DNA from: Sulfuritalea sp.
GTDB taxonomy: Bacteria; Pseudomonadota; Gammaproteobacteria; Burkholderiales; Rhodocyclaceae
Length of the DNA: 59,968 nucleotides
Assembly: GCA_021738385.1 (NCBI GenBank)
Contig: JAIPCF010000007.1
Span: 1 to 59,968, forward strand
Direction: 5' to 3'
The notes beneath the pieces are model-generated. The model saw only the letters and a list, made by a program, of their open reading frames with translations. It did not search any database and was not told where the DNA came from. Position numbers and translations under genes: made by a program. This document shows positions 1-59,968 of the stretch, piece after piece. The first letter of the stretch is position 1. Every line of letters begins with the position of its first letter.

Positions 1-1996
1 CCAGATCTCTCAGCACAACCACGAACTCGTCGCCACCAAAGCGCGCCACCGTGTCTATCTCCCGCACACAACGCTTCATTCGTTCCGCCGCTTCGATCAG
101 CAGCAAATCACCGACCTCGTGCCCATGCAAATCATTCAGCGGCTTGAAATTATCCAGATCGAGGAACATCAACGCACCGTAGCAGGAGCTGCGCTTGCTG
201 GCAGCCATGGTCTGGTTCAGACGGTCACTGAGTAGACGCCGATTGGGCAGTGTGGTGAGCGGATCATAGAAGGCCAGCTGACGCACTTGATCCTCCATCT
301 GCTTGCGCTCAGTGATATCCATGTAAATCGTCACAAATCCACCATCGGGCAATGGCATGCCTCGAATATCGAGCACTGTACCGTCGGCGCGGACGCGCTC
401 GAATTGATGCGGCTCGAATTTTCGGGCGCGGGTAACGAGAGCGGTGACCTGCTCCTCTTTATCGCCGGGGCCATAATCACCGCGTTCCGCGTTGAAGCGA
501 ACGACGTCGTCGAAATGCAGATCAGGTTTCTCGAACAAGGAATCGGGGAAGTCGAGCAATTTCTTGAACTGATCGTTGTAGGTCACTACCCGAAGATCAC
601 CGTCAACCATCGAGATGCCTCCGGGAAAGCTCTCGACAACCGCATTGAGTACATTGTTCTGCCGCTGCAACTGATCCTCGGCAGACCTGCGCGCCGAGAC
701 ATCAGCGATGACCCCTATCAGGCCGCGCTCGGTGCCATCGGCATCGTAGAAACGTTGACCGGTCAGATGCCCCCAGAATTCAGAACTATCTGCGCGCCAA
801 TAGAGCCGATCATTATCTACTGCAGGAAGTTTGCTGGCGAGCAGGGCCAGCATTCGTTGCCGCGATTCTTCGCGCTCCGTCGGATGCACCAGGGCTACAT
901 ATTCGAGCCCCTCCAGTGCATCCAGTGCGTATCCAAACATATCCGCCATGCGCTGGTTGGCTTGAGTGATACGCCCCTCCATGTCGACCAGAAAAATCGC
1001 GACACTGGAGGTATCGAGGATTTGCCGGAACAGGGCCTCCCGTCCAGCCAATTCGTCGTTTGCCTTGGCAAGCGCCTGAGTGCGCTCGCTAACTTTTTGT
1101 TCAAGCTTCCCACGTTGTGCTTGCAGCTTCATCACCAGCATGGCCACATAAGCCACCAACAAGCTGAATATCAGACCGAGCATTCCCTTCAGCCAAAGCT
1201 CGACCGGGTTACCCCAACCTTTGACTGGCGCTACGCTCAAGGTCCAGTTTCCGTATGCAAGATTGAGATCCTGATCAACCGGTTCCAACAGAGGACTTCC
1301 TGAGGACGATGCAATTGTCTGTTCTTGTCCGGTGTCTGGATGAATCCGCCAAAGCTTGTAGTCGATACCCTGGTTGACCAGTCGGGGCAGACGCGCACCT
1401 ACCAGAGCCTCGGGAAAACGGATCACGACATAACTGAACCCCCAAAAGTTGCGCTTGCCCTCGGTCTCTCCAAGAAATACCGGCAGACGACCCACAGCGC
1501 CCATGCCTCCTTGCACCAAATTCATCGGTCCTGCCAGTGTCAGCTTTCCTGTATCACGAGCTAATCTGGCCTCCTTGCCCTGCTTTGGGTCATTCAACTG
1601 ATCGAACCCGACCGACTTTTCATTGCCGACCAAAGGCACCACATGCTTGATGACGCCTCCCGGGGACAATCCCATTACCGCTACACCCGGGTAAAAGCTC
1701 AGCATCTCTTCCGCCACTTCTTCAAAATTGGTGACAACACCATTGCCTTGACGAACCATCGCAGCCAAAGCATAAGTAGCGGAGAGGGCGCGCTCCATCC
1801 CTAGCTCGAGAGCGCGGGCATGATCACTGGCAAGACCAGCGACGCGCGCACGGTTCTGCCGCAGGTTGCTCTGTTCCGAATATCCGATCAGGATCGCCGC
1901 AACGACGGTAGCGAGCAGAAAAGTCACTAGCGCTGCAAGAAAGGGATGCAGATTTCTTGGAGGGGCCATCGAGTTCAGGTTCGCTTTTGGGGCCAT
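1..1996 (-). CDS. CHASE-PAS-PAS-GGDEF signalling protein, 3' end cut off by the window
   Basis: A membrane-bound diguanylate cyclase-type sensor expected to make c-di-GMP in response to an extracytoplasmic signal. Translating the minus strand from the ATG at 1996 gives about 665 residues without a stop. They comprise a first membrane helix (about residues 14-36), a CHASE-like periplasmic domain, a second helix (about 266-290), two PAS regions and a GGDEF domain. The active-site motif RFGGDEF lies at about residue 650, and the RxxD inhibitory site (REID) sits five residues before it. The window ends just after the motif, so an EAL domain further on cannot be excluded. The GGDEF part closely resembles that of the protein at 35958-37991. 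Domain calls are by eye; the ligand is unknown. Confidence 0.85.
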   Translation of the reverse strand, partial: MAPKANLNSMAPPRNLHPFLAALVTFLLATVVAAILIGYSEQSNLRQNRARVAGLASDHARALELGMERALSATYALAAMVRQGNGVVTNFEEVAEEMLSFYPGVAVMGLSPGGVIKHVVPLVGNEKSVGFDQLNDPKQGKEARLARDTGKLTLAGPMNLVQGGMGAVGRLPVFLGETEGKRNFWGFSYVVIRFPEALVGARLPRLVNQGIDYKLWRIHPDTGQEQTIASSSGSPLLEPVDQDLNLAYGNWTLSVAPVKGWGNPVELWLKGMLGLIFSLLVAYVAMLVMKLQAQRGKLEQKVSERTQALAKANDELAGREALFRQILDTSSVAIFLVDMEGRITQANQRMADMFGYALDALEGLEYVALVHPTEREESRQRMLALLASKLPAVDNDRLYWRADSSEFWGHLTGQRFYDADGTERGLIGVIADVSARRSAEDQLQRQNNVLNAVVESFPGGISMVDGDLRVVTYNDQFKKLLDFPDSLFEKPDLHFDDVVRFNAERGDYGPGDKEEQVTALVTRARKFEPHQFERVRADGTVLDIRGMPLPDGGFVTIYMDITERKQMEDQVRQLAFYDPLTTLPNRRLLSDRLNQTMAASKRSSCYGALMFLDLDNFKPLNDLHGHEVGDLLLIEAAERMKRCVREIDTVARFGGDEFVVVLRDL

Positions 1997-2368
1997 CCTA
2001 TTCCCAGACAATCAGGCGACTCGGTCAAAGACAGAATATCTACCGACCAAACGAATGCACGTGAATTCACTGCTCCCCCAGGAATATTTGTTGCCGACTA
2101 TTGGTCGGTCTCAAAACCTCACTATGGACGATTATCCTCGTATTTGCCGCAAACATCACATGGCCGGGCGAGCGCCGACCAGCGGCGGCTGATGCTTATG
2201 AAATGAACTGTGGCAGCGCTAACTGGGTGGGCGAACCGATATGAGAGCAAAATCAGGCATCGACAGTCACCCGGCGCATCGTTAAGCTGCGCGCCACACT
2301 GGGTAAGGCATTGTCAATCTTGCCATTCTCCAGAAATCCTCAACGGCAACAACCTGACGGACTTCCTC
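1997..2368. other. Intergenic region between divergent genes, with a 9-bp inverted repeat
   Basis: This 372-bp stretch separates the leftward GGDEF gene from rightward ycaO. I see no convincing gene in it; short open frames here lack homology that I recognise. The only structure is a perfect 9-bp inverted repeat, ACCGACCAA at 2042-2050 and TTGGTCGGT at 2101-2109. It could be a regulator site or the stem of a loose hairpin. Confidence 0.4.
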
Positions 2369-4081
2369 ATGCCAAAAGAAAGCTTTATTCCGGGCAAAGA
2401 TGCCTCGCTCGAATCGTCCATTGCCTCCATGCAGAGCAAGCTGGACGCGCTGGATTTCCATGTCGAGGAGCGCTCCTGGCTGAATCCGGTGGATGGCGTC
2501 TGGTCGGTACATGTGCGCGATCGCGACTGTGCTTTGCTGTTTACCAACGGCAAGGGCGCATCGCGCCTGGCAGCTTTGGCCAGTGCGCTGGGTGAGTTCT
2601 TTGAGCGCCTTTCCTGTAATTACTTCTGGACGCATTTCTATCTGGGTGATCAGTTTGCCCAACGCGATTTTGCCCACTATCCGCGAGAGCAATGGTTTCA
2701 ACCGGGGGAGGACGGCCAATGGCCGGAGCAATTGCTGACCCCTGAGCTGCGCCAGCTTTACAACCCCGACAATTCGATCGACGCCAGAACATTGGTGGAT
2801 CTGAATTCAGGCGATACCGCGCGGGGCATCTGCGCTCTGCCCTACGTGCGCCAGCGCGATGGGGCCAGCGTCTGGTTTCCGGTGAATATCATCGGCAACC
2901 TGTACGTCAGCAATGGCATGTCGGCCGGCAACACCGAACTCGAAGCTCGCACCCAGGCCCTGTCCGAAATTTTTGAGCGCCACATCAAGTTTCGCATCAT
3001 CAGCGAAGGGCTCTGCCTGCCCGATGTGCCTGAGCAGGTGATCGCCCGCTATCCCCGCATTGAGGCCGGCATCCGCGGACTGCGTGAGGCGGGCTTCGGC
3101 ATTCTGGTCAAGGACGCTTCGCTGGGTGGCGATTATCCGGTGATGAATGTCACCCTGCTCCACCCTCAGGATCAGGGCTGCTTTTCCAGTTTTGGCGCGC
3201 ACCCGCGCTTTGAAATCGCACTCGAGCGGGCACTCACCGAACTGTTGCAGGGACGCGGTCTGGATGCGCTGGCGGGCTTTCCCGAGCCAGGATTTGATCT
3301 GGACGAAATTGCCGCATCGCCCAACATCGAAATCCATTTCGTCGATTCCAGCGGCACCATCAGCTGGAACTTTCTCGGCAGCACACCCGATTTTGATTTC
3401 TGCGACTGGAATTTTTCCACGACCACCGCTGACGATTACCACTGGCTGGTGGAACGGATGCATAGAGACGGCCATGACATTTACGTTGCCGACTTCAACC
3501 ACCTTGGCGTCTATGCGTGCCGGATTTTGGTGCCCGGCATGTCGGAAATCTATCCGCTGGATGAGTTGGAGTGGGAAAACAACAGTGTCGGAAATACCGT
3601 TCGCGAAGCTATCCTGCACCTGCCTGAACTGGACGATGAACAAAGTGCCGATCTGCTCGATACATTGAACCAACTCGATGTGCCGGACCAGCGACCCGTC
3701 GCCACAATGATCGGGCTGGCCGCCGAGCCGGATTCCTTTTGGGCGGATCTGCGCGTCGGCGAGCTAAAGACAATGCTGGCATTGGCTTTGGGCAACGAGG
3801 AAGCCATTCGCGAAGGCTGTGAATGGGTGCGTCACTTCGAACAGATCGACACCAGCCGTCGCCTGACTTATCGCTGCATCGAAACCCTGCTTGATCTGGG
3901 CAACGCCGATACGCACCGCACCGCTCTGTCGCATCTTTATGGCGAAGCAACCCTGGCTAGCGCCGAAGCCATATTGCGACGGGAACAACGCTTCTTCGGC
4001 ATCACAGCGCCGGGCATGGATCTCAAGGGCTGTGACCTGCATCAGCGACTACTGACGGCTTACGCCAAGTTGCGTCACTAG
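2369..4081 (+). CDS. ycaO: YcaO-domain protein (E. coli YcaO type)
   Basis: At 570 residues it is close to E. coli YcaO, the protein implicated in beta-methylthiolation of ribosomal protein S12. YcaO-fold proteins bind ATP and activate amide backbones. The N-terminal half shows the typical FTNGKGAS and ALGEFFERLSCNYF stretches (about residues 50-90). The acidic ATP/Mg-binding segments ELEARTQALSEIFER and ALTELLQGR follow at about 190-300. A helical C-terminal part (about 400-570) matches the E. coli type rather than bacteriocin cyclodehydratases. The ATG at 2369 (MPKESF) was chosen because the upstream in-frame extension is unlike the family. No peptide precursor or RimO gene is adjacent, so a natural-product role is not supported. 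Confidence 0.85.
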   Translation: MPKESFIPGKDASLESSIASMQSKLDALDFHVEERSWLNPVDGVWSVHVRDRDCALLFTNGKGASRLAALASALGEFFERLSCNYFWTHFYLGDQFAQRDFAHYPREQWFQPGEDGQWPEQLLTPELRQLYNPDNSIDARTLVDLNSGDTARGICALPYVRQRDGASVWFPVNIIGNLYVSNGMSAGNTELEARTQALSEIFERHIKFRIISEGLCLPDVPEQVIARYPRIEAGIRGLREAGFGILVKDASLGGDYPVMNVTLLHPQDQGCFSSFGAHPRFEIALERALTELLQGRGLDALAGFPEPGFDLDEIAASPNIEIHFVDSSGTISWNFLGSTPDFDFCDWNFSTTTADDYHWLVERMHRDGHDIYVADFNHLGVYACRILVPGMSEIYPLDELEWENNSVGNTVREAILHLPELDDEQSADLLDTLNQLDVPDQRPVATMIGLAAEPDSFWADLRVGELKTMLALALGNEEAIREGCEWVRHFEQIDTSRRLTYRCIETLLDLGNADTHRTALSHLYGEATLASAEAILRREQRFFGITAPGMDLKGCDLHQRLLTAYAKLRH

Positions 4082-4132
4082 CGTCAGAAAAAACTGTTCA
4101 TTGGTGCCAAGGCCGACGCAAATACTGGCGGC

Positions 4133-4549
4133 TCACGATTCATTGACGCGACCGCGCAACGCTTTCTGCTTTCCGCGCAGCACCTTGCTGTCGACACGGC
4201 GCTTCTGTGAATTGCGCGTCGGCCGGGTTGCGCGGCGCGATGGCTGAATGAATATGGCCTGTGCGATCAAATCGCGCAGTCGCTCCATCGCGGCGAAGGT
4301 GTTGCGTTCCAGACTGCGGAACTGCTGGGCCTTGATCACCACGACGCCGTCGGTGCTGATGCGCTGATCGCGAAATTGCAGCAGGCGAGTCTTGACCTCG
4401 TCGGGCAATGAGGAGGCCTTGATGTCAAACCGCAAGTGGATCGCGTTCGAGACCTTGTTGACGTTCTGGCCGCCCGCGCCCTGGGCGCGAATCGCGGTGA
4501 GTTCAACTTCATCGTCGCGCAGCACGAATGTCGGTTCAGAGGTCGTCAT
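4133..4549 (-). CDS. arfB: Alternative ribosome-rescue factor ArfB (YaeJ), peptidyl-tRNA hydrolase
   Basis: A codon-independent release factor that hydrolyses peptidyl-tRNA on ribosomes stalled at mRNA ends. The 138 residues carry the catalytic GGQ motif at positions 26-28 within the family sequence GAGGQNVNKVSNA. A lysine/arginine-rich C-terminal tail (SQKRRVDSKVLRGKQKALR) normally enters the empty mRNA channel. Length and layout match the family. Its ATG overlaps the stop of the upstream DUF1415 gene (ATGA), so the two are probably cotranscribed. Confidence 0.93.
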   Translation of the reverse strand: MTTSEPTFVLRDDEVELTAIRAQGAGGQNVNKVSNAIHLRFDIKASSLPDEVKTRLLQFRDQRISTDGVVVIKAQQFRSLERNTFAAMERLRDLIAQAIFIQPSRRATRPTRNSQKRRVDSKVLRGKQKALRGRVNES

Positions 4550-5166
4550 GTCGTGCCGCTTTCCCCAGACTTGGTTTTCGCAGGTGCCGCCACATCCAGC
4601 GCCCGCCAGCCTGTCTCGCCCAGAGTACGCAGGGTTTCAATGTTGCGCAGATAAATGTCAGACGCATCCGGAAACGCCGCCGTGGCTTTTTCCAGACTGG
4701 CTTCGCGCAGCAGGTGCAGTGTCGGATAGGGCGCGCGATTGGTGCAGTTGGCTACGTCGTCGGCATCCGCATCGGCAAACACGTAGTCTGGATGAAAACT
4801 CGCCACCTGCAAGATACCGGTGAGGCCCTGAGTGCGAAGGACGACTTCCGCCAGATCGAGAAAGTCGGTGAAATCATCGAAATCCACCAGCACATCGGGT
4901 GTGATCAGCAGGGTGGTCTCGACTTCGTCAGCCGGTGCCCCAATCAGAAATTTTAGCTCACGTTCAAGATCGTCGAGCAAGGCATCTGTCGTCTTCGCCT
5001 CACTGACAACATAGCGTATCTGCTTCCTGACATGCACGGCCTTGGCAAAGGGACAGAGATTGAGGCCGATTACCGCGCGCTCGAGCCAGACACGGGTGGC
5101 GGCGACGATATCGGCGTGGCGGGCTGAGGCGGGCATAAAAGTCGGCGCTGGCGATACGGCGGCCAT
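4546..5166 (-). CDS. DUF1415 family protein
   Basis: A conserved protein of unknown biochemical role. The family signature WLERAVIGLNLCPFAKAV lies near the N-terminus and HPDYVFADAD in the middle. The start is uncertain: ATG 5166 (MAAVSPAPTF) is annotated, but ATG 5135 (MPASARHADI) and GTG 5193 are in frame. The residues AVSPAPTF come from a dispersed repeat at 5137-5160 that recurs elsewhere in the window. The ancestral start may therefore be 5135, with the repeat lying just upstream. It is translationally coupled to arfB. Confidence 0.8.
   Translation of the reverse strand: MAAVSPAPTFMPASARHADIVAATRVWLERAVIGLNLCPFAKAVHVRKQIRYVVSEAKTTDALLDDLERELKFLIGAPADEVETTLLITPDVLVDFDDFTDFLDLAEVVLRTQGLTGILQVASFHPDYVFADADADDVANCTNRAPYPTLHLLREASLEKATAAFPDASDIYLRNIETLRTLGETGWRALDVAAPAKTKSGESGTT
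5137..5160 (-). repeat. Dispersed 24-bp repeat, copy 1 (start of the DUF1415 gene)
   Basis: One of six copies in this window sharing the core AAGTCGGCGCTGG (or its complement). Here it spans the start region of the DUF1415 gene and, if translated, encodes AVSPAPTF. Other copies are at 15665, 24786, 32664, 39344 and 57705. Confidence 0.7.
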
Positions 5167-5244
5167 CAGTTCGCCTGAGCCCGAACTCGGCACCTGGGCG
5201 CCCGCAGCACGATGATTCTCTTCGAAGTATTCAATGAAGCCAGC

Positions 5245-6714
5245 TCATGCGGTCAGATCCTTCAGCAGATGCACTTTCACCTTCCTGCCCTTGAGTTTTC
5301 CGGCGGACAACCTGCGCAATGCTTCTTGTGCAATGCTGCGCTCGACCGCGACATAGGTACAAGTGTCGGTCACGTTGATCTTGCCGATCTGCTCCTTGCT
5401 ATAACCGGCCTCTCCGGTCAGCGCGCCCAGCACATCGCCGGGACGGATTTTTTCCTTGCGCCCACCGAGGATCAACAACGTCACCATCGGCGGCAGCATC
5501 GGCTGCGGTGAACCGGATTTAGTCAGGGAGCCCTTCAGTTCGTCGAGTGAATGCCACTCGCAGTCAAACCCGAGCGCCTTCTCGATGTTGGCCACCCGCC
5601 CCTTCTGATTGCTGCTGACCAGACTGAAGGCCCAACCGGCCTGGTCGACACGACCCGTGCGTCCGATGCGATGCACATGCACTTCGGTATCCGGCGTGAC
5701 ATCGACGTTGATCACCGCCTCAAGCTGATCGATATCCAGACCGCGCGCGGCCACATCGGTGGCGACCAGAACCGAGCAGCTGCGATTGGCGAACTGCACC
5801 AGAACCTGGTCACGTTCGCGCTGTTCCAGTTCGCCGTGCAATGCCAGCGCAACGAATCCTTCGCTGCGTAAAAGCTGCACCAGATCACGACACTGCTGTC
5901 GGGTGTTGCAAAACGCCAGGGTACTGACCGGACGGTAGTGGCGCAGCAGCAGCGCGACAGCGGCCAGCCGCTGATCGTTGCTCACCTCGTAGAAGCGCTG
6001 GCGGATTTTGCCTTCCTCGTGCTGCTCAAGTAATTCGATTCGTTCCGGCTCGCGCAGGAATTGCCGGCTCAGCGCGGCAATTCCTTCGGGAAAGGTGGCG
6101 GAGAACAACAGCGTCTGCCGCTCTTTCGGGCAGGCTTTCGCTACGGTGACCATATCTTCGAAGAAGCCCATATCGAGCATGCGATCGGCTTCGTCCAGCA
6201 CCAGCGTATCGAGCGCTGCCAAATCGAGGCTGGCTCGTTGCAGGTGATCCATGATGCGCCCCGGCGTACCCACCACGACGTGGGCGCCGTGCTCAAGACT
6301 GGATATTTGCGGCCGCATCGGGCTACCACCGCACAAAGTAAGCACCTTGATATTTTCCGCGCCGCGCGCCAGTCGACGAACCTCCTGCGCTACCTGGTCG
6401 GCCAGTTCCCGCGTCGGACACAGCACCAGCGCCTGCACCGCAAAACGGCGCGGATTCAGCCGGGCCAGCAGGCTCAGCGCAAATGCCGCAGTCTTGCCGC
6501 TGCCGGTTTTGGCTTGTGCGATCAGATCGCGTCCAGCAAGCGCCAGCGGCAGGCTGGCAGCCTGAATTGGCGTCATGTGACGGTATCCCAACTGCTGCAA
6601 GTTTGTCAGCGTGGCGGGAGCCAACGGCAACTGATCGAACGACAAATTCGAAGCCGGAATTGGGCTGGTGACCGCCGACAAAGCGCCAGCGAGTAGGGAA
6701 GGTGATGAAGTCAT
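5245..6714 (-). CDS. dbpA: ATP-dependent RNA helicase DbpA
   Basis: A DEAD-box helicase acting on 23S rRNA hairpin 92 during large-subunit assembly. The 489-residue protein has a Q motif (about 30-55), Walker A AKTGSGKT, motif Ia PTRELA, DEAD in VLDEADRML, motif III SAT, and motif VI HRIGRTGR. It ends in the DbpA-specific RNA-binding domain (about 415-489, VTLLILGGRKEKIRPGDVLGAL), which separates it from RhlE and SrmB. ATG 6714 is preferred over the upstream TTG at 6720. No good Shine-Dalgarno is visible, but TATAAT lies on the same strand at 6725-6720, only six bases before the ATG. Three 40-bp hairpin repeats follow directly upstream. Confidence 0.93.
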   Translation of the reverse strand: MTSSPSLLAGALSAVTSPIPASNLSFDQLPLAPATLTNLQQLGYRHMTPIQAASLPLALAGRDLIAQAKTGSGKTAAFALSLLARLNPRRFAVQALVLCPTRELADQVAQEVRRLARGAENIKVLTLCGGSPMRPQISSLEHGAHVVVGTPGRIMDHLQRASLDLAALDTLVLDEADRMLDMGFFEDMVTVAKACPKERQTLLFSATFPEGIAALSRQFLREPERIELLEQHEEGKIRQRFYEVSNDQRLAAVALLLRHYRPVSTLAFCNTRQQCRDLVQLLRSEGFVALALHGELEQRERDQVLVQFANRSCSVLVATDVAARGLDIDQLEAVINVDVTPDTEVHVHRIGRTGRVDQAGWAFSLVSSNQKGRVANIEKALGFDCEWHSLDELKGSLTKSGSPQPMLPPMVTLLILGGRKEKIRPGDVLGALTGEAGYSKEQIGKINVTDTCTYVAVERSIAQEALRRLSAGKLKGRKVKVHLLKDLTA

Positions 6715-6722
6715 GCGCAATT

Positions 6723-6842
6723 ATATGTCTCTGTGCGCTTGCGCCTGAGACGGTATCCCGTGATATGTCTCAGTGTGCTTGCGCCTGAGACGGTATCCCG
6801 GGATATGTCTCGGTGCGCCTTCGCCTGAGACGATATTTCGGG
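6723..6842. repeat. Three contiguous 40-bp hairpin repeats upstream of dbpA
   Basis: Near-identical units begin at 6723, 6763 and 6803. Each carries GTCTC and GAGAC arms around a roughly 15-base loop; the second copy has a 7-bp stem, GTCTCAG/CTGAGAC. The units abut without spacers, so this is a tandem repeat and not CRISPR. The array ends eight bases from the dbpA start codon. The rest of the gap to 6993 shows nothing I recognise. Confidence 0.9.
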
Positions 6843-6993
6843 ACAAGAGCCTGCGCACTGTCACCAGTTTCAGTATCCGCCTGGATAAAGACCAGAACTT
6901 CAGCATCGCCCAAAAATGGCCGTTCGCGCAACACACAAAGATGGAGTCACGCGCGAACGATACGCCCGGAGCAGCGCGCTGCTAACTCGCGGC

Positions 6994-7392
6994 CTAAAGG
7001 TCTACCGTTTTGGTAAATACCTCTTCCAGCATCTCGCGGGCCTTGCCAAAATCAAGCACGGCTTCCTCGTAGGCGTCTCGCGCCAGTGTGTAGGCTTCCA
7101 CCAATTCGGTGTTTATACCTTCGGCATGGAGGCGCCCGTAGAGCACCTGGCATTCCTCGAACAGACGATCAGCCAGCAGGCGACGCCGCATGTAAATTCG
7201 TGCGCCCTCCTGCGGCCAAGGACCCATCTCTGCATAACTCGGCACATGGGCACGTTGCAGAGTCGCAAAATCTCCTTGCAGCAACGGCCACATACCTGCC
7301 CAGTCCGGGTCTACCCCGCCGTAAGGAGTGTAGCCAAAGCGTTTCAGCTCAGCGACCTCACCATCAATCAAATGCTGAGGAGAAACAAGCAT
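6994..7392 (-). CDS. Small unknown protein paired with the PaaA-like oxygenase
   Basis: A 132-residue acidic protein that I do not recognise. It starts at ATG 7392, one base past the stop of the PaaA-like gene, so the two are surely one transcript. The N-terminal half is rich in Trp, Pro and Gly (GYTPYGGVDPDWAGMWPLL). The C-terminal half is helical and charged (RLLADRLFEECQVLYGR, ARDAYEEAVLDFGKAREML). There is no signal peptide, membrane segment, metal motif or cofactor motif. A role as partner subunit of the diiron protein is inferred from context. It does not resemble PaaB, PaaD or PaaE. Confidence 0.75.
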   Translation of the reverse strand: MLVSPQHLIDGEVAELKRFGYTPYGGVDPDWAGMWPLLQGDFATLQRAHVPSYAEMGPWPQEGARIYMRRRLLADRLFEECQVLYGRLHAEGINTELVEAYTLARDAYEEAVLDFGKAREMLEEVFTKTVDL

Positions 7393-7393
7393 G

Positions 7394-8200
7394 TCAGGCA
7401 GCCACCGGTGCTTCGGCCTCGTAACCCATTCGCATGTCGTAGTCTGCCTCGACATCCGTGGGCATGATCAGGCCGACATCCTTGAGTCGCGAGTCGAGCA
7501 GTTCCAGATACTCGGCCTGGAGTTCTTCCGGCTTCTTGACCTTGATACCGTACTCGTAATAAATGTCGAACATTTCTGACTTCTTGTCGCCAGTTGATGG
7601 ACGTCCATAGAAACCCAGACCCATTTGCATAAACTTGGGAATACGCTCCTGCATGAATTCGCGGGTTTTTTCGCCGCCAAACTCGATGCAGCGCTTCGAT
7701 GCCCATACGCCGAAAGCCAGATGGCCGTACTCTTCCTTGTGGATACGCACATTGACACGCGCCCAAGGCAGGTAGGAGCACTCGCGATACTGACCGAGAA
7801 AAGCCACTGCCGCCGGTGTAACCACGGTTGAGAACAAGGCAACGTCTTCCCAGCACTCGAAGAACTTGGACCAGTTTTCCTTGCGGAATCCATTTATCAC
7901 ATTAACCTTCTTCGGATCCGGATTCTCCGGATTGTGCGACAGCTCGTACAGGCGTGCATCCACGTCCACGCCGAGCTCCTGTAACAGATTCCACACATAG
8001 AAGGCGTGGCCCATTTCCTCGAATACTTTCTTGGAAAGGCGGTAGGCCTCTTCCGGACGAGTCGCGTAGCGATGGTTTTCGGCCACACGCTGGCCTCCGG
8101 CGTATTCGGAATCGGCCTGGAAGCACATCAAGTTGATGAGGGCCTTCTTGTAATCATCGGGCAGAACATCACCCTTGTCGTATGTCTTGAATGTTCTCAT
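7394..8200 (-). CDS. PaaA/PaaC-like diiron oxygenase subunit
   Basis: A ferritin-like diiron protein of the phenylacetic acid catabolic family, whose members epoxidise or hydroxylate CoA-thioesters of aromatic acids. The 268 residues hold the expected carboxylate-bridged ligand pattern: E32 (SEYAGG), E62-x-x-H65 (EEMGH), further Glu in ECWED, and a second ExxH in HKEEYGHLAFG. No paaBCDE genes are adjacent. The neighbours are one small unknown gene, a divergent PaaX-type regulator and a ferredoxin-NADP reductase. It is therefore an atypical member and its substrate is unknown. It lies downstream of an AT-rich control region shared with the regulator. Confidence 0.8.
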   Translation of the reverse strand: MRTFKTYDKGDVLPDDYKKALINLMCFQADSEYAGGQRVAENHRYATRPEEAYRLSKKVFEEMGHAFYVWNLLQELGVDVDARLYELSHNPENPDPKKVNVINGFRKENWSKFFECWEDVALFSTVVTPAAVAFLGQYRECSYLPWARVNVRIHKEEYGHLAFGVWASKRCIEFGGEKTREFMQERIPKFMQMGLGFYGRPSTGDKKSEMFDIYYEYGIKVKKPEELQAEYLELLDSRLKDVGLIMPTDVEADYDMRMGYEAEAPVAA

Positions 8201-8527
8201 TTAAGTTCTCCTGATAGTGCCAGTGAAAGCAGGATATCCCGCAAACTCGCCATCAATCCCCGCTGAATTGAACAATACGCTAATCAATATTGCGATACAT
8301 ATTATTTGTTAGATATAAATCTTAGTGTATCATTACAATGCTGTCAATTATTTTTTGATATCTAAACATTGACGCCGCTTCTTACTGTTTTATATATATC
8401 TTTTACTGTATATAAAATTTTTCTCGCCAACTGACCGCATCAACGATTTCCAGTTTTATCATTTGTGTTACATATCCACTTCTCCAGTGGTATCATTTGA
8501 GCTCTCAATAGGAGGGCTGTTCAACAA
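8201..8527. promoter_or_regulatory. AT-rich divergent promoter region with repeated TATCATT motifs
   Basis: This 327-bp gap is much more AT-rich than its surroundings. TATCATT occurs at 8328-8334, 8457-8463 and 8491-8497; the last two extend to TATCATTTG(T/A)G and lie 34 bp apart. They are candidate binding sites for the adjacent PaaX-like repressor. A strong Shine-Dalgarno (AGGAGGG) sits at about 8510-8516 before the regulator. Confidence 0.5.
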
Positions 8528-9478
8528 ATGAAAAACCGCTTCATCCGCCAATGGATGGATGCCTTTCTGGCCGAGCATACGCTGCGCGCCAACTCACTTA
8601 TCATCACCGTCCTGGGTGATGCCGTTGCTCCACGCGGCGGAACCGTCTGGCTTGGCAGTTTCATCAAGCTGCTCGAACCCTTGGGGCTGAATTCGCGTCT
8701 GGTCAGAACCAGCGTGTTTCGTCTGTCCAGGGAAAAATGGCTGGTATCGGAACAAATCGGGCGCAGGAGCTATTACAGCCTTACTGCAACTGGTCGCCGA
8801 CGTTTCGAACATGCCTACCGACGCATCTATGACGATCCGCGTCAACAGTGGGACGGTGGATGGCAAGTGGTGCTTACCGCCGTGAGTACCCTGCCGCCGA
8901 CACAGCGCGACGTGCTGCGCCGGGAGTTGCTTTGGGAGGGATTTGGCCATATTGCACCAGGCGTTCTGGCTCATCCCTGCGCCGATGAAGAATCCTTGCT
9001 GGACATTCTGCAAAATACGGGTACCCACGACAAAGTCGTGGTAATCCTGGGCCGCAGCCTGGGCGCGCTGTCCAGCCGCCCATTGCAGGAACTGGTCAGA
9101 GAATGCTGGAATCTAGATGCTATTGCCGAAGACTACAAACGGTTCAGCGATTGTTTTCGCCCTGTTGCTCGCGCGATCAGATCATCGCGGGAACTCGATC
9201 CGGAGCAGGCTTTCTGCGTTCGCACACTGCTTATACACGAGTTTCGTCGTGTCCAGTTGCGCGACCCTCAATTACCCAAACAACTGTTGCCGAACGACTG
9301 GCCCGGCGATATCGCCCGCAAGATTTGCAGCGACATATATCGCTTGACTCGCTCGCCGGCGGAGCAGCATCTCACCGATCTGCTGGAAACCGCCAATGGA
9401 CCACTTCCTGAAGCAGCGCCCTATTTGCAGCTTCGCTTTCCTGATCTGACTGTCAAAGACATCGAGGAAACCGTATGA
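8528..9478 (+). CDS. PaaX-family transcriptional repressor
   Basis: A 316-residue regulator with the PaaX layout: an N-terminal winged helix (about 20-95, TLRANSLIITVLGDAVAPRG then LVRTSVFRLSREKWL) and a PaaX C-terminal domain. E. coli PaaX represses phenylacetate genes and is released by phenylacetyl-CoA. By analogy this one probably responds to an aryl-CoA and controls the divergent diiron oxygenase genes. It overlaps the following reductase gene by ATGA, which ties the reductase to the same regulon. A strong Shine-Dalgarno precedes ATG 8528. Confidence 0.87.
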   Translation: MKNRFIRQWMDAFLAEHTLRANSLIITVLGDAVAPRGGTVWLGSFIKLLEPLGLNSRLVRTSVFRLSREKWLVSEQIGRRSYYSLTATGRRRFEHAYRRIYDDPRQQWDGGWQVVLTAVSTLPPTQRDVLRRELLWEGFGHIAPGVLAHPCADEESLLDILQNTGTHDKVVVILGRSLGALSSRPLQELVRECWNLDAIAEDYKRFSDCFRPVARAIRSSRELDPEQAFCVRTLLIHEFRRVQLRDPQLPKQLLPNDWPGDIARKICSDIYRLTRSPAEQHLTDLLETANGPLPEAAPYLQLRFPDLTVKDIEETV

Positions 9479-10797
9479 TTCAAAAACCGCTTCAGGTCGG
9501 CATTATCGGCGCCGGGCCCTCCGGCTGCTACATCGCCGACGCGCTCGGGCGCAAACTTCCCGGCTCGCACATCGACATATTCGATCGCCTGCCCACGCCT
9601 TTCGGCCTGGTCCGTGGGGGCGTTGCACCCGACCATCAGGGAACCAAGAATATTGCCCGGCAGTTCGAGCGCACGATGAGCAAGGACGGCGTACGCTTTC
9701 TAGGCAACATCGATATTGGTCGCGACCTGTCTTATGAAGAACTGAAATCAGCGTACGACATCCTGTTAGTCACCATCGGCGCCATGGAAGATCGCCGACT
9801 GGGCATTCCTGGTGAATCACTCGAAGCCGTGTATGGCTCGGGACAATTCGTCGCCTGGTATAACGGCATCCCGGGTGGCCAAAACCTTGCTCCCAAGCTC
9901 GATGGCAAATCGGTGGCGATCATCGGTAACGGCAATGTCGCGCTTGATATCGCCCGATTACTGGGTAAGACATCAGCGGAGCTGGAATCTTCAGATTTGT
10001 GCGCCCACGCCCGCATTGCACTGGAGGCTGCCCCTATTGAAGATATCTGGGTGATCGGCCGGCGCGGTCCGCTTGAGGCGAGTTTTACTACAGCTGAGCT
10101 GTCCGAGTTTGGTGATCTGACGCGAGTTTCGACGCGGGTCGACCCTTCCCAACTGCCGCAGGGCATTGCGGATGAGATGAGCGAGGCGCAGAAGAAACTT
10201 GCCGAGAAAAATCTTGAGGTACTGCGGACCTACGCCGCTCGAGGAGAACAGGACGATCGATCGATCACCGTGCACTTCCTGTTCAACGCCGCTCCGGTGG
10301 AAATCCGCGGCGAATCGCGTGCACAAGAGCTGGTTCTGGAGAAGACCCATACCAAAAACGGCAAAACAATATCGAGCGGTGAGACTTTCAGTATCCCTGC
10401 CGACACGATCATCAGCGCCATCGGCTATCGCAGCACTTCTTTTCCCGGTCTTCCCTTCGATTCTGCTCGCGGCATCGTCGCCAATACGGAGGGACGCGTC
10501 GAGCCTGGTGTCTACGCTGCTGGCTGGTGCAAACGCGGTCCGCAAGGGGTGGTGCCTGCCAACAGGGCGGATTCGCTGGCAGTGGCGGAATTGATTCTGC
10601 AAGATTTCGCCGACCACCAGACCCAGGGTAAATCAGGAGGCGCCGCGATCGACGCTTTGCTGGCCAAACGCGGCGTACGCATTGTCGACTTTGCCGGCTG
10701 GCAGAAAATCAATGCCGCCGAGGTCGCGGCGGGACAGGGACGCCCACGCGAAAAACTGGTGGAAATTGAAGAGTTGCTGACTGCTGCTCAAGCTTGA
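9475..10797 (+). CDS. Ferredoxin/adrenodoxin-type NADP reductase (FprA-like)
   Basis: A 440-residue FAD/NADPH flavoprotein of the adrenodoxin reductase/FprA type. The FAD motif is IIGAGPSGCYIADAL at the N-terminus and the NADP motif is VAIIGNGNVALDIARLL (about 145-160). The family sequence PFGLVRGGVAPDHQGTKN follows the FAD fold, and a second flavin contact ends in YAAGWCKRGPQGVVPANR. It starts within the stop of the PaaX-like gene. It probably supplies electrons, through a ferredoxin not seen here, to the PaaA-like oxygenase; that link is inference from the operon. Confidence 0.87.
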   Translation: MIQKPLQVGIIGAGPSGCYIADALGRKLPGSHIDIFDRLPTPFGLVRGGVAPDHQGTKNIARQFERTMSKDGVRFLGNIDIGRDLSYEELKSAYDILLVTIGAMEDRRLGIPGESLEAVYGSGQFVAWYNGIPGGQNLAPKLDGKSVAIIGNGNVALDIARLLGKTSAELESSDLCAHARIALEAAPIEDIWVIGRRGPLEASFTTAELSEFGDLTRVSTRVDPSQLPQGIADEMSEAQKKLAEKNLEVLRTYAARGEQDDRSITVHFLFNAAPVEIRGESRAQELVLEKTHTKNGKTISSGETFSIPADTIISAIGYRSTSFPGLPFDSARGIVANTEGRVEPGVYAAGWCKRGPQGVVPANRADSLAVAELILQDFADHQTQGKSGGAAIDALLAKRGVRIVDFAGWQKINAAEVAAGQGRPREKLVEIEELLTAAQA

Positions 10798-10810
10798 AAA
10801 TGGCGATCGG

Positions 10811-11707
10811 CTAGAGTTCCAGTTCCATTCCCTCGCGGGAAAGAAGAACTTCCGGCTCGCCCATGCTTCCCGGTACATATCCGGAACTCGCTAACGCGGC
10901 GGCAAAAACACGTTCGAGTTCATCATCAGAGCGCGTGGGCTCGTGGTGCGTGCACACCAAACGCTTTACTCCCAGGCGACGCGCCCAGGCAATGTTGCCT
11001 TCCAGCGTCCCATGGCCCCAGCCAATCTTGCTCGCGTACTCGGCATCCGTATAGGAACTGTCGGCGATCAACACATCCAGACCGGCCAACGCCGCATCGA
11101 GTTGCCCCTGTTGCATATCAACCATCTGCTGAAACTCGGCGTAACCCTCGTCTTCCGGGGCATAAATATTCAGCCAGGGTTCGTGGTCACCAGTAAAAAA
11201 TACCGATTTCCCGTTGCATTCGATCCGATAGCCAAAATTCACCACAGGATGATTGAGCAAAAGCGGCATTACCGTGGCGTCACCAACTTGTACCGACTTA
11301 CCGATATTGAGCGTCTCATATTCGATGCCGGCTTTCATTTCCGCTTCGCGCACCGGGAAGTAGCTGTACTGCAGTTGCACTTCCATGACCTGATCGATAC
11401 CACGCCCGGCAACGATATCGTAGCCGCCGTGTATGCGTACCGAATTGCCCGGAATGTACAGCGGGGTGAAAAAAGGCAGCCCTTGAATGTGGTCCCAATG
11501 CGAATGAGTCATGAACACATTGGCCTGCACCGGCATTTGTTTCAGCAGTTCCTGCGCCAAGGGAAAAATGCCGGTACCGGCGTCGAGAATAATCAGCAAA
11601 CCATCGTCGCTGCGCACCTCAATGCACGTCGTGTTGCCACCATACCGAATCGTGTGCTGGCCGGGTGAGGGAATCGAACCGCGAACGCCCCAGAAACGTA
11701 CCTTCAT
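10811..11707 (-). CDS. Metallo-beta-lactamase-fold hydrolase
   Basis: A 298-residue cytoplasmic MBL-fold protein. The metal site HSHWDHIQG is preceded by LILDAGTGIFPL, and later ligands lie in FTGDHEP and in the TH of VCTHHEPTRSDDEL. ATG 11707 (MKVRFWGVRGSIPSPG) matches the usual family N-terminus; the longer open frame upstream is rejected. Relatives act as phosphodiesterases or ribonuclease Z-like enzymes, but nothing here fixes the substrate. It follows the HDOD gene by ten bases and probably shares its transcript, so a signalling role is possible. Confidence 0.85.
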   Translation of the reverse strand: MKVRFWGVRGSIPSPGQHTIRYGGNTTCIEVRSDDGLLIILDAGTGIFPLAQELLKQMPVQANVFMTHSHWDHIQGLPFFTPLYIPGNSVRIHGGYDIVAGRGIDQVMEVQLQYSYFPVREAEMKAGIEYETLNIGKSVQVGDATVMPLLLNHPVVNFGYRIECNGKSVFFTGDHEPWLNIYAPEDEGYAEFQQMVDMQQGQLDAALAGLDVLIADSSYTDAEYASKIGWGHGTLEGNIAWARRLGVKRLVCTHHEPTRSDDELERVFAAALASSGYVPGSMGEPEVLLSREGMELEL

Positions 11708-11717
11708 AGTCTGGCCT

Positions 11718-12587
11718 TTAAGGTTCGTTACCGACCTGAGCAAACAACTGGGCATCCTGAACGAGCTTGTCCAGCGAGCCGAGTCTTGCCACGACTTCCT
11801 CCGTACTGTCTCCAAATCGCTCTGGAGCGACAGGGGCTTCGGTAGCGCGCCAGGGATTACCACTATCACCGATTTCACGGAAACGTACGACCTGATCGGC
11901 CACCCGCAGGCAATCCATCATGGCGCTTGGCTCAGCGTCTGGATCATGATGATCGCGAATGCAGTCCACCAGATAATCGGGGAAAGTCCAGCGCTTGGCC
12001 AACAGGGCTCCAACTACCCCGTGGTCGACACCGATCACCAGTCTTTCAGCCTCATGGAGCGGTACCGAATGTTCGCCGGCATGTGTCAAGGCCTCACGAA
12101 ATTCCGCCGCGAGAAACTGGGCAAATACCACTTTTCCAAAATCATGCAGCAGACCGGCGATATAGCAGTCTCCGGAATCGACTTCGCCCTTGGCAAACAC
12201 GGTGGCCGCCTGCCGCGCAGCGCCGGCAACTACCAGTGAATGCAACAGGTAGCGCTGAATATCGAAACCCGCGGCATTCATGCGCGGCAAGATTCCCACG
12301 GCGGCAAATCCAAGAGCCAGATTCTTGATCGTGTTGATACCCAGGTAGACCACCGATTGGCTCACCGAGTTGATCTTGCTGGGCAGACTGTAGTAGGCGG
12401 AATTGATGACCTTTAGAATCTTCATGGTCATCACTGGATCTTTTTCGATCACGCCGACCAAATCCTTGGCCTGGCAATTGATATTTCGAGTCAACTCGAG
12501 AATCATTTGCACGCTGCGCGGAAACGCCGGCATGCGCTCGACAGCGCTGCCCAGGCGATGTTCCATTTCAGGAGTCAGTGCGCTCAT
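11718..12587 (-). CDS. HDOD-domain signalling protein
   Basis: A 289-residue protein dominated by an HDOD domain (about 15-215). Typical segments are VIEKDPVMTMKILKVINSAYYSLP and SQSVVYLGINTIKNLALG. GLLHDFGKVVFAQF looks like a partly preserved HD core. HDOD proteins usually lack phosphodiesterase activity and act in c-di-GMP or chemotaxis signalling. No GGDEF, EAL or receiver domain is attached. It is encoded just upstream of the MBL-fold hydrolase. Confidence 0.87.
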   Translation of the reverse strand: MSALTPEMEHRLGSAVERMPAFPRSVQMILELTRNINCQAKDLVGVIEKDPVMTMKILKVINSAYYSLPSKINSVSQSVVYLGINTIKNLALGFAAVGILPRMNAAGFDIQRYLLHSLVVAGAARQAATVFAKGEVDSGDCYIAGLLHDFGKVVFAQFLAAEFREALTHAGEHSVPLHEAERLVIGVDHGVVGALLAKRWTFPDYLVDCIRDHHDPDAEPSAMMDCLRVADQVVRFREIGDSGNPWRATEAPVAPERFGDSTEEVVARLGSLDKLVQDAQLFAQVGNEP

Positions 12588-12627
12588 TTATCGGCCCAAA
12601 GGAGATACGCCGATTATAGCCAGCGAT

Positions 12628-13530
12628 TCAGGCTAGATCGCGTCCCGGTCCGGATGTAATTCTTTCGTGATAGCGCGCCCGGTACAACAGGCGACGACGG
12701 TCCAGGCTTTCCGTGAAGCCCGCGCGGTCGTGCAGCACGTTGTTGCACACCAGTCCCATGCCCGGCTCCAGCCTCCCTCGCAGGGTCCATGGTGTGGGTG
12801 TCGCCAGCAAGCGGGCCAGTGCACCAACCGCAGTTGCTGTCGCGGCATCCTCACGCCATTCGATGCTGATGGTACGCGCCGTGTAGCGCATGTGAAGGAA
12901 GCCGGCATTGTCGAGCGAGAATACGGGACCGGACTGGGCCGCGCGCGCGACGCCCGTATCGTCATTGCGCGGCGGAATGATCATGGCGTCGGCCTGCGAG
13001 AGTGCGCGGATATGCCCGGGATTCTCGTCGCGCAGCAGGATGTAGGCGATCTCTGGGTCAAGCAACTGATTCTCGCCACCGGACACGGCGCTTTGTACGC
13101 AGTGAAGCACCATGCCGCGCACGGTACGCTCAGGCGTGTTGTAGTAACCGTCGGTGTGCCATTTGATCGGCTTGTCGGTGTAGGGAATGAACTCCCTGCG
13201 CTCACTGCGCTCTTCCGCGCCGCGTACCGATATTGGCGATATCGCATCATCGTCGGTAAGCCAGTGACTGTCGAGATGCAACAGGCCGAGTTGGGCACCC
13301 AGGCGGCGAGGAATTTCCTTGTCTGGATCCCCTGCGGTGTTACTGGCATAGATCGCCATATTGGCGCCTGCGCAATGTGCAAGCAAGCTGTCGAGCTCTT
13401 TTGTCGCCAGTGCGCGAGGATCGTCGAGCGCAACCAATATGTCCTCGATGCGGCGCGGTGCGCTGTCGAGTTTCTGCTCGCGCCACAGGCGATAGCTCGC
13501 GGGATCGTCGAGATCGAACGGGCCGGGCAT
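12628..13530 (-). CDS. TauD/TfdA-type Fe(II)/2-oxoglutarate dioxygenase
   Basis: A 300-residue member of the TauD/TfdA superfamily. The iron-binding facial triad is visible: HxD in IKWHTDGYYN and a distal His in CNNVLHDRAGF, followed by the Arg-rich 2-oxoglutarate site RRRLLYRARYH. Family members hydroxylate taurine, other sulfonates, carnitine precursors or amino acids. It is the last gene of a leftward operon containing TusA, DsrC-like and Cas6-like genes, so a sulfur-linked substrate is plausible but unproven. ATG 13530 (MPGPFDLDDP) is chosen because the upstream frame is repeat-derived. Confidence 0.82.
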   Translation of the reverse strand: MPGPFDLDDPASYRLWREQKLDSAPRRIEDILVALDDPRALATKELDSLLAHCAGANMAIYASNTAGDPDKEIPRRLGAQLGLLHLDSHWLTDDDAISPISVRGAEERSERREFIPYTDKPIKWHTDGYYNTPERTVRGMVLHCVQSAVSGGENQLLDPEIAYILLRDENPGHIRALSQADAMIIPPRNDDTGVARAAQSGPVFSLDNAGFLHMRYTARTISIEWREDAATATAVGALARLLATPTPWTLRGRLEPGMGLVCNNVLHDRAGFTESLDRRRLLYRARYHERITSGPGRDLA

Positions 13531-13534
13531 GGTA

Positions 13535-14221
13535 TCAGTCCTCCGTCGCGCCGTTGCCGACCCGCGAAGCGGAATTGACGGCCCCCGAAGGGGAATCCCC
13601 GTCATGCAAAGCCGAGGCATTCAGAGCACGCGAGCGCCGACTTTCCGAACTTTTTGCCTGGGGGTGAAACAGGCCCGCCAGCGTCTTCTCCAGCGCCTTG
13701 ATAGCCTCGGGTGACTCGATCTCCATCACCTGATCGACCGCCCAAAGTTGATCTTTTTCCGGCAATACTTCCTTCAAACAAGCGGAAAAACAGCGGCGAA
13801 ATCCGAAGTCCGGACCTTGCTCTGTATAGTCGTAGTCAGCGTATTCCGTACCCCGCTGATTGAACAGATCGAGAACGTGCTGATGACATTTGCCTGGCGC
13901 CACATCGAATAGCAACATGTCGCGGTTGTCCTCTATCGCCTCCGCAATACGCTGCGCCAGCGCCGTAGTGAACTCCAGGCGCTGTTCCGATGTCAATTCT
14001 CGGTAGGCGATGCGATCGGCAGCCAGAGCAAGATACACCATGAATTCGCAGACGAAATCGAAATAGGCGTTGCCCAGTTCGATGTCGTACTCGGCCTCGC
14101 GCATGCGCTTGATCGAGTCGATCGCAAGTTTCCAAGCCAGCATGGCAACAACGCCGGCCAGTTCCGCCATCGAACGCGGCTTGCCGCCGGCGTGAAAACT
14201 GGTGCGGATCCTGATTGCCAT
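13535..14221 (-). CDS. Unknown 228-residue protein in the sulfur operon
   Basis: I do not recognise this protein. The first 180 residues are helical (VVAMLAWKLAIDSIKRM, FVCEFMVYLALAADRIAYR) with three scattered Cys and no clear membrane helix or cofactor motif. The last 40 residues are Ser/Arg-rich and low-complexity (SSESRRSRALNAS). They are encoded by DNA resembling the window's REP-like repeats (about 13553-13650), so the C-terminus looks like a recent read-through extension. It lies five bases before the TauD-like gene and downstream of the DsrC-like gene. Its context suggests a sulfur-related role, but nothing in the sequence proves it. Confidence 0.7.
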   Translation of the reverse strand: MAIRIRTSFHAGGKPRSMAELAGVVAMLAWKLAIDSIKRMREAEYDIELGNAYFDFVCEFMVYLALAADRIAYRELTSEQRLEFTTALAQRIAEAIEDNRDMLLFDVAPGKCHQHVLDLFNQRGTEYADYDYTEQGPDFGFRRCFSACLKEVLPEKDQLWAVDQVMEIESPEAIKALEKTLAGLFHPQAKSSESRRSRALNASALHDGDSPSGAVNSASRVGNGATED

Positions 14222-14240
14222 GAATCAGGACATCAAACCA

Positions 14241-14346
14241 TTCACCACAGAGACACAATGGCACAGAGAAATGCAAAAAGAAATTGGTTCTCTCTCTGTG
14301 CCTCTGTTGCCTGCCCGCGAAGCGGAATTCCAGGCACGCAGGGCGC
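14241..14346. repeat. Inverted-repeat element plus REP-like unit between two operon genes
   Basis: Two elements lie side by side. The first has an arm TTCACCACAGAGACAC... at 14241-14270 and an imperfect complementary arm TTCTCTCTCTGTGCCTCTG at 14288-14306; it belongs to the same family as the element at 24657-24756. The second, 14306-14346, begins GTTGCCTGCCCGCGAAGCGG and matches 46482-46522 at about 37 of 41 positions. TGCCTG/CAGGCA can pair as a hairpin. A degenerate third copy begins at 13553. Confidence 0.85.
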
Positions 14347-14364
14347 CCTGTGGTTCAATCATTT

Positions 14365-14703
14365 TCAATAGCCTCCCTTACCCAGAGGCATGGGCAAACC
14401 GCCAACCTTACAGCCTTCTTTGGCAGCGCCGCCGTCGGGGAACAACTCGAACAGCAACGCGCTGTCGGCCTCTGGCATGTCACCCTCCGACTGCAAGCCC
14501 TTGATCAGATTGCGCATATTCGGCGTATGGCCATCTTCCTTGAACTTTTCGCGCAGGTAATTCACGACCTTCCAGTGCTGATCGGTCATTGTGATGCCAC
14601 AGGCTGCGGCGATGATATGAACCGCCTCTTCGCTGAAATCAGGTTCCAGAAGATAGCCGTATTCGTTGACTTCCTTTTCAACGCCGTTGATGACATAACT
14701 CAT
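14365..14703 (-). CDS. DsrC/TusE-family protein lacking the penultimate cysteine
   Basis: A 112-residue DsrC/TusE-family protein, a paralogue of the DsrC at 19852. The family fold is plain (DEYGYLLEPDFSEE-like N-terminus, MTDQHWKVVNYLREKF, MRNLIKGLQ, LFELFPDG). The C-terminal arm keeps one cysteine (C98, EGCKVGGLPMP), equivalent to CysB of DsrC. At the CysA position 11 residues later there is Lys, and three extra residues follow (GKGGY). TusE usually keeps CysA, so this pattern is the reverse. It cannot form the CysA-CysB trisulfide of true DsrC and may be regulatory or a modified sulfur carrier. It lies downstream of the tandem TusA gene. Confidence 0.87.
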   Translation of the reverse strand: MSYVINGVEKEVNEYGYLLEPDFSEEAVHIIAAACGITMTDQHWKVVNYLREKFKEDGHTPNMRNLIKGLQSEGDMPEADSALLFELFPDGGAAKEGCKVGGLPMPLGKGGY

Positions 14704-14794
14704 GGGTGGTCTCCTCTCTGATTGGTCATTCTTTCCCCCGGGGAAGGGGCTGGGGGATAGGTGGTTACTTGGTAGTTTTGCCTGCGCCGGACCG

Positions 14795-15277
14795 TCAGGT
14801 ACGACGCAGGTAAAACTCGTGAACTCCACGTCCGGATTCGTGCGAAAAAATCAGCTCTGCAGCACCTGCTCTGGCCCAGGAGGCGATGTCGTCCGCCGAG
14901 CCCGGGCAATCACTGACCAGTTGCAGCACTTCGCCGGCTTGCATGCCCTCCAACAATTTCTTTGCCTGCACGATGGGGCCGGGGCAGGAAACGCCGCGCA
15001 TGTCCAGCGTCACATGCGCAATCGGCGTGGCATTGGCGCCACCTGCGCGCTGGATCATGTAGGCCGTCTTGCCGTCCGCCTGCTTCTGGCTGCCAAGGAT
15101 CACGTTGCCAGTCACCTTTGCCCATGCGAACAGATCGTCCGCCGTGCCGGGGCAATCTGAGAGCAGGCGCAGGGTCTGACCTGGCTGCAGGTCGTCGATC
15201 AGTTTTTTGGCGCCGAGCAGCGGTGCCGGACAGGGCATGCCGCAGACATCAAGCGTTACGGTGGCGACTTCGGTCAT
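14795..15277 (-). CDS. Tandem TusA-domain fusion, sulfur carrier
   Basis: A 160-residue protein made of two complete TusA domains. Each has the sulfur-carrying CPxP motif: C16 in MPCPAP and C98 in VSCPGP. Each also has a second motif SDCPGxxxD (C42 and C124). TusA passes persulfide sulfur to TusD/DsrE in tRNA 2-thiolation and in oxidative dsr sulfur trafficking. A fused pair is unusual and might pass sulfur between its halves or bind two partners. A good Shine-Dalgarno (GAGGAGAAA) precedes ATG 15277. Neighbours are the Cas6-like gene upstream and the DsrC-like gene downstream. Confidence 0.92.
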   Translation of the reverse strand: MTEVATVTLDVCGMPCPAPLLGAKKLIDDLQPGQTLRLLSDCPGTADDLFAWAKVTGNVILGSQKQADGKTAYMIQRAGGANATPIAHVTLDMRGVSCPGPIVQAKKLLEGMQAGEVLQLVSDCPGSADDIASWARAGAAELIFSHESGRGVHEFYLRRT

Positions 15278-15296
15278 GGATTTCTCCTCGATTGAT

Positions 15297-15890
15297 TTAG
15301 TCGCCGACAGCGACGACTGATTTATGTGGGACAAATATCCCGCATCCGAGCGCGCGGTGCTCGCCCAGACCGGTTTCCTGCATCGCCAGGGAATCGGCAT
15401 TCCCCAGACCATGCAACATCAGACTGAAACCGCGCACCCATCCCTCAGTGGTGCGCAGTTCTCTCGGTTTGCCTGTAATCAATTGCGGCTTAAGACCGCG
15501 TGCCGCCAGCAAAGATTCGCAACGCGCAAGAAATTCGATTTCTTCATCCGTTCCGACACTGACGAAATGAGAGTACACAACGCCTCGGGCCGGCAACAAG
15601 GGACGGACACTGCACGCACGCACCTCTAGTGCCACACCGTCCAGGTCCAGGCGTGCGCCCACCAAAAAGTCGGCGCTGGCGCTACGGTGAATCGGCAAGC
15701 GCAGTGCCAAACGGCTGCGACGACCGACGAAACGAACCTTGTTGCCGCGTGCCAGACCCATCAGCGGCAGGATACCGGCCTCCGGCTCTTCGTCGAACCA
15801 GGGAAGAAGACGACGCACCGCCGTCGCCAAGGCGCTGGCGTGGTCGTCCTCAAGCGTGGCATCCGCCAGTGCAAATACCACATCGACCAT
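15297..15890 (-). CDS. Cas6/Cmx6-family RAMP protein (type I-MYXAN-like) without CRISPR
   Basis: A 197-residue protein resembling the Cas6/Cmx6 family of CRISPR RNA endoribonucleases. Family hallmarks are the start MVDVVFALADATL, LPWFDEEPEAGILPLMG, GRRSRLALRLP, RGFSLMLHGL, and the glycine-rich RAMP loop LGEHRALGCGIFVPHKS at the C-terminus. No CRISPR array or other cas gene is in the window. It sits instead between a small unknown gene and a tandem TusA gene, divergent from dsrA. ATG 15890 gives the conserved N-terminus. Whether it cleaves or only binds RNA is unknown; its host RNA might be a tRNA or an mRNA. A dispersed 24-bp repeat lies inside it at 15665-15688. Confidence 0.82.
   Translation of the reverse strand: MVDVVFALADATLEDDHASALATAVRRLLPWFDEEPEAGILPLMGLARGNKVRFVGRRSRLALRLPIHRSASADFLVGARLDLDGVALEVRACSVRPLLPARGVVYSHFVSVGTDEEIEFLARCESLLAARGLKPQLITGKPRELRTTEGWVRGFSLMLHGLGNADSLAMQETGLGEHRALGCGIFVPHKSVVAVGD
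15665..15688 (+). repeat. Dispersed 24-bp repeat, copy 2 (inside the Cas6-like gene)
   Basis: AAAAGTCGGCGCTGGCGCTA plus four bases, related to copy 1. In the Cas6-like reading frame it encodes part of HRSASADFLVG, a different frame from the AVSPAPTF reading found in other genes. Confidence 0.6.
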
Positions 15891-15919
15891 CAGGGTTGAA
15901 GCTTCGTCAGGTGAGCGAC

Positions 15920-16159
15920 TCAAGCAGTATCCTTTTCCTTGTCGGTCATTCCCGGCTGCGCCGCAGCCCAGGCGCAAAGCACTTTGCCCCAATGCGCGGC
16001 GGTCACCGGATCAACGTCAAAAATCGTGAAGCGACTTCGCTCACGAATGCGTGTGCGCAGCAAAGGCATACCGCCGGCCTCGAAGACGAATTCCTGCAAT
16101 TCAATCTCCTGATTGCCGATCGGTACGCGGAACTTGTCGAGCGAGGTAACGGTGTCCAA
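15920..16159 (-). CDS. Small unknown protein, first gene of the leftward sulfur operon
   Basis: A 79-residue soluble protein, probably starting at TTG 16159 (LDTVTSLDKFRVP) behind an AGGGA Shine-Dalgarno. An upstream in-frame ATG at 16207 would add 16 residues that look unlike a protein start. The core reads IELQEFVFEAGGMPLLRTRI and RFTIFDVDPVTAAHWGKVL. I have an impression of similar small proteins beside dsr genes, but cannot name the family. It has no cysteine after the chosen start. It leads the operon containing the Cas6-like and TusA genes, 29 bases upstream of the former. Confidence 0.72.
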   Translation of the reverse strand: MDTVTSLDKFRVPIGNQEIELQEFVFEAGGMPLLRTRIRERSRFTIFDVDPVTAAHWGKVLCAWAAAQPGMTDKEKDTA

Positions 16160-16248
16160 TGATTTCCCTTTTCGTGGAAGCAGACTATGGCACCAGCAAC
16201 GGGTCAACGACCATCACCGGATGGGAGTGCAAGCATATAACCCTTTAG

Positions 16249-16268
16249 GGTAGGTCCTATTACCTACC
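16249..16268. promoter_or_regulatory. Inverted repeat in the dsrA divergent promoter region
   Basis: GGTAGG (16249-16254) and CCTACC (16263-16268) flank an 8-base centre, TCCTATTA. A small palindrome CCCTTTAGGG overlaps the left arm (16241-16250). It lies in the 186-bp gap between dsrA and the leftward operon and could be the operator of a dsr regulator. No regulator gene is adjacent. Confidence 0.5.
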
Positions 16269-16345
16269 GGGAGTATGGTTTGTGCACCGCACAGACTCAT
16301 ACCATTGTCCCATCACGTTACCCCCCGACAACGAGGAGAAGACCC

Positions 16346-17641
16346 ATGGCCAAGCCCATGCATCCAACACCGAACCTGGATCAACTGGAAAGCGGCCCCT
16401 GGCCGAGTTTTGTTACCGGCCTCAAGCGTCTGGCCCAAGACAAGGATTACGCGGTCGATATCCTCGGCCACCTCGAGCACTCCTACCAGACCCGCAAGGG
16501 CTATTGGAAGGGAGGCACCGTCGGTGTGCGTGGCTACGGCGGCGGCATCATCCCGCGCTTCACGGAAATCAAGGATGAGGCCGGCAACCCGGTTTTCAAG
16601 GATGCCGCGGAATTTCACACCCTGCGTGTCATGCCACCTCCCGGCATGCACTACAACACGGCGACGCTGCGCCAGTTCTGCGATATCTGGGAAAAGCACG
16701 GCTCCGGCCTGATCGCCTTCCATGGCCAGTCGGGCGACATCATGTTCCAGGGCGCCACCACGGAAAACGTGCAGAAGGCCTTTGATGAAATCAACGATAT
16801 GGGTTTTGACCTCGGCGGCGCCGGCCCGGCCGTGCGGACTTCGATGTCCTGCGTCGGCGCCTCGCGCTGCGAGCAGTCCTGCTACGACGAAGCCAAGGCA
16901 CACCGCGAAGTGCTCAATACCTTCCTCGACGACATCCACCGTCCCGCCTTGCCGTACAAGTTCAAGTTCAAGTTCTCCGGCTGCCCCAACGACTGCATGA
17001 ATTCCATTCAGCGTTCGGACATGGCCGTGATCGGCACCTGGCGCGACAACATCCGCACCGATGAAGCGCTGGCCAAAAAATGGTTCGCCAAGCACGGCAT
17101 GAATGAACTGGTCAACGACGTCGTGGCCCGCTGCCCGACCAAGGCAATCCAGATCAAGGAAATCAAGGATGTACGCAAGACTGACAACATCAGCAGCGTC
17201 GCGGTAAATGACAGTCAGGCACTGGAGATTGACAACAAGGACTGCGTGCGCTGCATGCACTGCATCAACGTCATGACAGGCGCTCTGGCGACCGGTGTCG
17301 ACAAGGGCGCGACGATTCTTGTCGGCGGCAAGCGCACCCTGAAGATTGGCGACCTGATGGGCACCGTGATTATTCCCTTCATGCCGCTGAAGACGGATGA
17401 GGACTTTGAGAAGCTGGTCGACCTTGGCCAACGGACCATCGACTTCTTCGCCGAGAACGCGCTGGAGCACGAGCGAACGGGTGAAATGATCGAGCGCATC
17501 GGCCTGGTCAATTTCCTTGAAGGCATCGAGGTTGATATCGATCCCAACATGGTGTCGACGCCGCGCATGAATCCCTATGTGAATACCGCCGGCTGGGACG
17601 AGGAAGTCGCCCGGATGACCGCCAAAAAAGCTGCTGCCTGA
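16346..17641 (+). CDS. dsrA: Reverse-acting dissimilatory sulfite reductase, alpha subunit
   Basis: Catalytic subunit of siroheme sulfite reductase, here probably oxidising sulfane sulfur bound to DsrC to sulfite in the cytoplasm. The 431 residues carry the siroheme-[4Fe-4S] ligands C-x5-C (CVGASRC) and C-x3-C (CPNDC). The inserted ferredoxin domain has CPTKAI and CVRCMHC. The DsrEFH and DsrL genes downstream mark it as the oxidative type. ATG 16346 has a strong GAGGAG Shine-Dalgarno; the longer frame to 16280 is rejected. First gene of dsrABEFHCMKLJOPNR. Confidence 0.96.
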   Translation: MAKPMHPTPNLDQLESGPWPSFVTGLKRLAQDKDYAVDILGHLEHSYQTRKGYWKGGTVGVRGYGGGIIPRFTEIKDEAGNPVFKDAAEFHTLRVMPPPGMHYNTATLRQFCDIWEKHGSGLIAFHGQSGDIMFQGATTENVQKAFDEINDMGFDLGGAGPAVRTSMSCVGASRCEQSCYDEAKAHREVLNTFLDDIHRPALPYKFKFKFSGCPNDCMNSIQRSDMAVIGTWRDNIRTDEALAKKWFAKHGMNELVNDVVARCPTKAIQIKEIKDVRKTDNISSVAVNDSQALEIDNKDCVRCMHCINVMTGALATGVDKGATILVGGKRTLKIGDLMGTVIIPFMPLKTDEDFEKLVDLGQRTIDFFAENALEHERTGEMIERIGLVNFLEGIEVDIDPNMVSTPRMNPYVNTAGWDEEVARMTAKKAAA

Positions 17642-17652
17642 GGAGATTGAGC

Positions 17653-18741
17653 ATGAATGCACCTACCCCCGCCGCCCCGCTGCGCAAAGCCATCGAATGC
17701 GGTGTGCCGGACAACAAACCGCACCTGCATCCAACGATGCTGAAGAACTACGGCAACTGGAAGTACCACGATCGGCCGCGTCCCGGTGTGCTGCACCATG
17801 TATCGCACAGCGGCGATGAAATCTGGACCGTTCGTGCCGGCACCCAACGCCAGATGGACGTATGGACCATCCGCAAGCTGTGCGACATCGCCGACAAATA
17901 TGCAGAGGGATTCGTCCGCTTCACCATTCGCTCCAACATCGAGTACATGGTCGCCGATCAGTCCAAGGTCGATCCGCTGATCGCAGAACTGGAAACTTCC
18001 GGCTTCCCTGTCGGCGGTACCGGCAACTCGGTATCGATGGTGTCACACACCCAGGGCTGGCTGCACTGCGACATCCCCGGCACCGATGCCTCGGGCGTGG
18101 TCAAGTCGATGATGGACGAGCTCTATAACGAGTTCAAGACCGAAGAGATGCCAAATCGCGTGCATCTGTCGACCTCCTGCTGCGAGATCAACTGCGGCGG
18201 CCAGGCCGACATCGCGATCATCATCCAGCACACCAAACCGCCCAAGATCAATCACGATCTGGTCGCCAATGTCTGCGAACGTCCCACCGTGGTTGCCCGC
18301 TGTCCGGTGGCTGCTATCCGCCCGGCGCTGGTCAACGGCAAGCCCTCGCTCGAAGTGGACGAGAAGAAATGCATCTGCTGCGGCGCCTGCTACCCTCCCT
18401 GCCCGCCGATGCAGATCAACGATCCGGAACATTCGAAGCTGGCGATCTGGGTCGGTGGCAAGAACTCCAACGCGCGCGGCAAACCGACCTTCATGAAAAT
18501 GGTGGCGTCCGGCTTGCCCAACAACGCGCCGCGCTGGCCCGAAGTCAATGCCGCCGTCGGCAACATCCTGCGTACCTACAAGGCCGACGCCCGCCCCTGG
18601 GAACGCCTCTCCGACTGGATCGATCGCATCGGCTGGCCACGCTTCTTTGAAAAAACCGGCTTGCCCTTTACCAAGTATTTGATTGACGACTGGCGTGGTT
18701 CGCGTGCCAATCTCAACGCCTCGACCCACATCCGTTTCTGA
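17653..18741 (+). CDS. dsrB: Reverse-acting dissimilatory sulfite reductase, beta subunit
   Basis: Partner of DsrA in the alpha2beta2 sulfite reductase. The 362 residues contain the beta-subunit siroheme/cluster motif STSCCEINCGGQADI and a ferredoxin domain CICCGACYPPCPPM. The C-terminal part ends in RANLNASTHIRF. ATG 17653 follows GAGGAGATTGAGC after the dsrA stop; the in-frame TTG at 17647 lies between that Shine-Dalgarno and the ATG and is less likely. Gap to dsrA is 11 bases. Confidence 0.96.
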   Translation: MNAPTPAAPLRKAIECGVPDNKPHLHPTMLKNYGNWKYHDRPRPGVLHHVSHSGDEIWTVRAGTQRQMDVWTIRKLCDIADKYAEGFVRFTIRSNIEYMVADQSKVDPLIAELETSGFPVGGTGNSVSMVSHTQGWLHCDIPGTDASGVVKSMMDELYNEFKTEEMPNRVHLSTSCCEINCGGQADIAIIIQHTKPPKINHDLVANVCERPTVVARCPVAAIRPALVNGKPSLEVDEKKCICCGACYPPCPPMQINDPEHSKLAIWVGGKNSNARGKPTFMKMVASGLPNNAPRWPEVNAAVGNILRTYKADARPWERLSDWIDRIGWPRFFEKTGLPFTKYLIDDWRGSRANLNASTHIRF

Positions 18742-18763
18742 GCGCAATTAGGAAATCACGCTG

Positions 18764-19123
18764 ATGAAAATAGCTGTCACCATCAACGAAGGTCCCTACC
18801 AGCATCAGGCCAGCGATTCTGCTTACCTGTTCTGCAAGGCCGCACTGGAAAAGGGCCACGAGATTCGTCGCGTGTTCTTCTATAACGACGGAGTCAACAA
18901 CGCGTCATCGCTGACCGAGCCACCGCAGGATGATCGCAACATCGTCACCCGCTGGTCCAAGCTGGCGGAAGAACACAAGCTGGATCTCGTGGTCTGCGTT
19001 GCTGCCGCCCTGCGCAGAGGCATTCGCGACGAGAACCTGGCCCCCGGCTTTCGCATCTCGGGCCTCGGTCAACTGGTAGAAGCCGGCATTGAAGCCGACC
19101 GGCTAGTGACGTTTGGAGACTGA
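18764..19123 (+). CDS. dsrE: Sulfur-transfer protein DsrE
   Basis: Sulfurtransferase subunit of the cytoplasmic DsrE2F2H2 complex that passes persulfide sulfur from TusA to DsrC. The 119-residue protein holds its active cysteine at C78 (LVVCVAAALRRG), the position known for Allochromatium DsrE. DsrEFH is diagnostic of oxidative dsr systems. It ends one base before the start of dsrF. Confidence 0.94.
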   Translation: MKIAVTINEGPYQHQASDSAYLFCKAALEKGHEIRRVFFYNDGVNNASSLTEPPQDDRNIVTRWSKLAEEHKLDLVVCVAAALRRGIRDENLAPGFRISGLGQLVEAGIEADRLVTFGD

Positions 19124-19124
19124 C

Positions 19125-19496
19125 ATGAGCGAAGGAACAATCAAGAAGTTCATGTTCGTCAATCGCAAGGCCCCCTACGGCACCATCTACGCGCTCGAAT
19201 CGCTGGAAGTGGTGCTGATTACCGCCGCCTTCGATCAGGACGTCAGTCTCGTCTTCATGGATGACGGCGTATTTCAGTTAAAAAAGGGTCAGCAGACCAA
19301 GGGCATCGAGAACAAGAACTTCTCGCCCACCTATCGCGCTCTGGATGGCTACGACATTGAAAAGCTCTATGTCGAAGAAGAAGCGCTGGCAGCTCGCGGC
19401 TTGAGCGAAGACGACCTGCTGGTTGACGTTATTGTCATGTCGCGTGCCGAGTTGGGCAAACTGATGAACGACATGGATGTCGTTCTCAGTTTCTAA
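19125..19496 (+). CDS. dsrF: Sulfur-transfer protein DsrF
   Basis: Second subunit of the DsrEFH complex, TusC-like, with no cysteine in its 123 residues, in line with its non-carrier role. Recognisable sequence: KFMFVNRKAPYGTIYALE and FMDDGVFQLKKGQ. ATG 19125 is used; the two codons upstream are read from the end of dsrE. Confidence 0.92.
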   Translation: MSEGTIKKFMFVNRKAPYGTIYALESLEVVLITAAFDQDVSLVFMDDGVFQLKKGQQTKGIENKNFSPTYRALDGYDIEKLYVEEEALAARGLSEDDLLVDVIVMSRAELGKLMNDMDVVLSF

Positions 19497-19509
19497 GGGA
19501 GAAAACTGG

Positions 19510-19809
19510 ATGCTACACATCATCAATAAATCTCCGGCTGAACGCAACGCGCTGGATTCCTGCCTGAACGTGGCACAGGACGGCGGCGTCATCCTGCTGA
19601 TCGAGGATGCGGTTTACGCAGCCACACAAGGCAACGAAGCGGAAGCCAAGCTGCGCGACGCACTGTCGCGTTTCAAAGTATTTGCGCTTGCGCCGGACCT
19701 CGAAGCGCGCGGCATGGGCGATCGCGTCATGGAAGGCGTGGCCACTGTCGATTATGGCGGCTTCGTCGATCTCGTCACCGAACACAAGAACTGTCAATCC
19801 TGGCTTTAA
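19510..19809 (+). CDS. dsrH: Sulfur-transfer protein DsrH
   Basis: Third subunit of DsrEFH, TusB-like, 99 residues. It has the conserved cysteine near the N-terminus (C18, LDSCLNV), and LLIEDAVYAA and YGGFVDLVTEH are typical. ATG 19510 follows an AGGGAG Shine-Dalgarno. It lies between dsrF and dsrC in the classical order. Confidence 0.92.
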   Translation: MLHIINKSPAERNALDSCLNVAQDGGVILLIEDAVYAATQGNEAEAKLRDALSRFKVFALAPDLEARGMGDRVMEGVATVDYGGFVDLVTEHKNCQSWL

Positions 19810-19851
19810 ACAAAGTACTTCATTACCCCGTTTTTCACCAAGGAGAATCAC

Positions 19852-20187
19852 ATGTCCACCATCGAAGTCAATGGCAAGTCCTACGAAACCGACGAAGAAG
19901 GCTATCTGGTCAACCTCACCGAATGGAACGAGGACGTCGGCAACTACCTTGCGCAAACCGAAAGTGTCGAGATGACCGACCAGCACTGGGAAGTAATCAA
20001 CTTCCTGCGCGACTACTACAACGAGTTCCAGATCGCTCCGGCGGTACGCGTGCTTACCAAGGCTATCGGCAAGAAGCTCGGCGCCGACAAAGGTACCAGC
20101 CAGTATCTGTACGACCTGTTCCCCTACGGTCCCGCCAAGCAGGCCTGCAAGATCGCCGGACTGCCCAAGCCGACCGGCTGCGTCTAA
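19852..20187 (+). CDS. dsrC: Sulfur-carrier protein DsrC
   Basis: Soluble carrier presenting sulfane sulfur to DsrAB and releasing electrons through DsrK. The 111-residue protein keeps both redox cysteines of the flexible C-terminal arm, C99 (QACKIAG) and the penultimate C110 (PTGCV). It is therefore a true DsrC, unlike the paralogue at 14365. AAGGAG precedes the ATG. A 132-bp gap follows before dsrM; it holds GGCGCC at 20226 and 20256 followed by a short T-run, perhaps a weak attenuator favouring dsrC expression. Confidence 0.96.
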   Translation: MSTIEVNGKSYETDEEGYLVNLTEWNEDVGNYLAQTESVEMTDQHWEVINFLRDYYNEFQIAPAVRVLTKAIGKKLGADKGTSQYLYDLFPYGPAKQACKIAGLPKPTGCV

Positions 20188-20319
20188 AGCTCGCGGCGAA
20201 AACTGGAACACGACTGATTGGGGTAGGCGCCGATGAGCTTCTCCTTGTGCCCGCCGGCGCCGCTTTTTCCGCCCCTTTTCTGGTTGCCCCTAGACCCTAG
20301 CCCGAGATATTCCTGACCA

Positions 20320-21045
20320 ATGAATTATCTGTTCGCGCTGCTGTTCTACGCCGCCACGTTGATTTTCGTGGGCGGTGTAGCGTACCGGGTCTACGATTAC
20401 GCGCGCACCCCGGCACCGCTGAAGATTCCTACCACGCCGGCGCCAACCACGAGCGGCGGTGTGGTCTTCCGCATGTTCCGCGAAGTGGTGTTTTTTGAAA
20501 GCCTGTTCAAATCCAACCTGTGGATATGGGCACTGGGCTGGCTGTTCCATGTCGGGCTGGCATTGGTGCTGCTGCGCCATCTACGCTACTTCACAGAACC
20601 GGTGAACTTCATCATCGCCTTCATCCAGCCCTTCGGCGTGTATGCCGGTTTGGCCATGGCGGCCGGTCTGGCCGGGCTTTGGGCGCGACGCGTTTTGGTC
20701 GAGCGCATACGTTACATCTCGACCCCCTCCGATCATCTGATGCTGGCGCTGCTGCTCGGCATCGCCATCACCGGTCTGCTGATGAAGTTCGTCATGCATA
20801 CCGACATTGTTGCCGTCAAGACCTTCTTCCTCGGTCTGATGGTTTTCGAGATCAATCCGCTACCGTCGCATCCGGGGCTGTATCTGCACTTGTCGATGGT
20901 GGCATTGCTGATGATCATCTTCCCGGTCAGCAAACTGTTGCATGCCCCCGGTGTGTTCTTCTCGCCCACCCGCAACCAGGTGGACAACCCGCGCGAAACG
21001 CGGCACCTGGCGCCCTGGGCTGCCAAACTCGAAGCGAAAAACTGA
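20320..21045 (+). CDS. dsrM: DsrM, heme b membrane subunit of DsrMKJOP
   Basis: NarI-like cytochrome b that exchanges electrons between DsrK and the quinone pool. The 241 residues contain about five membrane helices (starting LFALLFYAATLIFVGGVAY) and His residues in WLFHVGLALVLLRH and LYLHLSMVALLMII for heme b. The C-terminal cytoplasmic tail ends just before dsrK. An ATG at 20320 follows a weak ribosome-binding site. Confidence 0.92.
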   Translation: MNYLFALLFYAATLIFVGGVAYRVYDYARTPAPLKIPTTPAPTTSGGVVFRMFREVVFFESLFKSNLWIWALGWLFHVGLALVLLRHLRYFTEPVNFIIAFIQPFGVYAGLAMAAGLAGLWARRVLVERIRYISTPSDHLMLALLLGIAITGLLMKFVMHTDIVAVKTFFLGLMVFEINPLPSHPGLYLHLSMVALLMIIFPVSKLLHAPGVFFSPTRNQVDNPRETRHLAPWAAKLEAKN

Positions 21046-21046
21046 C

Positions 21047-22645
21047 ATGGCTGACGAGACAACTCCGGTCGCCGAAGTACCCAAGCCGGCTCCTGCAGCG
21101 CCTGCCAAGCCAGCCGAAAAGGCCAAGGTGGTTGCCCCCGCATTCCGGGATTTTTCAACCATCACGGCGCTGACGCCTGATGCGATGCTTGGATCCAATC
21201 CCTACCCGGCGTCCGTCGCACACAACGAAGCGCTGGGCTTTCCCGGCGAACTGGCTGAAGGCTGGGAGCAAAAGGCGGTTGCCAAGATGGGCGACCTGCT
21301 CGGCAAGTACCGCTCGCTCAAGGTGTACATGGATGCCTGCGTGCATTGTGGTGCCTGCACCGACAAGTGTCACTATTTCATCGGCACCGGTGATCCGAAA
21401 AACATGCCGGTGGCGCGCCAGGATTTGATGCGTTCGGTGTATCGCCGCTATTACACACTGCCCGGCAAGTTGTTCCCCAAGCTGGTCGGGGCTCGCGACA
21501 TGAGCAAGGATGTGCTGGACGACTGGTTCCGCTACTACAACCAGTGTTCCGAGTGCCGCCGCTGCTCTGTGTTCTGTCCCTACGGTATTGATACTGCCGA
21601 AGTCACCATGGCGGCCAAGGAAATCATGGACAGCGTGGGTGTCGGTCACAAGTATGTGAACGAGATCATGGGCAAGGTACACAAGATCGGCAACAACCTT
21701 GGCTTGCCCGGCCCGGCGCTGGAAAACACACTGGAAGGACTGGAAGAAGACGTACTGGAAGACACCGGAGCCGCCGTCAAGTATCCGCTTGATGTCAAGG
21801 GTGCCGAAGTACTGTTGGTCACGCCATCTGCCGACTTCTTTGCCGAGCCGCATGTTGACAGCCTGATCGGCTACGGCAAGGTATTCCACGCCGCCGGCAT
21901 TTCCTGGACGCTATCCAGCAAGGCCTCCGAGGCCGGCAACTTCGGCATGTTCATCGGCAACTACGACCAGATGCGCAAGATCGCCATGCGCATTCGCGAA
22001 GCGGCGCTGGAACTCGGTGTCAAGCGCATTGTGGTTGGCGAATGCGGCCACGCCTGGCGCATCGCTTACTCCTTCTGGAACACGCTGACCGGCGTTGGCG
22101 CCGGCGCCAACGACCCATTCGCCATCGAGTTGCAAAAACAGCTCGACCACAACTACAAGCAACCCTCGCACATCTGCGAAGTGACCTGGGACCTGATCCA
22201 GGCCGGCCGACTGAAATTCAACAAGGACGCCAACGACCACCGCATCGTTACCTTCCACGATTCCTGCAACGTCGCACGCGGCTCGCGCATGGGAGATTAC
22301 GCCGGCGGCCAGTTCGACATCCCGCGCCACATCATCAAGGCCGTGACCAATCACTACGTCGAGATGTCGCCCGACACGACGCACGAAAGGACATTTTGCT
22401 GCGGCGGTGGTGGTGGCCTGCTCAGCGACGAGTTGATGGACATCCGCGTCAAGGGCGCCCTGCCACGCATGGAAGCGTTGAAGCGGATCGCGGACAAGAA
22501 TGGTGTCAATTTCATGGCCACCATTTGCGCCATCTGCAAGGCCCAGTTCAGCAAAGTGCTGCCCTACTACGGCTTCAAGATGAGCATGGTCGGCGGCGTG
22601 CACCAACTGGTCAGCACCGCGATCGTGCTCGACAACGAACAATGA
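21047..22645 (+). CDS. dsrK: DsrK, HdrD-like iron-sulfur subunit of DsrMKJOP
   Basis: Catalytic subunit that oxidises or reduces the DsrC disulfide/trisulfide. The 532-residue protein has an Ala/Pro-rich N-terminal linker (to about 45). Two [4Fe-4S] motifs follow (CVHCGACTDKCH, CSECRRCSVFCP). The C-terminal CCG-type cluster site has FHDSCNVARG, FCCGGGGG and ICAICKAQF. ATG 21047 lies one base past the dsrM stop. It is anchored through DsrM. Confidence 0.95.
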   Translation: MADETTPVAEVPKPAPAAPAKPAEKAKVVAPAFRDFSTITALTPDAMLGSNPYPASVAHNEALGFPGELAEGWEQKAVAKMGDLLGKYRSLKVYMDACVHCGACTDKCHYFIGTGDPKNMPVARQDLMRSVYRRYYTLPGKLFPKLVGARDMSKDVLDDWFRYYNQCSECRRCSVFCPYGIDTAEVTMAAKEIMDSVGVGHKYVNEIMGKVHKIGNNLGLPGPALENTLEGLEEDVLEDTGAAVKYPLDVKGAEVLLVTPSADFFAEPHVDSLIGYGKVFHAAGISWTLSSKASEAGNFGMFIGNYDQMRKIAMRIREAALELGVKRIVVGECGHAWRIAYSFWNTLTGVGAGANDPFAIELQKQLDHNYKQPSHICEVTWDLIQAGRLKFNKDANDHRIVTFHDSCNVARGSRMGDYAGGQFDIPRHIIKAVTNHYVEMSPDTTHERTFCCGGGGGLLSDELMDIRVKGALPRMEALKRIADKNGVNFMATICAICKAQFSKVLPYYGFKMSMVGGVHQLVSTAIVLDNEQ

Positions 22646-22672
22646 CGAACAAGACATTAATGGAGACCTCCC

Positions 22673-24643
22673 ATGTCCGCGACGACTGAAAACCAAGCTG
22701 AAAAACTCAACTTCCGCCGCTACAAGGAAGGCGACACAAAGGTAAAGCGCTGGCAACAGCAGATTTTCCAGGCCAGCTACTCCTACAAATGCCCGACCTA
22801 TGTGCAGTCAACGCCGCCTTGTCAGGGCTCCTGCCCGTCCGGTGAGGACATCCGCGGCTATCTGAACATCGTGCGCGGCATAGAAAAACCCCCGGTCGGC
22901 GCCGATGGCAAGCCGACCATGAGTTGGCAGGAATACGCTTGGCGTCGACTGACCGAAGCCAATCCGCTGCCCTCGGTGATGGGCCGCGTCTGCCCCGCAC
23001 CCTGTGAGACCGGCTGCAATCGCAATGAAGTCGAAGACCATGTCGGCATCAACTCGGTCGAGCACTATCTGGGCGACTGGGCGATCCAGAACAATCTGAA
23101 GTTCATTGCGCCGGAAAAGAAAACCGGCAAGAAGGTCGCCATCATCGGCGGTGGCCCAGCCGGCCTCTCGGCGGCATACCAGCTAAGCATGAAGGGCCAC
23201 AGCTGCACCATATTTGACGAGCACGAGTTCCTCGGCGGCATGATGCGCTACGGTATTCCCGGCTACCGCACACCGCGCGAAACACTCGATTCCGAAATCC
23301 AGCGCATTCTCGATCTGGGTGTTGAGGTCCATCTCAAGACCCGCATCGGCACCGATGTCACCCTGGAGCAGTTGCGTGAAAGCTATGACGCGATCTTCCT
23401 CGGTCTCGGTGCCCAGGCCGGCCGCGCACTACCACTGCCTGGAGACCCGGCTGAGCATTCCGCACCAAACGTCGTAACCGCCACATCCTTCCTGCGTGCC
23501 TTCAATGACGGCCGCCTGAAAACTGTCGGCCACCGTGTCGTTGTCGTTGGGGGTGGCGATACCTCGATGGACGTAGCCACCGTGGCGCGTCGTCTGGGCC
23601 ACATCGAGAAAGTCAATCCGACCGATTTCGAAGCGGCCATCGCCGGTCATCTGGCGCAGGATGTCGCCGATGTCTCGCTGCGCCAGGGCGCGGAAGTTAC
23701 TTTGACTTCGGTCTACATGACAGCCAGCAAGCCTGAAATCGAGCATGCCGAAGCTGAAGGCATCACCATCATGGGTGGCTGGATGCCGATCGGCGTGGTC
23801 AAAGGTCCGGATGGACGCGCTACCGCACTGCGTGTGATGCAGTGCGAAGCGAAAATGGTATCCGGCCGCCTCGACATCAAGAAAATTGAAGGCACTGAAA
23901 AGGAACTGCCAGCCGATCTGATTGTTTCCGCCATCGGTCAGGCTGTCGATTTCACCGGCATCGAAGAATTCGACTCAGGCAAGGGCATGATCGCCGCCGA
24001 CAAAAACTACCAACTCACGGGCCAACCGGGTGTGTTCGCCGGCGGTGACGTGATCCGCCCGCACCTGCTCACCACTGCCATCGGTCACGGCAACATCGCC
24101 GCTGACGGCATTGACCGCTTCCTTGCCGGCCAGGAAATGGTGCGCCGGCCCAAGATCGACGTGCATGTCTTCGACCTGATGCGCAAGTATGTCGAAAAGG
24201 GCGTCGAATTGGGCAAGATCGATGCTCCGCTCACCGGTACCGACAAAAGCAAGGAAGTGGTACACAACTACGAGAACCGTTCCGACCGCTATGTCATACC
24301 GCACGACCAACTCTTCCTCGGTCACTTCCAGTACACCGCACGCAACAAACGTCACGTCACCCATCTGAACAAGGATTCGGCACTGGGCAACTTCGACGAG
24401 CGTATCGATGCACTCTCCGAAGCGGAGGTGATTGCCGAGGCAAAGCGCTGCATGAGTTGTGGTCAATGTTTCGAATGCGACAACTGCGTCGTGTATTGCC
24501 CGCAAACTGCAGTGTATAAGGTCAAGAAGAACGAAACCATGACCGGTCGCTACGTTGCCACCGACTACGACAAATGCATCGGCTGCCACATCTGCGCTGA
24601 TGTGTGCCCGACTGGTTACATCCAGATGGGTCTCGGTGAGTAA
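22673..24643 (+). CDS. dsrL: DsrL, NAD(P)-linked iron-sulfur flavoprotein
   Basis: Cytoplasmic oxidoreductase that links DsrAB to NAD(P)(H); essential for sulfur oxidation in Allochromatium. The 656-residue protein has an N-terminal Cys-rich region (CQGSCPSGEDI, CPAPCETGC) and a GltD-like FAD site (VAIIGGGPAGLSAAY at about 150). The NAD(P) site is VVVVGGGDTSMDVA (about 290). The C-terminal ferredoxin domain has CMSCGQCFECDNC and CIGCHICADVCPTG. Its presence supports an oxidative rather than sulfate-reducing pathway. A Shine-Dalgarno (GGAGA) precedes ATG 22673. Confidence 0.95.
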   Translation: MSATTENQAEKLNFRRYKEGDTKVKRWQQQIFQASYSYKCPTYVQSTPPCQGSCPSGEDIRGYLNIVRGIEKPPVGADGKPTMSWQEYAWRRLTEANPLPSVMGRVCPAPCETGCNRNEVEDHVGINSVEHYLGDWAIQNNLKFIAPEKKTGKKVAIIGGGPAGLSAAYQLSMKGHSCTIFDEHEFLGGMMRYGIPGYRTPRETLDSEIQRILDLGVEVHLKTRIGTDVTLEQLRESYDAIFLGLGAQAGRALPLPGDPAEHSAPNVVTATSFLRAFNDGRLKTVGHRVVVVGGGDTSMDVATVARRLGHIEKVNPTDFEAAIAGHLAQDVADVSLRQGAEVTLTSVYMTASKPEIEHAEAEGITIMGGWMPIGVVKGPDGRATALRVMQCEAKMVSGRLDIKKIEGTEKELPADLIVSAIGQAVDFTGIEEFDSGKGMIAADKNYQLTGQPGVFAGGDVIRPHLLTTAIGHGNIAADGIDRFLAGQEMVRRPKIDVHVFDLMRKYVEKGVELGKIDAPLTGTDKSKEVVHNYENRSDRYVIPHDQLFLGHFQYTARNKRHVTHLNKDSALGNFDERIDALSEAEVIAEAKRCMSCGQCFECDNCVVYCPQTAVYKVKKNETMTGRYVATDYDKCIGCHICADVCPTGYIQMGLGE

Positions 24644-24656
24644 GATTCAAAGGCAT

Positions 24657-24756
24657 TCACCACAGAGGCACAGAGACACAGAGAACAGCAAAACCATGAA
24701 TAAACGCGAAGCGATTTTCTCGGCCTTTCCTCTGTGCCTCTGTGTCTCTGTGGTGA
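24657..24756. repeat. 100-bp inverted-repeat element overlapping the dsrJ start
   Basis: Arms of about 28 bp, starting TCACCACAGAGGCACAGAGA (24657-24684) and ending CTGTGTCTCTGTGGTGA (to 24756), flank a 44-bp centre. The annotated dsrJ ATG (24696) is in the centre and the right arm encodes PLCLCVSVV of the signal peptide. A related but decayed element is at 14241-14309. Confidence 0.88.
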
Positions 24757-25130
24757 GGTTTGTGCCTTTCGCCCTGGCCTTGCTCGCCGTGTCACCAGCG
24801 CCGACTTTTGCCGGCGATGGCACTCGTACGGACAAACCGGTTATCGAGATTGCAAAACCAGGCAAATGCATTGCGCCCGCCGAAGAGATGCGCCGCAACC
24901 ACATGGATATGCTCAAGCATCAGCGTGACCGTACTTTGCGTCTGGGTATCCGCGGCGAACCGGTAACGCTCAACGGTTGCATCGAGTGCCACGCCAGCCA
25001 GAAGACCGGCTCAGTTCTGGGTGAAGGCAATTTTTGTCAAAGTTGCCACGCCTATGCCGCCGTAAAGCTAGATTGTTTCGAGTGCCACCAGCCCAAGGCC
25101 GGATTCAAGGCAACGGGAGTGAAACCATGA
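24696..25130 (+). CDS. dsrJ: DsrJ, periplasmic triheme cytochrome c of DsrMKJOP
   Basis: Periplasmic electron-transfer subunit of the DsrMKJOP complex. Three heme motifs are visible: CIECH, CQSCH and CFECH, in the last 50 residues. With ATG 24696 the protein has 144 residues and its signal peptide begins MNKREAIFSAF, with a hydrophobic stretch partly encoded by the inverted repeat. The alternative in-frame GTG 24753 (MRFVPFALALLAVSPAPTFAG) would leave the repeat outside the gene and still give a good signal peptide. The AVSPAPTF at the cleavage region derives from a second dispersed repeat (24786-24809). It overlaps dsrO by ATGA. Confidence 0.88.
   Translation: MNKREAIFSAFPLCLCVSVVRFVPFALALLAVSPAPTFAGDGTRTDKPVIEIAKPGKCIAPAEEMRRNHMDMLKHQRDRTLRLGIRGEPVTLNGCIECHASQKTGSVLGEGNFCQSCHAYAAVKLDCFECHQPKAGFKATGVKP
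24786..24809 (-). repeat. Dispersed 24-bp repeat, copy 3 (dsrJ signal peptide)
   Basis: On the plus strand it begins GCCGTGTCACCAGCGCCGAC; its complement is identical to copy 39344-39367 at 23 of 24 positions. In dsrJ it encodes AVSPAPTF at the signal-peptide cleavage region. Confidence 0.8.
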
Positions 25131-25906
25131 CGTCCCCGCAAACTCCAGACAACGCACGGCGCAAGTTCATCGCCGCGGCCGGTGCCGGCGTTGCCGGCCT
25201 CGGCTTCACCGCGATCGCGCCCGGACTCCATCTGATGGCGGTCGGCGAGGCTAACGCTGCACCGACACCGCGCAAAGCTGGCGAGCCCGCCAATCCTGCC
25301 GTGCGCTGGGGGCTGCTGATCGATGCGAACAAGTGCGCGCCGGGTTGCACCAAGTGCATCGACGCCTGCCATACAGAAAATGGCGTCAGCGCCAATCTGC
25401 CCGATCCGCGCCAGAACTCGCAGTGGATACGCAAGATCGAGCTGGTCGATCGCCGTCCCGGTAAAACCCGGGGACATGTCACGCAACTGCCGATGATGTG
25501 CCAGCACTGTGCGGAGCCGCCCTGTGTGGACGTCTGTCCTACCGGTGCCTCAATGAAACGCGCCGACGGTATTGTGCTGGTGGACCGCCACACTTGCATC
25601 GGATGCCGCTACTGCATGATGGCCTGCCCCTACAAAGCAAGATCATTTGTCCATGCGCCACTAAACGACCAGAATCCCGAAGTGCCTCGCGGCAAGGGCT
25701 GCGTCGAAAGCTGCACACTGTGCGTGCATCGCATTGACAAGGGTCAGCAACCGGCCTGCGTCGAATCCTGCCCCGAAGGTGCGATGACTTTCGGCGATCT
25801 GAATGACGCTGACAGCGCCATCGCCAAGCGCATTGCCAGTGTACCGACCACCCAGGTCCGTGCCGACCTGCGACTCAACCCCGGCGTGCGCTACGAGGGA
25901 CTATGA
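25127..25906 (+). CDS. dsrO: DsrO, periplasmic iron-sulfur subunit of DsrMKJOP
   Basis: A ferredoxin-like periplasmic protein of 259 residues with a twin-arginine signal (ARRKFIAAAGAGVAGLGF). It has four [4Fe-4S] motifs (CTKCIDACH, CQHCAEPPCVDVCP, CIGCRYCMMACP, CTLCVHRIDKGQQPACVESCP). It passes electrons between DsrJ and the membrane subunit DsrP. ATG 25127 overlaps the dsrJ stop; the frame upstream belongs to dsrJ sequence. Confidence 0.95.
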   Translation: MTSPQTPDNARRKFIAAAGAGVAGLGFTAIAPGLHLMAVGEANAAPTPRKAGEPANPAVRWGLLIDANKCAPGCTKCIDACHTENGVSANLPDPRQNSQWIRKIELVDRRPGKTRGHVTQLPMMCQHCAEPPCVDVCPTGASMKRADGIVLVDRHTCIGCRYCMMACPYKARSFVHAPLNDQNPEVPRGKGCVESCTLCVHRIDKGQQPACVESCPEGAMTFGDLNDADSAIAKRIASVPTTQVRADLRLNPGVRYEGL

Positions 25907-27108
25907 CCATGTTCACTCCGAAACCCCGTCAGGAAGAAAACCTCTTTTATCTGCTTGCCGCAATCGGCGGACTGGTGTCGGCCATCGGACTTGCCGCCGC
26001 GCTCTACATGGAGCATGAAGGTCATGTGGTGACCGGCATGAACAACCAGATCGTCTGGGGCCTGCCCCACGTTGTCGCAATCTTTTTGATTGTTGCCGCT
26101 TCGGGCGTGCTGAATGTTGCGTCCATGGGATCGGTCTTCGGCAGAGTGCTCTATAAGTCGCGCGCTCCGCTTTCCGGTTTGCTCGGCATCGCCATGCTGA
26201 GCGGCGGCCTCGCCATCATCATGCTCGACCTCGGCCGTGCCGATCGCATCATCGTCGCGATGACACATTTCAACCCGACATCGGTATTCGGCTGGAACGT
26301 CATTCTCTATCCGGTCTTTTATGCATTCGTCGGCATCTATCTGTGGACCATGATGGAACGGCGCATGAACCCTTATTCGAAAGTGGCGGGCCTCGCAACT
26401 TTCATTTGGCGCATCATCCTCACCACTGGCACCGGCTCCATCTTTGCCTTCCTTGTGGCCCGACAGGCCTATGGCTCGGCACTGTTGGCGCCCATGTTCA
26501 TCATCATGTCCTTCTCCTGGGGACTTGCCGTCTTCATCGTGGTGCAAGCGACCATGTACGCATGGAACGGCATGCAACTGCCACCACTCATCCTGCAGCG
26601 CATGAAGAACCTGCTCGCCACCCTGGTCGCCGCCGTGCTGTACTTCACTGCCGTCCTGCATCTGGTCAGCGCGTATTTCGCCAAGCAGACCGCATTCGAG
26701 TACTTCATACTGGTCGACAGCGAATTCAGCGGCATGTTCTGGATCGGTCAGGTCCTGATTGGCAGCCTGCTACCGCTGACGCTGCTGTTTCATCCGGCCA
26801 CCCGGGCCAAGGTGGCGTGGATTAACCTGGCGGCCGCACTGGTCATCGTTGGCGCGTTTTTCCAGCTCTACGTTTTCATCATTGGCGGACAGGCTTTTCC
26901 GCTGGAAATGTTCCCGGGATATGACATCAAGAGCAGTTTCTTCGATGGAACGGTAGATCACTATTCAGCCCGTCTGCCGGAAATTCTCCTGGCACTCGGA
27001 GGCGTCGCCATCGCATTCACGATGACAACCATCGGCGTACGCGCTCTGCACTTCCTGCCGCAAGACGACATCGCCGAGCTCGAAGCCGCCATCCGCATCA
27101 CCGACTGA
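25903..27108 (+). CDS. dsrP: DsrP, NrfD-like membrane subunit of DsrMKJOP
   Basis: An integral membrane quinone-interacting protein of 401 residues with about ten hydrophobic helices, of the NrfD/PsrC family. Distinctive sequences include LYMEHEGHVVTGMNNQIVWG and YSARLPEILLALGGVA. It anchors DsrO and DsrJ on the periplasmic face. Its ATG overlaps the dsrO stop (ATGACC). Confidence 0.94.
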   Translation: MTMFTPKPRQEENLFYLLAAIGGLVSAIGLAAALYMEHEGHVVTGMNNQIVWGLPHVVAIFLIVAASGVLNVASMGSVFGRVLYKSRAPLSGLLGIAMLSGGLAIIMLDLGRADRIIVAMTHFNPTSVFGWNVILYPVFYAFVGIYLWTMMERRMNPYSKVAGLATFIWRIILTTGTGSIFAFLVARQAYGSALLAPMFIIMSFSWGLAVFIVVQATMYAWNGMQLPPLILQRMKNLLATLVAAVLYFTAVLHLVSAYFAKQTAFEYFILVDSEFSGMFWIGQVLIGSLLPLTLLFHPATRAKVAWINLAAALVIVGAFFQLYVFIIGGQAFPLEMFPGYDIKSSFFDGTVDHYSARLPEILLALGGVAIAFTMTTIGVRALHFLPQDDIAELEAAIRITD

Positions 27109-27128
27109 ACCTGCCCGGCCGGCGCGCA

Positions 27129-28571
27129 ATGCACCGTTTCCTGATTTCCGCCGCACACAAATCTTCGGGCAAGACCACGGTCAGCATCGGTCTGGCAGCC
27201 GCCTTGAGTTCGAAGCGGGGACGAAATCTCTCGGTACAGCCGTTCAAGAAAGGGCCGGACTACATCGATCCGTTGTGGCTCTCCGTAGCCGCAGGTCGCC
27301 CCTGCTACAACCTGGACTTTTTTCTTTCACCCGATATCGAGTTGAAGGACCAGTTTGCCCGCCACGCGCACGACGCCGAAGTCTGCCTGGTAGAAGGCAA
27401 CAAGGGACTCTATGACGGGCTTGACCTCGACGGCTCGAACAGCAACGCTGCGCTGGCTCGCCTGCTCGATCTGCCTGTCGTCCTGGTACTCGACGCCCGT
27501 GGCATGACGCGCGGCATCGCCCCGCTGATTCTGGGATATCAGGCATTTGATCCTGGAATACGCATCGCCGGCGTTATTCTCAACCGTCTCGGCGGACGCC
27601 GACACGAGGCCAAACTTCGCGCGGTGATTGAGCATTACACCGATGTTCCAGTACTCGGCGCGGTTCAGGAAGACGAAGATCTGGCACTGGTCGAACGCCA
27701 TCTGGGCCTGATGCCGGTCAATGAAACCGCACAGGCAGAACAACACATTGCAACCATCGGCGAGCGGATTGCGACGCAGGTTGATCTAGATCGTTTGCTG
27801 ACCATCAGTCATACCGAACTTGTCCTGCCACCACCTCCGCCACAGTGGCGCAGCAGTGAAAAGCCCGTTCGTATCGCGATCGCTCGCGACGCCGCCTTCG
27901 GTTTCTATTATGCTGACGATCTCGATGCTCTCGCCGCAGCCGGTGGCCAGGCGGTATTCTTTGACACCCTGAACGACGCCCACTTGCCGCCTTGCGACGG
28001 CCTGCTGATCGGCGGCGGCTTCCCCGAGTGCTTTCTCGATCGACTCGAATCCAATTCCAGCCTGCGAGCCGACATCAAACGCGCCATCGAAGACGGGCTG
28101 CCGACCTATGCCGAATGTGGTGGCTTGATGTATCTCGCTCGCAGCATTGAATGGAAAGGCAGCAAGGTCGGGATGGTCGGAGCGATCCCTGGTGATATCC
28201 GCATGCACGACAAGCCGGTGGGCCGGGGTTACGTGATTCTGGAACCCAATGCCAGCCATCCGTGGCGGTCGATCGCAGGTTCCGGTCAAAACGCAGCACA
28301 GAAAACGTCGACCGGAAAGGATGTATTGCACGCCCATGAGTTTCATTACTCGAGCCTTCATGGAATGCCCGACGATACCCGCTACGCCTATGCCGTGCGC
28401 CGTGGCTATGGCGTTGACGGTCGTCACGACGGTGTATTGATCCACACTCTGCTGGCTTCCTACACCCATTTACGAGCCACCACCGCCTGCGACTGGCCAG
28501 CGAAATTCGTCCGCCACGTTCGTGATTGCCTCTCAGCCAAGAAAAAGGAAACCGTTTCATGTTCACATTGA
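27129..28571 (+). CDS. dsrN: DsrN, siroheme amidase (cobyrinate a,c-diamide synthase homologue)
   Basis: A glutamine-dependent amidotransferase of the CobB/CbiA family, thought to make siroamide, the cofactor form used by DsrAB. The 480-residue protein has an N-terminal P-loop (SAHKSSGKTTVSIG, residues 8-21) and a class I GATase domain. The nucleophile Cys is in PTYAECGGLMYLA (about 330) and the catalytic His in HAHEFHYS. No cobalamin genes are adjacent, which favours DsrN over CobB. Confidence 0.92.
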   Translation: MHRFLISAAHKSSGKTTVSIGLAAALSSKRGRNLSVQPFKKGPDYIDPLWLSVAAGRPCYNLDFFLSPDIELKDQFARHAHDAEVCLVEGNKGLYDGLDLDGSNSNAALARLLDLPVVLVLDARGMTRGIAPLILGYQAFDPGIRIAGVILNRLGGRRHEAKLRAVIEHYTDVPVLGAVQEDEDLALVERHLGLMPVNETAQAEQHIATIGERIATQVDLDRLLTISHTELVLPPPPPQWRSSEKPVRIAIARDAAFGFYYADDLDALAAAGGQAVFFDTLNDAHLPPCDGLLIGGGFPECFLDRLESNSSLRADIKRAIEDGLPTYAECGGLMYLARSIEWKGSKVGMVGAIPGDIRMHDKPVGRGYVILEPNASHPWRSIAGSGQNAAQKTSTGKDVLHAHEFHYSSLHGMPDDTRYAYAVRRGYGVDGRHDGVLIHTLLASYTHLRATTACDWPAKFVRHVRDCLSAKKKETVSCSH

Positions 28572-28909
28572 CCTCCCCTGCCATTGAGCAGATTGTCCGG
28601 GCGGCAGCAGAACAGAGCGGCAGCGGCGGTCAACCGCTGCCCATGCTGCGCGTCGCCGCCAAGCACGACGAACACGACGGGGAACTGGTCTACGGCATGG
28701 GCTTCGACGAGGAACGCGAAGACGACCTGCTAATCGACGGTGGTGGAGTCACCGTTCTGATATCGCCGCACAGTCAGCCACTGCTGGAGAACACCACGCT
28801 CGATTTTGCCGAAATTCAACCCGGTGAATTCCAGTTCATTTTTCGCAGTGGCTGCACGGTTCCGACAACCGAAAAAAGCTGCGGAGGCTGTGGCGGCGGT
28901 TGTTCCTGA
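28559..28909 (+). CDS. dsrR: DsrR, IscA-like A-type protein
   Basis: A 116-residue A-type (IscA/HesB-fold) protein. DsrR of Allochromatium shares this fold but lacks the IscA cluster cysteines and influences dsr expression. This one starts MFTLTSPAIEQIVRAAAEQ and ends in a Cys/Gly-rich tail (SCGGCGGGCS) that might bind metal or Fe-S. It overlaps dsrN by 13 bases and closes the canonical dsr order. Confidence 0.85.
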   Translation: MFTLTSPAIEQIVRAAAEQSGSGGQPLPMLRVAAKHDEHDGELVYGMGFDEEREDDLLIDGGGVTVLISPHSQPLLENTTLDFAEIQPGEFQFIFRSGCTVPTTEKSCGGCGGGCS

Positions 28910-28950
28910 TGAACCAAAGCAAAAGCGGTATAAACGACTCCCCCTCCCGT

Positions 28951-28970
28951 CCTCCCCCGCCGGGGGGAGG
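28951..28970. terminator. GC-rich hairpin between dsrR and cobA
   Basis: CCTCCCCC and GGGGGAGG pair around a four-base centre (20 bases in all). There is no T-run after it on the plus strand, so it is either a weak terminator, an mRNA-end stabiliser, or a dispersed GC-rich repeat. Confidence 0.5.
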
Positions 28971-29029
28971 CGACCAGTTTGCTCGCTTTGCTCGGACAAC
29001 TTGAGACCCATCAGGTATATTCCCCCCCC

Positions 29030-29824
29030 ATGAAACCAACTCCCGCTCAAGCAGGCTGGGTCTATCTGGTCGGTGCCGGACCCGGCGATCCCGAACTATT
29101 GACCCTCAAGGCGGCGCGCCTGATAGGCGAAGCCGACGTGCTGGTCTACGACAATCTGGTGTCTAAACCCGTGCTGGCACTGGCCCGTCCCGATGCCGAG
29201 CTTCTATATGCCGGCAAAGAGCGCGGCAACCACTCTCTGCCGCAGGAGGAAATCAACGAGTTGCTGGTGCGCCTGGCCCGAACCGGAAAAAGCGTTGTGC
29301 GCCTCAAGGGAGGCGACCCCTACATTTTTGGTCGTGGCGGCGAAGAAGTCGAAACCCTGCACGCTGACGGTATCAATTTCGAGGTGGTCCCGGGTATCAC
29401 TGCGGCCGCTGGCGTAGCCACCTATGCGGGTATTCCGCTGACCCATCGCAACCACGCTCAGGCCTGCGTTTTCGTTACCGGCCATCTTCAGGATGGCAGC
29501 ATGAATCTCGACTGGCCCGGCCTGGCGCGACGTCGGCAGACGGTAGTGATCTACATGGGCTTGTCGGGGCTGTCTTATCTGTGCGCCAAGCTTATGGAAC
29601 ACGGCCTGCCGGCTGACTGGCCTGCCGCTATCGTGCAGCACGGCACGCAACCGACACAGCGCACGGTCACCGGAACGTTGGGCAACTTGCCTGCGCTTGC
29701 CGATGAAGCCAAATTGCAAGCGCCCACTCTGATCATCGTCGGCACAGTCGTCACCCTGCAAAACAAATTGCGCTGGTTCGCAGAAAGTGCCGTCGCTAGA
29801 GCCGACAGCGGGCTCGTAACCTAA
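29030..29824 (+). CDS. cobA: Uroporphyrinogen-III C-methyltransferase (SUMT)
   Basis: SAM-dependent methyltransferase making precorrin-2, first step to siroheme and to heme d1. The 264 residues show the family motifs VGAGPGDPELLTLKA, KGGDPYIFGRGGEE and GITAAAGVATYAGIPLTHR. No CysG oxidase/ferrochelatase domain is fused, so siroheme completion needs genes elsewhere. It lies downstream of dsrR and likely serves both DsrAB and the nir genes of this window. Confidence 0.93.
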   Translation: MKPTPAQAGWVYLVGAGPGDPELLTLKAARLIGEADVLVYDNLVSKPVLALARPDAELLYAGKERGNHSLPQEEINELLVRLARTGKSVVRLKGGDPYIFGRGGEEVETLHADGINFEVVPGITAAAGVATYAGIPLTHRNHAQACVFVTGHLQDGSMNLDWPGLARRRQTVVIYMGLSGLSYLCAKLMEHGLPADWPAAIVQHGTQPTQRTVTGTLGNLPALADEAKLQAPTLIIVGTVVTLQNKLRWFAESAVARADSGLVT

Positions 29825-30097
29825 AAAAGCCGTGCGACGAGTTCGCGTAGGTATGCTGAGCTATAAGGTATTTCCATTAGCATATGGCCAGTGAAATATC
29901 GCGTACATATGGTGACACTTGGCAATGTGATGCTCAGTGTACTTTGCCCGACGATTCGGCGACCCACGCATAGTTTCAGAACAATTGATCTGTGACAAAA
30001 CGAATCAGATCATTACCTCCAAAAATAAGTTAAAGTCCAATTGCCCATCGAAACTTCCGATGCGGCTTGTTTGATTAAAACTACGGAGGAGAACGCC
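29825..30097. promoter_or_regulatory. Intergenic region with an imperfect FNR-like motif
   Basis: A 273-bp gap after cobA. TTGATCTGTGACAA at 29985-29998 resembles the FNR/Dnr box TTGAT-N4-ATCAA, with a perfect left and degenerate right half. Nothing else was recognised. It could drive the 57-residue gene. Confidence 0.35.
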
Positions 30098-30271
30098 ATG
30101 ATCGTACGGCGCCGTACTTGGTTGTATCGCTTGGCTGGACAAAAATTTGTTCAGAGTATTTCGTTCGATCACCCTGTCACAGCTGCGATGGTAAGAGATG
30201 CACTGAAACGCACGGTGGGTCTACCGGTTGAACTGTGGGGGCGTACCAGCACCGACTTGCTACCCCACTAG
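30098..30271 (+). CDS. Small unknown 57-residue protein
   Basis: A short gene supported mainly by a strong Shine-Dalgarno (GGAGGAG, seven bases before ATG 30098) and protein-like composition. It starts MIVRRRTWLYRLAGQKF and ends RTSTDLLPH. It is basic at the N-terminus and has no signal peptide, Cys or metal motif. An upstream possible FNR-like box suggests expression under low oxygen. No function is proposed. Confidence 0.6.
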   Translation: MIVRRRTWLYRLAGQKFVQSISFDHPVTAAMVRDALKRTVGLPVELWGRTSTDLLPH

Positions 30272-30424
30272 CGACATCTGAATCCTTCGTTTGCGAGGGT
30301 CACGTTCGACAATCATCGTGATCGAGCAAAAGTATTCGGGGAATTCTTCGCTGACAATGGAAAAAGGGGGGCAACGAGGCCACCTATTCCGTTCACCGTA
30401 ACGGAAGGACGCGGGCACGGACAA

Positions 30425-32548
30425 TTACGTTACAACTTCGACGTCTACCAGACAATCATAGAACGTCGCACCACCGCCGTGGTCGGTCAGGGCTTGACCT
30501 GTAACCACGTTGCAACTGTCACCCCCAGACGTTCCCTTGTGCCAGAACACGCTGAATACAACCACCACACCGAGACGCGCACGGTCGCTGACTTCGGCCT
30601 GAACCTGATGGCTGCCACGATCATTGAAAACACGCACCGCCTGACCGCTGACAATGCCGCGCGCGGCGGCGTCATGGGGATGGATCAAGACGCTTGGCGG
30701 GCCGTTGAGTGCGCTCAGGCTGGCGACGTTGCCAAAGCTTGAATTGAGCAAATGGCGCGGCGGCGGGCTGATGACTTGCAAGGGATAACGTGTTGCCCGT
30801 GAGCTTCGCCAGTCCTCATGATTCGGCCTTACCTTAGGCAAGGACTCGTTCAGGGCATCGTCGGCAAAATGGAAGCGCGCGTCATCGGTGCGGAACCCGC
30901 CTTCGGCAAACGGGGCACCCTGCGCGGCATTGAGGCGGGTGTGACCCTGGGCAAACAGTTGCGGAACGACTTCATCTGCAAAAGCTGGATGCATCCACTC
31001 GAAAGCGTCGTAGGCGATCTCGGCGTCGCTGGCCGCCAGCGCCGGATCGCTCAGTGCCGGGCAACTGTTTCCCAATCTAATCGCCATTCGCTGCGCCAGT
31101 TCGCGGAATATCCGGCTGTTGGATCGCGCCTGTGCCAGCGGTGCTATCGCCGGTCGATTGAGCAACACATGGACGTGGCCGTAAGCGGAGTGAATGTCAA
31201 AGTGTTCGAGTTGCGTCGTGGCCGGCAGCAGGATATCGGCATAGTCCGCGGTGTCGGTCTGAAAGTGCTCCAGCACCACGGTGAACAAATCCTCGCGCGC
31301 AAATCCGCGGCGTACCGCACTGCTGTCCGGGGCGACCGCCACCGGGTTGCTGTTGTAGACCAGCAGTGCCTGCAGCGGTTTATCGCCGGTGTTCAGTGCA
31401 TCACCGATAGTGCTCATATTGATCATGCGCGGAGTACACCCGCCCAGCAGATCAGGTCGCGACACGCCGGAACAGCGCGGCGCCCAACCGCTGGTCGACA
31501 ATACCGCGCCGCCACTCGCGTCACGCCAATGACCCGCCAGTGCCGGCAGCGCCATTACGGCACGAACCGCATCGCCACCGCTGGCATGGCGCTGGATGCC
31601 GTAGTTGAGGCGGATCGCCGCCGGGCGCGTGCTGCCATAAGCCATGGCCAGTGCTTCGATCTGGGCCTCTGTGACATCACACCACACGGCGGCTCGAGCC
31701 GGCGACCATTCGGCCGCGACACTCAGAAAACGTTCGGCGTCCTTTGTATATTTGTCGATGTAGTCTTGATCCAGCAGACCGTCACGCTGTAGCACGTGGG
31801 CGATGGCGTAGGCCAGCGCGACATCCGTGCCGGGTCGCAAGGCGAGGTGGTGGTGACACCTCTCGGCGCTGTCGCTGCGGTAGGGATCAATGGCCCAGAG
31901 AATGGCGCCGGCACGCTTGGCCTTCTGGATTTTGGCCCAAAGATGAACATGACTGGTGACTGGATTGGTGCCCCAAAGCAGGATCAGCTTTGCCCCTTCA
32001 ATGGCTTCGCTGTCCATGCCAATGCTGGCGCCCATTGACAGACGCAATCCTTCGCCACCGGCAGAAGAACATATGGTCCGATCAAGCAGACTGGCGCCAA
32101 GAGCGTGAAAGAAACGCCCTGCCATGCCTTCGCCCTGCACCTGGCCCATGGTGCCGGCGTAGCTGTAGGGCAGGATGGCTTGCGGATCGCGGCGCCAGAT
32201 TTCAGCCAGACGCTCGGATATCGCGTCGTAGGCCTCATCCCAGCTAATCGCCGCAAACTTGCCTTCGCCTTTTTTGCCGACACGTTTCATCGGCGTTTTC
32301 AAACGATCCGGATGATAGGTTCGCTCGGCATAACGGCTCACTTTTGTACATAGCGTGCCGGCCGTAAGGCTGTGCGTCGGGTCGCCTTTTACCGCTACCA
32401 CGCGCCCTCCTTCAACATGCACGCGCATGGCACAGGTATCCGGGCAATCGTGCGGGCAGGCTGCCTGAACTTCAGAAATGCCTGGATGATTGGCTGTATT
32501 CAGTCTCGACCAGGAGTCGAGCGCATCACGGATTTCCTGTGCGGTCAT
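30425..32548 (-). CDS. Molybdopterin oxidoreductase (DMSO reductase family), cytoplasmic
   Basis: A 707-residue catalytic subunit of the Mo-bis-MGD family. The N-terminal [4Fe-4S] motif is CPHDCPDTCAMRV with a fourth Cys in TLCTKV. RTICSSAGGEG may hold a Cys at the Mo-ligand position. The C-terminal MGD-binding domain includes ALNGPPSVLIHPHDA. There is no Tat signal and no electron-transfer or membrane subunit next to it, so it probably works in the cytoplasm. Substrate unknown; it is not NarG, NapA or SoeA by layout. A short 153-bp gap separates it from the 57-residue gene. Confidence 0.85.
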   Translation of the reverse strand: MTAQEIRDALDSWSRLNTANHPGISEVQAACPHDCPDTCAMRVHVEGGRVVAVKGDPTHSLTAGTLCTKVSRYAERTYHPDRLKTPMKRVGKKGEGKFAAISWDEAYDAISERLAEIWRRDPQAILPYSYAGTMGQVQGEGMAGRFFHALGASLLDRTICSSAGGEGLRLSMGASIGMDSEAIEGAKLILLWGTNPVTSHVHLWAKIQKAKRAGAILWAIDPYRSDSAERCHHHLALRPGTDVALAYAIAHVLQRDGLLDQDYIDKYTKDAERFLSVAAEWSPARAAVWCDVTEAQIEALAMAYGSTRPAAIRLNYGIQRHASGGDAVRAVMALPALAGHWRDASGGAVLSTSGWAPRCSGVSRPDLLGGCTPRMINMSTIGDALNTGDKPLQALLVYNSNPVAVAPDSSAVRRGFAREDLFTVVLEHFQTDTADYADILLPATTQLEHFDIHSAYGHVHVLLNRPAIAPLAQARSNSRIFRELAQRMAIRLGNSCPALSDPALAASDAEIAYDAFEWMHPAFADEVVPQLFAQGHTRLNAAQGAPFAEGGFRTDDARFHFADDALNESLPKVRPNHEDWRSSRATRYPLQVISPPPRHLLNSSFGNVASLSALNGPPSVLIHPHDAAARGIVSGQAVRVFNDRGSHQVQAEVSDRARLGVVVVFSVFWHKGTSGGDSCNVVTGQALTDHGGGATFYDCLVDVEVVT

Positions 32549-32663
32549 AGAAGTTGAATTGGCTGTTTGGTTTATCTATCAGGGTATGGCAGAGATTCTG
32601 ATCACAGCAATGCGACTGGAAAAAGGGATTGCCAGCGAGACCCGCACAAAAATTGATATCGAC

Positions 32664-32687
32664 GCCGTCTCACCAGCGCCGACTTTT
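32664..32687 (-). repeat. Dispersed 24-bp repeat, copy 4 (intergenic)
   Basis: The only intergenic copy, between the molybdopterin enzyme and RidA genes. Plus strand begins GCCGTCTCACCAGCGCCGAC and differs from the dsrJ copy at one position. Confidence 0.75.
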
Positions 32688-32719
32688 CAGGAATGACCTT
32701 TTCTTTGCCACGGCTGCAG

Positions 32720-33205
32720 CTAGACTACAATTTCTACTTCAGCCTCGACTTCCACCGGCATGTCGAACGGAAGTTCTGCCATCCCGACTGCACTACGCGA
32801 ATGTGCACCTATCTCAGGACCATAGAGTTCGAGGATCAAATCTGAAAAACCATTGATTACCCCAGGCTGTGAGCTGAAGCCTGCCGCAGAGTTAACCATA
32901 CCGAACACCCGACCCCAGGCGCTGACGCGATCGAGATCGCCCAGCGCGCGCTGGAGGCTACCGAGCACCGCCAGTGCCGTGAGCCTGGCTGCGGTATAGC
33001 CTTGCTCGACAGTCAGCTCACGCCCGAGCTTGCCCAAAGGTGCAGCAATCGAGCCGTCGGGATTTTGCGGGCCATGGCCCGAAATGATCGCCCGGTTGCC
33101 AATAATGCGAACAAACTGAAAGGGCAATACCACACCTGGAGGAAGCTTGATGGGTGGTGGCAGGGCCAAACCAAGTTTTGCAAGTTGCGTTTCGATTCTT
33201 GCCAT
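32720..33205 (-). CDS. RidA/YjgF family protein
   Basis: A 161-residue member of the RidA family, enamine/imine deaminases that detoxify reactive intermediates. Recognisable: GNRAIISGHGPQNPDG, YTAARLTALAVLGSLQRALGD and PFDMPVEVEAEVEIVV. It is slightly longer than canonical RidA (about 130 residues) and belongs to the longer YjgF-like subgroup, whose substrate is unknown. Between two unrelated genes. Confidence 0.87.
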   Translation of the reverse strand: MARIETQLAKLGLALPPPIKLPPGVVLPFQFVRIIGNRAIISGHGPQNPDGSIAAPLGKLGRELTVEQGYTAARLTALAVLGSLQRALGDLDRVSAWGRVFGMVNSAAGFSSQPGVINGFSDLILELYGPEIGAHSRSAVGMAELPFDMPVEVEAEVEIVV

Positions 33206-33247
33206 ACGTATCCTCGTCAGTCTGGTAAAAATATCGCGTGGATCAAT

Positions 33248-34591
33248 CTAGTCACGCCGACGCAGCGCCATCACTTTGAGGCAGACCAGAACGAACATGA
33301 TGCCGCCGATGACCGCAATCAAACCACCGAGGCCCATCATGCCCATGCCGAGTTTCTGCGGCAGTGTCGTCAGCGCCTGATCGGCGCCGGCCACTTTCCG
33401 TTGCACGCCATAGCCGCCGGACCAGGCCAGGCCCAGAATATGAATCAACTGCCCGCCGCCATAGACGTAAGGTTGCCAGCGCGCCATGCGCCCCTTGACC
33501 TCACCAAATCCAAGCTGCGGCAACAACACGTAGGCCAGTCCCATGAAAGCCAGCGTCACACCAACCGTCGAGCCGTGATAGTGCGCCGGAATCACCACGT
33601 TCGCACCCTGGATCATGTAGGCGAGAACGCCACCGACGGCAAACAGCGAAAATGAGGCGATGAAGGCGGATTTGGACGCATTCTGCTCAAGCTTGCGCAT
33701 TGCCCACAGACTGAGGAAACCAACCAGAATCAACGGAGCCATATAAGGATGACCCCAAATCATCAGTTTGGCGAACAGTTCCATATGCGGCAATTCACCC
33801 GCAGGAATCGTGAAGTAGATCGCCGGCACCACCAGCAGGGGCAATGCTGCGATCCAGAACATGACAGACAGCGCCCGCGCCGAAACGGCGAAACCGGTAC
33901 CGAAACTGGCGGCTATCCACAGCCAGGCCACCACCATCATCAGTGCGTGCTGGAATTGCAAGGTATGTCCGCCGCCCCAGAACAGTACCTCAAAATACAG
34001 CTTGGGCTCTATTTCCGCGTCGCGCGGCACAATAATCCAGGACCAGAGGAAAGCGGCCAGAGCCAGGGCAGCGGCCACCGCTCCGAGAAAGGCGCCGAGT
34101 TGCAAAGGTGCGCCGAAAAAAGGCCGAGGCCATGTGGTGATCAGCGCGCGCAGCACGGCCAAACCAAAGCCCGCCGCACATAGCCACAATGAGACGTAGA
34201 AAGTTTGCTGTTGCAGTACCGGAATGTAATTGTTGAGTACCGGATCGGCACCAGGCAGGAATGGCGAAACCGTCATCACGGCAGTTCCAAGTGCGGCCAA
34301 TCCGAAGCCACCCCAACCTAGCCAGGCCAACCTGTCGCGACTGAGCGCGCTCCAGATCACAGCCGCAAACGCCATGAACCAAACGGCCACGGACAGGTCA
34401 ACGTGGACCACCAGCGCGGCACGAAACATGTCCTTAAGCGGAAAAACATCCTGGATTCCCGGTGTTCGCGAAAACACCAGCAGGATGGCCAGCAGACCGG
34501 ACCCGATCAACGCCATCAGCCCCAACCACAGCCATGCCCTGGCCAGTGCCTTGGGTGAACCTTCGGAAACCGAGACAATATGCAAATTCAC
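33248..34591 (-). CDS. Divergent heme-copper oxidase subunit I-like membrane protein
   Basis: A 447-residue, about 12-helix protein of the cytochrome c oxidase subunit I / NorB superfamily. Candidate heme ligands are His in AALVVHVDLSVAVWF (helix II) and AHYHGSTVG (helix X). Helix VI has GGGHTLQFQH. The adjacent HH pair of helix VII that binds CuB in classical oxidases and NO reductases is absent; only isolated His (ELPHMELF, WGHPYM) follow. Start GTG 34591 (VNLHIVSVSEG) is preferred to the longer frame. Divergent from an SCO1 gene, which fits a copper link. Function unknown. Confidence 0.75.
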   Translation of the reverse strand: MNLHIVSVSEGSPKALARAWLWLGLMALIGSGLLAILLVFSRTPGIQDVFPLKDMFRAALVVHVDLSVAVWFMAFAAVIWSALSRDRLAWLGWGGFGLAALGTAVMTVSPFLPGADPVLNNYIPVLQQQTFYVSLWLCAAGFGLAVLRALITTWPRPFFGAPLQLGAFLGAVAAALALAAFLWSWIIVPRDAEIEPKLYFEVLFWGGGHTLQFQHALMMVVAWLWIAASFGTGFAVSARALSVMFWIAALPLLVVPAIYFTIPAGELPHMELFAKLMIWGHPYMAPLILVGFLSLWAMRKLEQNASKSAFIASFSLFAVGGVLAYMIQGANVVIPAHYHGSTVGVTLAFMGLAYVLLPQLGFGEVKGRMARWQPYVYGGGQLIHILGLAWSGGYGVQRKVAGADQALTTLPQKLGMGMMGLGGLIAVIGGIMFVLVCLKVMALRRRD

Positions 34592-34689
34592 TATCCACCC
34601 CTGCCAAAAGTATGGAAGTATACGGCAAGGCCTGCTGGTAAACCGGGTAAACTGCCGTTGTGTTTCGCCCTTCCCTTTTGAGTTCCCCC

Positions 34690-35271
34690 ATGAAACTGTT
34701 ATCGCCTTTGTTGTTCTGCGTTGCGTTGCTACTGGCCGGTTGTTCCGATCCGCCACGCTTCGTTTCCACGGATATTTCTTCGGTCGATTGGGGCAAAGAT
34801 TTCAGCCTCACGGATCACAATGGTCAAGCACGCCGACTTGCCGATTTTCGCGGCAAGGCCGTGGTGATGTTCTTCGGCTATACCCAGTGCCCTGATGTCT
34901 GCCCCACCACTCTGTCGACTCTGCGCGATACCATGCAGATGCTCGGCGGCGACGCCAAGCAGGTACAGGTCTTGTTTGTTACTGTTGATCCGAAGCGCGA
35001 TACCCAGAAACTGCTGGCGCAGTATGTTCCGGCATTTCACCCAAGCTTTCTCGGTTTGTATGCCGATGAGGAAACCACACGGTCGCTGGCGAAAGATTTC
35101 AAGGTGTTTTATGCAAAGCAGCCAGGATCAACCCCTGACAGCTACAGCGTCGATCATTCCACCGGCAGTTTCGCATTTGACCCAAAAGGTAAGCTGCGCC
35201 TGTTGCTTCGCCACGGCGAAACTCCAGCCAATATCGCCGCGGATTTGAAAATTCTGCTGGCGGACAAATGA
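34690..35271 (+). CDS. SCO1/SenC-family copper chaperone, lipoprotein
   Basis: A 193-residue thioredoxin-fold protein that delivers copper to CuA-type centres. It has a lipoprotein signal (LLLAGC) and the copper site CPDVCPTT in GYTQCPDVCPTTLSTL. The distal His is in SVDHSTGSF. Neighbours are the heme-copper-like protein (divergent) and a DUF1318-like gene (overlapping). It might serve that protein or the NosZ CuA site; inference only. Confidence 0.92.
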   Translation: MKLLSPLLFCVALLLAGCSDPPRFVSTDISSVDWGKDFSLTDHNGQARRLADFRGKAVVMFFGYTQCPDVCPTTLSTLRDTMQMLGGDAKQVQVLFVTVDPKRDTQKLLAQYVPAFHPSFLGLYADEETTRSLAKDFKVFYAKQPGSTPDSYSVDHSTGSFAFDPKGKLRLLLRHGETPANIAADLKILLADK

Positions 35272-35714
35272 AATTACTAGGAACTCCAATGCGAAAACTA
35301 ATGCTTTTGCTTGCCTGTCTTGTGTTGCCTGTCGGGGCATCGGAACCACCCAAACAAGCCATCAACCTTGACATCGGAACTCCACCGATGGCGATCACCA
35401 AGCACTCGATTGCCCAGCGCTATTCGCGTCTTGTAAAGTTTTACGAATCGGGTGAGATCGGCTTGGCGCATGATGGATTTATTTACCTGCGGGACGGCGT
35501 CAATATCTCGCCGGCCAAACGCAGGATCGCGGAAAAACTAATCGATCTTGAGAACGTCGAGCGCAAGACCTTGGTTTTCGTAATCGCCGACGGTAACGGC
35601 AGACGAGAAGCACAGCCCGAAGTATGGGAACTGATGCGCAAGCGCTGGCACGACCAATGGCATTCCGGCTGGTGGCTGCGTGATGCCAATGGCAAATGGA
35701 GTCGCAAACCCTGA
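35268..35714 (+). CDS. DUF1318/YdbL-like exported protein
   Basis: A 148-residue protein with an N-terminal signal peptide (MRKLMLLLACLVLPVGAS). The start may be ATG 35268, overlapping the SCO1 stop by ATGA, or ATG 35289. The C-terminal half resembles DUF1318 (YdbL): IAEKLIDLENVERKTLVFVIADGNGR, then EVWELMRKRW and GWWLRD. Function unknown. A perfect 20-bp palindrome overlaps its stop codon. Confidence 0.75.
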   Translation: MKLLGTPMRKLMLLLACLVLPVGASEPPKQAINLDIGTPPMAITKHSIAQRYSRLVKFYESGEIGLAHDGFIYLRDGVNISPAKRRIAEKLIDLENVERKTLVFVIADGNGRREAQPEVWELMRKRWHDQWHSGWWLRDANGKWSRKP

Positions 35715-35730
35715 CTCAAGCTTGAGTCAG
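35711..35730. terminator. Perfect 20-bp palindrome at the end of the SCO1/DUF1318 unit
   Basis: CTGACTCAAGCTTGAGTCAG reads the same on both strands and overlaps the stop codon at 35712-35714. It would form a 10-bp stem with no unpaired loop bases. There is no T-run. It may act as a terminator-like structure or a protein site. The rest of the gap to 35957 shows nothing I recognise. Confidence 0.5.
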
Positions 35731-35957
35731 CGGGCAGCTTCCGTCAGACACTGATCCAAGAGCCTGTCAGAGGTCATTCAGGTCAGCGGTGCAATGATCG
35801 CAGCAGGCAATTTCATATTTCGGCTCGGCCTTGAAGCCTTAGACCAATGCTACAGTGGCCGATGACCTCATTTTGGACTCTTGCCGCGCATGTTTCAAAA
35901 AAAACTCCCAATGGTATTCATCGGGCAAACTCATCCTCAGCAAGAGCCTGATCGAAT

Positions 35958-37991
35958 ATGAGCACCGTTAAGCGACGCTCACTAAAGACCCGAGTGACTT
36001 TGTTCACTCTGGTGATTTTTCTGATCGGTGTCTTGGTCTTGGCGCTCTACGGCAAGGGTATTGTGCGCGAATCCGTGCTGGGCCTGATGGGTGAGCAACA
36101 ATTTTTTTCGGCGTCGGTTATTGCCTCGGGAATCGATCAAGAGCTTGACGACCGATTGCGGGCAATAGAGTCCATCTCCAAAACACTGTCACCTGCTGTC
36201 GCGGGCAACACCAAAGAACTGCAGGCGGTTCTGGAGCAGCGTCCGATTCTGAAGGAAATATTCAACGCGGGAAGCTTCGTCACAGATATTGATGGCGTTG
36301 CAATGGCCTCTTTCCCCCGTTCCACGGAACAGAACGATGTCAGTTTGTTGAATATGAGCGTTATTGCGAGCGCGATCAGGAACGGGAAAACCAGTGTTGG
36401 CCAATTCATCCAGAGTAAAAACACTAGGGTTCCAATGATTGGCATGGCAACACCCATTCGCGACAGCCAAGGCAAGTTGATTGGTGTCCTGGTGGGCTTG
36501 ACCGACCTGAACAAGGCCAACTTTTTGGAAAAGTTTGCAAGTAACTATTACGGCAAGAGTGGCGGATATCTTTTTTTCTCGACGCAGCATCGGCTTGCCG
36601 TTGCGGGTGGTGACAAAGGCGGCATAACGGAAAATCATTCTTTCGACGAACCCAACCCCTTGATTGACAGTTTTTTCCAAGGTAAGGAGGGATACGGTGT
36701 AGCGACTAATTCAAGCGGCGTGGAAGTACTGGCCTCAGCCAAGAGTATTTCTCCGACAGGCTGGTTCGTCGTCCTCACGTTGAGTACCGATGAAGCCCTG
36801 GCTCCTTTCCATGCTGCACGCAAGCAAATGCTGCTAGTCACTATTATTCTGGCAGCACTGGGAGGTGGCTTGATCTGGTTGATGCTGAGACACGAACTGG
36901 CACCAACGCTTGCCGCAGTGCAAACTCTTGCCACCCAGTCAAAATCTGACCTGCCTCCGCAGCCCCTGGCTATCGTCCAACAAGATGAAATAGGCGATTT
37001 GATCGCCGGTTTCAATCGGCTGTTGACGACGTTGAATCAAAGAGAAGAATCGCTTAGAGCCGCCGAAGCAGAATTGCGTATCGCCGCAGTAGCCTTTGAA
37101 TCACAGGATGGAATGGTGATTACCGATTCGAGCGGAAAAATACTACGAGTCAACAAGTCATTTACTGAGATCACAGGCTACAGCGCTGAGGAAGCCATTG
37201 GGCAAACACCGGCCCTGCTGAAATCAGGCCGCCACGATGCCCAGTTCTATGCCGAGATGTGGGAGCGAATCCACCGCACGGGTAGCTGGCAGGGAGAGAT
37301 CTGGGACAAGCGCAAGAATGGCGAGATCTATCCAAAATGGCTGTCGATCACTGCCGTAAAGCCGGATGACGGCGCAGTTACACATTATGTCGGATCACAA
37401 ATCGATATCACCGAGCGCAAAGCTACCGAAGACGCGATCAGGGAATTGGCATTTTTTGACGCGCTGACCAAACTGCCCAATCGCAGACTGCTCAATGACC
37501 GCCTGAGTCAATCCATGGCAGCCAGCAAGCGCAGTGGTCACTACTGCGCCTTGATGTTTCTCGATCTTGACAATTTCAAGCCGCTGAATGATGAACATGG
37601 TCACGCAGTTGGCGACCTGTTATTGATTGAGGCGGCAAATCGAATTAAAAGCTGCGTGCGCGAGATGGACACGGTTGCGCGCTTTGGCGGTGACGAGTTT
37701 GTAGTGATATTGAACGAGTTGAACTCGGATAAACCCGAATCGACATCTCAAGCCGGAATTGTTGCGGACAAAATTCGCTCTGCTCTCTCGACTCCCTACC
37801 GATTGGCGATTCGCAGCGACGGCAAATCAGACAGCACAGTTGAACACCACTGCACCGCCAGCATAGGCGTTGTAATGTTCATAAATCATGACGCTAGCCA
37901 TGACGACATTCTCAGGTGGGCAGATGCAGCGATGTATCACGCCAAAGACGCCGGACGCAATTCGATTCGATTTTTTGACACCAAAGCCTGA
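35958..37991 (+). CDS. Cache-HAMP-PAS-GGDEF diguanylate cyclase
   Basis: A 677-residue membrane sensor expected to make c-di-GMP. Domains: N-terminal membrane helix (about 15-35), periplasmic double-Cache-like domain (about 40-285) and second helix (about 290-310). A HAMP region (about 320-370), PAS with PAC (about 375-495, ending QIDITERKATED) and GGDEF domain (about 505-677) follow. The active-site motif is RFGGDEF with the RxxD inhibitory site (REMD) five residues before. No EAL domain. The signal is unknown. It converges on the nirN gene with 77 bases between. Confidence 0.9.
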   Translation: MSTVKRRSLKTRVTLFTLVIFLIGVLVLALYGKGIVRESVLGLMGEQQFFSASVIASGIDQELDDRLRAIESISKTLSPAVAGNTKELQAVLEQRPILKEIFNAGSFVTDIDGVAMASFPRSTEQNDVSLLNMSVIASAIRNGKTSVGQFIQSKNTRVPMIGMATPIRDSQGKLIGVLVGLTDLNKANFLEKFASNYYGKSGGYLFFSTQHRLAVAGGDKGGITENHSFDEPNPLIDSFFQGKEGYGVATNSSGVEVLASAKSISPTGWFVVLTLSTDEALAPFHAARKQMLLVTIILAALGGGLIWLMLRHELAPTLAAVQTLATQSKSDLPPQPLAIVQQDEIGDLIAGFNRLLTTLNQREESLRAAEAELRIAAVAFESQDGMVITDSSGKILRVNKSFTEITGYSAEEAIGQTPALLKSGRHDAQFYAEMWERIHRTGSWQGEIWDKRKNGEIYPKWLSITAVKPDDGAVTHYVGSQIDITERKATEDAIRELAFFDALTKLPNRRLLNDRLSQSMAASKRSGHYCALMFLDLDNFKPLNDEHGHAVGDLLLIEAANRIKSCVREMDTVARFGGDEFVVILNELNSDKPESTSQAGIVADKIRSALSTPYRLAIRSDGKSDSTVEHHCTASIGVVMFINHDASHDDILRWADAAMYHAKDAGRNSIRFFDTKA

Positions 37992-38068
37992 GCGACTGGA
38001 ATTTACCGCCGACTGTACTTTGCCGATTTGGCCAGCGTCGTCGCGTCGTCACACCCAGGAACGGCGGC

Positions 38069-39646
38069 TCAGTGGCTGGTGCCTTCGGAACGGGTAATCT
38101 TGTTGTGAAGGTTGTACTTGCCAACCGGCTTGTCCATCGGTATGCGCTTGACTTCCTTGAAGGTCGCGGCGTCGAAGACAATCAGCGCACCGCCGTTGGC
38201 CTTGCGCTCCCAGAGACTGGCGAGGACGTATTTGCCGTCGCGGGTAAACTCGACATGCGCCAAGGTTTTGCCCGGGTCTGTCTTTATCTTGGCAACCATT
38301 TTCAGGGTGCGCTTGTCGATGACCTGTAGTGTGTCCCGGGCTTTCGACATCATCGAGTCAGCCCAGGCATAGGGCGTATTTTCGTGGCTTCGCATAAAAA
38401 AGCCGGGGCCAAGAGTCGGAATCGTTGCGATAGTGCTCCAGTCTTTCATGTCGATGACCGTAATCAGGCCTTCCTTGAGATTGGGCGTAGCCATCACCCT
38501 GCGATCTTGGGCTCCCTTCGGTGGGTGATAGTCCCAGGTAATACCCGAGCCCAAATGGGGCATTCCGGGCAGATTCAGATCGGCAATCTTTTTGCGCACA
38601 TCGAGGTGAACAACTTGGCCCTTGCCCGCGATGCGCGAGGAACCCATCAGTTCGGAGTAATCCTGTGTGAAAAAGAAATCGTCGAGCGGTTCGCTGAGGA
38701 AACTGCGCCTCGGGTTGAGGAAGCCGGGGATGAAACTGCCTTCCTTGTACTTGAAGTCGTGGATCATGCCGACCGGGATATCGTCTGATTTCGGGTTGTA
38801 GCTGATCTCCCAGACCTCGGGAACGTCTTTTAGCGCGGCGACGAAACTCTGGCGCGGCGCGGCGTCATAGACCGCCGAGACTCGCGAGCTTTCCTTGCGG
38901 TCCTTGTTCCACACCTCATGCACCTTGAGCAGATTCAGATCGGCATCGAGCAGCACCAAGGTGTGCGGCAGGTAGTTGGCCACCGCCAGGTACTTGCCAT
39001 CGCCGGACACGGCGACGTTGCGCGTATTAATGCCGGCACGAATTTCTGCGACCACCTTGAGGTTCCAGATGTCGAATTTGGTAATCCAGCCATCGCGAGA
39101 GGCAAAGAAAACATAGCGTCCGTCAGGCGTGAATTTGGGACCGCCATGAAGACCGTATCGACTCGGAAAGCGAAAAATCGGCTCAAGCTTGTCACCGTCG
39201 AGTACCGTGACATGGTGATCCCCGGTCTCGACCACGATGAATAGATTCATCATGTCGACGCCCTTGAATAGCGGCATCGGCTGTGCCGGCAAACTACCCG
39301 GTGCAAAATTGACAATGCGCGACACCTTGATGTCGTCCTCGCTCAAAGTCGGCGCTGGTGACACGGCAGTGTAGATATAGTCGGCTAGCGCGGCGATGTC
39401 TTCCTTGCCGAGGCGATCGGCAAATCCTGCCATCTGTGTGGCGGCGCGGCCATGTGTGATGGTTTGAATGGCAGCGGGTTTTCTCAGTCGAGACAGGCTC
39501 TCCGGCAAAAGTGCTGGCCCGGTCAAACCAAGCCGACCCGGTCCATGACATACCGCGCAATGTTGCTGATACAGAGCCTTCGGTTCAGCGGCCAGTAGCG
39601 GCAAGGCGTTCGCCAGCATCGCGACCAGCATGACAATCTTGATCAT
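38069..39646 (-). CDS. nirN: NirN-type cytochrome c/d1 protein, heme d1 biosynthesis
   Basis: A periplasmic protein of 525 residues with a signal peptide, a cytochrome c domain (CAVCH at 30-34) and an eight-bladed d1-type propeller. NirN oxidises dihydro-heme d1 to heme d1. It is called NirN rather than the nitrite reductase NirS because it follows nirJ by an ATGA overlap, the canonical nirJN order; this is not proof. The linker between cytochrome and propeller (TAVSPAPTLSEDD) is encoded by a dispersed 24-bp repeat at 39344-39367. Confidence 0.78.
   Translation of the reverse strand: MIKIVMLVAMLANALPLLAAEPKALYQQHCAVCHGPGRLGLTGPALLPESLSRLRKPAAIQTITHGRAATQMAGFADRLGKEDIAALADYIYTAVSPAPTLSEDDIKVSRIVNFAPGSLPAQPMPLFKGVDMMNLFIVVETGDHHVTVLDGDKLEPIFRFPSRYGLHGGPKFTPDGRYVFFASRDGWITKFDIWNLKVVAEIRAGINTRNVAVSGDGKYLAVANYLPHTLVLLDADLNLLKVHEVWNKDRKESSRVSAVYDAAPRQSFVAALKDVPEVWEISYNPKSDDIPVGMIHDFKYKEGSFIPGFLNPRRSFLSEPLDDFFFTQDYSELMGSSRIAGKGQVVHLDVRKKIADLNLPGMPHLGSGITWDYHPPKGAQDRRVMATPNLKEGLITVIDMKDWSTIATIPTLGPGFFMRSHENTPYAWADSMMSKARDTLQVIDKRTLKMVAKIKTDPGKTLAHVEFTRDGKYVLASLWERKANGGALIVFDAATFKEVKRIPMDKPVGKYNLHNKITRSEGTSH
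39344..39367 (+). repeat. Dispersed 24-bp repeat, copy 5 (nirN interdomain linker)
   Basis: Begins CAAAGTCGGCGCTGGTGACA. It encodes AVSPAPTL in nirN at the junction of the cytochrome c and d1 domains, the same reading as in dsrJ. Confidence 0.8.
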
Positions 39647-40785
39647 GCGATTCCTATTTCTTCATCCGTCAAATAGCAGCCTGGATCTTCCGACCACGGG
39701 TCGCCGGTTAATTGCTGGGCGCGCACCCGCGTGTTGCCGCCGCAGATATCAAAGTGGATGCAGGCTCCGCAACGCCCGCTTACCGAACGCGGATGCGCCT
39801 TGAGGCCAGCCATCAGCGGGTCGGAGACGTCGTTCCAGATATCCCCGAAAGAGCGTTCGCGCAGATTGCCCAGGTTGTAGTGCCACCACATGGTGTCGGG
39901 GTGCACGTTGCCCAAATTATCGATATTGGCAACATTGATGCCACTCGAGTTTCCGCCCCACTGCGCCAGTTTCTGTCGAATGTGCTCAACCTTCTCCGGA
40001 AATCGTCGCTGTACCCAGTAGAGCAGATACACGCCATCGGCGTCGTTGTTGCCGGTGGTGAACTCCTTGACCAGACCGCGTTGCTGGTAATCCCAGCAGG
40101 TATCAAACAACAAGTCCATTGCACTGCGGGTCATCTGGTGCAGGGCGTCGTCTTTGCGGTTCTTGTTGCCCCGCCCGGCATAGTTGAGATGGGAGAAGTA
40201 AAAGCGATCGATGCCCTCATCCTCCACCAGCTTAAGCAATCCGGGCAGATCCTTGAAATTGTCCTGCGTCATGGTGTAGCGAACACCGACTTTCATCCCT
40301 GCCGCGCGGCACAAGCGGATGCCTGCCAACGAGAGATCGAAGGCTCCCTTCATGCGACGGAACTTGTCGTGCGTTGCACCCAGGCCGTCAAGACTGACTC
40401 CGACGTAATCAAAACCAATGGTGCCGATTCGCTCACACATTGCGGTGTCGATCAGGGTTCCATTGGACGACAGGGCCGTGAAAAAACCCATCTCTTTGGA
40501 GCGAGCGGAGATTTCGAATATATCCGGTCTCAATAAGGGTTCGCCGCCAGAAAGAATCAGTGCCGGAACCCGAAAGGCCTTGAGTTCCTCCATCACGCGA
40601 AAGATCTCAGCCGTCGACAATTCGCCGGCGAAATCCTTGTCGGCCGAGATCGAATAGCAATGTTTGCAAGTCAGATTACAGCGACGGATGAGGTTCCAGA
40701 TGACCACGGGTCCTGGAGGTTTGCGTACCGGGCCGATCGGTGTCGGCGCGGCAATTTCCTGCATGAATTGCGAGATTCTGAACAT
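39643..40785 (-). CDS. nirJ: NirJ, heme d1 biosynthesis radical SAM enzyme
   Basis: A radical SAM enzyme that replaces propionate side chains by keto groups on the way to heme d1. The 380 residues include the SAM cluster motif CNLTCKHC (about 36-43), the GGEP motif (LSGGEPLLRPD) and a C-terminal SPASM-type Cys cluster (CGACIHFDICGGN, then PGCYL). An FNR/Dnr box lies 34 bases before ATG 40785. No Shine-Dalgarno is seen, so the mRNA may be leaderless; ATG 40764 (MQEIAAPTPIG) is an alternative. Confidence 0.92.
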   Translation of the reverse strand: MFRISQFMQEIAAPTPIGPVRKPPGPVVIWNLIRRCNLTCKHCYSISADKDFAGELSTAEIFRVMEELKAFRVPALILSGGEPLLRPDIFEISARSKEMGFFTALSSNGTLIDTAMCERIGTIGFDYVGVSLDGLGATHDKFRRMKGAFDLSLAGIRLCRAAGMKVGVRYTMTQDNFKDLPGLLKLVEDEGIDRFYFSHLNYAGRGNKNRKDDALHQMTRSAMDLLFDTCWDYQQRGLVKEFTTGNNDADGVYLLYWVQRRFPEKVEHIRQKLAQWGGNSSGINVANIDNLGNVHPDTMWWHYNLGNLRERSFGDIWNDVSDPLMAGLKAHPRSVSGRCGACIHFDICGGNTRVRAQQLTGDPWSEDPGCYLTDEEIGIA

Positions 40786-40818
40786 GGCTTAATTTAACAC
40801 TCAAATAGTTGATTCGCT

Positions 40819-40832
40819 TTGACAGCAGTCAA
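40819..40832 (-). promoter_or_regulatory. Perfect FNR/Dnr-type box upstream of nirJ
   Basis: TTGACAGCAGTCAA is a perfect TTGAC-N4-GTCAA dyad. A -10-like TAAATT lies on the minus strand at 40796-40791. With class II spacing (-41.5) transcription would start at about 40784-40785, the nirJ ATG itself. Confidence 0.7.
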
Positions 40833-40880
40833 TTGCCCACCGCGGTCAACCGAGCCTATACCCCTAAACTTTGTGCGCCA

Positions 40881-42083
40881 TCACCTCATGCGCGGGAGAG
40901 GATCCTGAAGTACCCGGTGCGGTGAAGAAAAAGGTGCCAGACGTTCAAGAAAATCCAGCATTTCAAGCACTGGCGAGTTGCGAAAGAATGTGGCCATGGG
41001 TGTCTCCATCCAGATGCGGTCGGCAAACAGGTAGATTTCATGCGCCTGATCTCCATGGCCGTCGCTGTCTCGATCGAAGCCTTGATAGTCACCCCAGTAG
41101 TTGTCATGCCAGACATTGTCGCTGCCGGCGCCCGGCGCGCTGATCGCAATGGTATTCAGGTTGTTCTCGAACCGATTTCCGGAAAAACGGTGGCCACCTG
41201 CCTCGCCATAGAAAAACATGCCGACAATATTGTGGGCAAATCGATTGTTGCGCACCGTCAGCACACCGGTTGACAGCGGTGGTGCGTCGACCTTGAGTCC
41301 CACGGAACAATGCAGAACCTCGTTGTTTTCGATCAGGGCGTCGTTGCTCTCCTTGAACACCATGCCGCCCCCTCCGTCGGTCAGCGCATGAGCCACGTGG
41401 TTGCCACGCAGGATCAGACCGGGCGAGTACAGCACGACGATGCCGGTACCTGTCTCGGAAAGCCGGTTGTTCTCGACCAGCAAGCGTGGCGAGAAAATGA
41501 TGTGCATGCCGTAGCGTCCATCCCGAAACTGGTTGCCGATGATCTGGTTGTCCGTGGAGTTGGCTATCGTAATATCTCGCGCGCGGCTGAATACATTATC
41601 GGCAATCAGATTGTGGCGGCTGTACCACATTCGTAAGGCGTCACCGCGCATAGCCACCGCCAGGTGCTTTCCAGTAATCCGATTGGCGATGATCTTTGAG
41701 CGATTGACCTCCTTGAGGTGAATGCCAAACAACACGTCGTCGATCTCGTTGTCTTCGACAAGATGCTCATCACCTTCGAGCAGAATTCCAGCATCGATCC
41801 GGTCATGCGATTCACCGCTGCCGGTGAGGCGCAGGCCGCGCAAGGTCACGGCCGTGGCGGCTACCGACAAAATGCTGCTCTTGCCGTCGCCCACAATGAC
41901 AGCCTGATGGCCTCCGTCCAGAATCATCGACCGGATAATTTTTGCCGGACCGGTGTAGGTCCCCGGCCCCAGCCTCAGCGTTCCGCCAGGCGGTGTGGCA
42001 TCAATCAGCGGTTGCAACGGCGTCGGTGTTGCCGCAAAAGCGGGCGCAAGAAACAATGCGAGCAGAAAACCAAGCAGTTTCAT
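40881..42083 (-). CDS. nosD: NosD paralogue (second copy)
   Basis: A periplasmic beta-helix protein of 400 residues with a signal peptide (MKLLGFLLALFLAPAFA) and many parallel-helix turns (VEDNEIDDVLFGIHLKE, NQIIGNQFRDGRYGMHI). NosD is needed for NosZ copper-centre maturation. This copy is shorter than the NosD at 49269-50660 and is the last gene of the leftward string from ubiE. Its start overlaps the stop of the BASS transporter gene (ATGA). Whether both NosD copies serve NosZ is unknown. Confidence 0.85.
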   Translation of the reverse strand: MKLLGFLLALFLAPAFAATPTPLQPLIDATPPGGTLRLGPGTYTGPAKIIRSMILDGGHQAVIVGDGKSSILSVAATAVTLRGLRLTGSGESHDRIDAGILLEGDEHLVEDNEIDDVLFGIHLKEVNRSKIIANRITGKHLAVAMRGDALRMWYSRHNLIADNVFSRARDITIANSTDNQIIGNQFRDGRYGMHIIFSPRLLVENNRLSETGTGIVVLYSPGLILRGNHVAHALTDGGGGMVFKESNDALIENNEVLHCSVGLKVDAPPLSTGVLTVRNNRFAHNIVGMFFYGEAGGHRFSGNRFENNLNTIAISAPGAGSDNVWHDNYWGDYQGFDRDSDGHGDQAHEIYLFADRIWMETPMATFFRNSPVLEMLDFLERLAPFSSPHRVLQDPLPRMR

Positions 42084-42970
42084 CTGCTTTCCGGTATTGC
42101 ACTCCCGGTATCGCCCGCTTTGGCTGAACGCATCAGAAACACGAAACCGATCGCGCCAAAATTCATCAGCAGCGCGTAAACCACGCTGGGAACGGTCATG
42201 GCTGGTGACTGCATGATGTTGGCCGCAACAAAAATGCCCAGAGCTGCATTCTGCAAACCGCACTCGGTCGCCACCGCAATCCTGTCGCGTCGCCGCAGCC
42301 TGCCGGCGGCGGCCATGCCGAAGCCGGCGGCCAGAACCAGGAGATTCAGCAACATCGCGGCAGGACCCACGCTGCCGAGATTGTCAATCAAAACATGGCG
42401 CTGGCTGACAAAAGTGGCAAGTACGATCAATACGAACAATACTGTCGCCAAGCGCCCTGCTGGACGCTCCAAACGCTGCGCAACCTTCGGACGCCAGGCT
42501 TTGACACCCATACCCAGCAACACCGGAACTGTGGTCAGCAGGAACACCCCCCGCACCATTTTCAGCAGTGGAAAATCGACACTCAATCCACTGTCCATGA
42601 ACTGCCGCATGGCGAAATCGACAATAAACGGTACGGTAACCACCGCTGCAACGCTGGTAACGGCTGTCAGCGAAATCGAGAGGGCAGTTTCGCCACGTGC
42701 AAGATGTGTCAGCAAGCCTGAACTGACTCCTCCGGGGCAGGCTGCCAGAATCATCAGCCCCACCGCCATTTCCGGAGCCAAGCCCCATATACGCGCCACT
42801 GAAAACGCAAAGACCGGGACAACCAGCATCTGTCCGAAAAGGCCTATCAGCATGGCTTTGGGCCGCGTGAACACGCGCCTGAAATCATTGACCACCAGCG
42901 TCAGACCGAGCGAAAACATGATGAAAGCCAGACCCAGCGGCAGCATCAAATCGACGACTGGCAGTTTCAT
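42080..42970 (-). CDS. BASS-family transporter (bile acid:sodium symporter type)
   Basis: A 296-residue membrane protein with about nine or ten helices and family signatures LAACPGGVSSGLLTHLARG and ATECGLQNAALGI. BASS members import organic anions such as bile acids, pyruvate or pantoate with sodium. It is coupled to the MenA homologue upstream and the second nosD downstream, so it is embedded in the nos gene string. The substrate is unknown. Confidence 0.83.
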   Translation of the reverse strand: MKLPVVDLMLPLGLAFIMFSLGLTLVVNDFRRVFTRPKAMLIGLFGQMLVVPVFAFSVARIWGLAPEMAVGLMILAACPGGVSSGLLTHLARGETALSISLTAVTSVAAVVTVPFIVDFAMRQFMDSGLSVDFPLLKMVRGVFLLTTVPVLLGMGVKAWRPKVAQRLERPAGRLATVLFVLIVLATFVSQRHVLIDNLGSVGPAAMLLNLLVLAAGFGMAAAGRLRRRDRIAVATECGLQNAALGIFVAANIMQSPAMTVPSVVYALLMNFGAIGFVFLMRSAKAGDTGSAIPESR

Positions 42971-43881
42971 AACAAGAGCCCGATGGATAGCAACACACCG
43001 ATCATGAATCCAGCCTGCGCAGTACCTGCCAGCAGCAGGTTCAGTTGTGGCCCTGGCTGAGTGCGATGCAGCCGACGGATAAGGGACAGACTGAAGGGCA
43101 ATGCCAGCAATCCGAGCAGAGCGCCGGACAAACCCTGCACCGCGAACACCAGCAGAATGGCAAACGGCAGCAGCATCAGCAATGCATAAATCAGTCTCGA
43201 TTGTTCGCGACCGATGACGGCGGCGAGAGTGTGCCGACCGCTGCGCAGGTCATCTTCGAGATCGCGATAATTATTCACCAGCAACACGGCCGCCGCCGGC
43301 ATGCCGACCACAATGCCGGCAAGCAGGACTTTGGGTGACCAGGCCGCGAGTTGCAGCCAATGACTTCCGGCAACTGCGACAAGACCGAAAAACACCAGCA
43401 CGAATACCTCGCCCAGCGGCGTATGCGAAATCGGATGCTGCCCGCCCGAGTAAGACCATCCCGCCAATAACGAAGCCAGCCCGGCGATCAGAATAAACCA
43501 GCCACCTGCCGCGACAAGAAACGAGCCCAGCACCAGTGCCAGCACAAAACTGAACAAGGCTGCGCGACGAACAGCCTCCGGACTTGCCCAACCCGCAGCA
43601 GTGACGCGTAGCGGTCCGACGCGATCGGGTCGATCGTTGCCGCTCTCAAAATCCGCCGCGTCGTTATGCAAGTTGGTACCTACCTGAATAAGGATGGCAC
43701 AGCACAATGCAGCCAACATCAGGAACCAGGCCGGCGCAGCGCCTTCAGCCCAGGCCAGCGCACTGCCCACCAATACTGGCGTGGCTGAAATACTCAAGGT
43801 GCGCGGGCGAGTCGCGGTCCACCACACGCGCCAGCCCGACGGCGGAGCAGCAAACACTGCGGCTGGCAATTCAGGTTTCAT
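42967..43881 (-). CDS. menA: UbiA-family prenyltransferase, MenA-like
   Basis: A 304-residue membrane prenyltransferase with about nine helices. The Asp-rich motif NLHNDAADFESGNDRPDRVG and the second motif NNYRDLEDDLRSGRHTLA match 1,4-dihydroxy-2-naphthoate polyprenyltransferase, which commits to menaquinone. ATG 43881 (MKPELPAAVF) overlaps the upstream methyltransferase gene by 11 bases. With that methyltransferase it covers the last two menaquinone steps. No other men gene is in the window, so the assignment rests on motifs and pairing. Confidence 0.78.
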   Translation of the reverse strand: MKPELPAAVFAAPPSGWRVWWTATRPRTLSISATPVLVGSALAWAEGAAPAWFLMLAALCCAILIQVGTNLHNDAADFESGNDRPDRVGPLRVTAAGWASPEAVRRAALFSFVLALVLGSFLVAAGGWFILIAGLASLLAGWSYSGGQHPISHTPLGEVFVLVFFGLVAVAGSHWLQLAAWSPKVLLAGIVVGMPAAAVLLVNNYRDLEDDLRSGRHTLAAVIGREQSRLIYALLMLLPFAILLVFAVQGLSGALLGLLALPFSLSLIRRLHRTQPGPQLNLLLAGTAQAGFMIGVLLSIGLLL

Positions 43882-44605
43882 GCGGACGAGTTCCAAAGTG
43901 AAGACAGGCGATACCGAAGGATACATTCTCCCAATGCACTGACGCAAAGCCGGTCTTCGCCATCATGGCGGCAAATTCGTTCTGATCCGGAAAGCGTCGT
44001 ATCGACTCGACCAGATACTGATAGGCAAGCGGCTCCTGCGCAACCAATGCACCCAGGCGTGGAATGACCAAGAATGAGTAGAGGTCATACAAGGGAGCCA
44101 GCCATCTGGCCGGCCGTGAAAACTCCAGGCAAACGAATTGACCGCCGGGTTTTAGAACGCGCCGAATTTCTATCAGCGCCCGCTCCAGAAAGGTCGTATT
44201 GCGCAAACCGAAGGCAATGGTCAGCAAATCCACGCTGGCATCTGCCAGAGGAATTTTCTCCGCCTCTCCTGCCAGCCAGGAGAGTGCCACCTTCGGTCGC
44301 TTCCGTCCCATTGTCATCATTGGCAGGCTGGGATCACAGATCACAACATTGCGTCGATCATTTGCGAGCAGGCGCGCTACATCACCCGTTCCGCCGGCCA
44401 GATCAACCACAACCCCATCCACAGCCTTAACCCGTCGCGCCAGCATTCGCTTCCACAATCGATGGATACCAAAGCTCATCAGATCGTTCATCAGGTCGTA
44501 GCGCGGCGCCACGGCACTGAAAACCACACTGATGCGTTTACGCCGTTCGGCAGCGGTCACGGACTGCTTGCCAAAACTTCCATCAAGTGAGTTCTTGTTC
44601 TCCAT
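43871..44605 (-). CDS. UbiE/MenG-type quinone C-methyltransferase
   Basis: A SAM-dependent methyltransferase of the UbiE/COQ5 family, 244 residues. Motif I is VVDLAGGTGDVARLL; VFSAVAPRYDLMNDLMSFGIHRLWK and TIAFGLRN are family signatures. UbiE methylates demethylmenaquinone and a ubiquinone precursor. Being next to menA and in the nos string suggests menaquinone use in nitrous oxide respiration. It may be a second copy beside a housekeeping ubiE elsewhere. Confidence 0.85.
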   Translation of the reverse strand: MENKNSLDGSFGKQSVTAAERRKRISVVFSAVAPRYDLMNDLMSFGIHRLWKRMLARRVKAVDGVVVDLAGGTGDVARLLANDRRNVVICDPSLPMMTMGRKRPKVALSWLAGEAEKIPLADASVDLLTIAFGLRNTTFLERALIEIRRVLKPGGQFVCLEFSRPARWLAPLYDLYSFLVIPRLGALVAQEPLAYQYLVESIRRFPDQNEFAAMMAKTGFASVHWENVSFGIACLHFGTRPHET

Positions 44606-44685
44606 CGCGCCTTGTATCTGAGGCCCGACAGCTCAAGCCGGACAACGATGTGCCGGTTGCATTCCCCAATCGATACCGATCCGCA

Positions 44686-45177
44686 TCATCTCAGCGCCGC
44701 TGCGCTGGCGGATTCCAGTTCGGCCTTTTTCATTGCGCCGAGTTTGGTTTTCACGATCTCGCCCCTGCGATTCACGACAACGGTAAAGGGCAGACCCGCC
44801 TTGGTATTGCCCAACTCACGCATCAGATCTATGCCTTTTTCGCGAGTCAACAGCACGGTGTAATTGACATCGTAAGCCTTGGAAAAGTCACGGACCGGCG
44901 CAGCACTGCTCTCAATGTTGAGCCCGACAACTTCGAGACCGCGCGCCTTGTACTTGGTTTGAATTTCCACCAGTTCGGGTATTTCGACACGGCATGGACC
45001 GCACCAGCGCGCCCAGAAATTAACGATCATCGGTTTGCCCTTATAGCTGGCAAAGTTGACGGGCTTGTCGTCCAGATCGAACAAGGTCGCTGCAAACAAA
45101 GGTGCACTCGAAACCGCTCCGGCAGCAGTAACCGAAAAGCTGGCCAATAACAGCAGAAGCGCCAGGAAAGCCCTCAA
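44686..45177 (-). CDS. TlpA-like periplasmic thioredoxin
   Basis: A 163-residue exported thioredoxin-fold protein with a signal peptide (MRAFLALLLLLASFSVTAAG) and active site WCGPC in FWARWCGPCRVEIP. The cis-Pro is in AGLPFTVVV. It overlaps nosY by four bases. It may reduce cysteines of NosL, NosZ CuA or apocytochromes for cofactor insertion; this is inferred from position. Confidence 0.88.
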   Translation of the reverse strand: MRAFLALLLLLASFSVTAAGAVSSAPLFAATLFDLDDKPVNFASYKGKPMIVNFWARWCGPCRVEIPELVEIQTKYKARGLEVVGLNIESSAAPVRDFSKAYDVNYTVLLTREKGIDLMRELGNTKAGLPFTVVVNRRGEIVKTKLGAMKKAELESASAAALR

Positions 45178-46001
45178 GGCAAATCACCCCGACGAAACAA
45201 CTGATAACCGAGAGTCGCCGCGCCGAGACCGACGATGGTCGGATACACCAAGGCAAAGATCTTGTATCCAGTCACACTGAACATATCAAGAATGACATAG
45301 GCCGAGGGACCCAGCACGATCAACTGTGGGTCGAACAAGGCCAACGCAGCTGTACGAAACACTTGCAGAGGATTTGCCAATGCAATGGTCACCGCCAGTT
45401 CAGGACTGATCTTGCCCTGAATCATCACTCCCAACAGGATCAGATCGAGGAACAGCAGCAACGTCAGCCAGACGACAAATGCCGCTCCCTGCGCCATATC
45501 CGTGCTGCGTGCCAGGGCCGAAATCAGCATGCCGATTCCCAGGAAGCAGGCCGCCATTACTGCCAGCAACGCTGTGTAGTAGACAAACATTTCCCAGGGA
45601 ACCTCGATATCGCGTACCAAAGCGATTAGAACGGCAAGCACCATGGCGCCAAAGACAGGCAAAAAAATCACAATATAGCGACCGAGTATCTTGCCCCAGA
45701 ACCATGCCACCAGCGATACCGGCAGCGATAGCAGGTACTCATAGACTCCCGCTTCTCTGTCTCCCGCGACCGAGCGTACGGTGGTGATCAGCACAAAGAT
45801 CGGCAGGATAGCCATGGTCAGTTGAATATACGTAACGAGCAATCGGGACAGACCGATGAATCCCAATACACGCGACTCGGTCAAGCCGAACACAAACAAC
45901 AGGGCGACGATACCGCCAAAAACCAGTGTATAGATCTGGAACCAGCGTGCCCGCAGAGATTCGACAATATCCAGTTTGGCAGTCAGCCAGAGTTGCTTCA
46001 T
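45174..46001 (-). CDS. nosY: NosY, ABC transporter permease
   Basis: A 275-residue membrane permease with six predicted helices, ABC-2 type. TTVRSVAGDREAGVYEYLLSLPVSL and QGKISPELAVTIALANPLQVFRT are typical of NosY. Together with NosF it works with NosD in assembling the NosZ copper centre. Nine bases follow nosL. Confidence 0.92.
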   Translation of the reverse strand: MKQLWLTAKLDIVESLRARWFQIYTLVFGGIVALLFVFGLTESRVLGFIGLSRLLVTYIQLTMAILPIFVLITTVRSVAGDREAGVYEYLLSLPVSLVAWFWGKILGRYIVIFLPVFGAMVLAVLIALVRDIEVPWEMFVYYTALLAVMAACFLGIGMLISALARSTDMAQGAAFVVWLTLLLFLDLILLGVMIQGKISPELAVTIALANPLQVFRTAALALFDPQLIVLGPSAYVILDMFSVTGYKIFALVYPTIVGLGAATLGYQLFRRGDLP

Positions 46002-46010
46002 GTGTGTTTC

Positions 46011-46472
46011 CTATCTGCCTTTGGCCAGCACATGCTGGCGCATATCTTCAAAACTCAGGGAACCTCCCTGCGGATAAGCAGTGGCACCGAAGTTGTACGC
46101 CATGGGCGAGGTCTTGCCGCCTATGAACTGTGCCTTGCGTGCATCCAGCCATTTTTCGCCGGTACTGCTTATGTCGGCCACCCAGAATTTTGTGGCGGCA
46201 TCGCTCATCCAGGGATAATCCTTGATCTTGTCACGCATCCAGATTACGGCACAACCGACATCGTCGAATTTGAGCGCGAGGTTCTTCTCACCGCCGCGCA
46301 ATTGTGCGGCAAAGCGTCGATCGGAAATCACCATGCTGCAACGCATGCAGGTATCCCGATCCCATTTGATCTCGGCCATGCCCTGGGGCCATTCACCGGT
46401 CTTGCTACAGGCCGCCAGGGCCACCGCTAGCGGCGGCAGGGTGAGCCCAGCGATAAAGCGGCGCCGATCCAT
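46011..46472 (-). CDS. nosL: NosL, copper-binding lipoprotein
   Basis: A 153-residue outer-membrane-type lipoprotein that delivers Cu(I) for NosZ maturation. The N-terminus combines RRRF with a lipobox (ALAAC). CMRCSMVISDRRFAAQ is the NosL signature with the metal-binding Cys and Met. The ATG overlaps the nosF stop (TAATG). Confidence 0.93.
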   Translation of the reverse strand: MDRRRFIAGLTLPPLAVALAACSKTGEWPQGMAEIKWDRDTCMRCSMVISDRRFAAQLRGGEKNLALKFDDVGCAVIWMRDKIKDYPWMSDAATKFWVADISSTGEKWLDARKAQFIGGKTSPMAYNFGATAYPQGGSLSFEDMRQHVLAKGR

Positions 46473-47380
46473 TAGATCGCCGTTGCCTGCCCGCGAAGCG
46501 GTATCTCAGGCACGCAGAGCGCGCCATCGCCGACTTCTGAGAGTGAAAAGTCGTTGATCAGTGCGACATAGCGCGACGTCATTCCCATGAAGCGCAGGCG
46601 ATCCGGCCCCGGCACCACGCCTTCCCATTCCATACCGCCTCCGAGATCGCGAAATTTCCAGTTCAGCATGGCCTTGGCAAATGCCGGCTCAATGCGCTTG
46701 ATAGTAATGCGACAGGCAAAACGGCCGGAAAGCGAAACATCGTCGGCCACGCGGTCATCAAGCACCACTTTGCCCATGTCCATTTCGATCACCCGATTCA
46801 CCAGAGCCGACACCTCGTTGAGTCTGTGGCTGGAAATTAGCATGGTGACATCGTCCTGCCGCTCGGCCAGCAACTCGAAAAATATCTTGCGTGCTTCAGG
46901 GTCGAGGTTGGCGGCAGGTTCGTCCATCACCAGCACCTTTGCGTCACGTCCGAGAGCAATCGCGATCAACAGTTTCTGCTTCATGCCGCCTGACAGCTTG
47001 ACGAAAGGCCGCGTCAGGATAGGTGCCAGATCAAGGCCCAGACGCTGCGCAATTTGGTGAATGTTTGCAGGCTCGGTACTACACAAGGCTGCAGAAAAGT
47101 CGATCAATTGGGCTACCGGCATCTTCAGCGGCGGCGGTTGCTGCGGCACGAAGCCGATAGAACCGAGCACCGCTATACGTTCCTTGCGCGGGTCGCTACC
47201 ATTGATGCTGACTTCGCCAGCGAAAGTGTACTCGCCCAATAGACAGCGGATCAGCGTGGTCTTGCCCGCACCATTGGAGCCTATCAATGCAACACGTTCG
47301 GCCAACCCGATCTCGAGGCTGATGTCGTCAAGGACACGCGTCTTGCGAAAGCTTTTTGCCAATTTTGAAAAACGGATCAT
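46472..47380 (-). CDS. nosF: NosF, ABC transporter ATPase
   Basis: Cytoplasmic ATPase of 302 residues partnering NosY. Walker A GSNGAGKTT, Q-loop FVPQQPP, signature LSGGMKQK, Walker B VLVMDEP, and switch His in ISSHRL. The last dozen residues (VPEIPLRGQATAI) are encoded by a REP-like repeat at 46482-46522, so the C-terminus appears to be altered by repeat insertion, probably harmlessly. Confidence 0.93.
   Translation of the reverse strand: MIRFSKLAKSFRKTRVLDDISLEIGLAERVALIGSNGAGKTTLIRCLLGEYTFAGEVSINGSDPRKERIAVLGSIGFVPQQPPPLKMPVAQLIDFSAALCSTEPANIHQIAQRLGLDLAPILTRPFVKLSGGMKQKLLIAIALGRDAKVLVMDEPAANLDPEARKIFFELLAERQDDVTMLISSHRLNEVSALVNRVIEMDMGKVVLDDRVADDVSLSGRFACRITIKRIEPAFAKAMLNWKFRDLGGGMEWEGVVPGPDRLRFMGMTSRYVALINDFSLSEVGDGALCVPEIPLRGQATAI
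46482..46522. repeat. REP-like repeat at the 3' end of nosF
   Basis: Begins GTTGCCTGCCCGCGAAGCGG and continues to a CAGGCA arm that can pair with TGCCTG. It matches 14306-14346 at about 37 of 41 positions. It encodes the nosF C-terminus. Confidence 0.88.
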
Positions 47381-47413
47381 GATTTGAAAACCGAAGTTAC
47401 CAATTTGTGTTGG

Positions 47414-48391
47414 TCAAAGCAGGTTCGACAGACCCTTGATGTCAAATGAAAGCGAACCGGTTGGACAGGTATCGACACACAGTCCGCAGCGAGTGCAATC
47501 GGGGCCAATCGGAATCTCTGTATCCACGGCACGCCCCTTGATTACCGTGTCTAGCACGTGGGGAACCAGACACACCTTGCGGCAGTCACCCTCATGGAAG
47601 CAGCCATCCAGCTTGTACCTGATGCGTAGAGGAGAGAAGATGCCGACGACGCCGTAGGTAAGTCCTATCGGACAAGCATACCGGCACCAGGCTCGACGCG
47701 AAAAGAAGACTTCGAACACCAACAAGGCCAGGACCCACAGCAGGGCCAGCCCCGGACCGTAGATCAGCGCCCGTGACACGATGCCGACGGGCGATATAGC
47801 CTCGAACACCGTATAGCCCGTCAGCAGGGCAAGCACGGCAAACACCAGCCAGGACCAGGTGCGCAGGCGCCGATCCATGTTCTGATCAGTCACCAGTTTT
47901 TTCTTCACCAGATAGAGGTGGATCTTCTCCGCGAATTCCGCCAGTAAATGATAGGGACAGACCCAGGAGCAAAAACTGCGTCCACCCAGCAGCAGCCAGA
48001 GAACAAACACCGTGCCGGTGCCGATCACCAGATTGACGATGATGTGCTTGTGCGCCAGCATCACCTGCAGCGCCGAGTTGAGATCGATCAGGTGGAATCC
48101 GATGAAGCGCGAGGCCGTCAGCGCACCCTCGAGGATCTGGATGTCGAGCCAGAACGAAAAGGTAAACATCAGATTCACGACGATAAGCGTCGCCCAACGG
48201 CGATTGCGCCACTTGTTGGTATGAACGGCGTGGGCGCGGGCGTGAAGTTTTTCGGCAATCAAGTCCCGGTTGCCACGCTTGTACAGATGAATTTTTTGCG
48301 CTGCAGGTTCTATCGCGACCGGCTTTCTTGCTTCTCGGCCGAACATCACCGCAATCTGATCGAAGAATCGACGGGTAAGAATCGTGCTCAT
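47414..48391 (-). CDS. nosH: NosH, NapH-like quinol dehydrogenase membrane subunit
   Basis: A 325-residue membrane protein of the NapH type that takes electrons from quinol. It has about four helices, two cytoplasmic CxxxCP motifs (FCSWVCPYHL, WCRYACPIGL), a further Cys cluster CFHEGDCRKVC and a ferredoxin site CTRCGLCVDTCPTG. The long N-terminal cytoplasmic part starts MSTILTRRFFDQ. ATG 48391 overlaps the nosG stop. Clade-II nos clusters use NosGH in place of NosR. Confidence 0.9.
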   Translation of the reverse strand: MSTILTRRFFDQIAVMFGREARKPVAIEPAAQKIHLYKRGNRDLIAEKLHARAHAVHTNKWRNRRWATLIVVNLMFTFSFWLDIQILEGALTASRFIGFHLIDLNSALQVMLAHKHIIVNLVIGTGTVFVLWLLLGGRSFCSWVCPYHLLAEFAEKIHLYLVKKKLVTDQNMDRRLRTWSWLVFAVLALLTGYTVFEAISPVGIVSRALIYGPGLALLWVLALLVFEVFFSRRAWCRYACPIGLTYGVVGIFSPLRIRYKLDGCFHEGDCRKVCLVPHVLDTVIKGRAVDTEIPIGPDCTRCGLCVDTCPTGSLSFDIKGLSNLL

Positions 48392-49272
48392 GTGTTCCAG
48401 ACCTCTCGTGCTTCGATCACAATGCAAGTCGGCTCGACCGGGCAGATCATTTCGCAGACACCGCAACCAACACAGGGTTCATGCACCACCGGCGACTTGC
48501 GCTTGGAGCCATCCGGCGCGAATACCGTCTCGATCGATATCGCGCCCTTGACTGGGCATTCGCGCACGCACAGATCGCATTCGGCCAGATCGTAAGGATG
48601 GTCGCTGATGCGAACGGGCTTCCAGCGGTCGACCTCCATGTAGCGCAGCAGCCCTTTGAATGAAGCCCCGCGCGCTTGTCCCTTGAAGCCCTTGCCCTGA
48701 ATCGCCAGGCAGGCTTCGGGTCGCGTCAGACGCGCAACTCCGATGCGCTCGGTGAGGTTGAGCGTCGGTTCGGGGTCCTTCTCCTTGGCCTTCAGGATGG
48801 GCGCAGTGGCCAGCGGCGCTCCCTTGCGCACACCGAGGAAAGCCGGTTTCTTGTAGACCAGCGAACCGGTCGGGCAGGCCAGAATGCACTGCACGGCGTC
48901 GCAGGAGAAATCGCAAGCCTGCTCCCGGGCATCGATGTAGGGCGTGCCCACACCGAAGCCATCGACCAGGTCGGCCAGCTTGATCGCTTCGACGGGACAG
49001 ACCTGTACGCATTGTCCGCACTTGATGCAGGATGACAAAAAATCCTTCTCGTCGAGCGCTCCAGGTGGCCGCAGACGCTTTTTCTGCGCATAGACCAGCG
49101 GCAGATAACCGGAGAGCGCGGCGCCCAGCACGCCGCCGGTCAGCAAAACCGTGCGCAGCCAGCGCCGCCGCGACTGTTGCAGGCGCTCCCGCGATGGCGG
49201 TGGCTTCTTGGCGACCGCCGGCTTCTGGGTTTCAGGCTGGATTTCGTTGTCGGGTTGTTCGGGCTCGCTCAT
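48388..49272 (-). CDS. nosG: NosG, NapG-like periplasmic ferredoxin
   Basis: A 294-residue iron-sulfur protein with a twin-arginine signal (SRRRWLRTVLLTGG, about 34-47) and four [4Fe-4S] motifs: CIKCGQCVQVCP, CDAVQCILACP, CDLCVRECP and CVGCGVCEMICP. It passes electrons from NosH to periplasmic cytochromes c for NosZ. It overlaps nosH and nosD by four bases each. Confidence 0.92.
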   Translation of the reverse strand: MSEPEQPDNEIQPETQKPAVAKKPPPSRERLQQSRRRWLRTVLLTGGVLGAALSGYLPLVYAQKKRLRPPGALDEKDFLSSCIKCGQCVQVCPVEAIKLADLVDGFGVGTPYIDAREQACDFSCDAVQCILACPTGSLVYKKPAFLGVRKGAPLATAPILKAKEKDPEPTLNLTERIGVARLTRPEACLAIQGKGFKGQARGASFKGLLRYMEVDRWKPVRISDHPYDLAECDLCVRECPVKGAISIETVFAPDGSKRKSPVVHEPCVGCGVCEMICPVEPTCIVIEAREVWNT

Positions 49273-50660
49273 CCTGTCACCTTGCTCTTGATCGACGTCG
49301 GCTTGACGAATCGAGGCTGTTCATCCTTCAGGGTCATTTCGGGCGACGAAAAAGGTGCCAACCGTTCCAGGAAATCCAGCAATTCCATTACCGGCGAATT
49401 CTTGAAAAAGCGCGCCGGCGGCATCTCGATCCATATCCTGTCCGCATAGGCATAGAGTTCGAAAGGCGTATCGCCGATACCGTTGCCGTCACGATCGAAA
49501 CCCTGATAGTCATCCCAGTAGTTTGCTTGCCATTGGTTGAGACCCGAGGTGCCGCGGCCGGCCTGCACCACATTGGTCAGGTTGCCTTCGAAGATATTGT
49601 CGGTGAAGACATTGCCGCCCAATTCGCTGCTCAACTTCACCGCGATGCCGTTGTAGGCGAGCCGGTTGTTGCGCACCCATATTTTACTGTCCGGCTGGAA
49701 GGGCGACAAATCGGAGCCGATGCCGACCGCGCAGTAGATGATTTCATTGCCTTCGATCACCGTATTGCTCGCTTCCTTGAGGCCAACGGCCATGCCGGCC
49801 GCGCCCGTGGCATGTGAGATCAGGTTGTTGCGCAGGATGCCACCCTCGGTGTACATGAAGTAGACGCCGACGGAATTGTCGTAGAAACGGTTGTCCTCGA
49901 TGAGATTATTGTTGGCGAACATGAAGTGGATCGAATAGCGGCTGCGCATGCCGACATTGCGTCGATAGACGTTGTCGTTCGAATACCAGGCGACGCTATC
50001 GCGCGAATCGACAATCTGGTTGCCTTCGATCAGATTGCGGTGGCTGTACCACAGCCGCAAACCATCGCCGCGTATCCCCAGGTCGCGCGGTTTGGAACTG
50101 ACCTTGTTGCCTTTCAGGATATTTTCATTCGCCTGCTTGAGATCGATGCCGAACAGGCAGTTGTCGATAACCACGTTTTCGATCCGATTGCGGCTGCCGC
50201 GTACGTCGAGGCAGGAGTCATCGGTATCGTGCGAGTCACCGGAGCCGGTCAGACGAAGTCCGCGCAGCACTGCGTCGCTGGTTTCCAGCGAAAACACCGT
50301 GCCGCGGTCGCCGGCATCGATGGTCACCTGACCGCCGCCTTCAATGATCAGGGGTTTGGTCATCACCACCGGGCCGGAATAAGCTCCGGGTGGCGGACTC
50401 AGAATCGATCCGGCGGGCGCCTCATCTACCAGAATCTGGAATGGCTTCAGGCCGTGGACGCGCTTGTTGCGCTGATAGAGCGGGAACGTCGGTTTGGGCC
50501 GATCGACACCGACTCTTGGTGCCGTCGTGAGATCAGCAGTCGCACCAAACTTTTGTTCTCGTTCGTCGGTTTCCTCGGGATCAAGTGGCCGTGCTATCAG
50601 CAGCGAAGAGGCGCCGAGCAGAAAGGCCGGCAGCAACACCAGCCAACGCTTCAGCTTCAT
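49269..50660 (-). CDS. nosD: NosD, copper-centre assembly beta-helix protein
   Basis: A periplasmic parallel beta-helix protein of 463 residues with an N-terminal signal segment (MKLKRWLVLLPAFLLGAS). Many helix turns repeat patterns such as NRIENVVIDNCLFGIDL and NLIEGNQIVDSRDSVAWY. NosD with NosFY matures the CuZ site. ATG 50660 lies eight bases past nosB. The ending LLDFLERLAPFSSPE is shared with the second copy at 40881, showing that they are paralogues. Confidence 0.92.
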   Translation of the reverse strand: MKLKRWLVLLPAFLLGASSLLIARPLDPEETDEREQKFGATADLTTAPRVGVDRPKPTFPLYQRNKRVHGLKPFQILVDEAPAGSILSPPPGAYSGPVVMTKPLIIEGGGQVTIDAGDRGTVFSLETSDAVLRGLRLTGSGDSHDTDDSCLDVRGSRNRIENVVIDNCLFGIDLKQANENILKGNKVSSKPRDLGIRGDGLRLWYSHRNLIEGNQIVDSRDSVAWYSNDNVYRRNVGMRSRYSIHFMFANNNLIEDNRFYDNSVGVYFMYTEGGILRNNLISHATGAAGMAVGLKEASNTVIEGNEIIYCAVGIGSDLSPFQPDSKIWVRNNRLAYNGIAVKLSSELGGNVFTDNIFEGNLTNVVQAGRGTSGLNQWQANYWDDYQGFDRDGNGIGDTPFELYAYADRIWIEMPPARFFKNSPVMELLDFLERLAPFSSPEMTLKDEQPRFVKPTSIKSKVTG

Positions 50661-50667
50661 TCTCGCT

Positions 50668-51651
50668 TCAATCCGCTGAAAAATCACGCATCTGCCTGCG
50701 CCGCAGCAGTAGCGCCAGCATCAAACAGCCAGCCATAAGCAGCAGTAGTGCATATCCCCAATATGGGTAGGAGAAGGTCGAAAACTGTGCCACCTTGCCT
50801 TCACCGAATACCGTTGGCATGAATGGCTTGACCGTAAAAGCGCCCCAAGGGTGCATGTTGTGACCGAAGAACCAGAGCCAGCCCGCATAATCAATGACGA
50901 AAAACAGGGGCAAGAACGCCGGAACCAGCGCCAGGAGCAACGAAAACCCTGGAATTTTCCAGACGCCCAGCATGATAATCACCATCGCCGCGACAATTCC
51001 GCCCATGGCAATCTTGGTGGCCAGTATCAGATTGGCTTTCCACTGTGCCAACACATCCGGCTGGTTGAAGAACGTACTTGCCTCATGGTAGTAGTGCGCA
51101 GCGAAACTCTCCAGTTGTCCCATGAATATCTGATCGACCACCATCCAGACGGCAACCCCGGAAAAGCCGACACCCAGTATTTTCAGCTGGTTCCTTCTCT
51201 GTGTTGCCATGAATCCCAACAACATCACACCAAACCAGCCAAAAATAAACTTGGACAACCTCAGTTCCACAGGGGAGCCCGTATCGATCGGATACATCCC
51301 CACATAGTGGTTGATGGTGTTCATTTCGTGCACGCAATCAAGGCTCTCGGCATCCTTGTTTACGTCCTTGCTCCTGTCCAGAATCGGATTGTATCGTTCG
51401 CTGTGCTCACCCAAATCGGCTTGCATGGTTTCATTTCCCATTTGCGTGCCTTTTCCGATTGCCTTGCAACCGTTGAACACACCGTTGAAATGAAAATGAA
51501 TTCGGATCCCGTCAGGAAACGCATCTTTCGGATAGTTTGGCGCCGTCAGGGATACCCACCATATTGGTGCGAAGTAGGCGACTATGAGCGCGACCAGCGC
51601 GACCGTGGTCAAGCCGGTGATCAATATGTTCTGTTTTTTTTGGTCTGACAT
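50668..51651 (-). CDS. nosB: NosB-like membrane protein of clade-II nos clusters
   Basis: A 327-residue membrane protein with about six helices and a large extracytoplasmic loop after the first one (about 40-135) containing two Cys. The position right after nosZ and the cytochromes and before nosD matches NosB of Wolinella-type nos clusters. Its biochemical role is not settled. Identification is by position and topology. Confidence 0.72.
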   Translation of the reverse strand: MSDQKKQNILITGLTTVALVALIVAYFAPIWWVSLTAPNYPKDAFPDGIRIHFHFNGVFNGCKAIGKGTQMGNETMQADLGEHSERYNPILDRSKDVNKDAESLDCVHEMNTINHYVGMYPIDTGSPVELRLSKFIFGWFGVMLLGFMATQRRNQLKILGVGFSGVAVWMVVDQIFMGQLESFAAHYYHEASTFFNQPDVLAQWKANLILATKIAMGGIVAAMVIIMLGVWKIPGFSLLLALVPAFLPLFFVIDYAGWLWFFGHNMHPWGAFTVKPFMPTVFGEGKVAQFSTFSYPYWGYALLLLMAGCLMLALLLRRRQMRDFSAD

Positions 51652-51692
51652 TCTGTTCTCTGTTTACTGGGGTGAAGCTGACCGGAAGCGTC

Positions 51693-51720
51693 CCACAAGC
51701 TGACCCGGGCCAGCTTGTGG
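51693..51720. promoter_or_regulatory. Perfect 10-bp stem hairpin between a cytochrome gene and nosB
   Basis: CCACAAGCTG and CAGCTTGTGG flank an 8-base loop. There is no T-run on the minus strand, so it may stabilise the upstream mRNA end or moderate read-through within the nos operon. Confidence 0.55.
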
Positions 51721-51740
51721 AACCCCGGATGAATCATTTG

Positions 51741-52472
51741 CTACTTCTTCTTGCCCTTGGGCTTGCACATGGAACCAGGCATCTTCAGGCTCGCCTGATA
51801 GGCCGAGATCGCCACCAGTTGCTTGTCGTCATACTTCTTGATGATCTTGACCATGTCCGGGTTGGCATTGCGGCGATGCCCGTCACGGATTTCCGTCATC
51901 TGGCGCAGCAAATACTTGTAGTGCTGGCCGGCCAGTACGGGATAGAACTTTTCCTTGACGCCTTCACCATTAGCCTTGTGGCATTCGATGCATTCCTTCT
52001 CGTACATCGCCTTGCCTTTTTCGACCTGTATGGCAGCGTCCGGGCCTTCGTACTTGCCATGATCAACCGGAATACACAGTTTCTCGATGTAGGCCGCTAC
52101 GTTGGCCAGCTCTTGCGCATCGGTCAATTCCTTGGCGAAGGGATACATGGTCGGATTGTCGCGAAGACCGGCACGAATATCGGCCATCTGCTTGATCAGC
52201 ACCGTGGTGTGCTGTCCCGCGAGTTGCGGGAAAGTCCCGTCAGGACGTCCGGCACCCGAAGGTAGGTGGCAGGCACCGCAAATTTCGTAGCCATCTTCGC
52301 CTTCTTTGGGGTCACCTTTGAGTTTTAGCGCCGCGCTCTGCTCGCCCCCTTCGGCATTCCATTTGTAATCCTTGGACTCGATGCCGGCCTGCTTCTTGGC
52401 TGGAGGACCTCCCGCCAGCGCAAACGCCGGAATCAGCGCAATGGAAAGCGCCAGTGTCAGTGCCTTGTACAT
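51741..52472 (-). CDS. Diheme cytochrome c of the nos cluster (NosC-like)
   Basis: A periplasmic diheme cytochrome of 243 residues with a signal peptide (MYKALTLALSIALIPAFALAG) and heme sites CGACH (about 65) and CIECH (about 165). PQLAGQHTTVLIKQM and PVLAGQHYKYLLRQM are cytochrome c4-like repeats after each heme. It probably carries electrons from NosGH to NosZ. A perfect FNR box lies upstream at 52536. Confidence 0.88.
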   Translation of the reverse strand: MYKALTLALSIALIPAFALAGGPPAKKQAGIESKDYKWNAEGGEQSAALKLKGDPKEGEDGYEICGACHLPSGAGRPDGTFPQLAGQHTTVLIKQMADIRAGLRDNPTMYPFAKELTDAQELANVAAYIEKLCIPVDHGKYEGPDAAIQVEKGKAMYEKECIECHKANGEGVKEKFYPVLAGQHYKYLLRQMTEIRDGHRRNANPDMVKIIKKYDDKQLVAISAYQASLKMPGSMCKPKGKKK

Positions 52473-52535
52473 AATTGTTTCCTCATCAGTGTATCTGGGT
52501 TGATCAATGATGCCACTTTAGTACATTAGCGTTCA

Positions 52536-52549
52536 TTGATATTCATCAA
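52536..52549 (-). promoter_or_regulatory. Perfect FNR-type box upstream of the diheme cytochrome
   Basis: TTGATATTCATCAA fits the FNR consensus TTGAT-N4-ATCAA exactly. It lies 64 bases before the diheme cytochrome gene and probably forms a second low-oxygen promoter within the nos cluster. Confidence 0.75.
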
Positions 52550-52596
52550 CTGGACGAAGTTGCCAGTGTGATGATCATATGCAATCTCAAGCGCCT

Positions 52597-52905
52597 TTAC
52601 TTGATCTCGGAAAGATACTTGGCCAATTCCGCGATTTCTGCATCAGTCACCAGATGCATGACGCCTTTCATCGCAGCCGAGTTGCCGTTTGAACGCTTGC
52701 CGCTCTTAATGTCTTTCATCTGGTTCTCGGCATACTTGGCATTCTGCCCCGCCAACCTTGGATACTCAGGCGTCAGCGGTTTCTTTGCATCCTTGCCGTG
52801 ACAGGCGATGCAGGTCTTTTCCATATACAACGCTTTGCCATCGGCCAGAACGGGCGCAGCGAATGCTGTAGCAACAAGCGCTGCCAGTATCAATTTGATC
52901 TTCAT
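52597..52905 (-). CDS. Monoheme cytochrome c (c553-like)
   Basis: A 102-residue periplasmic cytochrome with a signal peptide (MKIKLILAALVATAFAAPVLA) and one heme site CIACH at 32-36. A Met in AAMKGVM is a likely sixth ligand. It resembles small cytochrome c553 and may be the direct donor to NosZ. It follows nosZ, separated by a strong hairpin. Confidence 0.9.
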   Translation of the reverse strand: MKIKLILAALVATAFAAPVLADGKALYMEKTCIACHGKDAKKPLTPEYPRLAGQNAKYAENQMKDIKSGKRSNGNSAAMKGVMHLVTDAEIAELAKYLSEIK

Positions 52906-52925
52906 GGGTATTTCCTTTCTGAATG

Positions 52926-52955
52926 AAAACGGGGGGCAGAGTACATCTGCCCCCC
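52926..52955 (-). terminator. Strong hairpin after nosZ, terminator or attenuator
   Basis: GGGGGGCAG and CTGCCCCCC (52931-52955) form a 9-bp stem with a 7-base loop. On the minus strand it is followed by a short GTTTTC. It lies between nosZ and the monoheme cytochrome and would lower downstream transcription or protect the nosZ mRNA end. Confidence 0.7.
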
Positions 52956-52982
52956 GGGACCTGCCTTGATCTATTTCAAGAG

Positions 52983-55274
52983 TTACTTGACCTTCTTGGC
53001 TCCGTTCTGCTCAAGGTAGGTCTTGGCGCGCAACCCGAGGTCGGCGGTCTTGACCTGATATTGCCAGATCTGCTCAGCCCAGAGATTGGCGCTTTCCCAA
53101 TCCTTCTTGGCCGCATAGCCTTCATGTTTTTCCTTGAGACCCTTGGTCTTGCCCAGCTGGTCGAATGCATCTTCAACCATGGCCACGACATCCGGGAAGT
53201 CCTTGTAGTTGACGCTGGTAATGTAAGCCACTACAGAGTCGATGATCACCTGGGTATCTGCCACCTTCTTCACTGTTGCCTTGTAGTCAGCCTCAGTGTA
53301 GTTACCCTTGGCCAACGTCATCTTCGTCGGCTTCCAGCCCTTGGGCTTGACCAGTAGATAACCTTGCATCTCAAGGTGCAGCGCCGAGCAGAACTCGGTG
53401 CAGTAGTAAGGGTAGACACCTTCCTTGTCGGCCTTGAACTTTACTGCCACGGTTTTTCCAGGCTCGGCCGATGCATGCACGTTGTAGGTCGATACGGTGA
53501 AACCATGGGTTTCATCCTGAGCGCGCTCGAGATTGGTGAGATTGATCGTGACTTCGTCGCCAACTTCGACTTCGATCGTTTCTGGCGTGATATGCGAGCG
53601 GATCAGGGTGGCAAACACTTCGACTTTCTTGCCGTTCCTTACAATCTTCTCCTCGCCAGCGCGAACCTTGCCAGGATGCGGCTTGTCGGTGCGGCTGTCA
53701 GTACCGACCTTGTAGCGAACGGCCGGCTTCAGCTTCTTGGCATCGATCGATACCGCATAGTGCGGCTCGCCCAACGGCAAAGGCATGTCGTAGAGCAACT
53801 GCATCTTGTCGCCACTGATATCGATCAGCTGGTGGCTCTGCGGCTGCAGCGGACCGACCGGCACGAAACGATCAATGGAAAGCTTGTTCAAGGCGACCAG
53901 GTACTTTCCGGCCGGCTTCATGGAATCACCTTCCATGGTCATCAGGTGACCAATGTTGTAATGCACGCTGAGCTTGTCGAGCACCTTGCCTTCGCAATAG
54001 TTCCATTTGCCGACTTGCGAATCCACATACAAGGATGTGTAGGCGATACAGGGCTTGCTGTCATACTGGGTATGCAAGGGACCTAGGCCGAGCGATACTT
54101 GGGTATGCAGGGCATCTTTCATGCCGATGACCGGGATACCATACGGATCTTTCGAATCAAATTTGCCTGCCTTGATCGCAGCCTGGATCTTTTCAAAGCT
54201 ATATACCGAAACGTGCGTATCGAGCTTGCCGGCAACGATGATGAACTTGCCATCCGGCGAAACGTCCGCTCCATGCGGGCTCTTCGGCTCCGGAATCAGG
54301 AACAGGATGCCTTCCTTGACGGCGGTTTCCATCATGATCACGTTGTGGCCGTTGATCTTCTTTGCTTTGCCGGCCTTGACCAGTTCCGCAGCCTTCTTCC
54401 AGTTGATCACGTGCATGTAGTCGGTGTCTTTTGCAGAGCAACCGGCTTCATACGGAGGGCGACCCTTCTCGATACCACCGACATAGCGCTCGGAACAGAA
54501 CGAGTTGGTGAAAGACCAGCCTTCTGACGGGCCCTTGCCGAAATCGGATAGATCCTGCGAGTAGGGCGGCAGTTCAAGCGAGAAGGATTCCTTCGTGTCA
54601 ATACGGCCTTCCTTGCGGTCGAACTTCCAGTAGGTCACACCGCCGCGATACTTCTCGTTGAACTCTTCGAGCGGGTAGAACTTTTTGTTCTCCAGAGGAG
54701 CGGCATATTGCGCGGCTTCGATCACGTATTCCGTGTTGGTACTGACGAAAGCGCCACCATGCTCCGACTTGAAGATCGGATTGACTACAATCTGCTTGGT
54801 TTCAAAATCGCGCAAATCGATAACGGCAAGACGCGGATTGGCTTTGTCATTGATGAACAGGAACTGGCCATCATATTCGCCATTGGTTTCGGAAATTGCC
54901 GGATGGTGGGTATCACCCCAGGTAATGTCCTTGCCGTCGATTTTGCCCTGAGCCAGAACCGCCTTGGAACTTTCGTCGAAGCCGTAACCCTGCCAGGGTT
55001 CAGGGGTAAATACGGCGATGTACTTCAGGATGCGCATCGACGGAATGCCATAGACAATGACCTGACCGGACTGACCACCCGAACTGAAAGTGACGAATTC
55101 ATCCCGCTTTCCTGTCGGTACGTAGGTCTTGGCGGCAGCGAGCAAATCCTGCTGACTCAAACCGCGTGCCTTTAACACATCCTGCAGGCTGTCGGCCGAC
55201 CAGGCTGCGCTTGCGGCGAACCCGATTCCGGCTGCCAGCAGCAGCGAGGTGGCTTGCTTGTTAAACTGTTTCAT
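52983..55274 (-). CDS. nosZ: NosZ, clade-II nitrous oxide reductase
   Basis: Periplasmic copper enzyme reducing N2O to N2. The 763-residue protein has a Sec-type signal (MKQFNKQATSLLLAAGIGF) with no twin arginine, a clade-II trait. The CuZ propeller has DTHHPAISETNGEYDG, and the CuA domain has YYCTEFCSALHLEMQG (about 640). A 100-residue C-terminal extension after CuA lacks any CxxCH, unlike the heme-bearing NosZ of Wolinella. Upstream lie a RegA-type site and a perfect FNR/Dnr box. The cluster has nosB, nosG and nosH and no nosR, as expected for clade II. Confidence 0.96.
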   Translation of the reverse strand: MKQFNKQATSLLLAAGIGFAASAAWSADSLQDVLKARGLSQQDLLAAAKTYVPTGKRDEFVTFSSGGQSGQVIVYGIPSMRILKYIAVFTPEPWQGYGFDESSKAVLAQGKIDGKDITWGDTHHPAISETNGEYDGQFLFINDKANPRLAVIDLRDFETKQIVVNPIFKSEHGGAFVSTNTEYVIEAAQYAAPLENKKFYPLEEFNEKYRGGVTYWKFDRKEGRIDTKESFSLELPPYSQDLSDFGKGPSEGWSFTNSFCSERYVGGIEKGRPPYEAGCSAKDTDYMHVINWKKAAELVKAGKAKKINGHNVIMMETAVKEGILFLIPEPKSPHGADVSPDGKFIIVAGKLDTHVSVYSFEKIQAAIKAGKFDSKDPYGIPVIGMKDALHTQVSLGLGPLHTQYDSKPCIAYTSLYVDSQVGKWNYCEGKVLDKLSVHYNIGHLMTMEGDSMKPAGKYLVALNKLSIDRFVPVGPLQPQSHQLIDISGDKMQLLYDMPLPLGEPHYAVSIDAKKLKPAVRYKVGTDSRTDKPHPGKVRAGEEKIVRNGKKVEVFATLIRSHITPETIEVEVGDEVTINLTNLERAQDETHGFTVSTYNVHASAEPGKTVAVKFKADKEGVYPYYCTEFCSALHLEMQGYLLVKPKGWKPTKMTLAKGNYTEADYKATVKKVADTQVIIDSVVAYITSVNYKDFPDVVAMVEDAFDQLGKTKGLKEKHEGYAAKKDWESANLWAEQIWQYQVKTADLGLRAKTYLEQNGAKKVK

Positions 55275-55367
55275 CTTATGGCTCCCATTCCGGTTGATAC
55301 TTCATTATTACTGCTTCCGATGCGTCCTACTCCTTTGCGCCGCTGTGACCGCTCACGGGTCGACTAC

Positions 55368-55384
55368 TGCGACAATATGCCGCA
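55368..55384. promoter_or_regulatory. RegA-type operator upstream of nosZ
   Basis: GCGACAATATGCCGC (55369-55383) matches the published RegA-type pattern GNGRCRTTNNGNCGC at all but one fixed position. Nearly the same sequence occurs at 57874-57888 between regB and the cytochrome c4 gene. Confidence 0.65.
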
Positions 55385-55414
55385 CATTTTCCTTCGATGC
55401 TTGTTGCCAAGTCG

Positions 55415-55428
55415 TTGACATGGGTCAA
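55415..55428. promoter_or_regulatory. Perfect FNR/Dnr-type box between nosZ and the divergent gene
   Basis: TTGACATGGGTCAA, a perfect TTGAC-N4-GTCAA dyad. Class II spacing predicts starts near 55380 for nosZ and near 55463 for the divergent gene, with -10-like GAAAAT and TATGAG at fitting places. Confidence 0.78.
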
Positions 55429-55487
55429 CTGTTTGGGATTATCAAGTTGGCGTATGAGCACATAACAACTCACAACGGAATTTTGAC

Positions 55488-55958
55488 TTGAATATCAGCC
55501 GTTCCAACGCGATCAGTATGGCGATGATCGCCACCTTGATTGGCCTGGCTCTTCTCGGCCAGCAGTTGTCACCACTGCTACTGCCGAAGGCGGATGTCAG
55601 TGGTAGCGCTGAACCCGGCTGCGATCTTCAGCGTCAGGCATGCGAGGGCGCTTTTGCAAAAGGCGGACGCATGCGGCTGTCTATCACACCGCGCCCGATA
55701 GCGTTTCTCTCCCCATTGCGAGTCGAAGTTTCGGTTACCGGAGTCAAACCAAGGAAGGTTGAAGTGGATTTCTCGGGTGAAACCATGAACATGGGCTACA
55801 ACCGCCGTGAGTTGACAGCCGCAAGGCCCACTAGATATGTCGGCGAAACCTCGCTACCCGTTTGCGTTACCGGTCGTATGGCCTGGGTGGCAACTGTAAT
55901 AATCGAAACTGATCAGCAACGAATATCGATACCCTTTCGCTTCGATGTCGGACACTAA
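55488..55958 (+). CDS. Membrane-anchored periplasmic protein divergent from nosZ
   Basis: An unknown 156-residue protein. It has an N-terminal membrane anchor (MIATLIGLALLGQQLSPLLL) and a beta-rich periplasmic domain with three Cys (PGCDLQRQACEG, LPVCVTGR) and a Met-rich patch ETMNMGYNRREL. The layout resembles FixH/YtkA or CopC-like copper-related domains, but I cannot assign a family. The start is taken as TTG 55488; ATG 55518 is an alternative. It shares the nosZ control region, so a role in NosZ copper supply is plausible. Confidence 0.7.
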   Translation: MNISRSNAISMAMIATLIGLALLGQQLSPLLLPKADVSGSAEPGCDLQRQACEGAFAKGGRMRLSITPRPIAFLSPLRVEVSVTGVKPRKVEVDFSGETMNMGYNRRELTAARPTRYVGETSLPVCVTGRMAWVATVIIETDQQRISIPFRFDVGH

Positions 55959-55988
55959 TCAATACAAACCTGATTATCAACACCGTGA

Positions 55989-56543
55989 CTACTGTTTGAC
56001 TGGACGCTTGAGCAGTTTGCGCTGCAAGGTGCGCCGGTGCATATTGAGTGCCCGCGCGGTGGCTGAGATATTGCCCTTGTGCTCTCCCAGTACGCGCTGA
56101 ATGTGTTCCCACTCAATGCGGTCTACCGACATTGGCACGCGCGGGATGGAGGCCGGTACACTGGCCCTGGACGATGCGCTGTCGGCCTGAAGAGTGTGAT
56201 CGAATGCTCGCAACAACGAGTCGAGGTCCACCGGTTTGGCCAAATACTGCACAGCTCCCAGCTTGATCGCGTCGACTGCCGTTGTGATGCTGGCGTAGCC
56301 AGTCAATACAACAATCCGGCATAAGGGACTGGCTTCCAGCAAAAGCGGGATCAGGGTCAGACCGGATGCGCCATTGAGGTTCAAGTCCAGCACTACCCAA
56401 GCCGGCACTGTCAATTGGGCCACAGCGATTGCTTCCTCTGGGGTCTTTGCAGCTTCAACACCGAAACCACGACGCTTCAGCGCGCGCACCAGTGCGGCAC
56501 TGAAAGTTTCATCATCCTCAATAACCAGTATGGTGTGGCCCAT
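55989..56543 (-). CDS. regA: RegA/PrrA-family redox response regulator
   Basis: DNA-binding response regulator of the RegBA (PrrBA, ActSR) system, 184 residues. The receiver domain (1-120) has the acidic pair IEDD, the phosphorylated Asp in VVLDLNLNG and the switch Lys in LAKPVD. A Pro-rich linker leads to a Fis-type HTH with the conserved recognition helix NMHRRTLQRKL. ATG 56543 follows AGGGATAG; seven more codons upstream are possible. RegA targets include respiration and denitrification genes. Two matching operators are in this window. Confidence 0.93.
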   Translation of the reverse strand: MGHTILVIEDDETFSAALVRALKRRGFGVEAAKTPEEAIAVAQLTVPAWVVLDLNLNGASGLTLIPLLLEASPLCRIVVLTGYASITTAVDAIKLGAVQYLAKPVDLDSLLRAFDHTLQADSASSRASVPASIPRVPMSVDRIEWEHIQRVLGEHKGNISATARALNMHRRTLQRKLLKRPVKQ

Positions 56544-56564
56544 GCTATCCCTTGCTTTCGACAC

Positions 56565-57827
56565 CTATTTACTGTGAACGAGTGGCAGTTCGACGCAAAC
56601 CCTGCCACCGCCCGCTGGAGGATTGTCCAACACAATACGACCGCCAAGTCGCTCGATGGCTGAAAACGCCAGCAACAATCCGATTCCAGCGCCCTTGCCC
56701 TGAACAGTCAGCGGCATGCGTCCAGCCCTGCGCAGCACATCGTTGGGAAAGCCTTGGCCACCGTCCTTTATCTCCAAACTAAGCATGGCCTCATCCCAAC
56801 CGAGGCTGATCTCAATCTCGAAATCACTGGCATCCGCCGCATTGTTGAGCAGATTGATCAGTGCCTGTTCCAGCGTAGCTTCGGCCATGATCAGCGGCCG
56901 ACCGACACCTTGACTAAGTATGAAGCGACTGCTTGCCCGTGGCCGCATCGCTTGCCAACGCGCACAAACTCCCTGCAACCAGACTTCCGCATCCCGGACT
57001 TCGAGTCCCTCCGGCCGCTGCAATCCGGCTCGCGCAACCATGCCACTGATGATGTCCTTGCAAAGCAAAGTTTGCTTCATTACCAAGGCCAAATCTTCCC
57101 GTACATCGACATCCAGGCTGGTTAGCTGCTCCATTTCACCGACCACCACGGCAATTGTTGCGAGCGGGGTTCCCAATTCATGGGCGGCGCCGGCGGCCAG
57201 TGAGCCTAGCGCAACCATCTGCTCATCGCGCAGCGCCTGCTCCCTGGCCGCTACCAGACGACGGTCGCGCTCGCGAATCGATGCTGTCATACGGGCTACA
57301 AACCATGCAATCATGGCTGCTGAAACCACAAAGCTCAACCACATACCACCTAGATGCAGGCGAGTGGCCCGCTCGGCGTCCGCTACCGAGAGTGGCAGGA
57401 ATAACCACATCAGCAGCGAATAGATGGCGATCGCCAGTACTGCCACGACTGCTGTCATGGCCCCGGGTAAAGACAACGCGGCCACGGCGATCGGAACCAG
57501 CAACAGGGAAATCAGAGGGTTAGCCGCACCACCCGACAGGTACAGCAAAATTGCCAGTGCCGTCAGATCAACGCATAACTGACCAAACAACTCTATCGCG
57601 CCTACTGCCTCATTCGTTTGCACACGCCATTGAGCATAGCCATTAAAGCCCACCATCAAAGCGATCACTGCAAGCATCGGAATCTGAGGCAGAGCAATAT
57701 CGAGAAAAGTCGGCGCTGACACCACGGCGACAAGCACTGCCATCAGCAGCCACCAGCGCAAAATCACAGCGCGTCGCTGGTTGAGGCGAAGATTGGAACC
57801 TTCATCGGGCAGAGTAAAATTCAACAC
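56565..57827 (-). CDS. regB: RegB/PrrB-family redox sensor kinase
   Basis: Membrane histidine kinase of about 420 residues with six helices. The ubiquinone-sensing loop motif is SGGAANPL, the phospho-His in AAHELGTPLATI, the redox Cys in LLCKDII, and N- and G-boxes LINLLNNAADAS and GIGLLLAFS. Start codon uncertain: GTG 57827 is used because ATG 57890 would overlap a RegA-type operator. A dispersed 24-bp repeat (57705-57728) encodes VVSAPTF in the first membrane helix region. Confidence 0.92.
   Translation of the reverse strand: MLNFTLPDEGSNLRLNQRRAVILRWWLLMAVLVAVVSAPTFLDIALPQIPMLAVIALMVGFNGYAQWRVQTNEAVGAIELFGQLCVDLTALAILLYLSGGAANPLISLLLVPIAVAALSLPGAMTAVVAVLAIAIYSLLMWLFLPLSVADAERATRLHLGGMWLSFVVSAAMIAWFVARMTASIRERDRRLVAAREQALRDEQMVALGSLAAGAAHELGTPLATIAVVVGEMEQLTSLDVDVREDLALVMKQTLLCKDIISGMVARAGLQRPEGLEVRDAEVWLQGVCARWQAMRPRASSRFILSQGVGRPLIMAEATLEQALINLLNNAADASDFEIEISLGWDEAMLSLEIKDGGQGFPNDVLRRAGRMPLTVQGKGAGIGLLLAFSAIERLGGRIVLDNPPAGGGRVCVELPLVHSK
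57705..57728 (+). repeat. Dispersed 24-bp repeat, copy 6 (regB membrane segment)
   Basis: AAAAGTCGGCGCTGACACCA plus CGGC. The left half matches the other copies exactly and the right half diverges. It encodes VVSAPTF in regB. Confidence 0.6.
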
Positions 57828-57873
57828 CAGTGAATTATCCGACACGAAGCACGGAAAGGCACGTTCGGTCGCC

Positions 57874-57888
57874 GTGACAATATGTCGC
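57874..57888. promoter_or_regulatory. RegA-type operator between regB and cytochrome c4
   Basis: GTGACAATATGTCGC differs from the nosZ site GCGACAATATGCCGC only at the second and twelfth positions, both free in the RegA pattern GNGRCRTTNNGNCGC. It lies where divergent promoters of regB and the cytochrome gene would be, suggesting autoregulation. Confidence 0.65.
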
Positions 57889-57924
57889 ATCACTGACCGC
57901 GTGAGCAAAAACCGTATGAGAACG

Positions 57925-58635
57925 ATGAAACTCAGATTGAACTTCATGCCAACCATTACGACACCGAAAGCCACCACGGTATTCAGAGAGATATTTCTGA
58001 TTCTGCTGCTCGCACTGTGCTTCAACGACTTTGGAATCGCCCAGAATCTGGAAAACGGCAAGGAGATCAACGCTACCTGTGCCGGCTGTCACGGTCAGCA
58101 TGGACAGGGGGGCTCGCGCGGCGAATACCCACGTATCGGTGGTCTAAGCGCCTCGTACATTGCAAGTCAACTAAAGGCATTTCGCGCCCGTACACGAGTC
58201 AATATTCCGATGTACCCCTATACCCAAGAGCGTGAATTGCCGGATCAAGACATCAAGGATATCGCCGCCTATTTGGCGTCGATTGAACTGCCCACAAAAT
58301 GGCCTGTGTTCAAGGAAACCGATGACGCGCTTGCGCGGCTCACCCTTACCGAGCGTGTCATGATCATTCCGCGCGTCCCGGGCGACGTGGACAATGGTGG
58401 CGCGATCTATCAAAAGAAATGCGCCACTTGCCATGCGAAAACCGGGATGGGGCGCGGCATGTTCCCCATGCTTGTCGGTCAATACACCAGCTATTTGAAG
58501 CGGCAGATGGAGAAGTATCTGGCAGGAGAACGCCCGCATGACGACGTTGTAGTCGGTGGGGTTCTGAGCTCCCTCAAGGAGGAGGATCGACAGGACATTC
58601 TCGCCTACCTGACCTCAATTCAGGATCAGCAATAA
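57925..58635 (+). CDS. Diheme cytochrome c4-like protein
   Basis: A periplasmic diheme cytochrome of about 236 residues with heme sites CAGCH and CATCH and c4-type segments YPRIGGLSASYIASQLKAF and FPMLVGQYTSYLKRQM. The N-terminal signal is REIFLILLLALCFNDFGIAQ. Possible starts are ATG 57916, 57925 and 57946. Cytochrome c4 donates electrons to oxidases or NO-reducing enzymes. It is divergent from regB and shares its RegA-type operator. Confidence 0.9.
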   Translation: MKLRLNFMPTITTPKATTVFREIFLILLLALCFNDFGIAQNLENGKEINATCAGCHGQHGQGGSRGEYPRIGGLSASYIASQLKAFRARTRVNIPMYPYTQERELPDQDIKDIAAYLASIELPTKWPVFKETDDALARLTLTERVMIIPRVPGDVDNGGAIYQKKCATCHAKTGMGRGMFPMLVGQYTSYLKRQMEKYLAGERPHDDVVVGGVLSSLKEEDRQDILAYLTSIQDQQ

Positions 58636-58677
58636 ACCGGGCGCGACTGGCGACTACGGGCAGCGAGCAAAACGGCA

Positions 58678-59190
58678 TCAACCGGCGATACGCAGCCCGG
58701 TCTTCTTCAAAATCCGGGTACTGTAGAGAATGTCGTGCCCCCGACAGGCACTGCCCAAAAGGGCTTCGATCTCGGCTACCCGTGCGGCAACCTCTTCACG
58801 GTTCTGGCTATGGACCATGGCGAACAGATTGTAGGGCCAGTCCGGCAATCGACGCGGACGCCGGTAGCAGTGTGTCACAAAACTCAGAGCACCGACCTCG
58901 GCCCCCAGCTCGTCGATACGTGCGTCATCGACATCCCACACCGACATGCCGTTGGCTGTGTAGCCGATGGCATAGTGGTTGGGTACAGCACCAATGCGGC
59001 GAATCACGCCGCAATCCAGCATGCGTTGCAGTCGACTCGTGACTTCGTCAGCTGCAATACCCAACTGATCCGCCAACACGTCGTATGGACGCGAAACACG
59101 CGGCAATCCGGCCTGGGTGGCAACCATCAAGCGCCTGTCCGTAGCATCGAGTAGAGCGTCGAGCTTGGTCTCCGGCTTAACATCAGGCAC
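58678..59190 (-). CDS. nirH: Siroheme decarboxylase subunit, NirH-like (Lrp/AsnC fold)
   Basis: A 170-residue Lrp/AsnC-fold protein of the NirDLGH family that decarboxylates siroheme to 12,18-didecarboxysiroheme for heme d1. It has a helix-turn-helix-like N-terminus (ADQLGIAADEVTSRLQRML) and the catalytic-type Arg/His-rich loop THCYRRPRRLPDWPYN. It ends LYSTRILKKTGLRIAG. Its place after the NirG-like gene favours NirH; assignment within the family is by order. Confidence 0.82.
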   Translation of the reverse strand: MPDVKPETKLDALLDATDRRLMVATQAGLPRVSRPYDVLADQLGIAADEVTSRLQRMLDCGVIRRIGAVPNHYAIGYTANGMSVWDVDDARIDELGAEVGALSFVTHCYRRPRRLPDWPYNLFAMVHSQNREEVAARVAEIEALLGSACRGHDILYSTRILKKTGLRIAG

Positions 59191-59692
59191 GCAGCTTCAT
59201 CTCCACAAAATATTCGCGCTCCTTGGGAAACGCGAATACCGGCAGGCCGGTAGCCATCTCGATAGTCTCTATGGTTTCGGCAATTCCAGTGGGTGATGCT
59301 GTGGCGAGGACAAACCACATGTTCAGAGCATGCTCACGCCGATAGTTGTGCGCTACTTCGGGAAAAGCGTTTACCTGAGTTGCTACACGCTCGAAATCGA
59401 CTTCCGGTATCCGCATCGCAGCAAGCACGAAGGCGCCTCCTGCCCGCTCAATCTGAAACATGGGGCCAAAACGAGTCAGGACGCGGCGCTCCAGCAGTGA
59501 ATCAAGACGTCGTAGCAATTCTGCTTCACTCATGCCCAGGCGCTCAGCAACTTCGCGATAAGGCTCGGCAACCAGCGGAAAATCTCCCTGCAGCGCGTTG
59601 ATCAAGCTTTTGTCGACCTCATCCAGTGTTGAACGGGCGCCTGTGCCGGATGCCGGGTTGGACTCCACCTCGAAATTTGTGGCCTCAGACAT
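59183..59692 (-). CDS. nirG: Siroheme decarboxylase subunit, NirG-like (Lrp/AsnC fold)
   Basis: A 169-residue homologue with the same fold. Signature segments are EPYREVAERLGMSEAELLRRL, LTRFGPMFQIERAGGAFVLAAM, HNYRREHALNMWFVLA and the ending FPKEREYFVEMKL, typical of NirG. It overlaps the genes on both sides by eight bases, which shows a translated operon. Confidence 0.84.
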   Translation of the reverse strand: MSEATNFEVESNPASGTGARSTLDEVDKSLINALQGDFPLVAEPYREVAERLGMSEAELLRRLDSLLERRVLTRFGPMFQIERAGGAFVLAAMRIPEVDFERVATQVNAFPEVAHNYRREHALNMWFVLATASPTGIAETIETIEMATGLPVFAFPKEREYFVEMKLRA

Positions 59693-59968
59693 TCAACTGA
59701 CCGATTGCTTTCTCTTCTGTAGCGTTGGTCTCAGCAAAATAGCGTGCTCCGCACTGTTTGAAGCGGCGCGTTGAAAACAGCGCCTGGGCGGGTAAACCTG
59801 CCAAGCTGCTCAAGCGCTCGATGGTCGGCTGCACCTCCTCGCGCGAACGGCCGTGCACCATGCAATAGAGGTTGTAAGGCCAGTGCGGCAGACTGCGGCT
59901 ACGCCGATAGCACAGCGTGACCCCTGCCTCTGCAGCAAGTTGCCGGCCAATCCGGTCGACCTGATCAT
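59685..59968 (-). CDS. Siroheme decarboxylase subunit, NirL- or NirDL-like, 5' end missing
   Basis: The minus strand reads openly from the right edge to a TGA at 59685-59687. The 94 visible residues include CYRRSRSLPHWPYNLYCMVHG and LFSTRRFKQCGARYF, the C-terminal region of NirD/NirL proteins. It overlaps nirG by eight bases. The start lies beyond the window, and it could be a NirDL fusion. Confidence 0.8.
   Translation of the reverse strand, partial: DQVDRIGRQLAAEAGVTLCYRRSRSLPHWPYNLYCMVHGRSREEVQPTIERLSSLAGLPAQALFSTRRFKQCGARYFAETNATEEKAIGQLNV

Follow-up and report, generated by a model that had tools for sequence, protein, structure and literature searches.

A Cas6-family gene retained alongside dsrAB in reverse-Dsr sulfur oxidation loci

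The closest described relatives of the protein reported here are Cas6 proteins of CRISPR systems. The Cas6/Cmx6 protein of type I-MYXAN CRISPR, represented by proteins encoded by cyanobacterial plasmids (L109 to L114), belongs to the same Pfam and NCBIfam family (TIGR02807) and shares with it the glycine loop G-x-G-x2-R-x2-GCG-x-F, Asp16, Arg64, and, mostly, His17. The best match in both sequence and fold is the Cas6 protein of the type I-B CRISPR-associated transposon Cascade (PDB entries 8fcj and 8fcu, whose titles describe a part of Cascade). Type I-C and type II CRISPR systems use Cas5 and RNase III, and neither is known to use Cas6. The host cluster of the gene is the reverse-Dsr cluster (dsrABEFHCMKLJOPNR), in which gene order is conserved. 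A neighboring gene encodes a member of the TusE/DsrC family (PF04358) but the tail of this protein, GGY or AGY, lacks the penultimate Cys; cysteine-less DsrC homologues are known as RspA.

The locus analyzed here departs from each of these systems. The window, a stretch of 59,968 nucleotides from a Sulfuritalea sp. contig (JAIPCF010000007.1), carries a Cas6-family gene on the minus strand (15297 to 15890). Unlike that of type I-MYXAN systems, this gene is not adjacent to cas genes or an array, and the dsr-type proteins form a separate branch of the tree; unlike that of 8fcj and 8fcu, it has no adjacent Cascade genes. The dsr-type proteins also differ from six CRISPR proteins by Glu117, which replaces Pro, and by Arg58 and His189-Lys190. 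In contrast to full reverse-Dsr loci from outside the class (none of four with Cas6), the locus of the window carries the gene.

In a 2023 mLife study of mangrove metagenome-assembled genomes, a figure legend names cas6 among the colored genes on a dissimilatory sulfur map (PMC10989796); the available text of that article contains cas6 once and CRISPR not at all, and no interpretation of cas6 was found in it. No discussion of Cas6 as a Dsr component was found in the available parts of the articles surveyed (PMC5944118, PMC10952691, PMC5728499, PMC3150331, PMC7540712, PMC8889020, PMC10989796, PMC3397948, and PMC3368242), a survey lying mostly outside subscription papers.

Identity and conserved residues of the Cas6-family protein

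The open reading frame extends from 15890 to 15297, starts with ATG, and comprises 197 codons. An earlier note, made from the letters of the window, had placed its product in the Cas6/Cmx6 family, and profile searches confirmed this assignment above curated cut-offs, with matches to PF09559 (162.7 bits, E = 1.3e-47, cut-off 26.7) and to NCBIfam TIGR02807, cas6_cmx6 (119.3 bits, cut-off 98.85), in addition to the PADLOC Cas6 model (160.1 bits). The gene is present in one copy in its own assembly (82% complete). A single-sequence search placed a Cas6 from the Cascade of a type I-B CRISPR transposon closest among solved proteins (E = 2.3e-11), and a profile of 33 relatives searched against the PDB returned the type I-B Cascade Cas6 of 8fcj (E = 1.9e-32). 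The structural model was predicted with moderate to weak confidence (mean pLDDT of 65.7, and <50 for the final 38 residues, including the glycine loop) and consisted of two successive beta-alpha-beta-beta-alpha units, the double ferredoxin-like arrangement of the RAMP fold that had been anticipated. The top Foldseek match of this model was 8fcu_B (E = 1.9e-10, TM score of 0.55), lower matches comprising the Cas6 entries 5yi6, 3pkm, and 4c8y interspersed with ferredoxin-like folds other than Cas6. The gene at 15297 to 15890 is a true Cas6-family gene.

The C-terminal glycine-rich loop was present, as the earlier note had stated, and alignment of 97 dsr-associated proteins revealed G176, G182, and G184 in 100% and G174 in 98% of the sequences. 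Four residues (R64, G176, G182, and G184) were the same in every protein of the dsr set and in all six CRISPR proteins, and Q171, D16, and, in most sequences, C183 and H17 were common to both. The dsr set was marked by R58 (98%), E117 (98%), H189 (91%), and K190 (96%), position 117 being occupied by Pro in the six CRISPR proteins. The candidate active-site residue His17 was found in 97% of 47 proteins and in 76% of 50 proteins of the order of the window (Tyr in 20%). Since Tyr occupies this position in one-fifth of the latter proteins and Asn in the transposon Cas6 of 8fcj, we make no claim for a catalytic site. All 29 proteins listed from other members of the class (L079 to L107) have an N-terminal tail in which Trp follows F, Y, L, or H and precedes mostly acidic residues, a feature that was not seen in the other proteins compared; in the residue alignment, homologue starts were set by a rule that removes this tail from the sequences of that group. 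The dsr-type Cas6 evolves faster than DsrB (mean identities of 39% and 78%, respectively, over 51 loci), and the distances of the two proteins correlate (r = 0.69, 51 loci), as expected from shared descent.

Linkage to the reverse-Dsr gene set

Downstream from the Cas6 gene and on the same minus strand, the window carries a tandem TusA-domain gene (14795 to 15277, two PF01206 stretches), a DsrC-family gene whose product ends in KGGY without the penultimate Cys (14365 to 14703; PF04358, 94.1 bits), a conserved gene of the same run (13535 to 14221) whose position is kept in relatives and whose product had no match in Pfam or NCBIfam searched up to an E value of 1, and a gene for a TauD-like Fe(II)/2-oxoglutarate dioxygenase (12628 to 13533; PF02668, 48.6 bits). 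TauD-like genes were found near dsrA in most of the opened loci, both within and outside the class. On the opposite side of Cas6 lies a small gene (about 15920 to 16162, minus strand, start codon uncertain) encoding a DUF6967 protein (PF22295, 100.1 bits), which was detected in each of the 40 longer loci from the order, followed by the divergent dsrABEFHC genes and the remaining dsr operon. The genes that we take to be dsrA (16346 to 17641) and dsrB (17653 to 18741, used as the query in co-occurrence searches) are on the plus strand, dsrA being conserved across loci. They are followed on the same strand by open frames in conserved order presumed to be dsrE, dsrF, dsrH, and dsrC (18764 to 20187) and by a region (20320 to 28909) that we assume from gene order to contain dsrM, dsrK, dsrL, a dsrJ region, dsrO, dsrP, dsrN, and dsrR. 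The tandem TusA and DsrC-family neighbors on the same strand and the divergent dsrA gene thus stand as the earlier note had described them, with the correction that the DUF6967 gene intervenes between Cas6 and dsrA; strand and spacing suggest that the Cas6 gene is cotranscribed with the TusA and DsrC-family genes.

Elsewhere, the window encodes a Sec-dependent nitrous-oxide reductase (52986 to 55274) and a YcaO protein of the S12 methylthiotransferase type (2210 to 4078). The 15-mer CCAGCGCCGACTTTT, which resembles a DNA uptake sequence, has 172 exact copies in the genome versus 0 for the reversed control; in the window, it is located inside the Cas6 gene (15665 to 15679, minus strand) and at 5137 to 5151, 24795 to 24809, and 32673 to 32687. 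A dispersed CACAGAGACACAGAG-type repeat occurs twice in the dsr region (14239 to 14278 and 24654 to 24693).

Other genomes were grouped as beta (the order of the window), gamma (all other members of that class), and alpha (genomes not in that class), labels whose taxon names were inferred. Cas6 was found in 48 of 149 other relatives searched, and in all 48 carriers dsrA was divergent from Cas6 and located beyond the DUF6967 gene, with Cas6 identities down to about 31% (40 loci viewed in stretches of 9 to 17 kb and 8 in short stretches). In these relatives, Cas6 and dsrB occurred together in 46 genomes, Cas6 alone in 2, and dsrB alone in 4 (p = 3e-31, own genome excluded). A sample of 368 other genomes of the class contained Cas6 in 117 and dsrB in 117, with both genes in 108, Cas6 only in 9, and dsrB only in 9 (p = 1.4e-70, a value calculated for a total of 369 rather than 368, own genome excluded); Cas6 counts include matches with an inner stop (G182, G236, G483, G497, and G388). 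When both genes were on the same contig in the class sample, 73 of the 75 pairs were separated by no more than 8 kb, with opposite strands in every case and a median distance of 3.0 kb; another 33 pairs were split over different contigs. For the first 20 class hits, the surrounding sequence was viewed over as much as 17 kb, and dsrA was visible in 15; the other hits were located by coordinates only. The dsr linkage is not confined to a single strain, so that, with the profile and fold matches given above, neither of the outcomes that would have refuted the earlier note was obtained.

All nine Cas6-only genomes of the class were inspected: three carried dsrA on the Cas6 contig (one of them also dsrB), one carried dsrN and dsrR, and in the others the contig was short or ended close to Cas6. 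Of the nine dsrB-only genomes of the class, the five other than G359, G386, G418, and G502 were inspected, and in each the contig ended within 2 kb upstream of dsrA. Of the four dsrB-only relatives, the two other than G013 and G015 were inspected. In G008, the contig begins inside dsrA. G033 (84% complete) has a dsr locus with TusA, DsrC-like, and DUF6967 genes (L155, 3561 to 4339), and Cas6 is absent from both the locus and the assembly; this is a real loss of Cas6, i.e., a natural deletion. Both genes were kept at a distance from each other in two genomes of one family (1.4 to 1.5 Mb), G257 (40 kb apart) and G472 (518 kb apart), in which Cas6 is divergent beside an RNase III-like gene (L122, 8279 to 9674; L127, 8166 to 9544) in a neighborhood that we read as rnc, era, and recO. 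In G246 and G206, both genes are present, but dsrA is absent from the stretch around Cas6. Four genomes of 1.0 to 1.1 Mb (G188, G290, G403, and G435) have retained Cas6.

Outside the class, none of the 46 dsrB-containing genomes among 248 sampled harbored Cas6. Ten were opened, four of which displayed the full dsrABEFHCMKL order and six lacked dsrEFH in the stretch. Upstream of the four full loci we found TauD (4/4), DUF6967 (3/4), and cysG (3/4) but not Cas6 (0/4). The absence of Cas6 from these 46 genomes and from G033 indicates that Cas6 is not a requirement of Dsr chemistry itself. Thus, Cas6 is part of the form of the reverse-Dsr pathway found in one class rather than of Dsr chemistry in general.

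Of 51 loci, 48 carried a DsrC-family gene next to Cas6, and none was found there in L049, L059, and L131. The product of this gene ended in GGY or AGY in 48/48 cases, had the Cys that DsrC and TusE carry at the penultimate position in none (0/48), and showed no cysteine at all in 31/48, sequences being counted from the alignment start so that earlier cysteines would be missed. This lack of the penultimate Cys would leave a regulatory or structural role for the DsrC-like protein. Only within the order of the window did loci carry a tandem TusA gene next to Cas6; several loci of that order lack it, and none was detected in the gamma loci. A conserved protein of 67 to 69 residues is encoded next to the DsrC-like gene (L132, 7351 to 7554; L143, 4030 to 4239), with relatives in 31 loci, some from the same genome.

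Independence from CRISPR and search for an RNA target

No repeat-spacer array was detected in the window by a search for direct repeats of at least 22 nt within 1.5 kb, the sole such repeats being a 40-nt tandem triplet without spacers (6723 to 6842) and a short degenerate family (13541 to 14329). Comparison of 57 of the 58 nonoverlapping frames of at least 110 residues with PADLOC gave, besides Cas6, only Cas3 models (E values of at least 3e-18) among the best 25 of 50 matched families; these matches most likely correspond to a DbpA-type RNA helicase (5248 to 6720), with a Cas3 score far under the cut-off. The claim that the window has neither an array nor another cas gene was borne out within this scope. 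Elsewhere, the same genome carries a type I-C system (contig C58) and a type II system (contig C51), and the 12-repeat array of L163 belongs to the type II locus.

In relatives, the genes beside Cas6 are dsr genes, not cas genes. A tree of 104 proteins separated 97 dsr-type sequences from CRISPR-linked Cas6 by a branch with support of 100/98; the gamma sequences formed one group (99/97) and the beta sequences required two changes, in a tree that had no outgroup and an unsettled bootstrap and in which the CRISPR comparison set was limited to six cyanobacterial proteins and one Gloeobacter protein. The dsr-type Cas6 no longer serves CRISPR. On the Gloeobacter plasmid (L108, 9974 to 12546), a Cmx6-type cas6 gene is located amid hypothetical genes, a PAPS-reductase-family gene, and a cupin gene, without other annotated cas genes in the stretch, and it is possibly another non-CRISPR Cas6.

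No conserved RNA target of Cas6 was found in dsr loci by spacer folding, dyad searches, and comparison with Rfam. Hairpins in the dsrC-dsrM spacer were rejected, as they turn over within the genus among the sequences listed and are just as strong where Cas6 is lacking, in G033 and in four loci from outside the class. The dsrH-dsrC spacer gave no Cas6-specific signal. Spacers of at least 40 nt between dsrB and dsrE folded strongly (z ≤ -3) in 9/13 loci with Cas6 and in 1/2 loci without it (L038 to L060 and L115 to L160), the latter being too few to judge. A search of the region from 11 to 31 kb against Rfam returned nothing at the gathering score, and low-scoring miRNA-like matches at 24.65 kb correspond to the CACAGAGACACAGAG-type repeat.

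The divergent DUF6967/dsrA promoter region of the window contains a conserved palindromic region (16239 to 16294) that is similar across the genus sequences compared. The dyad CTAYCCC-N4-GGGRTAG occurs here and upstream of dsrA in L043, L051, L116, L129, L131, L133, and L157. Of 75 loci, 32 had a dyad of any form upstream of dsrA, and in 21 of these its spacer measured 4 nt; in single-base shuffles, the two groups gave no more than 2 and 1, and the 10 loci outside the class had no dyad. A similar dyad is present in G033, which lacks Cas6. A Cas6-bound hairpin was set aside for a DNA operator, and the dyad is probably the operator of some regulator.

Possible function of the dsr-associated Cas6

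Taken as a whole, our preferred reading, to which we assign a probability of about 0.5, is that Cas6 has been recruited, free of CRISPR, into the reverse-Dsr set, where it would bind dsr-related RNA beside a DsrC paralogue. A RAMP protein of the Cas6/Cmx6 type would have been recruited early in one class (Gammaproteobacteria sensu lato with the betaproteobacteria included, as we infer the names), would have joined the reverse-Dsr sulfur oxidation gene set, and would since have been retained alongside dsrAB. The domesticated protein most likely still binds, and perhaps cuts, structured RNA tied to dsr expression, and it may act jointly with the cysteine-poor DsrC paralogue encoded next to it. 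RNA binding, the regulatory role, and the partnership with the DsrC-like protein are each put forward as presumptive. An RNA-binding and possibly RNA-cutting factor for dsr-related RNA is the likeliest mechanism, at slightly under an even chance; it is suggested by the retained RAMP core and loop, the strict dsr link, the promoter region divergent with dsrA, and the RNase III-like neighbor in two genomes, and it is weakened by the lack of a conserved hairpin, the occurrence of dsrC-dsrM hairpins without Cas6, and the resemblance of the dyad to a DNA operator. That a domesticated Cas6 endoribonuclease is a dedicated RNA-processing or RNA-binding factor and a standard component of reverse-Dsr across Gammaproteobacteria, reduced genomes included, is a more tentative proposal. 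RNA-level control of dsr, one of two roles raised by the earlier note, is possible.

The explanation ranking next, which we hold to be doubtful, is that a RAMP protein that lost its RNA function now serves as a protein scaffold or aids assembly of the Dsr machinery (DsrC, DsrEFH, DsrAB, and TusA). Such a role would account for the co-occurrence with dsr, for the conservation of R58, E117, and H189-K190 in the dsr set only, for the Trp-acidic N-terminal tail in the rest of the class, and for the failure to find an RNA target. However, residues common with CRISPR Cas6 (R64, G174, G176, G182, G184, and mostly C183) are kept across the 97 dsr proteins, and selection on the RNA-contacting surface thus seems to persist. 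The other role raised earlier, sulfur transfer to RNA (tRNA thiolation) with TusA and a TusE/DsrC-like protein, was prompted by the adjoining tandem TusA and DsrC-like genes; it is weakened by the patchy distribution of tandem TusA and is improbable, since none of the 48 DsrC-like neighbors has the penultimate Cys through which that protein would act.

The two remaining explanations are very improbable. Cas6 could be a crRNA endonuclease acting in trans on arrays located elsewhere in the genome, as the host genome contains both cas genes and an array, and as cas1 is present in 27 of the 48 Cas6-bearing relatives. This association is weak (p = 0.03), cas1 is absent from the other 21, the dsrB association is far stronger, and the host systems are of types that use Cas5 and RNase III; service in trans was discarded on the basis of these cas1 statistics and of the host's own systems. 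Likewise, a functionless, neutral passenger of the dsr locus might be lost, as occurred once in G033, and might diverge faster than DsrB, as Cas6 does, but it would hardly conserve residues over 97 proteins or be retained in genomes close to 1 Mb in size and at sites away from dsrAB.

The regular presence of a CRISPR-free Cas6 in dsr clusters points to an undescribed role for a Cas protein in energy metabolism. Since a curated model calls the protein of the window a CRISPR-associated Cas6, the corresponding genes of sulfur oxidizers are likely counted as cas genes. For the Dsr field, the gene represents a component whose presence, among the genomes sampled from one class, nearly always goes together with that of dsrB. 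If our reading is correct, a Cas protein would have been kept for respiration, not immunity, in a main sulfur-oxidizing pathway, including in genomes of about 1 Mb.
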